Counted from the stretch's first letter, positions 1 to 41,756 are shown. The stretch: 41,756 nt of DNA from Candidatus Altarchaeales archaeon WOR_SM1_SCG (GCA_001723845.1 MCBE01000245.1:1-41756), one strand, 5' to 3'. Numbers and translations: made by a program. The notes: generated by a model not told the origin, from the sequence alone.

Positions 1-93
1 GGAAAGTTTAGTTTGGATGTAATCAAAGGATTGTTGTGTGCAAGTGCATGAATCTGAGATATTCTTATTTTATTTTTTTTGGTTTCTAATTTC

Positions 94-1017
94 TTATCGG
101 AGAGGGTTTGAAATGTCGGACAGCCTCTTAAGCCACGAAATCACTGTTTTTGTCTCGCCGGAATATGACATAAGTATTACGATACTTTTCGGTCTGGGTT
201 TCGGGTCAATCTCTCGCTTGCAGACAAAAACCTCATCTCCTAAAACTCGCTTTACATGCATGAGCCGTATTGCAGTCATTGACGCTACCCTGTCCGCATT
301 TGCCACCCCGCCGAGAGTTATGCTGTGCGGCTCTATCATTTTATCAATTATTCTTTCATAATTTTTTGAGCATGCAATCTTATCAACGATCTCCCCTATT
401 TTCGGGAATTGTTCTTCGGCATGTTCAAATATTTTGCCGGGGGTTTCATCATCATGCAGTGACTCGGTAATTCTCTGGCATAAACTCAAAACCCCGAGTT
501 CAAACTGGTCGCCCATGATGCCTTCTCCTAAAAAGCCCTTTGTGTAATCCAGACTCTTTGATTCTTTTGTCCTGCCCTTTAATTCAAGAACAGAGCCGTA
601 TTCATTTGCAATCTTTCCGATGGGCGAGTTTACATCCGAGGTTATTGCGACTATCTTAATCCCTTCGGTTTTGCTTTTATCAATATGTTCTTTTGTCTCC
701 TCAACAACATTCAAAGGATCCCTTGATTTTCCAGAACCTGAGACAACTAAAAGAACAGTATCTTCGTACAATTCCTCTAACCTGTCAATACCGGGAAAGC
801 CCACATTATCGGGACTTAAAATTCTTTTTTTTCTTGCCAGCTGGCTCATCCCGATTTGTGCAGCCGAAAGAGACCTGCCCGAACCATAGACCACGATACA
901 CTTTGCTTTTTTTAAAATATTGTACACTTCCTCTAATTTGCTCATGTTAATACTGAAAAAATTATCCCTGATTTTGTTTATGTAGTCCGCTTTTTCGCAT
1001 ATCCGGGTGTTTGCCAT
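94..1017 (-). CDS. SIS-domain sugar isomerase-like protein (6-phospho-3-hexuloisomerase-like N-terminal half)
   Basis: 307 aa ORF; 'IVVYGSGRSLSAAQIGMSQLARK' and 'VLLVVSGSGKSRDPLNVVEE' resemble SIS-domain motifs. Confidence 0.8.
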   Translation of the reverse strand: MANTRICEKADYINKIRDNFFSINMSKLEEVYNILKKAKCIVVYGSGRSLSAAQIGMSQLARKKRILSPDNVGFPGIDRLEELYEDTVLLVVSGSGKSRDPLNVVEETKEHIDKSKTEGIKIVAITSDVNSPIGKIANEYGSVLELKGRTKESKSLDYTKGFLGEGIMGDQFELGVLSLCQRITESLHDDETPGKIFEHAEEQFPKIGEIVDKIACSKNYERIIDKMIEPHSITLGGVANADRVASMTAIRLMHVKRVLGDEVFVCKREIDPKPRPKSIVILMSYSGETKTVISWLKRLSDISNPLR

Positions 1018-1053
1018 TTTTTATTTTAAAATTAAATTAAATTTTAAATTTTA

Positions 1054-1827
1054 TTAAATCTCTATTCTGCATATCCCTGGCGTATGTCTTTTATGAGCGC
1101 TTTCTTTCACGAGTTTTTCAACTCTTTGTGCAAGTTCTTTTTCAATTTTCAATTCCCTGAAAATCCCGGGGATTTCCTGCTTTTTGTCAATTAATTTAAT
1201 TAAAATTTTATCAAGAATTTTGTATGAAATTCCAAGTTCCTCCTCATCACTCTGCCCGTGCCAGAATCCGGCTGAAGGTACTTTTTCCGTGATTGCTCCC
1301 GGGATTTCAAGATATTTTGCAAGTTCTCTTACCTGTGTCTTATACAAATCTCCGATTGGGAGAAGGTCGCAGCCGCCGTCGCCGTATTTCGTGAAGTAGC
1401 CGCACAGAATTTCCGATTTATTTCCTGTTCCTGCAACCAGCCGGTTTGAGCAGTTTGCATGATAGTAAAGCAGGCACATCCTGACTCTTGCCATTAAATT
1501 CCCGGATGCTGTTTTACTTTCCCTGCCGTTTTCTTTGATTTCATCTAAAAATGACTTTAAAATTGTTGTTATATTAATAATTTTATATTCAATTCCGTGA
1601 CTTTCTGCAAAATTTACTGCATCGGAAACATCATTTTCAGGGGTTACTTCTGTCGGCATAATCAATCCAAGCACTTTATCTTTTCCAAGTGCATCGGCAC
1701 ACAGTTTTGCAACAACGGCAGAGTCAATGCCTCCCGAAATCCCGATTACAATACCGTCTGCATTTGCACCGCTCACCTTTTCTTTTATGAATTTTGTTAT
1801 TATTTTTTTAATTTTTTTGGGATTCAT
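1054..1827 (-). CDS. nadE: NAD+ synthetase (NH3-dependent)
   Basis: 'GISGGIDSAVVAKLCADALG' P-loop motif, 'GTGNKSEILCGYFTKYGDGGCDLLPIGDLYKTQVRELA'. Confidence 0.95.
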   Translation of the reverse strand: MNPKKIKKIITKFIKEKVSGANADGIVIGISGGIDSAVVAKLCADALGKDKVLGLIMPTEVTPENDVSDAVNFAESHGIEYKIINITTILKSFLDEIKENGRESKTASGNLMARVRMCLLYYHANCSNRLVAGTGNKSEILCGYFTKYGDGGCDLLPIGDLYKTQVRELAKYLEIPGAITEKVPSAGFWHGQSDEEELGISYKILDKILIKLIDKKQEIPGIFRELKIEKELAQRVEKLVKESAHKRHTPGICRIEI

Positions 1828-1912
1828 CTCTTAAAAGGCACATCCATCCTGAATTAAATTTCAATTTTGAACTTTTAAATTTTTAATTTTAAACCAGCAC
1901 TTTCTCTTTTTC

Positions 1913-2248
1913 TCAACCATAGACAACCACCCCCTTATCAAATATTTTCTTTATAAAACCGTCACCTAATTTCAGTCTTTTTTCTGTTTCCTCGGGAGTA
2001 TAAATCAGCGGTTCAAGAGCAAAAAGAGCATTTTCCTCATCTAAAATTTCCCTGACACTTATCTGTCTGTCTCCCGGTTTTTCATCCGTATCCTTAACAA
2101 TAAACAGGTCTATGTCGCTGTCCTTTGTCGGATTCCCCCATGCATAACTCCCGAATAGTATTATCTTTTCAGGATTATAATTGTTTTTTATCTTCTCTAC
2201 AATCCTCTGGATTATTTGCTTATGTCCCGGTTTGTTTTTTTTATTCAT
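1913..2248 (-). CDS. Nucleotidyltransferase-domain protein (MNT-like, 111 aa)
   Basis: 'IILFGSYAWGNPTKDSDIDLFIV' GSx(n)DxD nucleotidyltransferase signature. Confidence 0.85.
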   Translation of the reverse strand: MNKKNKPGHKQIIQRIVEKIKNNYNPEKIILFGSYAWGNPTKDSDIDLFIVKDTDEKPGDRQISVREILDEENALFALEPLIYTPEETEKRLKLGDGFIKKIFDKGVVVYG

Positions 2249-2295
2249 TATTTTATTTTCAGATTATTTTTTAATTTTTTGTCCATTTGCCTGTA

Positions 2296-2838
2296 TCACA
2301 ATTTAGTCCTTCCTATTTGATAATAAGTTATATCCCCCTCCTCGTCAACGATTGCAAAAATCATATCCTTGTTCACACCTTCTGCAAGCCGTGTTGCTCT
2401 TGCAATTTCAGGGAATGAGCACGCGTATTCCTCCGGAACAACATGCACGAGTTTTGACGAGTGCGCACTCCCGAGTTCTGCTCCCCTTTCATAAATCCTG
2501 AAGTCGGCACCGAACTTAAAGCCGGTTCTAACGAGAAGTCCCCTTGCACGCAGATCGGAATATACTTTATATTTTGCATAGAAATTTTCTTCCGCGCGAT
2601 TCCCGTGTTTTATCATATCCTCAAATTTGAAATACTTCCGTGCATCGGTAATTTTTAATTTATTATTTTCAAGAAGGAACAGTGCTTCAATAAAGGACAG
2701 TTCGTGCCTTGTTCCTGCCTCGTCTTCTTCGCCAAAGCCCTTTTGCTTCAAAAATGACCTTAAATCAGGATCGCCGATAAGAACCTTTGTTCCAGATAAA
2801 ATCCCGATTCCTGTTTTTTCCTTTGCTTTCTTTGCCAT
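2296..2838 (-). CDS. endA: tRNA-splicing endonuclease
   Basis: Archaeal EndA-like 'YKVYSDLRARGLLVRTGFKFGADFRIYERG...HSSKLVHVVPEEY...ATRLAEGVNKDMIFAIVDEEGDITYYQIGR'. Confidence 0.95.
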   Translation of the reverse strand: MAKKAKEKTGIGILSGTKVLIGDPDLRSFLKQKGFGEEDEAGTRHELSFIEALFLLENNKLKITDARKYFKFEDMIKHGNRAEENFYAKYKVYSDLRARGLLVRTGFKFGADFRIYERGAELGSAHSSKLVHVVPEEYACSFPEIARATRLAEGVNKDMIFAIVDEEGDITYYQIGRTKL

Positions 2839-2913
2839 ATTATTTTATTACACTTTGTTTTATAAATAAATAGTACTAATTATTTAATGGATTAAATTAC
2901 CGGATTATTTAAA

Positions 2914-3222
2914 ATGATTGAAATCAAAAAAGACAGCATGGAGGAGAGAATTTTAAAAATATTAATGTCCAGGTATCCTGTTAAATTCTCGGAACTGCGG
3001 GGTGAATTGAATGTAAAGGAAAGCACCATCAGAGAATCATTAAATAAATTATGCGGGAAGAAAATTATAAAACTTGAAATTTTGCCCGGTGAAACATTTA
3101 TACGGCTCATAAGAAGGGACTTAAGATTTCACGGCGTAAATCCCGTGCAGAAAAGAGGAATTATTCATAAAACCGGGAAAAAAGATAAGATAGACGATTA
3201 CGAGGGGATGATGTATCGTTAG
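2914..3222 (+). CDS. Small winged-helix DNA-binding protein
   Basis: 102 aa; 'ILKILMSRYPVKFSELRGELNVKESTIRESLNKLCGKKIIKLE' looks like a wHTH. Confidence 0.6.
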   Translation: MIEIKKDSMEERILKILMSRYPVKFSELRGELNVKESTIRESLNKLCGKKIIKLEILPGETFIRLIRRDLRFHGVNPVQKRGIIHKTGKKDKIDDYEGMMYR

Positions 3223-3277
3223 ACCATGTTAAAATTTATGAAAAATTAAAATTAAAATTAATTAAAATTTAAAGGCA

Positions 3278-4150
3278 ATGAAAATCGGCTACCCCTGCAT
3301 TAACACGAGTATCGGATGCACCGCAAATAAGACATTTCGGCTTTCATCCTACTCCCGGCAGAACATGGTAAGCAAAATTGAGAACAATCTTTCATGCCTT
3401 AAAAAGATACTCGGGTATAATTCAAAAAACAACCTGTTGTTTTTCAGGATAGGTTCAGGTATTATACCGTTTGCATCCCACACCGTCTGCGATTTTAAAT
3501 GGCAGGATCACTTCAAAAAAGATTTTGCGAGTATTGGAAACTACATAAAAAAACAGGATATGAGAATCTCGATGCACCCCGACCAGTTCGTTTTAATAAA
3601 CGCCAAAAACAGTGAAATAATAAAGAGAAGCGTGAAGGAACTTGAATACCAAAGCAGGGTTCTTGATTTGATGAAACTCAAAGAAAAAGCAAAAATACAA
3701 ATACATGTCGGTGGGGTTTACAAGGACAAAGAAAAATCAATTCAAAGATTTATTGAAAATTGCAAAAAACTCACAGGAGATGTAAAAAAGCGTCTCGTAA
3801 TAGAAAACGACGACCGCTCATATAATTTACGCGACTGCCTGAAAATACACAAAAAAATAAAAATTCCCGTCGTCTTTGACAGCTTCCACCACGAGTGCCT
3901 GAACGCTGGTGAATCTTTGAAGGACGCGATAACTTCGGCAGCAAAAACATGGGGCAAAAAAGACGGCTGCTTGATGATTGACTATTCAAGCCAGGAGCCA
4001 ATGAAAAGAAAAGGAACGCATGCAAAAACAATAAACCCGGAATTATTTAAAAAATTCGTAAAGCAGGCGAAAACAACTGACTGCGACATCATGCTTGAAA
4101 TAAAAGACAAGGAGAAAAGCGCTTTAAAAGCAGCAAGCTTAATAATTTAA
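3278..4150 (+). CDS. uvsE: UV damage endonuclease UvsE
   Basis: 'MKIGYPCINTSIGCTANKTFRL', 'ISMHPDQFVLIN', 'IQIHVGGVYKDKEKSIQRF', 'VIENDDRSYNL', 'PVVFDSFHHECLN' are UvdE/UvsE TIM-barrel motifs. Confidence 0.93.
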   Translation: MKIGYPCINTSIGCTANKTFRLSSYSRQNMVSKIENNLSCLKKILGYNSKNNLLFFRIGSGIIPFASHTVCDFKWQDHFKKDFASIGNYIKKQDMRISMHPDQFVLINAKNSEIIKRSVKELEYQSRVLDLMKLKEKAKIQIHVGGVYKDKEKSIQRFIENCKKLTGDVKKRLVIENDDRSYNLRDCLKIHKKIKIPVVFDSFHHECLNAGESLKDAITSAAKTWGKKDGCLMIDYSSQEPMKRKGTHAKTINPELFKKFVKQAKTTDCDIMLEIKDKEKSALKAASLII

Positions 4151-4292
4151 AAATGTTTACAGCAACTTTTAAGGACTGATTCTAAATATCTAATTAATCA
4201 TAAATTGGAGCGGACAAAACTACTTAGATAGATGGACTCCCTACATGCTTTTACTTTCGGGGGTCTGTGGAAAAATTGACCGTAAATTTTGG

Positions 4293-4417
4293 GGGAGTAT
4301 GGTTTATAAGAATAAAATTCATCCAAATGTTGGATAAACGCAATAACTGCGGTTATCCTACCTAACATAGTACATAAACGCAATAACTGCGTTTATGCCG
4401 TAGTTATACATACTCCC
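4293..4417. repeat. Intergenic palindromic element bounded by GGGAGTATG/CATACTCCC and containing two GCAATAACT-loop hairpins
   Basis: 9-bp perfect inverted ends at 4293-4301 and 4409-4417; hairpins GGATAAACGCAATAACTGCGGTTATCC (4332-4358) and CATAAACGCAATAACTGCGTTTATG (4373-4397). Confidence 0.75.
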
Positions 4418-4447
4418 TTCAAAGAAGAAAAATTAAAACATATAAAT

Positions 4448-5005
4448 ATGAAAAACACTAAAACTAATAACCTTGGAGAAAAGATAAATCAAAATTTATT
4501 TGATCTTTGGCGTGAAGCTATGACACAATTACGTCAATTGCACAACGATGTCTGGAATGGTGTTCGCTTTTTCTTGACTCTCAATAGTATTTTAATCGCA
4601 GCTATTTTTGGATTATACAACTTAAATGGAGATATACATAAGGACTTTTTCATTTTCATAATAGCATGTATTGGACTATTATTAACAATAATAGCCATAA
4701 ATATTTTAGAAAAACATCGTAATTATTACTTAGACATGCTTCTGCGCAAGACATTATTAGAGAGAGAACTTGGATTATATAGTTCAAAAATTTCAGGAAT
4801 TGATTTGTCATTTTCTTGGAATATACCTGAAGAATTTATAGATCAAATAGTTAAAAATCCAGATGAATGGAAAAATGAACAGAGATGGCGTTGCAAAACA
4901 ATAAGCTGGTTATTGCGTATTTCATATTGGATTTTTATTATTATTTATGTTTGTTTAATAAGTGGTATATTATTGTCCAATTTTTGTAATTGTGTATGGA
5001 ATTAA
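4448..5005 (+). CDS. Predicted membrane protein, about three TM segments, unknown function
   Basis: 185 aa ORF; hydrophobic segments 'FFLTLNSILIAAIFGLYNL', 'FFIFIIACIGLLLTIIAINIL', 'ISYWIFIIIYVCLISGILL'. Confidence 0.7.
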   Translation: MKNTKTNNLGEKINQNLFDLWREAMTQLRQLHNDVWNGVRFFLTLNSILIAAIFGLYNLNGDIHKDFFIFIIACIGLLLTIIAINILEKHRNYYLDMLLRKTLLERELGLYSSKISGIDLSFSWNIPEEFIDQIVKNPDEWKNEQRWRCKTISWLLRISYWIFIIIYVCLISGILLSNFCNCVWN

Positions 5006-5143
5006 CGGGGCAGCGCATAACAGCGTATAGATGTCATTGTGGGGTTTGGTGTTTTTTGATATTTCAAAGCTTTTATTTAACTTGCTGCATTATAATAAGT
5101 AATAACATTGAGATTAGCAACGAACTGCTATACTCGGACCGTT
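5004..5143. repeat. Long imperfect palindrome starting at the stop codon of the preceding ORF
   Basis: AACGG (5004-5008) pairs with CCGTT (5139-5143); GTATAG (5025-5030) pairs with CTATAC (5128-5133). Confidence 0.5.
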
Positions 5144-5326
5144 GTCTGTAAATTCCAAAAATCTAATATTCGAAAGAATCATTATTCTCCCAATGAATTT
5201 TATTTAAATTCTTAAAATTCAGACCCCTCGTTGAAAAGTTTTTGTGCACCGGTAATTGACATAAAATTTTAGGAATAGAATTAATAAGCTAATAAGTTTA
5301 AAATATTATTGAACATTATAAACAAA

Positions 5327-5806
5327 ATGAAAACCGGAAATATCTTAAAACTCGCGGCGTCAATAATAATCTGCCTTTCAGCAGGATTCATCGGCTCAAT
5401 ATTTACCATGGATTCAATCTCAACATGGTATATGGAAATTGAAAAGCCATTTTTCAATCCCCCGAACTGGGTTTTTGCTCCCGTCTGGACGACTCTTTAT
5501 ATTTTAATGGGAATTTCCCTTTACATTGTATGGAAAAATGGAATAGAAAAAGAGGGTGTGAAAATTGCTTTAACATTATTCGGAGTCCAGATTGTACTTA
5601 ACACATTATGGTCAATTCTATTTTTCGGGATGAAGTCACCGCTTTATGCGTTTGTTGAAATAATAATTCTCTGGGCTGCAATTTTACTTACAATCATTAA
5701 ATTTATGAAAATTTCAAAAACCGCGGGATACCTGCTTGTTCCCTACATACTCTGGGTGAGTTTCGCTGCGGTTCTTAATTTCTCAATATTTATTTTGAAT
5801 TCATAA
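5327..5806 (+). CDS. tspO: TspO/MBR family tryptophan-rich sensory protein
   Basis: 'WYMEIEKPFFNPPNWVFAPVWTTLYILMGISLYIVW', 'QIVLNTLWSILFFGMKSPLYAFVEI'; start set at the internal Met preceding KTGN. Confidence 0.92.
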   Translation: MKTGNILKLAASIIICLSAGFIGSIFTMDSISTWYMEIEKPFFNPPNWVFAPVWTTLYILMGISLYIVWKNGIEKEGVKIALTLFGVQIVLNTLWSILFFGMKSPLYAFVEIIILWAAILLTIIKFMKISKTAGYLLVPYILWVSFAAVLNFSIFILNS

Positions 5807-6408
5807 AATTAAAAATAAGCACGCCCGGCATTTCGTGGACTATCGCAGGAGATGCGGCGATTTTAGCAAACGCGGGGATGCCATTTCGGGATGTACATAC
5901 GATTTATCCGGCAGTGCGGCTGCAACCGCTGCCAGTAAAAAAATTAATGTAATTATTCAGGGATACATGATAAGCGGCTTTCCAGGCACACGAAAATATG
6001 TTATTTCGTTAGATGGCATTTTTAATTTTGAAGTTAATAAATTTTTAAATTCTAAAGGCGCCCGTAGTCAATTTTGTATAACAAGTTATATCAGAACCGG
6101 TTCGCATATTTTTTCTTCGGATAAACTTTATTGTTTTACTCTTAACCCGACTTCACTAAATATGCCAATTTTATATGCCGCCCAAATCCCTTATTGGATT
6201 AATATTAATTCAAATTTAATTAAAAACTCACAAAATCCCATAACCTTAAATCGTTTAATCTGTTTCTTCCAGGTAATTAATTTTATTGAAAAGACTCCGA
6301 AACTTAACCTTGCCGGAGGTTTTTCGGTGAATGGCGGCTGCTGTGAATTCTGTCGGCGTTAGATTTGACTTTTAGTAATCCGGAATAACCTGAAAGTTTG
6401 ACTGTTTT

Positions 6409-6633
6409 TTATTGAACTTGTAAAAAATCCTTACAAGTTGCCGTTTTGTCAGCTTCACCCTCTGCATAGATGTTTTTAAGATGCTGGGTTATATTTTGGG
6501 GCGTTGTATCAAAAAGTTCTGCCATTTTCTTTTGGGTAAGCCAGATATTTTCTTCGGCATACAACACTTCAATATTCACCGAACCGTCCGGTGATTGATA
6601 AAAAGCGATTTGATTGTCCGGTAGTTTTTTCAT
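6409..6633 (-). pseudogene. N-terminal fragment of a RhuM-like / virulence-type DNA-binding protein
   Basis: 'QSPDGSVNIEVLYAEENIWLTQKKMAELFDTTPQNITQHLKNIYAEGE...TCKDFLQVQ*' then abrupt stop. Confidence 0.75.
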
Positions 6634-6670
6634 GGTTTTATAGGTTAATTTATGTTAATTGCACCGCTCA

Positions 6671-6910
6671 TCAGCCGCGGCAAAAGTAAATCGCAAGCAT
6701 GCGCGGGTTTTTGATTCTGGTTTCTTCCAATCCTTTAATTGAAACTAAATTTTTGAAAGTATCTCCGGCAATATCCGGAGCGCTTCTGCCCGCCCTTCCG
6801 GTTCGTATCAAAATTGCCAAAAGCTTCGCATCACTCAAATTTTCAGCTCCTTTTTCAGACAGCTTTTCTCCCGGACGTTTGTGCTTCGGCAGGTCTTTAA
6901 TCTTTGTCAT
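6671..6910 (-). pseudogene. N-terminal fragment of a RadC/UPF0758-like protein
   Basis: 'IKDLPKHKRPGEKLSEKGAENLSDAKLLAILIRTGRAGRSAPDIA' is RadC N-terminal-like; JAB domain missing. Confidence 0.75.
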
Positions 6911-6940
6911 ATCGTATCCTTGTCTATATTAATATTAATA

Positions 6941-7258
6941 TTAATTCAAATTCAATAATGTAATTTCCTCATCAAAATGGTATTTTATATCAATTGATCC
7001 TGTTTTGTCAGGATAAGCCAGTATGTCAAAGACAGAGAAATGACCTTCCATGAAACTATCTTCTCTTAAGGTCTCAATTTCCCATGGATTGAACTTGAAG
7101 TCGCTGACGTCCGCTATTTTGATCTTGCCGATTAATTTAAGTTCATCGTCATTAATTTCGCCGAAACTTTTGTTTCCACCAGTATCAATGTAATCTCGGG
7201 TTTGCTCCTGCTTTTGGTTTTCAATGCAACAGCATACGAGGGTTAGTAAAACAAACAT
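6941..7258 (-). CDS. Short secreted/lipoprotein-like hypothetical protein, possibly truncated
   Basis: 105 aa with hydrophobic Cys-containing N-terminus 'MFVLLTLVCCCIENQ'. Confidence 0.45.
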   Translation of the reverse strand: MFVLLTLVCCCIENQKQEQTRDYIDTGGNKSFGEINDDELKLIGKIKIADVSDFKFNPWEIETLREDSFMEGHFSVFDILAYPDKTGSIDIKYHFDEEITLLNLN

Positions 7259-7299
7259 AAAACACCTGAAACACTAATCCCCCTGAAATTTTCTTATTA

Positions 7300-7602
7300 T
7301 TATTGATTTTTTATTTTTTCAATCTTCTTATTTTTTTCTCTTTTAACAAACAACCCGCACCAGCATCTTCCCTTCTCTTTCCAGGTATCCTGTACCTTGA
7401 AGTTGCAGGGGCAGAGCAGTTTTAAATCCTTTTCTCTTACACCGCAGGTCAGCCGGCAGGGACAGAGTTTAAGCCCGTATTTCTTCTCGTTTTCAAGAAC
7501 ACCGTCTATTACCATATCAACATGCTCGCTGTCAGGGTTCAGCATGAAATCATTGTTTTTGGTAAACTTCTCCCATGCCTTTCTTATTTCCTCTTTGTTC
7601 AT
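7300..7602 (-). CDS. ftrB: Ferredoxin-thioredoxin reductase, catalytic subunit
   Basis: 'KLCPCRLTCGVREKDLKLLCPCNF...GRCWCGLFV' matches the CPC...CPC...CxC FTR pattern. Confidence 0.92.
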   Translation of the reverse strand: MNKEEIRKAWEKFTKNNDFMLNPDSEHVDMVIDGVLENEKKYGLKLCPCRLTCGVREKDLKLLCPCNFKVQDTWKEKGRCWCGLFVKREKNKKIEKIKNQ

Positions 7603-7745
7603 ATTTCCATTAAATTTTTTGCTTCCGATTTATCAATTTCCACATACGCATTTTCAACCCCGCAGGTCGGGCAGATTTTAGGTCCGAAAATCCCGTAATG
7701 TATATCGTTGCATACATTGCACCTCCAGAATTTTTTATCAGCCAT
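7599..7745 (-). CDS. Rubredoxin-like small protein (48 aa), not in the supplied ORF track
   Basis: MADKKFWRCNVCNDIHYGIFGPKICPTCGVENAYVEIDKSEAKNLMEI*; two CxxC knuckles; stop overlaps the ftrB start as ATGA. Confidence 0.85.
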   Translation of the reverse strand: MADKKFWRCNVCNDIHYGIFGPKICPTCGVENAYVEIDKSEAKNLMEI

Positions 7746-7788
7746 TTTTATTTATTTAATTTTTATTTAATTATTTTACTTATCCTTT

Positions 7789-8397
7789 TTAACTTAAATA
7801 TTTCTTCAATTCAATTAAATTTTCAATTTTAACATCTCCTTTAACACCTGCGCCGATTGTAAAGCAGCCCGCGATTCTTCCCGCTTTCATATCGGAATCA
7901 GTGTCGCCGACCATAACAGCGTCTTTTGGCAAAACACCAAGTTCCTCGCATGCCTTTAATACAATCTCCGGAGCCGGTTTCCCCTCGCTTACATCATCCC
8001 CTCCGAAAACGGCGTCAAAATAATTAATTAAATTAAATTTCTCAAGGATTTTTAATGTTAACTTCCTGTGCGTATTTGTGACGACTGCTGTTTTAAACCC
8101 GCCTTCTTTTAAATAATTTAAAATTTCAACAACACCGGGAAAGATTTTGGTGTGTTCAATGAACCTTGTATAATTCGTGTGATAGAATTCGGATGCGAAA
8201 GAAATTCTTGCATCTTTTCCGAGATACATCTCAAGATCGGTATTGACAGGCGTTCCCCAGCAGTTTTTTATATACTCTTCCCTGCTTATTGCCCTCTTTT
8301 TGAAATGTTCAAGTGCGAAATTAAACCCGCGAAAACAACTTTCAAAGGAATCCGTAAGCACGCCGTCCATGTCAAATAATACTGCTTTGAATTTCAT
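7789..8397 (-). CDS. HAD-family phosphatase (phosphoglycolate phosphatase-like)
   Basis: 'AVLFDMDGVLTDSFES', 'AVVTNTHRK', 'GKPAPEIVLKACEELGVLPKDAVMVGDTDSDMKAGRIAG'. Confidence 0.92.
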   Translation of the reverse strand: MKFKAVLFDMDGVLTDSFESCFRGFNFALEHFKKRAISREEYIKNCWGTPVNTDLEMYLGKDARISFASEFYHTNYTRFIEHTKIFPGVVEILNYLKEGGFKTAVVTNTHRKLTLKILEKFNLINYFDAVFGGDDVSEGKPAPEIVLKACEELGVLPKDAVMVGDTDSDMKAGRIAGCFTIGAGVKGDVKIENLIELKKYLS

Positions 8398-8548
8398 TTT
8401 TGAATATTAGAAATTAATTATAATAAATTCAATCAATCCATTAAAATCCATTAATTTAATGATTAAATAGATTAATAATTTGATTATTATTTATACCTTT
8501 GATACCAATTAATAACATACAGGTAATTATTCAAAAATTTTCGCTAAA

Positions 8549-9106
8549 ATGGAATATATAAAAGTTGGTGATGTAATGACTGCAAATGTCATATCAATGA
8601 GTGTCAATGATACTGTAAAGCAGGCGGCATGTGTTATGCGGGATAACGACATCGGTTCTGTGCTGGTGATGAAAAGCGATTTTGCAGAAGGTATTGTCAC
8701 GGAAAAAGATGTAATAAATAAAGTTGTCGCGGAAGGAGGCAACCCTGAAAAAATCAAATTAAAAGATATAATGAGCAGTCCTTTGACCCTTGCAGGAGTT
8801 GATGATTATGTTGAAGATGCTGCAATTGAGATGAGGGACAAAAACATAAGAAGGATGCCCGTTACCGACGAGAAAAAAATTGTCGGGATAATTACCGACT
8901 CCGATATTTCAAGATACCACCCGGCACTGCGCTTGTTAATAGAGGAAGGCGCGCGGCTTGATGCACCGGGAATCCACGGTTACTTAGGAGAAGAGGAATT
9001 TTTAGTTGAAGGCGTTTGTGAAAATTGTGAAAATTATACTGAAAAATTAAGGAATATTGACGGAAGGTGGTTGTGTAAAGAATGCACTGGAGGTGGTATG
9101 CTCTAA
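8549..9106 (+). CDS. CBS-domain pair protein with C-terminal zinc-ribbon-like Cys cluster
   Basis: Two CBS motifs; C-terminus 'VCENCENYTEKLRNIDGRWLCKECTGG'. Confidence 0.9.
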   Translation: MEYIKVGDVMTANVISMSVNDTVKQAACVMRDNDIGSVLVMKSDFAEGIVTEKDVINKVVAEGGNPEKIKLKDIMSSPLTLAGVDDYVEDAAIEMRDKNIRRMPVTDEKKIVGIITDSDISRYHPALRLLIEEGARLDAPGIHGYLGEEEFLVEGVCENCENYTEKLRNIDGRWLCKECTGGGML

Positions 9107-9110
9107 AAAA

Positions 9111-9164
9111 TAGGCGCAAGGTTTCGTTGAACCTCGCGATATTTTTTCGTATAACTCAAAAATG
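9111..9164 (+). repeat. Dispersed hairpin-containing repeat, copy 1 (AGGCG...TATAACTCAAAAA[T/C]GG)
   Basis: Shares GCGATAT(T/C)T(T/A)TT(C/T)GTATAACTCAAAAA(T/C)GG with 29404-29451; contains hairpin AGGTT-TCGTTG-AACCT. Confidence 0.7.
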
Positions 9165-9935
9165 GTCGCTGCAAAAGATATAATGCATACGGTTGTTTCC
9201 GTGAAGCCCGAAGATTCGGCAACAAAAGCAAGGGCTATGATAAGGCGGTGGGGTAATCGCGCATTACCTGTGCTGGAAAACAATAAAATTGTCGGGATTT
9301 TAACAAGGGGTGACTTACTTGGAATAACTTCTTCAAAGACGAATATGACTGTTGAGGGTATAATGAATAAAAATATTATTTCCGTTATGCCTGATGAAGA
9401 CCTTTTTTCGGTTGCAAGAAAGATTATTAAAACAGGAGCCAGGCAGATGCCTGTGGTTGATGATTCCGTATTTCGCGGGATTGTGACATCATCCGACATC
9501 ATAGGGGTCTTTGTTGATTACGATTACAATCCTATAAAAAAGAACATCGGTGAAGTTATGCAGACAGATGTTGTTTTCGTATCCCCTGAGGATAATATCT
9601 CAAAAGTCTGGGATAAAATGAGAAGCGGCGAGTTCAGCGGATTCCCCGTTGTTGAAAAAGGAAAGGTTGTTGGTTTTATAAGCAGGCGGGATATATTTTT
9701 ACACGGCAGCGTCCGCCTTTCAAAAGAATCCGGGAAGGGCAGGGTAAGTAATGTTGCAAAAATTATGAAACAATTGGTTGTTGTTTTAACAGAAGATAAA
9801 ACAACAAAAGAGGTTGCAAAATTCATGATTGATAAACAGGTCATCCGGCTCCCGATAGTTGAGAATGAAAGAAATATGAAACTTGTGGGAATAGTTGATG
9901 CCGAAGATATTTTGCGGGCTTATGTGGGAAATTAA
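9162..9935 (+). CDS. Four-CBS-domain protein
   Basis: 257 aa; four CBS-type repeats such as 'VAAKDIMHTVVSVKPEDSATKARAMIRRWGNRALPVLENNKIVGILTRGDL'. Confidence 0.92.
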   Translation: MVAAKDIMHTVVSVKPEDSATKARAMIRRWGNRALPVLENNKIVGILTRGDLLGITSSKTNMTVEGIMNKNIISVMPDEDLFSVARKIIKTGARQMPVVDDSVFRGIVTSSDIIGVFVDYDYNPIKKNIGEVMQTDVVFVSPEDNISKVWDKMRSGEFSGFPVVEKGKVVGFISRRDIFLHGSVRLSKESGKGRVSNVAKIMKQLVVVLTEDKTTKEVAKFMIDKQVIRLPIVENERNMKLVGIVDAEDILRAYVGN

Positions 9936-10145
9936 GGTATATAATTTTAAATGTGCATAAATCTAAAAATTTAAAATTAATTACATTCAGATGATTTTCA
10001 TATCCGAAAAAATTTTACATAATTATATTTCATTTCTCTTATGTGGGGATTGATTACTCATTCTGTGATTTTTATTATACTTTTTTAACTTTAAAATTCA
10101 ATAATTAAATACTTATTAAAATATCAAAAAATTTCATCCAAAAGC

Positions 10146-10285
10146 GATATATCCGCAATAACTTCGGGTATCACGCCAAATTCCGTTTGAGACTTTTGTC
10201 TCAAAGGATTGCCTCGTATAACTCTGCAATGAAGTTATATCCGCAATAACTTTGGATATAACCTCGTTATATGAAATTCCAAACC
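10146..10285. repeat. Intergenic multi-hairpin element with GCAATAACT loops
   Basis: Hairpins at 10146-10172, 10186-10205 (TTTGAGAC/GTCTCAAA), 10217-10239 (TATAACT/AGTTATA), 10234-10262 (GTTATATCC/GGATATAAC). Confidence 0.7.
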
Positions 10286-10322
10286 CCATCTTTAAGGGAG
10301 TCATTAAATAAAGGAAGAAAAA

Positions 10323-11984
10323 ATGAAAACCAAAATTAAATTAAACTTGGAGAATATTTTAATCGCCGTGATGGTATGTTTTTATTTTATTGGAATTGTT
10401 GGAGCGGAGGATTGGCAAATGTTCCATCATGATTTAGAGCATACTGGGGAAACTTCTGATGTAATCAAAAACCCGGAAAATTTGGAATTTGTATGGAAAT
10501 TTAAAACCGGAGGTGATGTGTATTCATCCCCGGCGGTTTCAGGAAATTATGTCTATGTCGGTTCTGATGATGATTATGTTTATTGTTTAGATAAAAACAC
10601 GGGGGGATTGATATGGAAATTTGAAACCAGCGGTAATGTGGATTCATCCCCTGCTGTGTCAGGAAATTATGTCTATGTCGGTTCTTATGATGATTATGTT
10701 TATTGTTTAGATAAAAACACAGGGGGATTGATATGGAAATTTAAAACCGGAGGTAATGTGCGTTCATCCCCAGCGGTTTCAGGAAATTATGTCTATGTTG
10801 GTTCTGTGAATGATTATATTTATTGTTTAAATAAAGACACAGGGGAGCTGAAATGGAATTTTGGAACTGGTAGTGTACATTCCCCTGCGATTTCCGGAGA
10901 TTATGCTTATGTTGTTTTTGGTGGTTATTTCGGTCATTATGTTTATTGTTTAAATAAAGATACGGGGGATGTAAAATGGAAATTTAAAACCGAAGGTAAT
11001 GTGGGTTCATCCCCGGCGGTTTCAGGAAATTATGTCTATGTTGGTTCTTATGATGATTATGTTTATTGTTTAAATAAAGACATAGGGGGGTTGAAATGGA
11101 AATTTAAAACCGGGGGTGATGTGGATTCATCCCCTGCTGTGTCAGGAAATTATGTCTATGTTGGTTCTGATGATGATTATGTTTATTGTTTAAATAAAGA
11201 CATGGGGGGGTTGAAATGGAAATTTAAAACCGGGGGTGATGTGGATTCATCCCCTGCTGTGTCAGGAAATTATGTCTATGTCGGTTCTTATGATGATTAT
11301 GTTTATTGTTTAGATAAAAACACAGGGGGATTGATATGGAAATTTAAAACCGAAGGTAATGTGGATTCATCCCCGGCGGTTTCAGGAAATTATGTCTATG
11401 TTGGTTCTGATGATAATTATGTTTATGCCTTTGCTGTTTTAAAACTTATAGGTTCATCATGTTCCAAGGATTCAGAATGCAAAACAATGAACTGTTTTAA
11501 AGGTGTATGTAAAGTGAAAGGATACTGTGATGTGGATTCTGACTGTTTTTCTGGTGAATATTGCTCAAATAATAAATGTGAAGTTCTAAAATTCATCGAG
11601 TCATCTTGCTCCAGAGATTCGGAGTGCGAGAATGGAAACTGTTTTAAAGGTGTATGCAGAGTGAAAGGATACTGCGGTGTGGATTCTGACTGCTCTTCTG
11701 GCGAATACTGCTCTGATAATAAGTGTGAGACTTTAAAACCTATCAATTCATCCTGCTCTGAAGATTCAGAATGCGAGAATGGAAACTGCTTTATGTGGGT
11801 ATGCAGAGAAGAAGAATATTGTAAGAGAGATTCTGACTGCTCTTCTGGTGAATACTGTTATAACAATACGTGCAAGATTAAGAAGGGCATTGATGTAGTT
11901 TGGTTTTTCATTCTTGGTTTCATTCTCTTTTTGATATTTTTAATTTTAGTTTATTTTGTAAAAATAAGAAAAAATGAAAAATAA
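10323..11984 (+). CDS. Secreted PQQ-like beta-propeller protein (about 8 blades) with Cys-rich repeats and C-terminal TM
   Basis: Signal peptide; repeated 'WKFKTGGDVDSSPAVSGNYVYVGSDDDYVYCLNKD'; three Cys-rich repeats; C-terminal TM 'VVWFFILGFILFLIFLILVYFV'. Confidence 0.9.
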   Translation: MKTKIKLNLENILIAVMVCFYFIGIVGAEDWQMFHHDLEHTGETSDVIKNPENLEFVWKFKTGGDVYSSPAVSGNYVYVGSDDDYVYCLDKNTGGLIWKFETSGNVDSSPAVSGNYVYVGSYDDYVYCLDKNTGGLIWKFKTGGNVRSSPAVSGNYVYVGSVNDYIYCLNKDTGELKWNFGTGSVHSPAISGDYAYVVFGGYFGHYVYCLNKDTGDVKWKFKTEGNVGSSPAVSGNYVYVGSYDDYVYCLNKDIGGLKWKFKTGGDVDSSPAVSGNYVYVGSDDDYVYCLNKDMGGLKWKFKTGGDVDSSPAVSGNYVYVGSYDDYVYCLDKNTGGLIWKFKTEGNVDSSPAVSGNYVYVGSDDNYVYAFAVLKLIGSSCSKDSECKTMNCFKGVCKVKGYCDVDSDCFSGEYCSNNKCEVLKFIESSCSRDSECENGNCFKGVCRVKGYCGVDSDCSSGEYCSDNKCETLKPINSSCSEDSECENGNCFMWVCREEEYCKRDSDCSSGEYCYNNTCKIKKGIDVVWFFILGFILFLIFLILVYFVKIRKNEK

Positions 11985-14241
11985 TGAAGAATTAAAAAGA
12001 ATAAAAGCGGCATTAAATACTTTAACGATAAGATACGCTAAAGGTGAAATCGGTAGAGAGGAGTACGAAAAATTAAAAAAAGAACTTGAACGAATGATAG
12101 AGGAAGAAAGAAGTAAATTAACTCTATCAAAGGATGAATCCTTAAGTAAAGAAGAAATAATAAAACCAAAAGTAAGTGGTTTAGAAAAAGAAAAACATGA
12201 AGGTGGGTGGTTAAAAAAATTTTTAGTGGTATCAATAATATTTTTTGTGTTAGCACTAATTGTAATAATAGCCACTGCATACTGGATTGGTAAAGAACCT
12301 GAAAGAATGTATCATGAAGGGGAAAACCTCCAGTACAATGCCCAATATAAAGACGCCATAGCAAAATATCAGACGATCGCAGTTAAATATCCAAAAAGCG
12401 ATTATTCAAGTAAAGCAAAGGAAGCAACTGCGGAGACTTATTATGAGTGGGGCCATGAACTTCAAAAGAATAAACAATATAAATACGCTATAGAGAAATA
12501 CAACATAATTGTAGATGAATATTATGATAGTGCTATTAAACCTAATGCTGAAGAATCTATTCCGCAATGTTATTATGAGTGGGGGCAGAAACTACAGGAT
12601 ACTCCTGTAAAGATATTTGTTCCTAGAACAGAAAAACAAATAACAATGAGTAGTGCAAATCAAATTAGCCCTGCAATCTATGACGATAAGATTGTATGGC
12701 AAGATTATAGAAATGGTAACTGGGATATATACATGTATGATCTATCTACTAAAAAAGAAAAACAAATAACAATGAGTAGTGCAAATCAAATTAGCCCTGC
12801 AATCTATGACGATAAGATTGTATGGCAAGATTGTAGAAATGGTGAATACCATTACATGTACTCCATATGGAAATATGACTGTGATAACTGGGATATATAC
12901 CTGTATGATTTGTCTACTAAAAAGGAAAAACAAATAACAACAAATAAAATGAGCCAGAGTTATCCTACAATCTATGACGATAAGATTGTATGGCAAGATT
13001 ATAGAAATGGTAACTGGGATATATACCTGTATGATTTGTCTACTAAAAAGGAAAAACAAATAACAACACACACTACAGATCAAGTAATTCCTTTAATCTA
13101 TGAAAACAGAATTATTTGGGGAGATTATAGAAATTTGAATTGGGATATTTATCTCTATAATTTATCGAGTAATATTCAAAGATCTACAACAAGAGATAGT
13201 TTGCATCAATATGATCATGCAATATATGAAAATATTGTTATTTGGGTAGAAAATATAACGGGAAATTATGGTGTGTATATGTATAATCTTTCAAATAATA
13301 TGAAAACTAAGATAACGGAAAATATCGCAAATCAACAGTTTCCTGCGATGTATGGCAATAAAATTGTATGGCAAGATTATAGGAACGGGAATTATGATAT
13401 TTATATGTATGATCTTTCAACTGAAAATGAAATACAAATAACAGTAGGTAGTTCTCATCAACAGTATCCTGCGATGTATGGTAATAAAATTGTATGGCAA
13501 GACTACAGAAATCTAAACTGGGATATTTACATCGTAGATTTAGAACCTAAAACAACTATACAATATAATGATGCTATAGAAAAATTCATGATAATCACTG
13601 ATAAATATTCTGATAGTCCGTACTCTTCTAAAGGTGAAGAAGCCATTGCACAGTGTTATTATGAATGGGGGCAGGAACTACAAGATGATAAAAAATACGA
13701 TGATGCTGTAAAAAAATATAGAAAAATTTTAGAGGAGTATCCTCTTTCAGCATATAATAGCAGAGCAGATGCTGCTATAGATGAAATTGCAGAATCTTAT
13801 ATTAATATTCTACTTACTGGAGACGAAACATCTCGTGAAAATGCTGCTGAAACTTTAGGAAGAATATACGAGTCGGATGTTGATAAGCTTTTACCTCTAT
13901 TAGATAATAATGAAACTGTTTATGTTATATATCCCATTGTGATAAAAATAGGAAAAGAAAGCACAGAAGATGAATTAATAGACGCAATTAATAAACATAT
14001 AGAGGTTGGATTTTGGGGACGGCTCCGCGAATTAGATGAAAAAATGCTTGAGGATTACCTGAATTGTGGGAATAAAAAATTGAGGGAATCTGTAGAAGAA
14101 TGGGCAGAAAGACACAATTTTATAATCACAAATGCTACATCTTATGAGTATCATCCTACATGGGGTGGTAGAATTGATTATAGATATTATTATGTAGGGA
14201 GTAAAGATAGAGACGAACCTGGAGTTATAAGTGTGTATTGA
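11974..14241 (+). CDS. SHOCT-like/TM protein with TPR units interrupted by a TolB-like 7-blade propeller
   Basis: N-term 'YAKGEIGREEYEKLKKELE', TM 'FLVVSIIFFVLALIVIIATAYW', TPR-like 'YYEWGQELQDDKKYDDAVKKYRKILEEYP', seven 'QITMSSANQISPAIYDDKIVWQDYRNGNWDIYMYDLSTKKEK' units. Confidence 0.85.
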   Translation: MKNNEELKRIKAALNTLTIRYAKGEIGREEYEKLKKELERMIEEERSKLTLSKDESLSKEEIIKPKVSGLEKEKHEGGWLKKFLVVSIIFFVLALIVIIATAYWIGKEPERMYHEGENLQYNAQYKDAIAKYQTIAVKYPKSDYSSKAKEATAETYYEWGHELQKNKQYKYAIEKYNIIVDEYYDSAIKPNAEESIPQCYYEWGQKLQDTPVKIFVPRTEKQITMSSANQISPAIYDDKIVWQDYRNGNWDIYMYDLSTKKEKQITMSSANQISPAIYDDKIVWQDCRNGEYHYMYSIWKYDCDNWDIYLYDLSTKKEKQITTNKMSQSYPTIYDDKIVWQDYRNGNWDIYLYDLSTKKEKQITTHTTDQVIPLIYENRIIWGDYRNLNWDIYLYNLSSNIQRSTTRDSLHQYDHAIYENIVIWVENITGNYGVYMYNLSNNMKTKITENIANQQFPAMYGNKIVWQDYRNGNYDIYMYDLSTENEIQITVGSSHQQYPAMYGNKIVWQDYRNLNWDIYIVDLEPKTTIQYNDAIEKFMIITDKYSDSPYSSKGEEAIAQCYYEWGQELQDDKKYDDAVKKYRKILEEYPLSAYNSRADAAIDEIAESYINILLTGDETSRENAAETLGRIYESDVDKLLPLLDNNETVYVIYPIVIKIGKESTEDELIDAINKHIEVGFWGRLRELDEKMLEDYLNCGNKKLRESVEEWAERHNFIITNATSYEYHPTWGGRIDYRYYYVGSKDRDEPGVISVY

Positions 14242-14331
14242 AAAAGCACCATGAGGAAGGAATCATGGAAAGAAAATTTAGAGAAAAAAGGTCGGAACTC
14301 TGCGATTGCTCCTATCGTCGCTCTCTTGCCC

Positions 14332-14425
14332 TAACGGGTCATACAACAAGTAGGTATCTGGCTACATCTTACGCCTTCGCCCAAATCCTCGCTTCGCTCG
14401 GACTTCAGATACCTGCCCTCCGTTA
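14332..14425. repeat. attC-like nested palindrome
   Basis: TAACGG (14332-14337)/CCGTTA (14420-14425) outer stem; AGGTATCTG (14352-14360)/CAGATACCT (14406-14414) inner perfect 9-bp stem. Confidence 0.55.
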
Positions 14426-14540
14426 TATAACATATTCGGGGGCAGTATCATTAAAAATTAATGGCAATCTATTATTCGTTTGTTTGAAGAATCATTTAAA
14501 TAAATAAAATTTAAAGTATAATCTAAAATTAAAAAAGGAA

Positions 14541-16232
14541 ATGAAAACTAAAATTAAATTAAATGTGGAAAAGATTTTAATTACCGTTATGATATGCTTT
14601 ATTTTTATTGGGTTTGCTGGGGCAGAGGATTGGCCAATGTTCATGCATGACTTAGAGCGTACTGGCGAAACATCAGATGTGATTGAAAATCCAGAAGATT
14701 TAAAATTGAAGTGGAAATCTGGAACTGGTGTTGTGTGGTCATCACCCGCAGTTTCTGGGGATTATGTTTATGTTAGCTCAAAGGGTAATGTCCTTTATTG
14801 TTTTGATAGATATACTGGGGAATTAAAGTGGAAATTTAGGACTGGGGGTTCTCTGTGGTCGCCGCCAATAGTTTCTGAAGAGTATGTTTATATTGGGTCT
14901 TTGGATGGCTACATTTACTGTATTGACAAACACGCAGGAGAATTGAAGTGGAAGACCAGAGAATGGAAAATAGGGGCTGGTGCCACGGTATCTTCAACAT
15001 CCCTCACAGTTTCTGAAGATTACATTTATATAGGTGTTAACATAAAGGCGTATGCAATTCCAGATCTTCACGGTTACTACCTTTGCTGTCTTAATAAAAC
15101 TAGTCCTCACCGAGAAATTATATGGAAGACCAAAATCGGGAACGGTGTGACGTCCGCTGCAATCTCTGGAGATTATATTTATGTGGGTTCTGGAAATAAC
15201 TCCCGCAATGCTGTAAATGATACTTTTTACTGCATTGATAAAAATACAGGGGAAGTGAAATGGAAAACCGTAACTGGTCCCTTGGTAACTGGTCCCTGGT
15301 CTGCGTTTTCAACACCGGTGGTCTCTGGAGACTATGTATATATTGGTTCCTATGATAATCATCTTTATTGTTATGACAAAAACACAGGGGAATTGGCATG
15401 GAAATTTAAAACCGGGGACTACATTGAATCATCGCCCGCGGTCTCTGGAAATTATATTTATGTTCCCTCTACAGACGAACACCTTTACTGCCTTGATAAA
15501 ACTACCGGAAAAGAAATATGGAAAGTTGATACTAGATACCCGGTACTTATATCACCAGCAATATCCGGGGATTATATTTATATAGGGGCATGGAAATGGG
15601 GCAATTACATTTATGCCCTTGATAAATCTACAGGAGAAGTAAAGTGGAAATTTAAAACAGATGCTCCTGTTGACTCAGCAGCGGTCTCTGAAAATTATGT
15701 TTATGTGGGTGATTGGAATGGAAGTGTTTATGCATTTGCTATTCCATTAAAACTAAATGATGAGTCCTGTTCTTATAATTCAGATTGTCAGAGCAAGCAT
15801 TGTGTTCACGAAGTGTGCAGATCAAATGTCTCATATTGTGGTGATAATTACTGTGACTCTGGAGAAAATTATTCATCATGTTCTTCAGATTGTGAAAAAC
15901 CAAAGAAAACAAATGATGAATCATGTTCTTATGATGCGGACTGCCAGAGCAACCACTGTGTTCACGGCGTGTGCAGACCCACTGATCATTATTGTGGTGA
16001 TAATTACTGTGACTCTGGAGAAACTTATTCGTCATGTCCTTCAGATTGTAAAATTGAAAAAGCAGAGAAGGAAGAGCAACCAGATGAAACACCAAAAACT
16101 ATAGAAAAAACAGAAACTGAAAAGAGCGAATCACAATACATTCCATTCCAGATTATTGGAATTTTAATCGGAACTGGAATTTTAATTGCATTAATCGTAC
16201 TAATATTCATACTTTTGAAACAGAGAAAATAG
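14541..16232 (+). CDS. Secreted PQQ-like beta-propeller protein with Cys-rich repeats and C-terminal TM, paralogue of 10323-11984
   Basis: Same leader 'MKTKIKLNVEKILITVMICFIFIGFAGAEDWPMFMHDLERTGETSDVIENPEDLKLKWK' and blade pattern; Cys-rich 'DESCSYDADCQSNHCVHGVCRPTDHYCGDNYCDSGE'. Confidence 0.9.
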   Translation: MKTKIKLNVEKILITVMICFIFIGFAGAEDWPMFMHDLERTGETSDVIENPEDLKLKWKSGTGVVWSSPAVSGDYVYVSSKGNVLYCFDRYTGELKWKFRTGGSLWSPPIVSEEYVYIGSLDGYIYCIDKHAGELKWKTREWKIGAGATVSSTSLTVSEDYIYIGVNIKAYAIPDLHGYYLCCLNKTSPHREIIWKTKIGNGVTSAAISGDYIYVGSGNNSRNAVNDTFYCIDKNTGEVKWKTVTGPLVTGPWSAFSTPVVSGDYVYIGSYDNHLYCYDKNTGELAWKFKTGDYIESSPAVSGNYIYVPSTDEHLYCLDKTTGKEIWKVDTRYPVLISPAISGDYIYIGAWKWGNYIYALDKSTGEVKWKFKTDAPVDSAAVSENYVYVGDWNGSVYAFAIPLKLNDESCSYNSDCQSKHCVHEVCRSNVSYCGDNYCDSGENYSSCSSDCEKPKKTNDESCSYDADCQSNHCVHGVCRPTDHYCGDNYCDSGETYSSCPSDCKIEKAEKEEQPDETPKTIEKTETEKSESQYIPFQIIGILIGTGILIALIVLIFILLKQRK

Positions 16233-16312
16233 CAAAGGATATGAAACATGAGATTTATCACCCCCGGATACTCTTCGTTCCGCTCGGTGCTATCGCACTC
16301 ACATACAAAAGG

Positions 16313-16402
16313 ATATACGCGGCGGACTTCGTCCTTGCCCTACGAGACATTTTGCTGCCGCAAAACGTCGTATATGCTGCTTCCGTTATACAAAACCCAA
16401 AT
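16313..16402. repeat. attC-like nested palindrome ending ...CCGTTATACAAAACCCAAATCCCC
   Basis: ATATACG (16313-16319)/CGTATAT (16369-16375); GCGGC/GCCGC (16319-16323/16357-16361); GGAC-TTC-GTCC hairpin (16324-16334). Confidence 0.5.
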
Positions 16403-16759
16403 CCCCAAAAATTAAGTTCATCGAGACACCTCACAATGAATAAATGTTTGGGAATTTAAAATATTCCTCATTCTGCCAGTGTATGGGTTTATAAAACAGT
16501 TATTATTCTTTATGGAAGTATTGTCCGGAGGAGGGGAATGGTCATTATTCCATTGTGAATCAATACCGGGCGGAGGCGAACAGTTATCATGTATTAGGGA
16601 GCATCATCAGGATGAAGTGAACAATCACTATTTCCCAAGGAAGAATCAACTAAAGGAGGCGGGCAATCTAAAAGAATAAGCGTGAATCTTCCAATAAATT
16701 TTTATTAAAATTAGTTAAATCATAAATTATTTTATGTACATTTAAAGTATAATAAAACA

Positions 16760-17380
16760 ATGAACGGGCTTTTAATTCTTGCAGGTGGGAAAGGCACACG
16801 GCTGAAAAACAAACCCTTTGTCAAATTCTCGGGAATTCCCATGTTACAAATAATTTACACCGAACTTTCGGGTTTATTTGACGAGGTTGCAATAAGTGCA
16901 AGAAACAGGGAAAACGAAAAAGAGATTAAAAAATTAACAAATAATACGGAAATTATTTATGATAAATGCGAATTCAAATCGTATAATTCCCCTCTTATCG
17001 GGATTGTAAGTGCTTTTTCCGAAATGAAATCAGAAACCGTATTTGTTGTCTCCTGTGATGTCCCGCTGATTAAAAAAGAAATTGCAAAAATAATTTTATC
17101 TGAAATTAAGGGATTTTGCGCGGCAGTTCCCAGAACAGGGAATGATTTTCTTGAACCGCTGATTGCAGCTTATGACAGAGAAGCAATGCTTAAAGCAGGA
17201 AAATCAGTATTTTCGGATGATAAGTCAAAATTAAGTGTTAGAGAAGCACTGGAAGAATTAAATGTTAATTATATTCCCGCCAAAAAATTCAAAAAAATTG
17301 ACCCCGAACTTTCAAGTTTTAAGAATGTTAATACGAGAGAAGAGATGGAGGAACTGGCTTCTGGGAAAAATATGGATTGA
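16760..17380 (+). CDS. mobA: Molybdenum cofactor guanylyltransferase-like NTP transferase
   Basis: 'MNGLLILAGGKGTRLKNKPFVKFSGIPML...VFVVSCDVPLI...LEPLIAAYDREAM'. Confidence 0.8.
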   Translation: MNGLLILAGGKGTRLKNKPFVKFSGIPMLQIIYTELSGLFDEVAISARNRENEKEIKKLTNNTEIIYDKCEFKSYNSPLIGIVSAFSEMKSETVFVVSCDVPLIKKEIAKIILSEIKGFCAAVPRTGNDFLEPLIAAYDREAMLKAGKSVFSDDKSKLSVREALEELNVNYIPAKKFKKIDPELSSFKNVNTREEMEELASGKNMD

Positions 17381-17418
17381 TTATTTTTTACAGTTGTAAA
17401 TTTAATTTTAATTATAAA

Positions 17419-17524
17419 TTGACTGAAAAATCTGTTTTAGAAAAGCAAGGTGCTACAGGTAAAGGTACTATGTACAACCTTAATTGGGTGCATAAAGGGG
17501 TCAAAGGGGCATTAAAGGGGCATT
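17419..17524 (+). pseudogene. C-terminal fragment of an AlbA_2/RecG-like helicase-related regulator (winged-helix tail)
   Basis: Open frame 'KLTEKSVLEKQGATGKGTMYNLNWVHKGVKGALKGH*' resembles the C-terminal wHTH of AlbA_2-type proteins. Confidence 0.5.
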
Positions 17525-17650
17525 AAAGGGGTCAAATATGTCGGATAAATGTCCGATAAATGTCCGTAATGTCCGATAAATGTTGAATGAAAATAAAATG
17601 AGTCATAAAGGGGTCAATGGGTTCATAAAGGGGTCATAAAGGGGTCAAAA
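17488..17650 (+). repeat. Low-complexity tandem region (ATAAAGGGGTCA and ATAAATGTCCG units)
   Basis: Repeated 'ataaaggggtca', 'aaaggggcatt' and 'ggataaatgtccgataaatgtccg'. Confidence 0.85.
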
Positions 17651-17922
17651 ACCTACGGATTGTACTGGATTATATTTTATGAAAATGGAAATAAAAATAA
17701 AATTCAATGCCGGAGATTACCAGTGGAAATAGAAAATCATTTATCTTTATGGAGCTGTTCAATAAGTTTTTTTAAATTTGTTTTATATTTAATACTAATT
17801 ATTGAAAAAAACTTAATAGAAAAGAAAAAAAATTAGTTTCAAGAATATTTTCAGTTTGAATTGATGTTATCAATTCCAGATTCAGCAGATAACCTTAAAC
17901 AAAAAATTAAAGAGGAATTAAA

Positions 17923-19584
17923 ATGAAATTTTCAAAATTTGATATAGGAGGCGAAATAATCTCAATATTAACCCGAGGGATGTATCCTGACCCAAGGGAC
18001 GCAATAAGAGAATACATACAAAACTGTATTGATGCGGATTCAAAGGAAATTCTTGTTAAAGTAGGACAGGACACTGTAGTAATACAGGACGACGGTTCAG
18101 GTATGGATCAAAAAACAATGAGAAAGGCAGTACGGATAGGTGTTTCTGATAAAATTCCTTCTAAAGATGTGGGGTTTATGGGTATTGGTATTTACAGTTC
18201 ATTTCATTTATGCGATAAACTTACTATTTATAGTAATCAAGATGATTCTCCAAATAAACTGGAAATTGACTTCAATGGTATGCGAGAATTATTAGATGCT
18301 GAAAAATCATTACGATTAGATTCAAAAATAAGCAGTGAAGAACTCACTGACCTACAAACTTTGCTTGAAACACATCTTTTTGTTTCTGAGGATGGAGATG
18401 TTAAACCTGAAGAGTTTCCGCATAAAGGAACAAGAGTTGAACTGACTGGACTTAAACCTGCGTTCTATACTGAAATATCTGATTTTAATAAATTATCGGA
18501 GTATATACAAGAAGTTGTTCCTTTGCGTTTTGATAAAGAAAATTTTAGATGGGGGGAGTTAATTGAAAATAAAATTACTGAAATTTGTGAAAGAGAAGGG
18601 GCAAAATTTGAACGGGTTGATGTTAATCTACAGGTGCATAATAAATCAAAATACCTTTATAAACCATACAAAAATAGTGATTTTAAAAATGATTCGCCTC
18701 AAGAGCCAAGATTTCATGAAATAAAATATCAAAATAAGTTCTTTGGTGTTGCATGGGGCTGCTTAAATTCTATTAGGCGAAAAATAAACAATAAAGATTT
18801 AAGAGGTTTTTTATTAAAGAAACAAGGATTTGGAATAGGTAAAAGACAAAATCTAATGAAATATTTTCCAGAGGGTCATCAATATTTTGACAGATACATT
18901 GGAGAAGTTATTATTGTGAACAAAGAATTACTTCCAAACGCATCAAGAAGTGACTTAGAACACTCTGCTTTACGTGCATTGTTTTATGATGCTTTTAGAA
19001 AAGTAGCGGCAGAATATGATGGCCATGGGTTTAAATTCCAAAAACAAGATCTAGCAGAAGAAAAATTAAGTGAAATAAAAGGAGAATTACAACAAGAAAA
19101 TCTTCGTTTTAACGAATCAGAGGAAAATGCGGAAAAATTAATTGACCAGGTAGTTAAGGTAAAAAAAATCAGTGATAATATTGATATACGTTTAAAAGAT
19201 AGCAAGTACATAAAACCTGAAGATAAAAAATTAGCCGATGAATTAAAAAAGCAAGCCAAGTCATTAGAATATTCTATACAAAACAAAATACATGATATTT
19301 CAAGAAAAACAATATCACAAAGAAAAAAAACAAAAGCGAAAAAAAGAAAAGGTGAAACTCCTATTGAAAGAGCAAAGAAATTATCGGGAATAGATTTACC
19401 TAAAATTGAAACAAAAAAATATGAAACTCTCGTTGAAGTATTTGAGGATTTAGATATAGAACTAAGTGAGGAAATAAGAAAGGCATTATATATAATTGAT
19501 GAAAAGTTTATTCAATCACAAGCTGAAAATAAAGAACACTATTTCCAATTATTAAATGAATTAAAAGACCAAATAACAGATTAG
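17923..19584 (+). CDS. GHKL/HSP90-like ATPase (HATPase_c_3-type) with coiled-coil C-terminus
   Basis: N-box 'RDAIREYIQNCIDAD', 'VVIQDDGSGMDQKTM', 'DVGFMGIGIYSSFHLCDKLTIYS'. Confidence 0.9.
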   Translation: MKFSKFDIGGEIISILTRGMYPDPRDAIREYIQNCIDADSKEILVKVGQDTVVIQDDGSGMDQKTMRKAVRIGVSDKIPSKDVGFMGIGIYSSFHLCDKLTIYSNQDDSPNKLEIDFNGMRELLDAEKSLRLDSKISSEELTDLQTLLETHLFVSEDGDVKPEEFPHKGTRVELTGLKPAFYTEISDFNKLSEYIQEVVPLRFDKENFRWGELIENKITEICEREGAKFERVDVNLQVHNKSKYLYKPYKNSDFKNDSPQEPRFHEIKYQNKFFGVAWGCLNSIRRKINNKDLRGFLLKKQGFGIGKRQNLMKYFPEGHQYFDRYIGEVIIVNKELLPNASRSDLEHSALRALFYDAFRKVAAEYDGHGFKFQKQDLAEEKLSEIKGELQQENLRFNESEENAEKLIDQVVKVKKISDNIDIRLKDSKYIKPEDKKLADELKKQAKSLEYSIQNKIHDISRKTISQRKKTKAKKRKGETPIERAKKLSGIDLPKIETKKYETLVEVFEDLDIELSEEIRKALYIIDEKFIQSQAENKEHYFQLLNELKDQITD

Positions 19585-19590
19585 ATAGAT

Positions 19591-20589
19591 ATGAGTAATT
19601 TTAAAAGTAGTAAAAATAAGGATTTTATAAGAAGTAATTGGGGTAAACCGTTATTAGATTTCATTTATACAAACATTAACTGTAAGTTAGTATATATGGG
19701 TCTTCCATCCCCCAATGCTGAGGATATAAAAGAGTGGATAGATTATTTGAGTAAAGTAATTGCATTTCAATGTAGAGATTATCCAAAACCATCTGATCCT
19801 GCTACACAGAGTAAAGAGGCCGTTCACAAACTTGAAAAAATGCTATTGGATTTTCAAAGGATGAAAAAAATTGAATCTTTTGCAGTTTATGACGGTTATA
19901 TTGAAGAAGTAATACTAAACAGAAGAGATCTGTCACTTATTGAATTTAATCAAGATGAGACTGTGATGGTATATAATCTTGACTTTTGTAATGAGATTGA
20001 TTCACCATTAGACTATATGGATAAAAACGGTGAACCTAAAAAGGCATATAAATTTCAAGTAATTAAAGAGATTTTACAATTACAGAAAAGTATTGAGGAT
20101 TCAAGTCAAAAATTCATAATGTTTTTAACGATTCGTGCAAAATTTGAGGACGAAGATATATCAGAATTTATTAAAAATACAAACAACGAAACAATCAAAC
20201 AACTCATCAAGAATTATTCAAATATTTCTGGTATTGACAAAAAAGCAAGAATTCTGCGTATTTACATAATAGAAACATTAAGAAATTTTTTTCAGCACTA
20301 TGAATATATCCCAAGATTTCTTCCAACGATACAATATAAAGGAACGGGGAATGCAAATATCTTGCATTTTACAGTTATTGGGACAAGAACAGAACCAACA
20401 GCCGGTGGCACCGTCTATTGGCATCAAGATTTAAAAACTTTATGCGGGCAAAAATTTATCACAGTAAAAAATGAAGCGTTTATTAGGATTACAAAGAATG
20501 AGTTAGACGAAACAGAATGTACTTTAAATCCAATTAGATCATTTCGTGATAAAAAAGAGTTTAAAGATTATTGGCAAAAAGCAGAATGA
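19591..20589 (+). CDS. Unknown protein (332 aa), second gene of putative module 1
   Basis: Long ORF 6 bp after the ATPase and overlapping the next gene; no family recognised. Confidence 0.85.
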   Translation: MSNFKSSKNKDFIRSNWGKPLLDFIYTNINCKLVYMGLPSPNAEDIKEWIDYLSKVIAFQCRDYPKPSDPATQSKEAVHKLEKMLLDFQRMKKIESFAVYDGYIEEVILNRRDLSLIEFNQDETVMVYNLDFCNEIDSPLDYMDKNGEPKKAYKFQVIKEILQLQKSIEDSSQKFIMFLTIRAKFEDEDISEFIKNTNNETIKQLIKNYSNISGIDKKARILRIYIIETLRNFFQHYEYIPRFLPTIQYKGTGNANILHFTVIGTRTEPTAGGTVYWHQDLKTLCGQKFITVKNEAFIRITKNELDETECTLNPIRSFRDKKEFKDYWQKAE

Positions 20590-22505
20590 ATAAGAAAAGA
20601 AATATCTTACTTGTAGAACCCAGATATAAAAATAAATACCCTCCAATAGGATTGATGAAACTTGCCACATATCACCGTAATTTAGGTGATAATGTTGTTT
20701 TCTTTAAAGGTGACTTAAAAGATTTTGTTATTGAAAATATTTATAATGAGGTTTTAGAAAAACTCAAACAGATTGAAAATGATATGGATTGGGAAAAACA
20801 AAGAACAAACATTATCAGATATATAAAAACAAAAAACAGATACATTCTTGAGGATATATTAAATGGTTTAACAAAAAATAAACCACTATTAACAGAATGT
20901 CTTAACAGTTATAGTGATTTTTATAAAAAGAGAGAATATCTAAAAAATCCGCGTTGGGACAGAATTTATATTTCAACATTATTTACTTTTTATTGGAAAA
21001 TTACAATTGAAACAATAAACTTTGCAAAAAATCTTGTAAAAGATATAGAAGAATTAAAGGTTGGAGGTGTGATGGCTACTGTACTGTCTGATGAAATTAA
21101 AAGAGAAACGGGGATTAAACCATGGTGTGGCTTACTTGATAAACCAAGTATTTTAGACGATAATGATATTATTGTTGATGAGTTGCCTTTAGATTACTCA
21201 ATTTTAGATGAAATAGATTATAAATATCCTGAAAACAACGCTTATTATTCATATATGACTAGGGGTTGTCCAAATGATTGTGAATTTTGCGCAGTCTCAA
21301 AGATAGAACCAAAATATAAAGAATATATTTCAATTAAAAAGAATTTTGAACACGTAAGAAAAAAGTTCGGGGAAAAACAAAATCTGCTATTATTAGATAA
21401 TAATGTTTTGGCTTCTCCTCGTTTTCCCGAAATAATAGAGGAAATAAAAAATCTTGGTTTTGTAAAAGGTGCCACTTATGTTGAACCCAATCAATTTGAA
21501 ATCGCAATCTCAAATTTAAAAAAAGGTAAAAATGATGATGCATATGTTAAAAAAACATTTTATCTAATTCATGATTTATTGAACAAACTTGAAAGATATA
21601 AAAATGTTAGGCAGGAAGTTGTTCGAGAGGTTTATAATATTTTAGGGAAATATGATTTATTAAAAATTGAAACTGCAACCAAATCAAATTTACTCAAAGT
21701 TTATCCTATTCTATCAGATATTTATGAAAAGTACAGGTACAAAGGAAAAAAATCAAGGCACGTTGATTTTAATCAGGGAGTAGACGCTCGTTATATCACA
21801 GAGAAAAAAATGAAGTTATTGAGTGAAATTCCTATTAAACCACTAAGGATAGCATTTGATAACATTAAACTTAAAGATAAGTATGTAAAATCTGTTAAAT
21901 GGGCTGCAAAATATGCTATTCGAGACATTTCAAATTATCTGTTATATAATTACAAAGATAAACCAGATGATTTATACCAGAGATTAAGGATTAGTGTTGA
22001 TTTATGCGAAGAGTTGGATGTGAATATTTATTCTTTCCCTATGAAATATATACCCATACATGGTGATGATTCAAAAGACAGAAGTTTTCTTGAGAAACGC
22101 TGGAACAAGAAATTTATTGGGGCGATCCAAGCAATTCTGAACGCAACAAAAGGTAAGGTTGGTAGAGGTAAAAGTTTTTTTGAAAGAGCGTTTGGAAAAA
22201 ATTTAGATGAATTTCACGAGTTACTTTATATGCCTGAGACATATATCATTTATAGAAAAATATTTGAGGAATTGGGTTATACTCAAGAATGGAGGAAGGC
22301 ATACAAACAACTTACTGAAAAGGAAAGAAAGAAAGCCAATAAAATAATTGAAACAAACGATTTCAGTAATTACTATTTAAAAACAAAAAATAAAAAAATT
22401 ATGGAAGTGCTAAAACATTACACTATAAAACGGGATGATGTGAAAAAAGAGGACGAAGGATTTAAAGATTTAAAAAACAAATTTGATGGTTTGATAAAAA
22501 CTTGA
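20586..22505 (+). CDS. Radical SAM protein with N-terminal B12-binding-like region, long form
   Basis: 'ILLVEPRYKNKYPPIGLMKLATYHRNLGDNV', 'KVGGVMATVLSD', 'YMTRGCPNDCEFCAVSKIEP' (Cx3Cx2C); ATG at 20586 overlaps the upstream stop (ATGA). Confidence 0.9.
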   Translation: MNKKRNILLVEPRYKNKYPPIGLMKLATYHRNLGDNVVFFKGDLKDFVIENIYNEVLEKLKQIENDMDWEKQRTNIIRYIKTKNRYILEDILNGLTKNKPLLTECLNSYSDFYKKREYLKNPRWDRIYISTLFTFYWKITIETINFAKNLVKDIEELKVGGVMATVLSDEIKRETGIKPWCGLLDKPSILDDNDIIVDELPLDYSILDEIDYKYPENNAYYSYMTRGCPNDCEFCAVSKIEPKYKEYISIKKNFEHVRKKFGEKQNLLLLDNNVLASPRFPEIIEEIKNLGFVKGATYVEPNQFEIAISNLKKGKNDDAYVKKTFYLIHDLLNKLERYKNVRQEVVREVYNILGKYDLLKIETATKSNLLKVYPILSDIYEKYRYKGKKSRHVDFNQGVDARYITEKKMKLLSEIPIKPLRIAFDNIKLKDKYVKSVKWAAKYAIRDISNYLLYNYKDKPDDLYQRLRISVDLCEELDVNIYSFPMKYIPIHGDDSKDRSFLEKRWNKKFIGAIQAILNATKGKVGRGKSFFERAFGKNLDEFHELLYMPETYIIYRKIFEELGYTQEWRKAYKQLTEKERKKANKIIETNDFSNYYLKTKNKKIMEVLKHYTIKRDDVKKEDEGFKDLKNKFDGLIKT

Positions 22506-22552
22506 ATTTGACATAAAAAGTTTCAACAAAAAACAACTCAAAAACAATAAAA

Positions 22553-23947
22553 ATGGACTTAGAAGGTTACACCCGTCGAGAACTGCAAAAACAAACCCCT
22601 GAAGAAGAAATCATAAACCAATTATCATCCCTGATAATTAAAATTAAATTCAACGATAATTCTAATGAAATCAACAAGCAAAAAGCATCCGCATTAGCCG
22701 ATGCCGTGCTTCACGAAGTCAAAAAAACCAACAAGGAAATCAAAAATGAATTTATTAAAAATTTATTAACCTCGCCAAAGGCATGCGTCAAAATGGGTGA
22801 AATGGGCGTCGGCTCCCGCGGGGAAGGTGACTTCTTTGTTCACAGGAAAATAGGGAAAATCGCTTCATTAGGTGCGAAAGCAATGATCCTCCCGGATGCA
22901 CAGGACGATGCGGGAGTCGTGAAAACAGATACCGGGGAATTGGTGGTTGTCGCGGTTGACGGCACTCACTCCCGGCTCAGTGAATATCCATTCATTGCCG
23001 GCTTTCATGTTGCTCGCGCCGCTCTCAGGGACATTTATGTAAACGGTGCAAAGCCTGTTGCATTACTTGATGATTTGCATCTTGCGGATGACGGCGATGT
23101 CGGCAGGTTGTTTGATTTTGTCGCAGGAATTTCCGCCGTGGGTGAATTAACAAATATTCCTTTAATTGCCGGCTCAACTCTTCGCATCGGAGGGGACATG
23201 GTGATTGGCGAGAGAATGGTTTCGGGAGTCGGTGCGGTCGGGATTGCGAAAAGCGAGAGCCAGGTTACGGCACGAAAAAACATCAAGTGCGGGGATAAAA
23301 TTTTAATGACTTTAGGCTGCGGCGGGGGAACGATTGCAACTGCTGCAATTTATTCAGGGAATTTTGATGTTGTCGCAGAAACCCTTGATGTGGGCTTTAT
23401 GAAAGCAGGTGATGCGCTTCACAATTCAGGAATGCTTGAAAAAATTCATGCGATGCTGGATGTCACAAACGGCGGGCTTCGCGGGGATGCGAATGAGATT
23501 ATAGGTACTTTGAAAAATAATAAAAATAAAAATTGCGGTTTAATTTTTCATGAATCAAAAATCAAGAAACTTGTGAATCCGAAGGTATATGAATTACTGG
23601 AAAATTTAGACATTGATTATCTCGGCGTTTCAATTGATTCTTTAATGCTCTTTGTCTCACCAAAAAACTGTGATGAGGTAATGAATGTTATTAAAAATGC
23701 GGGTGTTGAAATAGACATCATAGGCGAGGTCGTCCCCGGTGATTCGGCAGTGCTTGTTTGCGAGAACGGATGCAAAAAAGAATTAAAACCGTTATTCAGG
23801 GAGTCCGGGTACACGAAGATTAAAAAGGTTATCGGCGAGAAGACACCCGAAGAATTTGAGGAGATGAAGGAGAAAGTTTCAGGTGCTTACAGGGAGACAA
23901 TTGAAAAGAGAGAAAAAATCATAAAATTTATTAAAAATAATAATTAA
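22553..23947 (+). CDS. AIR synthase-related protein, methanogenesis marker 2-like
   Basis: 'GEGDFFVHRKIGKIASLGAKAMILPDAQDDAGVV...VAVDGTHSRLSEYPFIAGFHVARAALRDIYVNGAKPVALLDDLHLADDGDVGRLFDFVAGI'. Confidence 0.85.
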   Translation: MDLEGYTRRELQKQTPEEEIINQLSSLIIKIKFNDNSNEINKQKASALADAVLHEVKKTNKEIKNEFIKNLLTSPKACVKMGEMGVGSRGEGDFFVHRKIGKIASLGAKAMILPDAQDDAGVVKTDTGELVVVAVDGTHSRLSEYPFIAGFHVARAALRDIYVNGAKPVALLDDLHLADDGDVGRLFDFVAGISAVGELTNIPLIAGSTLRIGGDMVIGERMVSGVGAVGIAKSESQVTARKNIKCGDKILMTLGCGGGTIATAAIYSGNFDVVAETLDVGFMKAGDALHNSGMLEKIHAMLDVTNGGLRGDANEIIGTLKNNKNKNCGLIFHESKIKKLVNPKVYELLENLDIDYLGVSIDSLMLFVSPKNCDEVMNVIKNAGVEIDIIGEVVPGDSAVLVCENGCKKELKPLFRESGYTKIKKVIGEKTPEEFEEMKEKVSGAYRETIEKREKIIKFIKNNN

Positions 23948-24010
23948 TAGAATAATCAAAATAATAATTAATAGAATAATTAATAGAATAATTAATAGAA
24001 TAATCAACAA
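23944..24010 (+). repeat. Short AT-rich tandem repeat (TTAATAGAATAA-type units)
   Basis: 'taatagaataatcaaaataataattaatagaataattaatagaataattaatagaataatcaac'. Confidence 0.9.
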
Positions 24011-24016
24011 TCAAAC

Positions 24017-24236
24017 ATGAAAAAGGTCTCTGACATAAACCTTAAAAAAGGAATGACTGCAAATGAACTGGTAGAACAGATGTACAAAAGCGGCGGCTTC
24101 ACTGCAAAAAAATTAGCGGCAGGCGTAAACATTCTTGAAACAATGGTAAAAGACCCAGACTGTAAAATTTTTCTTTCATTTCCCGCCTGCATCATTTCAA
24201 CGGGAACAAGAGGCATAATAAGGGATTTAATTAAAA
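24017..24236 (+). pseudogene. 5' fragment of deoxyhypusine synthase (duplicate of 27726-27945)
   Basis: 220 bp aligned without gaps to the intact gene with 6 substitutions by eye, then abrupt divergence after TTAATTAAAA. Confidence 0.95.
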
Positions 24237-24330
24237 CAACCTTCAGAAAGGTTGATCATCATAGCGAGTTAGGGGGTTTTCAACCCCCTAATGCACAGAT
24301 GGGTGCTTCTGTGACTTATATAGTTTAACT
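24237..24330 (+). repeat. Structured dispersed repeat, copy 1
   Basis: CAACCTT/AAGGTTG and AGGGGGTT/AACCCCCT hairpins; shares AAAACAACCTTC, TTGATCATCATAGCGA and AACCCC(C)TAATGCAC with the reverse complement of 34743-34888. Confidence 0.7.
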
Positions 24331-24360
24331 TAATACGATTAAAAATAATAGCTGGCAGAT

Positions 24361-24410
24361 TTCAAAAATTTAAATCTCTTGAATTTTAATTAATAACAAC
24401 AAGCAACAAC
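24361..24410 (+). repeat. Direct repeat DR1 on the left of module 2
   Basis: TTCAAAAATTT...CTCTTGAATTTTAATTAATAACAACAAGCAACAAC; compare 27666-27722. Confidence 0.65.
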
Positions 24411-24413
24411 AAA

Positions 24414-25553
24414 GTGAAAAAGGATATATTATTAGTTGAGCCTGCATATAAGAATCCATACCCTCCATTGGGTTTAATGAAAATTTCAACATGGCACAAG
24501 AGGAAGGGAGATAATGTGGATTTTATTAAAGATACCCCACATGATCCTAAACTCGATCTTTTTGAAAAAAATAATGTGTGTTATAAAAAACTCAGAGATC
24601 ACTATGACATTGTATATGTAACAAGTTTGTTCACATATCAAGCTCATTATGTTGCTACTTCAGTAAATTACTACAAAAATAGATTCCCTGATTCTCAAAT
24701 AAGAGTGGGTGGAATTATGGCAACGCTCATGCCGGAATATATCGAGAAAAAGACAGGTATAAACCCACATATTGGTCTACTCCAAGGAGTTGAAGACTGT
24801 CCACCAGATTATTCATTGTTCCCTAACTTAGAATATTCAGTCACTTTTGCAACAAGAGGATGCCGTAGAGATTGTCCTTTCTGTGCCGTGAAGAAACATG
24901 AGCCAGAGTTTTTTGTAAAAGAAAATTGGCCTGGAGACATAGACATCACAAAAAAAGGAATTATTTTTTGGGATAATAATTGGCTTATGTCACCTAACTT
25001 TGAAAAAGATGTTGAAAGATTACTAGAATTTAAAAAGATAGGGATAAAAAACATTGACTTCAATCAGGGGTTAGATTGTAGAGTATTTGACGAATATAAG
25101 GCAAAGTTGTTGAGAAAAGTAAATCCCAAACCATTAAGATTTGCATTTGATAATTGCTCAGAGGACGGGCATATACAAAAAGCTATCAAATTAGCGCAAA
25201 AAAAAGGTTTTAATGATATAAGAGTTTATGTCTTATATAATTTTGAAGACCCTAGTGACACACCAGAATATTTTTACTATAGAATCAACGAGATAAATAA
25301 ATTAGAGGCGTTATCATATCCAATGCGTTATCGCCCTCTAAATGATCTCACTGGACAATACATTTCGGATAACTGGGATAAAGAATTGTTACGGGCTTTG
25401 AAATTGTCACTTATGTTTTATTATCAAAAGGGCATGGTTACAAAAAATCGTGAATCTTTTAAGAAAATTTATGGAAATAACCCCGATGAATTTAAAGAAA
25501 AGTTATACCTAATATATAAACATGATAAACAACTTAAGAAAAAAAAGACATAA
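24414..25553 (+). CDS. Radical SAM protein with B12-binding-like N-terminus, short form, GTG start
   Basis: 'DILLVEPAYKNPYPPLGLMKISTWHKRKGDNVDFIK', 'VGGIMATLMPE', 'FATRGCRRDCPFCAVKKHEP', 'IDFNQGLDCRVFDEYKAKLL'. Confidence 0.9.
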   Translation: MKKDILLVEPAYKNPYPPLGLMKISTWHKRKGDNVDFIKDTPHDPKLDLFEKNNVCYKKLRDHYDIVYVTSLFTYQAHYVATSVNYYKNRFPDSQIRVGGIMATLMPEYIEKKTGINPHIGLLQGVEDCPPDYSLFPNLEYSVTFATRGCRRDCPFCAVKKHEPEFFVKENWPGDIDITKKGIIFWDNNWLMSPNFEKDVERLLEFKKIGIKNIDFNQGLDCRVFDEYKAKLLRKVNPKPLRFAFDNCSEDGHIQKAIKLAQKKGFNDIRVYVLYNFEDPSDTPEYFYYRINEINKLEALSYPMRYRPLNDLTGQYISDNWDKELLRALKLSLMFYYQKGMVTKNRESFKKIYGNNPDEFKEKLYLIYKHDKQLKKKKT

Positions 25554-25597
25554 GATCAAGTATAATAAAAAATTTAAAAATTTAAGAGAGGTACAAA

Positions 25598-26752
25598 ATG
25601 AAAAAACAGAAGAAATCTGAAATTTGGGATGAATTGTCAAATATGGTTTCCAAAAAAGTGAAACTTGAAGATATCTATCTTGACCCTAATAATCCAAGAT
25701 TTGAAATACCGTTGAAGGAGAAAGTTCCTGATGAGCGAATAATGGAGGAAGAAATTGGGCAGATGTGCATGGAAAAAATGCGTGCAATAGGTATAACTGA
25801 TTTAACTGAAAGCATAAGAACCTCTGGTTTTTGGATTGTTGATAGAGTAGTTTTAAGACCAATATTAGATTCGGATAAGTATGTCGTTGTTGAAGGAAAT
25901 AGAAGAATTACGGCGCTTAAAACTCTTCTGAGGGCTCATAAGAGAGGAAGAATCACCTTACCTGACTATATAAAGGATGTAATTACGGAATTTGAAGCTT
26001 TGATTTATAACGGTACAGATCATGAAATTGCCTGGATTATACAAGGCTTTAGGCATACGCCCGGCATCAAATCCTGGGAACGATACCCAAAAGCTAAGTT
26101 TCTTGCTGAGTTTAAAAAAGAAAAAAAGAAAAGTTTTTCAGGAATTAGTTCAATATTTGGAATGAAAAGGATAGAGGTAACAAATTTGATTCGTTCTTTT
26201 CATGCTTTTGAACAAGCAAAAGAAGATGAGGAGTATGGAGATATTCTAGACTCTGATAAATTTGGTCATTTTTATGATATAATCCTAAAAAAACCTGAAC
26301 TTAAGAATTGGATGGGGTGGGATGATAAAAGGATGGTATTCACGGAAATAAGTAACCTAAAAAAATATCTTTCTTGGATAAGTCCAGAAGAAGGAGAAGA
26401 GAAGCCTAAGATTGATATTTCCCCTACTACGAGAGATGTTTTACCCAAACTTATTCAACAGGAGAATAAAAAACTCTTTGAAAAATTTGAAAGTGGAGAA
26501 CTTACTATTAGGCAATGCGAAGAAAATTTACTTAAGGAAGAAATTAAGGAAGAAAGCAAAAGAGAAGCATTAGACATTTCAGACGTCATAAAAAATATTG
26601 AAGGAATGAAAATGGTAATAAATACATTACCTATTGCTCAATTGCAACTAGCGGAGTCAACAAGTGAAAAAGAGCAGAAGAAAAAACTTTGTACTGCTTT
26701 GGAAGAATTGCTTAAATTTATACAAATTCAGATAGATAATCTCAAGAAATGA
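25598..26752 (+). CDS. ParB-like nuclease-domain protein
   Basis: 'VKLEDIYLDPNNPRFEIP...GITDLTESIRTSGFWIVDRVVLRPILDSDKYVVVEGNRRITALKTLLR' matches a ParB N-terminal fold with ExNRR. Confidence 0.88.
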   Translation: MKKQKKSEIWDELSNMVSKKVKLEDIYLDPNNPRFEIPLKEKVPDERIMEEEIGQMCMEKMRAIGITDLTESIRTSGFWIVDRVVLRPILDSDKYVVVEGNRRITALKTLLRAHKRGRITLPDYIKDVITEFEALIYNGTDHEIAWIIQGFRHTPGIKSWERYPKAKFLAEFKKEKKKSFSGISSIFGMKRIEVTNLIRSFHAFEQAKEDEEYGDILDSDKFGHFYDIILKKPELKNWMGWDDKRMVFTEISNLKKYLSWISPEEGEEKPKIDISPTTRDVLPKLIQQENKKLFEKFESGELTIRQCEENLLKEEIKEESKREALDISDVIKNIEGMKMVINTLPIAQLQLAESTSEKEQKKKLCTALEELLKFIQIQIDNLKK

Positions 26753-27642
26753 TAAACTCTTCATGTTCTACTACTTTAGCAAAAAAAATTTATGAAGAAA
26801 TATTTTATTTAGAACCTCTCCAAGATAAAATAGACCTTGATGGATATTGTGAAAAAAAATTGAAAATCGAATTTCCTAATCTAAGTGATCCAGAAATCGC
26901 GGATGAGTTAGAGAACATATTAGAAAAAGTTAAATTCCGTATAAACAAAAGGAAAGAATATTGTGAAAAACAATGTATTGCTCCCGAATACGAACTTGCT
27001 GAATACCCCCCTAATCTTCTTCTGCATTACAGTTTTAAATATAATGAGCCACCATTACTTTCATTTTTGAGAAAACAAAATAGGCAAGTATTAAAAGGAA
27101 TAAATGAAATGTCTTGGGATTCTTTTGAATATCTGTGTAAGCATTTGTTAGAAATCAATGGAGTCAAACCATTAACACTTACTAAAAGAAATCAGGAGGG
27201 CATAGATTTTTGCGGATTATATGACATAGGCAGTTACACTACTTATTCTTCTTCTATGATTATCCCAAAAACTTTTACAATAAAGATTGTTGGTCAAGTA
27301 AAACATTATCCTATTGAGAAGATAAAACCAAGAGAAATAAAATCTTTCAGTACATATTGTGACGATGTCAAAAATGAGAAAGAAAGAGTAATAAAAAAGT
27401 TACCTACATGGTTTAATGAAGCTAAACGACCTGTATTGGGTGTTTTCATTACACTATCGGCCTTTACAAGGGGAACTATTGGCCACTCTGAAAATGAATG
27501 GATAGTTTTGAGAGATGGGGAGCAAGTTGTAGAAGACATCATAAAATCACCCTACAGCGAAAATTGGGTCAAAAGTATAGGTGAAAAATTAACTTTTGAC
27601 AAAGAATCATTTCTGAAATCTTTTGAAAAAAATAATACTTAA
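26749..27642 (+). CDS. Mrr-like restriction endonuclease-fold protein
   Basis: 'MSWDSFEYLCKHLLEINGVKPLTLTKRNQEGIDFCGL...TIKIVGQVKHYPIEKIKPREIKSF' consistent with D...QxK nuclease core; ATGA overlap with upstream gene. Confidence 0.75.
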   Translation: MINSSCSTTLAKKIYEEIFYLEPLQDKIDLDGYCEKKLKIEFPNLSDPEIADELENILEKVKFRINKRKEYCEKQCIAPEYELAEYPPNLLLHYSFKYNEPPLLSFLRKQNRQVLKGINEMSWDSFEYLCKHLLEINGVKPLTLTKRNQEGIDFCGLYDIGSYTTYSSSMIIPKTFTIKIVGQVKHYPIEKIKPREIKSFSTYCDDVKNEKERVIKKLPTWFNEAKRPVLGVFITLSAFTRGTIGHSENEWIVLRDGEQVVEDIIKSPYSENWVKSIGEKLTFDKESFLKSFEKNNT

Positions 27643-27665
27643 GATTATAGATTTGATGTTCCCTA

Positions 27666-27722
27666 TTCAAAAATTTTGATAATATCTCTCTTGAATTTTA
27701 ATTTTAATTAATAACAGCAACA
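27666..27722 (+). repeat. Direct repeat DR2 on the right of module 2, upstream of intact deoxyhypusine synthase
   Basis: TTCAAAAATTTTG...CTCTTGAATTTTAATTTTAATTAATAACAGCAACAA; compare 24361-24410. Confidence 0.65.
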
Positions 27723-28655
27723 ATGATGAAAAAGGTCTCTGACATAAACCTTAAAAAAGGAATGACTGCAAATGAACTGGTAGAGCAGATGTATAAAAGC
27801 GGCGGCTTCACTGCAAAAAAATTAGCGGCAGGCGTAAACATTCTTGAAAAAATGGTAAAAGACCCGGACTGTAAAATTTTTCTTTCATTTCCCGCCTGCA
27901 TCATTTCAACGGGAACAAGAGGCATAATCAGGGACTTAATTAAAAATAAATTAGTTGATGCAGTAATCACGACCTGCGGGACACTTGACCATGACCTTGC
28001 CCGCGTGTGGAAGGACTACTATCACGGGGATTTTTTGATGGATGACAAAAAACTTCATAAAAAAGGTATCAACCGTCTCGGTAATGTATTAATTCCCAAT
28101 GAATGCTACGGCATAATTCTTGAGCAGAAGATGCAGCCGATTCTCTCTGAAATATACAATGAAGGAAAAAAAGAATTTTCAACAAGGGAAATTGTATGGG
28201 AATTCGGGAAAAAAATTAATAATGAAAATTCAATTCTTTACTGGGCGCATAAAAATAAAATCCCGATTTATGTCCCGGGAATCACGGACGGCGCCTTCGG
28301 GAGCCAACTATGGATGTTCTGGCAGGAGCATAAAGATTTCAAAATAAACCTGTTTGAGGACGAACAGGAACTCATGAATATGGTTTTTGATGCAAAAAAA
28401 ACAGGTGCCTTGATGATCGGCGGAGGGATAAGCAAGCATCATGTAATCTGGTGGAATCAATTCAGAGACGGGCTGGATTATGCTGTTTATATTACAACCG
28501 CTCCCGAGTACGACGGCTCGCTATCCGGTGCAAGAATAAGAGAAGCGGTCTCATGGGGCAAGGTAAAAGAAGATGCTAAATTTGTCACAATTGAAGGCGA
28601 TGCGACAGTAATTTTGCCGTTAATGATTGCATCTTTAATTGACAGATTGAAGTGA
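27723..28655 (+). CDS. dys: Deoxyhypusine synthase
   Basis: 'ISTGTRGIIRDLIKNKLVDAVITTCGTLDHDLAR', 'IPIYVPGITDGAFGSQLWMFWQEH', 'MIGGGISKHHVIWWNQFRDGLDYAVYITTAPEYDGSLSGARIREAVSWGKV'. Confidence 0.97.
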   Translation: MMKKVSDINLKKGMTANELVEQMYKSGGFTAKKLAAGVNILEKMVKDPDCKIFLSFPACIISTGTRGIIRDLIKNKLVDAVITTCGTLDHDLARVWKDYYHGDFLMDDKKLHKKGINRLGNVLIPNECYGIILEQKMQPILSEIYNEGKKEFSTREIVWEFGKKINNENSILYWAHKNKIPIYVPGITDGAFGSQLWMFWQEHKDFKINLFEDEQELMNMVFDAKKTGALMIGGGISKHHVIWWNQFRDGLDYAVYITTAPEYDGSLSGARIREAVSWGKVKEDAKFVTIEGDATVILPLMIASLIDRLK

Positions 28656-28702
28656 AAACTTTTTAAGGTTAAAAATTAATATTAAATTACGGGAAAACAA
28701 AA

Positions 28703-29359
28703 ATGAACAAAAAATTAATATTTTTGGGAATTATTGCACTTACGGCAGCACTGATAATAAGCGGCTGCATCGGAGGGAATGATTCTGAAAAGGCAGGCGA
28801 TGCGGAAGATAAAGAAGGTAAAGAAGAAACAGGTGGTGAATCAGCAGGCGCGGGAGAAAAAAATGATACCGGATTGGAAGCCGGCAAGGAAGAAAAAGAA
28901 GAAAATTATACAAAAAACGCTAACGAAACAGCAGAAGAAGTAAATGAAACTGTAGAAGCAAACAAAACAGAAGAATCAGAAGAGGACGACACCTGGTGTA
29001 CGGAAATTGATCCCGAAGCAAAAATGCAGGTTGAGGACGCCCCTGAACTGGACAGCGAGGAGGTTGCATGGTGCGAAAGCGAACACCAGGGGAAAATGGA
29101 AAAGCGAAAAATAAATGAAAAAACCATGTACATTTGCTGCGTTCACAGCGCGGGAAGAAGTGTCGGAATATCATTTTCAAGCACCTGGTGCTACAGCATG
29201 GACAATAAAATAGAGTTTGTTGACCGCATACAATATGGAGTTGACGGAAAGGTTGAATCGCACCAGCAGACAGTAATAGACGCGGGTGAGAGGTGCGTGA
29301 GGGAATTTGATGCAGGCGGAAATATGACAGCGGAGAGTTGTAAGCCGGTTAGTGGTTAA
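28703..29359 (+). CDS. Predicted lipoprotein with acidic linker and Cys-containing C-terminal domain
   Basis: Lipobox-like 'AALIISGCIGG', Glu/Thr-rich linker. Confidence 0.75.
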   Translation: MNKKLIFLGIIALTAALIISGCIGGNDSEKAGDAEDKEGKEETGGESAGAGEKNDTGLEAGKEEKEENYTKNANETAEEVNETVEANKTEESEEDDTWCTEIDPEAKMQVEDAPELDSEEVAWCESEHQGKMEKRKINEKTMYICCVHSAGRSVGISFSSTWCYSMDNKIEFVDRIQYGVDGKVESHQQTVIDAGERCVREFDAGGNMTAESCKPVSG

Positions 29360-29403
29360 CATAAAATCTGTGTAAAATTCAAATTTAAAAGATTTATTTA
29401 AAA

Positions 29404-29451
29404 CAGGCGTCGCTTTCAATTGCGATATCTATTTGTATAACTCAAAAACGG
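29404..29451 (+). repeat. Dispersed hairpin-containing repeat, copy 2
   Basis: AGGCGTCGCTTTCAATTGCGATATCTATTTGTATAACTCAAAAACGG; compare 9111-9164. Confidence 0.7.
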
Positions 29452-29502
29452 ACTTGATTATTTGAATTAATTTTAAGTAAATTCTAATATTCTAATTGTA
29501 AA

Positions 29503-30069
29503 ATGGCAAGAAGAAGAGGAAAAGCGATTGATAAATGGAAGCAAAAGACCAGGTATAAAATTTTAGCACCGCAGGACTATGATTACAAGGTGCTGGGAAC
29601 TACAATGTCTTCCGATGCGAAAAAGCTGGCTGGAAGAACAATTAAGGTTTCAATGAGAGATGTTACGGGAGATAAGGCAAAACAGCACCAGAACCTGATT
29701 TTTGAACTCATCACAGCGGAAGGTACGGGAGTTCATACAAAATTTAAAAAATATATTGTTGCAAGAAATTATTTAAATTCAATGGTCAGGGAAGGTTCAA
29801 GCAAGATTCAATTTGTAGAAGACATAGAATTTCCCGATGCGAAAATGAGAATAAAAATTATGGTGACAACAAGAGGGCATAAGCAATCGGCACAGAAAAA
29901 AGAGATAATAAAAAAGATGTCAAGAATGTTAAACGCCCATAAAGGAGATTCGCTCCAGAATTTTACGCATCTTTTAACTACTGAAAAATTAGGTATGGAG
30001 ATGTATCACAACATTAAAAATATCTGTCCCATCGGGCGGCTTGAAATCGCCGAGGTTTCTGTTGTTTGA
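29503..30069 (+). CDS. rps3ae: 30S ribosomal protein S3Ae (eS1)
   Basis: 'KWKQKTRYKILAPQDYDYKVLGTTMSSDAKKLAGRTIKVSMRDVTGDKAKQHQNLIFEL'. Confidence 0.95.
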   Translation: MARRRGKAIDKWKQKTRYKILAPQDYDYKVLGTTMSSDAKKLAGRTIKVSMRDVTGDKAKQHQNLIFELITAEGTGVHTKFKKYIVARNYLNSMVREGSSKIQFVEDIEFPDAKMRIKIMVTTRGHKQSAQKKEIIKKMSRMLNAHKGDSLQNFTHLLTTEKLGMEMYHNIKNICPIGRLEIAEVSVV

Positions 30070-30079
30070 TTTTTATGCG

Positions 30080-30176
30080 AGGGATTAGGGGTTAGTTGTT
30101 AGGGGTTAGTCTTGGCTTTCTAATCCCAGATCCCAGTCCCTGACCCCCAACTCCTCTTTACTAACCCCTGACTTAT
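30080..30176. terminator. Probable bidirectional terminator-like inverted repeat between convergent genes
   Basis: GTTAGGGGTTAGT arm on the left pairs with ACTAACCCCTGAC on the right, between rps3ae (+) and pyrE (-). Confidence 0.45.
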
Positions 30177-30778
30177 TTATTTTGAAAAGTTGCAATATAA
30201 CTAAAAATTTTATTGTAATTTTCAATTGAAATTAAATTTTCTTTTTTCAATTCCGAAATCACATTCAGTGTGTCTGTTACTTTATGAAGTTTTAATCCGT
30301 TACTTTCAAGATTTTCCTTCCCGCCTTCAAGACGGTCAAGTATAACAACGGCATCCGGAACAATTGCACCTTCACCTTCAAGCACCTCTTTTGTTTTAAT
30401 AACGCTCCCACCAGTTGTTACCAGATCTTCAATTACAAGAACTTTATCGTTCTTATTCAGGATGCCTTCAATCTGTTTTGCCCTTCCGTGTCCTTTCGGT
30501 TCCTTTCTAAGGATTAAAAGCGGCTTTTTCATTTTATAGCAAACGGCTGATGCAAAAGGAAGGGCTCCTACGGGAACGCCTGCAATCCTATCAAAGACGA
30601 GTTTATTTTCTTCAATTAATTTTATATAAGCAGAAACAATTTTATGGAAAATTCCCGGATACGAGGGAATCAGGCGGAGGTCAACATAGTAAGGCAAAGT
30701 CCTTCCCGAGCTTCCGACAAACTCGCCGAATTTTATCGCATCGCACTCCAGGAGGAGTTTTGATATTTTTGTTTGCAT
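30173..30778 (-). CDS. pyrE: Orotate phosphoribosyltransferase
   Basis: 'YYVDLRLIPSYPGIF', 'RIAGVPVGALPFASAVCYKMKKPLLILRKEPKGHG', 'VLVIEDLVTTGGSVIKTKEVLE'. Confidence 0.95.
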   Translation of the reverse strand: MQTKISKLLLECDAIKFGEFVGSSGRTLPYYVDLRLIPSYPGIFHKIVSAYIKLIEENKLVFDRIAGVPVGALPFASAVCYKMKKPLLILRKEPKGHGRAKQIEGILNKNDKVLVIEDLVTTGGSVIKTKEVLEGEGAIVPDAVVILDRLEGGKENLESNGLKLHKVTDTLNVISELKKENLISIENYNKIFSYIATFQNK

Positions 30779-30850
30779 TTTGAAATTTAATTTTAAAATA
30801 TTTGAACGATAGTGAAATTATTTTCTTGGTTTGAATTATTAAATTAAATT

Positions 30851-30937
30851 TTATTGAAATTTATGGGTTCTGGTTTTTAAATTGATTATAAATTCTTTGA
30901 CTTCGGGGGTTTTCCTTGTTTTCCGACATTGAGTTTA
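30851..30937 (-). pseudogene. Gene 3'-end remnant copy 1 (reading ...KTPEVKEFIINLKTR...)
   Basis: Reverse strand matches copies at 32055-32160 and 32740-32850; upstream part frame-disrupted. Confidence 0.7.
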
Positions 30938-31028
30938 TTTATGGATTTTGCCCCGAGCACAAATATTTTTGCATACGCGAATGCAAAAACACCCCGAAAA
31001 TCAATTTTTTGCACCCATAAATGCAAAC

Positions 31029-31661
31029 TTAAATCCATAATTTTATTGTTTCATATTCTGCATCGTTCTCTTTTAAAATTTTAATTATATCATCTGCAAG
31101 TTTTGCAGGAACAAGTAGTACAGATGGAGCAAGCCGGTATTTCTTTTTTAATATTCCCTCTTTAAATCCCTTATAAACCTTTTTCTTATGCACATTGTAG
31201 GTATATCCAAAAAATGCTCTTTTTACTCTGCTTTTCTGTGCAGGGCTTAATTTTTTTGTTGAATATTTAATGAGCATCATTGTTTTTAGCGATGGAGGAC
31301 TTCCTTTCAAAATTTTTAAATCCGGAGTTCCCCATATAATAATCCCTTCCCTTGAAACTTCCCAGAGAAAATCCGGTTCTACATCCCCGGGATCGTTTAT
31401 ATTTTTTGTGACGAATGAAAACGCATAAGGCAGATCATACTTTTTTTCTATTTCTCCTGTTATACTTAATGCAATTTTCATTTCCTCACCGACTTCCGGA
31501 TTATGGTTTGTGTCAAAGAGTAAAAGCAGGTCAATATCACTTTTCTTACTCATCTCTCCTTTTACAGCAGAGCCAAAAAGTATTACTCCGCATAAATTTG
31601 GAATCTTGTGTGCTCTTCTTACAAATTCCATTACCGGAAGCATAATATTTTCAGGTATCAT
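31029..31661 (-). CDS. Nucleotidyltransferase (MNT-like, putative antitoxin)
   Basis: 'LCGVILFGSAVKGEMSKKSDIDLLLLFDTN' GSx10DxD signature. Confidence 0.8.
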   Translation of the reverse strand: MIPENIMLPVMEFVRRAHKIPNLCGVILFGSAVKGEMSKKSDIDLLLLFDTNHNPEVGEEMKIALSITGEIEKKYDLPYAFSFVTKNINDPGDVEPDFLWEVSREGIIIWGTPDLKILKGSPPSLKTMMLIKYSTKKLSPAQKSRVKRAFFGYTYNVHKKKVYKGFKEGILKKKYRLAPSVLLVPAKLADDIIKILKENDAEYETIKLWI

Positions 31662-31671
31662 TTTTCTATTT

Positions 31672-32019
31672 TTATTCTTTTATCAATCTTTCAATTTTAT
31701 CAATAATTTTTAGACATTCTTTAACAACATCTCCGTTTCCCCTTCCGCCGTACCATCTTCCATGTCTCAGCGTATCAAGATGCTCAAACAAGGATGCGAT
31801 TTCATCTTCATCTGCGCCCCTGAGATATTTTGGAAGTCCGACATGAGTGTCAAGATGCTTATTATGCCTTATCTGCATACCGTAAGCAATTAAATGCAGT
31901 GCTATCCCATAAGATAATTCAACAACAGCAACAACATTCTTTCCACCAGAGTCCGGGAGGAGTTTATTTAAGCTTTCTTTTATTTCATCAGCTTTTGCTT
32001 TATGGCTATCTGGTTTCAT
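31672..32019 (-). CDS. HEPN-like small protein, partner of the nucleotidyltransferase
   Basis: 115 aa adjacent to MNT; 'IALHLIAYGMQIRHNKHLDTHVGLPKYLR...LFEHLDTLRHGRWYGG'. Confidence 0.65.
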   Translation of the reverse strand: MKPDSHKAKADEIKESLNKLLPDSGGKNVVAVVELSYGIALHLIAYGMQIRHNKHLDTHVGLPKYLRGADEDEIASLFEHLDTLRHGRWYGGRGNGDVVKECLKIIDKIERLIKE

Positions 32020-32054
32020 GTTTGTTTGTTTGAGTTGTTAAATTAATTAATTTT

Positions 32055-32160
32055 AGGGAAATTTATTGGTTCTGGTATTTGGTTTTTAAATTTATTATGA
32101 ATTCTTTGACTTCGGAGGTTTTTGCGTTGTCGGGGTTGAGTTGGGAGACGAGGTTGAATG
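32055..32160 (-). pseudogene. Gene 3'-end remnant copy 2 (EFTFNLVSQLNPDNAKTSEVKEFIINLKTKYQNQ*)
   Basis: Reverse-strand frame is open to a stop; homologous to copies 1 and 3. Confidence 0.8.
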
Positions 32161-32201
32161 TGAATTCTTCACTTCCAAAAGCAAACCACCAACTGATTTT
32201 T

Positions 32202-32720
32202 TCAGTATATTATTTCACCGATCATATGGGAATGATCGTCGTCCTTTTCACAGCAATCATCACAGAGATTCTGTTTACACTCATAGCACCGCCATGTAGC
32301 AACAACCTTCTTTTTTGGTTTGCATTTTTGACAATATCTGTATCTTGTTTTATTTTTCTCTGCAACCCTTGGATATTTCTTATTGTCGCCTTCCTCCTTG
32401 GTGTCAATTAGTTCTACGATGTGTTCTATATAATCTCCAAAATCGTAAACATATTTCATCTGGCATCCTACATCAAGATTGAGAGATTTAATCTCCACAT
32501 CAGTTGAATGATCGAAATCGGTCATACCCATTGCTTTAGACGGACAGTAAGTGAGTCCTTTAATTGTAAATTCACTTAAATGCCCGTACTCGTGTTCAAA
32601 CACACCCTGAACAGCGTTATCTAAATCCTTTAATGTTTGGGAATCTTTAATTTCAATTACTCTCCAGATTCCTTTCCTATATTTCAGACAAACTTTAAAA
32701 CAGTATATTTTCATTTTCAA
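32202..32720 (-). CDS. pRiA4b ORF-3-like protein with C-terminal zinc-finger Cys/His cluster
   Basis: 'VCLKYRKGIWRVIEIKDSQTLKDLDNAVQGVFEHEYGHLSEF...YVYDFGDYIEHIVEL' plus 'CQKCKPKKKVVATWRCYECKQNLCDDCCEKDDDHSH'. Confidence 0.75.
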   Translation of the reverse strand: MKMKIYCFKVCLKYRKGIWRVIEIKDSQTLKDLDNAVQGVFEHEYGHLSEFTIKGLTYCPSKAMGMTDFDHSTDVEIKSLNLDVGCQMKYVYDFGDYIEHIVELIDTKEEGDNKKYPRVAEKNKTRYRYCQKCKPKKKVVATWRCYECKQNLCDDCCEKDDDHSHMIGEIIY

Positions 32721-32739
32721 CTATGTTGAATTTAATAAT

Positions 32740-32850
32740 TATTGAAATTTATGGGTTCCGGTATTGGGATTTTAAATTGATTATAAATTCTTTGACTTCG
32801 GGGGTTTTTGCGTTGTCGGGATTGAGTTGGGTTATGAATTCTATGCGAAC
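32740..32850 (-). pseudogene. Gene 3'-end remnant copy 3 (EFITQLNPDNAKTPEVKEFIINLKSQYRNP...)
   Basis: Reverse-strand translation closely matches copy 2. Confidence 0.8.
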
Positions 32851-32932
32851 TCTCAGACACCGCCTCTGATTTGAGTGATATTCATTTTATGTGTTTATTT
32901 ATAAATTGATAAGTTTTTACCATTTCCGATCA

Positions 32933-34228
32933 CTATGGTTTCATAATCTTAAAATGTTCAAATATTGAGGATAATGCTATGTTTGAAGGTGTTCCTAAAG
33001 CCATAGAAACTATGGAAAAAACGGTTAAAGGACTCATAAAAGGTTTTGTTTTCAAATCTTCATTTTTTATCTCAATTGGAACTTCAGGGAAATATTGTTC
33101 CTCCTTCATGCAAACTGGCAAACCGCATTTTTCTATGTGTTCAATGAATCTTTTACTATAGAAATATAATGTTGATCCATAACAATTAATCAGACGAACT
33201 TTAATCTCAATACTATCTTCATATCCATATGAGAGTAGAAAATTTGAATATCTGTTTAGTATGCCCATAATGCCACCAAAAATATTAATTGGATCTAAGA
33301 AGGTCAATGAATAAAAAGAATCAGGATGATATTTTTTGGTTACATTCATGTAGTTTTCATCAAATTTATTATAATCATCTAATTTTGCATTAATAAGGGG
33401 TATTAAAATTTTAGTGTTTCCATATATATCAAGTTCAACAGTCAGACCATTATAAGTAATATCATTTCCTATCCTTTGCCTTATAGCAATACTATTGGGG
33501 TAAGTATTTAAAGTATCAAAAGGTATGTTTCCACCGATGCTAACTTCTGAATCTCCGATTTTCTCTTTAATAGTATATTTTTCACTAAACTTGCTCAATA
33601 TCTCTGAGAATTTCGCATTATTAAATAAATCAGGAACCGTAAAGTGATTAAAAGGTTTAGTATTGATAAAAATTTCTAAGTGTGGATTTGATTCTCCCAT
33701 ACAAAAATTATAATCAATTTTTCTGAACTCTTCTAACTTTTTCATGTATTTTTCCGCTTTAGTATAAAGCATATCTACCGTATGTCTATTAGATTCATGT
33801 ATAGGTTCTGATGCAGCTTCTTGTCGCCTATATATTCTTCCATCAGAGTGAATGTAGGGGGGATTTCCACCTTCAGAAATCACGACCATAATCACTTTTT
33901 TCCCAATAGCAAGAGGAATTGAAAATGTTTCAAAATAGGGAAATGGTTGAAGATTGCCACTTACAGAATCTCTAATTATATCGGGGGAATCATCAACTCC
34001 CAATATATTCTTAGCACAATTAGTTTTATCATCATGTTCAATGCCTACAAAATAAATGCCCCCATATGAATTTGCAAATGAAGAAATTGATTTTGCAATC
34101 TTCTTTCCTTTTTGTTTTTCTCTTTTGTATTCAACATACCAACCTTCAGCAACTGTGTTTAGAGTATTTAAATCGATCTCCTCTACATCTTTGAATGGTT
34201 TTCCAAATGGGTTAAATATCGATGTCAT
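32933..34228 (-). CDS. AlbA_2/Schlafen-type putative DNA-binding (ATP-binding) domain protein
   Basis: 'EGWYVEYKREKQKGKKIAKSISSFANSYGGIYFVGIEHD...DGRIYRRQEAASEPI'. Confidence 0.85.
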   Translation of the reverse strand: MTSIFNPFGKPFKDVEEIDLNTLNTVAEGWYVEYKREKQKGKKIAKSISSFANSYGGIYFVGIEHDDKTNCAKNILGVDDSPDIIRDSVSGNLQPFPYFETFSIPLAIGKKVIMVVISEGGNPPYIHSDGRIYRRQEAASEPIHESNRHTVDMLYTKAEKYMKKLEEFRKIDYNFCMGESNPHLEIFINTKPFNHFTVPDLFNNAKFSEILSKFSEKYTIKEKIGDSEVSIGGNIPFDTLNTYPNSIAIRQRIGNDITYNGLTVELDIYGNTKILIPLINAKLDDYNKFDENYMNVTKKYHPDSFYSLTFLDPINIFGGIMGILNRYSNFLLSYGYEDSIEIKVRLINCYGSTLYFYSKRFIEHIEKCGLPVCMKEEQYFPEVPIEIKNEDLKTKPFMSPLTVFSIVSMALGTPSNIALSSIFEHFKIMKP

Positions 34229-34256
34229 AGTTAATAATTTGATTTTAAAACAAATA

Positions 34257-34318
34257 AATCATTCAATAAAAGGATTCCTCATATAAACCCCGAGTTTCTC
34301 AAAGTGTTCATCACCACA
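34257..34318 (-). pseudogene. PIN-domain (VapC-like) 3'-end remnant: ...GDEHFEKLGVYMRNPFIE*
   Basis: Reverse-strand reading past the DUF6398-like stop codon in another frame. Confidence 0.65.
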
Positions 34319-34709
34319 AAAACGGGATTTCAGGTCTCTTCTCCATCATGCGGGTTGTGGAGAACTCATCGTCCCAGTACCACATTTTGAACATATCACG
34401 GATGATTTTTGCTTTCTGCGATGTCGTGCTTTTCCTTGCACCAAAATAATCACATAAGTCATCTGCGCTGGCGTAGGGTTCAAAACTTTTGTCAAAAAGA
34501 AAATTAATCTGCCCGAGGGCATAGACAACTGCTGCTGCCCAGATTTCTATCTTGCCTGAAAGAAACGGCACATTTCTTTTGCGGGACATCTTTTGTATGA
34601 GTTTCTCACAAAGTTGTTTGTAGTCATCGTCAAGATATTCGTTGCAGAATTTTGCAGTCGTTTCAGTAAGTATTTTCTTCTTTTCCTCAATAAGGATTTT
34701 ATCTCTCAT
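34311..34709 (-). CDS. DUF6398-like protein
   Basis: 'DDYKQLCEKLIQKMSRKRNVPFLSGKIEIWAAAVVYALGQINFLFDKSFEPYASADDLCDYFGARKSTTSQKAKIIRDMF'. Confidence 0.75.
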   Translation of the reverse strand: MRDKILIEEKKKILTETTAKFCNEYLDDDYKQLCEKLIQKMSRKRNVPFLSGKIEIWAAAVVYALGQINFLFDKSFEPYASADDLCDYFGARKSTTSQKAKIIRDMFKMWYWDDEFSTTRMMEKRPEIPFLW

Positions 34710-34742
34710 TTTTTTGTGCTTTTTTTATCGTAAATACAAACT

Positions 34743-34888
34743 ATATGTTTGTTATGGTCATTAGGTGACTTCCCGAAGTGCATTAGGGGTTGTAGCGGAG
34801 CAGAAACCCCTACATTCGCTATGATGATCAATCTTTTCCGAGTGATACGAGGAAATATCGTGAGCGTCAGCGAAACCTATTCAGAAGG
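34743..34888 (-). repeat. Structured dispersed repeat, copy 2
   Basis: Reverse complement AAAAACAACCTTCTGA...GATTGATCATCATAGCGAATGTAGGGGTTTCTGCTCCGCTACAACCCCTAATGCAC; compare 24237-24330. Confidence 0.7.
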
Positions 34889-34894
34889 TTGTTT

Positions 34895-35344
34895 TTAATT
34901 GATTTTGACAATCACATTTTCCAGCCCGTTTTCAACAAATTCTTCATTGTATTTTTCCCTAAGCTTTTCAATTTTCATTATTCTTTCAACAGGCTCCATT
35001 TTCAATATTTCTTTTTCAGCATATTCATTTACAAAATCCCTTTCAGCAAGCCGTTGAATAAGTCCATCCCAGAAAATCTCATTATCATACTCTTCAACAT
35101 AACCGGGATGGAGCATCTCTTCAAGTTTTAGTGTTGGAAAAACCTTATTAAATTTTTTATCATATTTAAGTAAATCCTCCACTTCAAAACCCTTTGTATA
35201 AGAGAAAATATAATGTGCAATTTCATCTATTTCCTTGTCACGATCCGGGGGGATTCTATAGCTGTTTACAAGCCATTCGCCAAGATAGATAACTTTAATT
35301 AAAGATTTATATTGTTCCTTTGATAACGGTATTTTTATTTTCAT
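34895..35344 (-). CDS. Hypothetical protein (149 aa) ending against the structured repeat
   Basis: ORF only; no family recognised. Confidence 0.6.
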   Translation of the reverse strand: MKIKIPLSKEQYKSLIKVIYLGEWLVNSYRIPPDRDKEIDEIAHYIFSYTKGFEVEDLLKYDKKFNKVFPTLKLEEMLHPGYVEEYDNEIFWDGLIQRLAERDFVNEYAEKEILKMEPVERIMKIEKLREKYNEEFVENGLENVIVKIN

Positions 35345-35371
35345 TTTTGGTTCTCTTTTATTTATTTAATT

Positions 35372-35620
35372 TTAAAAACAAATAAAATCATCCAACCAGC
35401 GGATTCTTAGCGTAAACCCCAGGCGTCTCAAATGCCTGTCATCTTCAGTGAATATTATTTCAATTCTGTATTCCTTCATTGTTTCGGAAATTACGGTGTC
35501 AAACACTCTTGCTCCCCGCAGATTTTTTCCCGGAATTACATTGTAATTAAATATCAAAAAATTAATTTCACAAAAATTATTTTTCAAAAACCCTTCCGGA
35601 TTAATTATTTCATTTTTCAC
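35372..35620 (-). pseudogene. PIN-domain (VapC-like) C-terminal fragment, frameshifted near the 3' end
   Basis: 'NLRGARVFDTVISETMKEYRIEIIFTEDDRHLRRLG'; alternate frame restores 'VYAKNPLVG*'. Confidence 0.65.
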
Positions 35621-36903
35621 TCAATCTTTTCTTCAACTATTTTTGCAAGTTCCATAATCTCTCTTTGCTGGAGCCCGCCGGACAATCCCATAACCTGGAT
35701 TTCCTCATATACATTTAATTTCCTGAATATAACTGCATACACGGTATAATTAAAATTTCCTTCACTAAACTCTTTTTTATAAAGCATGCACTCATCACCC
35801 ACCGGTTGTGCGGATACGAAAACAAAAGAATCAGGCATTGTTTGCTTTGAGTCGTTAAATACTTCTTTTATTTTATCAGGATTGTAAACGGAATTTGTGT
35901 TGAATATGTAGCGATAATCTATTATATAAGACACCGACTTTTCATATACCATTAAATTTTCACCTGTTTCCTCTATTATATAAAATTCTATCTTGCTTTT
36001 TCGTACCCAATCTTTATCCTGTATCTTCCATCTTTTATCGCTTATTTTGTAAACCGTGTCGCTTTTTGAAAGAGATATTTTGTTATCCTTGAATTCCTTT
36101 TTAAGCTGCTCGTCAACACCACCTTCTTTAAGGTACTTCTTGTAGTCCTTGCTCAGGTTAAATAAATACAATTTTTCGTTGTCAAAAACTATTTTATATC
36201 CCCCTTCCCAGCCCACTTCAACTAATTTTTCGGGCGAGTAAGTGTGTTCCTCTTTTGTTGTTGCCCCTGTTTTATCCGGTATAATATTATATCCTTTATC
36301 TTCAGGAAGGTCGTTTAGTTCTAAAACCAGGTCAGAGGGTTCTTTAACAGTTTTTTTAGCAGTAGATAAAAATGATTCCACCTCTTCAAGTTCCTTTGGT
36401 GATTCAATTTTTGACTCTTCAACCGTTCCGTTAGAATAAGTTTTTACTCTCCAGACTTCCTCTTCATTTATTGTGGAATATACATCATACTGCATTGTCC
36501 CGGAAATATAACTGCTGTGACACATTTGTTTTCCCTTGAATTCAACAATGCCTTCAACCCACGCAGCCGTATCTGTCGGGCGGCTCCTTCCCGGAGTAGG
36601 CACACACCAATCATTGCCAGGATAATTTTCAACTTTAACCGTTTCTTTTTCATCAGCATCTCCGGCAGGTTCCGGCTCATGTCCCGTTTCATTCACTTCT
36701 CCTGTGGGTTTTGAACCGGGTCCCGTTTCATTTACTTCTCCGGCAGGTTCTTCCTGAATCGTTACTTCCTGCTCCTGCCCTGACCCCGGCTGCCCTTCAC
36801 CCGTTTCCTGCCACTCTCCTGATTTTTCGCCGATGCACCCGCTTATTAAAATTATCCCGATTATCCCGGATAATATCCATATATCAGTTGTTTTGATTTT
36901 CAT
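35617..36903 (-). CDS. Predicted lipoprotein with Pro/Glu/Gly-rich linker
   Basis: 'IIGIILISGCIGEKSGE' lipobox-like; repeated 'GEVNETGxxxxP'. Confidence 0.8.
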   Translation of the reverse strand: MKIKTTDIWILSGIIGIILISGCIGEKSGEWQETGEGQPGSGQEQEVTIQEEPAGEVNETGPGSKPTGEVNETGHEPEPAGDADEKETVKVENYPGNDWCVPTPGRSRPTDTAAWVEGIVEFKGKQMCHSSYISGTMQYDVYSTINEEEVWRVKTYSNGTVEESKIESPKELEEVESFLSTAKKTVKEPSDLVLELNDLPEDKGYNIIPDKTGATTKEEHTYSPEKLVEVGWEGGYKIVFDNEKLYLFNLSKDYKKYLKEGGVDEQLKKEFKDNKISLSKSDTVYKISDKRWKIQDKDWVRKSKIEFYIIEETGENLMVYEKSVSYIIDYRYIFNTNSVYNPDKIKEVFNDSKQTMPDSFVFVSAQPVGDECMLYKKEFSEGNFNYTVYAVIFRKLNVYEEIQVMGLSGGLQQREIMELAKIVEEKIE

Positions 36904-36974
36904 TTTGTAAATTGTGCATTGAATTTTTAGAATAAATTTTTAGAAGATTGATTGGAATGAAAATTTTAATTTAA

Positions 36975-37682
36975 TTACAATTCATCTATAAACTTCCCGA
37001 TTTCCTCTTTGCTGACCTTTTGATATTTTTTTTCGGTATCAATTGTAATTACATCTATGCTTTCCTTTTTAATCTTCTCTTCGGAAACGCTGTTTAACCC
37101 TTTAAGTGCCAGGTGTATCGCATTGTCAGCCGAGCCTTTTTCATATTCCGCTTCAAATATTTTTTCAACATCCCGCTTTCCGATTCCGATTGCTGCTGCA
37201 ATATACTGCGTAAACGCACCGCTCGGATCAGTTTCAAATAACTGCGGCTCATCATTTATGCCCGCGATTAAAAGTGCGGTTCCGTATGGTCTTACTCCCC
37301 CGTATTGGGTATAGGTCTGCTCAAGGTCACACAAACTTTTCGTAAGTGTTGAAACCGTTATCGGCTCATTATACGCAAGCCGGCTTCTCTGCGCGCGGAG
37401 TCGTGCATCTTCAACCAATCGCCTTGCATCCGCAACAAGCCCTGATGCTGCGGCTCCTATATGTTCGTCAATTTGAAATATTTTCTCAACCGATTCAGGC
37501 ACAATCAATGATGTCCCGATACTTTTATCAACCGCAAGCAGTACGCCGTTATCATACGTAATACCAACGGCTGTTGTTCCCCGCTTTACCGCTTCTCTTG
37601 CATATTCTACCTGGAATAACCTGCCGTCGGGACTGAAAACCGTAATTGCTCTGTCATAAGCTGCTGCTCCCATTGGATACAT
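36975..37682 (-). CDS. psmA: Proteasome subunit alpha
   Basis: 'AAYDRAITVFSPDGRLFQVEYAREAVKRGTTAVGI...GAAASGLVADARRLVEDARLRAQ...YTQYGGVRPYGTALLIAGI'. Confidence 0.98.
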   Translation of the reverse strand: MYPMGAAAYDRAITVFSPDGRLFQVEYAREAVKRGTTAVGITYDNGVLLAVDKSIGTSLIVPESVEKIFQIDEHIGAAASGLVADARRLVEDARLRAQRSRLAYNEPITVSTLTKSLCDLEQTYTQYGGVRPYGTALLIAGINDEPQLFETDPSGAFTQYIAAAIGIGKRDVEKIFEAEYEKGSADNAIHLALKGLNSVSEEKIKKESIDVITIDTEKKYQKVSKEEIGKFIDEL

Positions 37683-37867
37683 TTTAATGTTTTGTTATTT
37701 ATTTGTTATTTATTTTATTATTATTTTTATAAATTTTAATCTGAAATTGTTATTAATTAAACTTTAATATTATTCAATTAAATTTAAATGAAATTAAATA
37801 TATAATATGTTATAATATAAAAAATTATAATATAAAAAATTAACCCTCTTATTATTTAAAACCAACG

Positions 37868-38191
37868 ATGAAAGGTATGAAATGCAACTGCGGAGGGACT
37901 ATGAAGGAGGACAAGGTAGTATTTGAAGGTTTCATTGTGGGCGGCTTTAAATGCAGTGAATGCGGCAATATTTCCTTTACGCCGGGTCAGACAGAAGAGA
38001 TTCTGAAATTAAAGGAAATTTCCAAAAAAACAGACACGCAGAGAAGAATAATTACGCTCGGTCATTCTCTGGGCATGACGATACCTAAAAAACTTCAAAG
38101 GATTGGTGCAAGGGTCGGTGTAAAGGCAAAGATAAAGGTTTTAGGGAAAGACACCGTCCAGATAAATTTTGAAGAGGAAGAGGAAAAATAA
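37868..38191 (+). CDS. Zinc-ribbon plus AbrB/SpoVT-like DNA-binding protein
   Basis: 'CNCGGTMKEDKVVFEGFIVGGFKCSECGNISFTPGQ...RIITLGHSLGMTIPKKLQRIGARVGVKAKIKVLGKDTVQI'. Confidence 0.8.
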   Translation: MKGMKCNCGGTMKEDKVVFEGFIVGGFKCSECGNISFTPGQTEEILKLKEISKKTDTQRRIITLGHSLGMTIPKKLQRIGARVGVKAKIKVLGKDTVQINFEEEEEK

Positions 38192-38220
38192 AGAAAATAA
38201 AACATAAATTAAAATTAATT

Positions 38221-41200
38221 TTAAATTTTACTTAACTTTTTCAACCTCTTTTCATATTCCACGATTCCGATTTTGCCGTCAAACCACTTTTTCCTGAGTT
38301 CTTCTTCAGGTGTGAGTTCTTTTCCATGAACATAATCTCCCTGTTGAGTTGCCGTCTCTTCGGCTCCCCCCGGCTTTTGTACATCACCTCCCGCTTTAAT
38401 GGTTTTAGTATCAATGTCAAGAACTTTCAATTCGGATGTGTATTTTTTCTTCCAGAACTCGTAGCTGTGCCTGCCTATGCCGCCTGACACCCTATCAGAT
38501 TCAAGTTTTTCAAGATTATGGAGAATTTTTTGTTTTTCGGAGTCAAATTCTGATCCCCCCTGCCCGGGAATCCTTGAATCTTCTACTTGCTGCCGGATTG
38601 CTGTGAGTTCGTCGGTTTTCGCTTTAATCTTTTGCTCATATTTTTTTATTTCATCTTCGTATTTAGATACAAACCCGGATAATGCCTTCTGTTTCTGCTT
38701 CAGTTCCTCGTCAAGTTCCACCTTCTTTTCAGCAAGCAGTTTTGAGGACTCTATCCTCTCCTGCAATTTTCTTAACTCTTCTTCCTGTCTTTGCTTTTCC
38801 TCTTCTCTTGCTTTAAGTTCATGCTGCATGGTTCTTACCTTTTCCTCAAAGCCGGATACAAGGTCGTGTTTCCTCTTCAATTCATCGTCAAGTTCCGCCT
38901 TTTGTTCCGCAAGCAGTTTTGAGGAATCTATCCTCTCCTGCAATTTCCTTAACTCTTCTTCCTGTCTTTGCTTTTCCTCTTCTCTTGCTTTAAGTTCATG
39001 CTGCATGGTTCTTACCTTTTCCTCAAAGCCGGATACAAGATCGTGTTTCCTCTTCAATTCATCGTCAAGTTCCGCTTTTTGTTCAGCAAGCGTTTTTGAT
39101 GCCTCTATCCTCTCCTGTAATTTTCTTAACTCTTCTTCCTGTCTTTGTTTTTCCTCTTCTCTTGCTTTAAGTTCATACTGCATGATTTTTACCTTTTCCT
39201 CAAAACCGGATACGAGGTCGTGCTTTTGTTTCAGTTCCTCGTCAAGTTCCGCCTTCTTTTCAGCAAGCATTTTTGATGACTCTATCCTCTCCTGTAATTT
39301 TCTTAACTCTTCTTCCTGTCCTTGCTTTTCCTCTTCTCTTGATTTAAGTTCAAACTGCATGGTTTTTACCTTCTCCTCAAACCCGGATACGAGGTCGTGT
39401 TTCTGCTTCAGTTCCTCGTCAAGTTCCGCCTTCTTTTCCGCAAGCAGTTTTGAGGACTCTATCCTCTCCTGTAATTTTCTTAACTCCTCTTCCTGTCTTT
39501 GCTTTTCCTCTCTTGAATGTTCTATTTTTCTCTGCATCTCCATGAGTTCCTCTTCCTGTCTTTGCTTTTCGTCTTTTTTCGCCTGAATTTTTCCCTTACT
39601 TATCCCCAGGTTTCGCATCTTATCTTCAATCTCTGACATCCTGGTGTTGAGCGCGTTTAAATTATCGGTGTGTGTCTGCTTCCAGAATTTGTATTCCAAT
39701 TCACTTATCTCGCCTGAAACCTTTTCAATTTCAAGGTGGTCAAGTTTAGACAGGATTTTTTGTTTTTCCTTTGACAGGTGAGGATATATTTTTAAAATTT
39801 CAAAATCATGCTCGTCTTTTTTTGCCTTTTTTTCCAGTTCCTCTGCAATAATTTCACTCTCGTATAAAATATTTTTTAAATTTTTTGGCATATCGGGTTT
39901 TGCCTCTGCAAATTTTTCCATTGCCCCGGGTAATGCATCAATTTCTTTATTTTTGAATTCCACATCCAGCAGTGTCATAAAGCCCTCAATGAATTTTTTT
40001 ATTGTATTTTCTTTTGTGCATTCAAGGGCTTCATTTAACGCGAATTTTGCTTTTTTTATATCTCTTAGTTTTTCACGGCATTTTGCTATTTTTATATAAT
40101 AGTGTGCTGCTTTTTCATTTTTTTCTTTACATGCAAAACTTTTAACAATCGCATCATACATCTGTAAAGCATTTTCATATTCTTTATCTTTATATTCTTT
40201 ATCCGCCTGCTCAACAACAGATGTTTCTGCATACTCTCGCACATGCCCGTCAATATCGTTCAAGGCATTTATCAGCGGTTCAACCGCTCTTCTGTCTTTG
40301 ATTTCCCCAAGTAGTTTCGCTGCATTTTTACGCACCCATGCATCGCCATCCTTCAATGCGCTTATCAGCGCCTCAATTTCTCCCGGGTCTTTAAATTCTT
40401 TTAATAATTTTTCAGCAATTTTTTGCACCCCGGAATCATCATCCTTCAATGCGTTTATCAACGAAACAACCGCTTTTTGGTCTTTAATTTGTTCTAATGC
40501 AAGTGCGGCACTTTTCCTGACCCTTGAATCATCATCCTTTAACGCGCCTATCAAAGGTTCTATCGTGCGGGGGTCTCTAATTTTTATCAGGCAATCGGCA
40601 GCTTTCCTGCGCACTTCTAAATCCTCATCCTTTAATGCTTCTGCAAGGGGAATAACCACTCTTTTGTCCTTGATTTCCCCTAATAATTTCACTGCGTTTT
40701 TTCTTACCCATGAATCGCTGTCTTTCAATGCGCTTATCAGGGCGTCAACAGATTCGGGTTTAAGATTTTCCAATAATTTCGCAGCGTTTTTTCTTACCCA
40801 GTCATCCCTATCCTTCAATGCTTTTATCAGGGGAATAATTGCTATCGGGTCTTTAATTTGTTCTAATGCCAATGCTGCACTGCTGCGAACCCACACATCT
40901 CTATCCTTCAATGCCTTTATCAGGTGTTCTATCGCACGCGGGTCTTTAATTTTTATCAGCCCGTCAACCGCTGTTCTTCTCACTTCAACATCGCTGTCCT
41001 TTAATGCCGCTATCAGTGAATCGGCTGCTCCCCGATCTTTGATTTCTCCCAATGCCTTTGCAGCACTGCTCCGCACCCCTGCATCATTATCACTCAATGC
41101 GTTTATCAATGGCTCAACCGCTCCCGGGTCTTTGATTTCTCCCAACGCTCTTGCCGCACTTCCCCGCACCTTTGCATCGCCGTCCTTTAATGCGTTTATC

Positions 41201-41442
41201 AGGGGTTTTACTGCCGCAGGGTCCTTAATTTCTCCTAATGCGCCGGCAACACAGGAAAGGAACCACCCGCTGCTTTTCTCAAGCGCGTTTACCAGAGGTT
41301 TTACCGCCGCAGGGTCCTTAATCTCTCCTAACGCCCCGGCTGCGCCTGCACGAACATCCATGTCCCTGTCCTTCAGCGCATTTATAAGACCGGCAATATC
41401 TTTCTTCTTTTTCAGTTCATTTACATATTCACCCTGCATCAT
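38221..41442 (-). CDS. HEAT-repeat protein with near-identical coiled-coil repeats and SHOCT-like C-terminus
   Basis: N-terminal ~31-aa repeats 'ALKDRDVWVRSSAALALEQIKDPIAIIPLI'; 59-aa coiled-coil repeats 'ELKAREEEKQRQEEELRKLQERIESSKLLAEKKAELDEELKQKHDLVSGFEEKVKTMQ'; C-term 'TPEEELRKKWFDGKIGIVEYEKRLKKL'. Confidence 0.92.
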   Translation of the reverse strand: MMQGEYVNELKKKKDIAGLINALKDRDMDVRAGAAGALGEIKDPAAVKPLVNALEKSSGWFLSCVAGALGEIKDPAAVKPLINALKDGDAKVRGSAARALGEIKDPGAVEPLINALSDNDAGVRSSAAKALGEIKDRGAADSLIAALKDSDVEVRRTAVDGLIKIKDPRAIEHLIKALKDRDVWVRSSAALALEQIKDPIAIIPLIKALKDRDDWVRKNAAKLLENLKPESVDALISALKDSDSWVRKNAVKLLGEIKDKRVVIPLAEALKDEDLEVRRKAADCLIKIRDPRTIEPLIGALKDDDSRVRKSAALALEQIKDQKAVVSLINALKDDDSGVQKIAEKLLKEFKDPGEIEALISALKDGDAWVRKNAAKLLGEIKDRRAVEPLINALNDIDGHVREYAETSVVEQADKEYKDKEYENALQMYDAIVKSFACKEKNEKAAHYYIKIAKCREKLRDIKKAKFALNEALECTKENTIKKFIEGFMTLLDVEFKNKEIDALPGAMEKFAEAKPDMPKNLKNILYESEIIAEELEKKAKKDEHDFEILKIYPHLSKEKQKILSKLDHLEIEKVSGEISELEYKFWKQTHTDNLNALNTRMSEIEDKMRNLGISKGKIQAKKDEKQRQEEELMEMQRKIEHSREEKQRQEEELRKLQERIESSKLLAEKKAELDEELKQKHDLVSGFEEKVKTMQFELKSREEEKQGQEEELRKLQERIESSKMLAEKKAELDEELKQKHDLVSGFEEKVKIMQYELKAREEEKQRQEEELRKLQERIEASKTLAEQKAELDDELKRKHDLVSGFEEKVRTMQHELKAREEEKQRQEEELRKLQERIDSSKLLAEQKAELDDELKRKHDLVSGFEEKVRTMQHELKAREEEKQRQEEELRKLQERIESSKLLAEKKVELDEELKQKQKALSGFVSKYEDEIKKYEQKIKAKTDELTAIRQQVEDSRIPGQGGSEFDSEKQKILHNLEKLESDRVSGGIGRHSYEFWKKKYTSELKVLDIDTKTIKAGGDVQKPGGAEETATQQGDYVHGKELTPEEELRKKWFDGKIGIVEYEKRLKKLSKI
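38740..39530 (-). repeat. Tandem 177-bp repeat array inside the HEAT/coiled-coil gene
   Basis: Landmark (A/T)(A/T)RCTGCAT-type segment recurs at about 38821, 38998, 39175 and 39352, a spacing of 177 bp. Confidence 0.9.
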
Positions 41443-41756
41443 CTTGATTTTAAATTTTAAATTAATTTTTTAATTCACATTATATTTTGCATGATATTTA
41501 TTTAATTTTTAGAGTTTTTGATTTGAACAATGAAATTTAATAAAATTCACGGGAATTTACGGGACTTTAGGTTTTAATATTTTTAAAATATTCATAATTT
41601 ATAATATATTTAATATAAAATATATTTATTCCCAAATTTCCCATCCAAAAATTAAAAGAGGTATACTATGAAAATGTCCATCTCAATTTTTGTTCATTTT
41701 CTGTTCTTAATCTCTTTTGTATTAATTGTGAATGTTAATGGATTCTAAGTCTCAAT

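Follow-up and report, generated by a model that had tools for sequence, protein, structure and literature searches.

The window, a stretch of 41,756 nucleotides from Candidatus Altarchaeales archaeon WOR_SM1_SCG, carries three adjacent genes encoding a radical SAM protein (rSAM2), a ParB-like protein and a putative Mrr-type nuclease (Table 1). All three were observed to be intact open reading frames arranged co-directionally on the + strand, and their identities, which a sequence-only reading of this DNA had proposed, were borne out by Pfam and PHROG matches and by structural models. The gap between rSAM2 and the ParB-like gene is 44 nt and the ParB-like and Mrr genes share the ATGA overlap (26749-26752) that had been read there. 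That reading also recognised no DNA methyltransferase and, in agreement with this, none was recognisable between 24000 and 27723 from open reading frames and Pfam. The end which it gave for the module, 27666, is located 24 nt beyond the Mrr stop and is the start of a flanking repeat.

Table 1. Features of the trio, its boundaries and the second module (module 1) in the window.
Feature	Coordinates	Strand	Description
Module 1, GHKL ATPase	17923-19584	+	outside cassette
Module 1, 332-aa protein	19591-20589	+	between GHKL and second rSAM
Module 1, second rSAM of the rSAM2 family	20571-22505	+	module span 17923..22505
Truncated 5' end copy of deoxyhypusine synthase gene	24012..24236	+	96% identity, 225 nt, to 27721-27945
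Terminator-like inverted repeat TTAGGGGGT-TTTCA-ACCCCCTAA	24269..24291	.	between truncated copy and cassette
Left deoxyhypusine-synthase leader/start-codon repeat	24361..24423	+	3' end within first rSAM2 codons
rSAM2 (radical SAM, phrog_9298 family; putative modifier)	24414..25553	+	379 aa, GTG start
ParB-like protein (putative DNA-loading/licensing partner)	25598..26752	+	384 aa, EGNRR
Putative Mrr-type nuclease	26749..27642	+	297 aa, D153..Q183-x-K185 core
Right copy of leader repeat	27666..27735	+	leader and first codons of intact deoxyhypusine synthase
Intact deoxyhypusine synthase (host gene)	27723..28655	+	cassette at its start

The two leader repeats that enclose the trio align locally with a score of 58, where the best of 2000 shuffles reached 35 and the remaining upstream regions in the window scored 12-28. 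The truncated deoxyhypusine synthase copy is an insertion or recombination scar. The GC content of the trio is 31-33% and that of most flanking core genes is about 40% (37-44%), with a few flanking genes as low as the trio, for example 32933-34228. Because the three genes share direct repeats and low GC and adjoin the truncated copy, they form one inserted unit today, and all three may have arrived in one step. Comparison with an empty site in relatives was uninformative because the genes surrounding deoxyhypusine synthase differ in order there; the host's phylum is represented by 29 genomes in the collection searched. No Rfam match was found within the cassette. Downstream of the intact synthase, the product of 29503-30069 is presumably a ribosomal S3Ae-like protein, which, together with the deoxyhypusine synthase, marks the host as archaeal.

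rSAM2 contains a single CxxxCxxC motif (CRRDCPFC, at residue 150) and matches phrog_9298, a 'radical SAM domain protein' family, at 4e-58, while its Pfam matches to B12-binding (4e-5) and Radical_SAM (3e-4) both fall under the Pfam cut-off. The AlphaFold2 model, made with 40 relatives in the alignment, has a mean pLDDT of 91.4 and consists of two domains, an N-terminal B12-binding-like Rossmann domain and a radical-SAM barrel. The cluster motif and the modelled barrel together indicate that rSAM2 very probably belongs to the radical SAM superfamily. The classical DxHxxG of class B cobalamin-dependent enzymes is absent from its sequence despite the Rossmann-like N-terminal domain. Among the PDB fold matches listed, the best were MgmA, MiaB, AprD4 and TokK, which act on protein, tRNA, an aminoglycoside (sugar) and a carbapenam respectively; since these substrates differ, the fold names none for rSAM2. 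No DNA-acting radical SAM enzyme was found among the listed matches. Viperin, a known antiviral radical SAM enzyme that makes nucleotides, was absent from the 50 PDB fold matches listed. In the defence and family libraries, rSAM2 gave no PADLOC match and no NCBIfam match above cut-off, and a single-protein scan of viral contigs with it retrieved no relatives.

The ParB-like protein contains EGNRR at residues 99-103, in keeping with the ExNRR that had been reported for it. Its model is of moderate confidence (mean pLDDT 79.3), and every one of its 30 PDB matches at E<=0.001 is to a ParB, Spo0J, Noc or KorB protein; these proteins are CTP-dependent DNA clamps. The GxRR-type nucleotide motif and the predicted fold point to a member of the ParB superfamily. 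A match to Pfam GmrSD_N (21.8 bits) was found under the cut-off of 33.2. Sequence searches of the PDB with the ParB-like and Mrr proteins gave nothing meaningful, tblastn of the former against plasmids gave no match, and at E 1e-6 no window-like ParB was found in 394 genomes sampled from the phylum of locus L101.

The nuclease matches Pfam Mrr_cat over almost the full model length (1.1e-7, 32.4 bits; cut-off 21). Its D...QxK core, which had been called plausible, was located at D153, Q183 and K185, and L200, L239 and L240, three independent relatives, have identical residues at these positions; both lines of evidence suggest that the protein is an Mrr-type nuclease. The same three loci carry true ParB-Mrr pairs, one in Bacteroidota (L200) and two in Nitrospirota (L239 and L240). 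No modifier gene was found beside the pair in the flanks fetched of L200 and L239; the upstream flank of L240 lies beyond the contig end. Within L200:3430-9458, genes for a tyrosine integrase, a dCTP deaminase and an AAA_21 ATPase lie close to the pair. In five genomes with a window-like ParB, which are possibly incomplete, radical SAM matches were at background or superfamily level only (best 4.5e-12). Relatives of the nuclease match the PADLOC type IV REase models weakly. No relatives were retrieved when the Mrr protein was compared by tblastn with plasmids and phages, when viral contigs were scanned with the single protein, or when a two-sequence profile was used. In addition, five more Mrr_cat matches above cut-off were observed in the same genome, on contigs C62, C240, C250, C228 and C54.

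A second set of ParB-like proteins was found in clusters similar to the window cassette, with a modifier, a ParB-like protein and a nuclease-like protein (L203-L208, L242 and L244, from Bacteroidota and other genomes, and the P2-like viral contig L012). Their gene order is often the same, being modifier-ParB-nuclease in L203-L206 and L242, so that in these distant pairs of ParB and nuclease a DNA methyltransferase is found at the position occupied by rSAM2 in the window. These systems differ from the cassette in that the modifier is a D12 or C5 methyltransferase and the nuclease-like protein is of another kind. Furthermore, their ParBs form a separate clade of 13 rows (support 100/99). The window protein falls outside this clade and groups instead with the Mrr- and AAA-linked ParBs.

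At least 250 relatives of rSAM2 were confirmed in the genome scan and at least 422 among 600 candidates in the viral-contig scan. Neighbours, called by HMM and Pfam, were counted in the 80 genome loci that are the best by similarity to rSAM2 and hence no random sample. A GHKL ATPase was observed within 5 kb of the rSAM in 34 of these 80 loci and directly adjacent on the same strand in 29, HerA in 19, NurA in 18 and a ParB-superfamily gene in 15. A ParB-type gene also lies near the rSAM in 20 of 80 viral loci. A 281-kb set of loci not selected on rSAM contained one GHKL match, inside a restriction locus, and provides a rough background only since it was selected on ParB or deoxyhypusine synthase. 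A four-gene set of NurA-like protein, HerA, GHKL ATPase and rSAM is kept in L140-L162 (Bacteroidales, Selenomonadales and other bacteria). On alphaproteobacterial plasmids, one cluster comprises a ParB-like protein, a small protein, a helicase, ParB, a DndB-like protein, the rSAM and GHKL. DndB/DGQHR-like genes, known from Dnd/Ssp phosphorothioation systems with DndB, accompany the rSAM relatives of L006-L008, L010, L030, L054, L109, L110 and L113, but none of the window trio matched a Dnd family. HerA, NurA and an rSAM were also seen near one another in Marinitoga camini virus 1 (L009). As for neighbours of other kinds, an rSAM relative adjoins a phosphoribosyltransferase at L096:2767-3591 and a DISARM DrmE_C-like protein at L135:5406-7994.

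In phages, a ParB_N gene is found directly upstream of the rSAM and near the terminase. It overlaps the rSAM start, commonly by 16 nt, in L015, L016, L053, L105, L107 and others. Six N6/N4-methyltransferase and four C5-methyltransferase matches were also observed among the phage rSAM neighbours. We considered the conserved RCGLL C-terminal tail of the phage ParB_N proteins as a possible peptide substrate of the rSAM; the overlapping rSAM start (MRIAL...), which largely encodes this tail, accounts for it better, and the window ParB has no such tail. In a family tree of 111 rows, made by a quick method with SH-aLRT support only, the partner labels need 34 changes and shuffled labels need 68. The partners thus appear to be clustered on the tree, yet to have been swapped many times. 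These recurrent contexts (GHKL, HerA-NurA, ParB-helicase, DndB-like and phage ParB_N) fit a swappable modifier that would serve several nuclease modules.

The nearest relatives of rSAM2 among the matches listed are found in L093 (76%) and L094 (73%), and three different partner sets were noticed in these loci and the window. The window protein is found with ParB-Mrr, that of L093 with GHKL and another gene, and that of L094 with a different GHKL and a 207-aa gene; in both relatives GHKL lies beside the rSAM and ParB-Mrr is absent. Directly after the three genes of L093 lies 9223-11370, which we take to encode two proteins, one a further SAM-type Fe-S protein and the other similar to three-Cys-motif partner (TcmP) proteins. 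The window itself contains another rSAM of this family in module 1, which is 35-55% identical to rSAM2, in pieces, and up to 66% identical to bacterial rSAMs paired with HerA-NurA-GHKL. L133 carries the GHKL and 332-aa genes of module 1 but an rSAM of a different lineage. Directly upstream of module 1 (17480-17651), 11-nt tandem repeats of the AAAGGGGCATT / GTCATAAAGGG type were observed.

The reading of the trio that we tentatively regard as most likely is a mobile restriction-type defence cassette in which a modifier other than a methyltransferase is coupled to the nuclease. In this scheme a probable NTP (CTP)-dependent clamp, the ParB-like protein, would load onto incoming DNA and bring or license Mrr, which would then cut that DNA. 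rSAM2 would form the 'self' side by modifying DNA, on the base or on the sugar, or by a less direct route some other nucleic acid, and the clamp and nuclease would spare a host modified in this way. A modification/restriction logic that needs no methyltransferase was already suggested in the sequence-only reading, and it is partly supported. The general case for the rSAM family as a modifier is good because its neighbours are DNA-handling and restriction genes (GHKL, HerA-NurA, ParB, DndB-like and helicase), because a methyltransferase occupies its position in comparable clusters and because the family is shared with phages. The specific coupling inside the window cassette is the weaker part: the two halves share cassette boundaries here, but each is found apart from the other in its nearest relatives, with GHKL beside the closest listed rSAMs and no visible modifier beside the closest ParB-Mrr pairs, and no second rSAM-ParB-Mrr trio was found among the relatives.

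It is almost as likely that the trio comprises two independent units, namely a ParB-Mrr defence that is self-sufficient without self-modification and an orphan rSAM from a GHKL-rSAM system which landed in the same insertion hotspot. ParB-Mrr would then tell its targets apart by the topology of the DNA, by a foreign modification on it or by its state of replication. Such an arrangement would account for the pairs without a visible modifier in L200 and L239 (and in L240, with one flank missing), for the lack of a strong rSAM-family match in the genomes of window-like ParBs, for the GHKL partners of the nearest listed rSAMs and for the placement of the window ParB with the Mrr/AAA-linked proteins and outside the methyltransferase-linked ones. 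The coupled cassette is nevertheless preferred, as a single set of flanking repeats surrounds all three genes, the genes overlap or are only 44 nt apart, and ParB is again paired with an rSAM in phages and in ParB-helicase-rSAM clusters.

The substrate of rSAM2 and the target of the nuclease were weighed in the same manner. The closest listed folds, being enzymes of protein, tRNA and small molecules with no DNA-acting rSAM among them, argue against DNA as the substrate and would suit a defence unit in which the rSAM acts on a protein or an RNA, or produces a small molecule with antiviral activity, as an enzymatic signal or effector. We consider this unlikely, given that the family's neighbours handle DNA (GHKL, HerA-NurA, ParB, DndB-like, terminase and DNA methyltransferases) and that viperin does not appear among the listed matches. 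Less probable still is a modification-dependent, type IV-like action, where ParB-Mrr would cut phage-modified DNA (for example that made by a phage rSAM), in the way that glucosylated DNA is cut by GmrSD. What speaks against such an action is that the cassette's own rSAM, a member of this family, would make the host's DNA a target. In its favour are the high frequency of the family on viral contigs, the weak resemblance of the Mrr relatives to type IV REases and the GmrSD_N match of the ParB-like protein, below cut-off.

Among known systems, the closest to the ParB part is PDC-M38, an unvalidated PADLOC candidate whose M38A is a ParB-AAA fusion. The window ParB matches PDC-M38A at E 2e-45 over 17-378 of the 715-position profile and the match ends at 362-395, where the profile runs on into AAA_21/AAA_15 as in L201, but the window protein has no AAA ATPase domain and is accompanied by a separate Mrr and rSAM. 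The possibility that PDC-M38A is a ParB-methyltransferase fusion was ruled out by L201, which shows ParB-AAA. A more distant resemblance (E 7e-13) was found to the N-terminal ParB-like part of PD-Lambda-5_A from PD-lambda-5, an E. coli prophage defence with the restriction-type logic 'RM+Abi' (PMC9519451), although the methyltransferase named in that system is absent from the cassette. GmrSD (PMC4619093) is similar in pairing a ParB/Srx-fold protein with a nuclease, but GmrS has a near-invariant DGQQR where the window protein has EGNRR, and GmrD is an HNH (DUF1524) protein where the window has Mrr, with no HNH domain match in the cassette. GHKL ATPases sit beside restriction genes in restriction-modification loci (PMC2292703), a text search of which found no mention of radical SAM; many rSAM2 relatives lie beside GHKL in a similar manner, whereas the cassette has no GHKL and module 1 has one. 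Classical restriction-modification, where a methyltransferase lies beside the nuclease, also differs from the cassette in this respect. No rSAM-ParB-Mrr or rSAM-GHKL-HerA-NurA system was found to be described in the open-access literature searched, a body that leaves most subscription papers and all preprints outside.

More broadly, the phrog_9298 rSAMs might constitute a new class of DNA-modifying enzymes, a proposal that we put forward with slightly less confidence than the coupled cassette. They would write a non-methyl self mark for interchangeable modules (ParB-Mrr, HerA-NurA, ParB-helicase and GHKL), and phages would use them with a ParB_N partner to escape. If the rSAM does mark DNA, restriction would write self by radical chemistry, with a modifier class that lies outside the libraries searched, and this would explain the frequency of these rSAMs on phage contigs near terminase and ParB_N genes. 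Even without coupling, the association of rSAM with GHKL, HerA-NurA and ParB recurs in archaea and many bacterial phyla, and the ParB-Mrr pair occurs in at least three phyla.

Elsewhere in the window, long proteins with internal repeats were observed at 10323-16232 and 38221-41442, among them PQQ/BamB-like beta-propellers and a 1073-aa repeat protein with DNA repeats of 177 nt and 93 nt.
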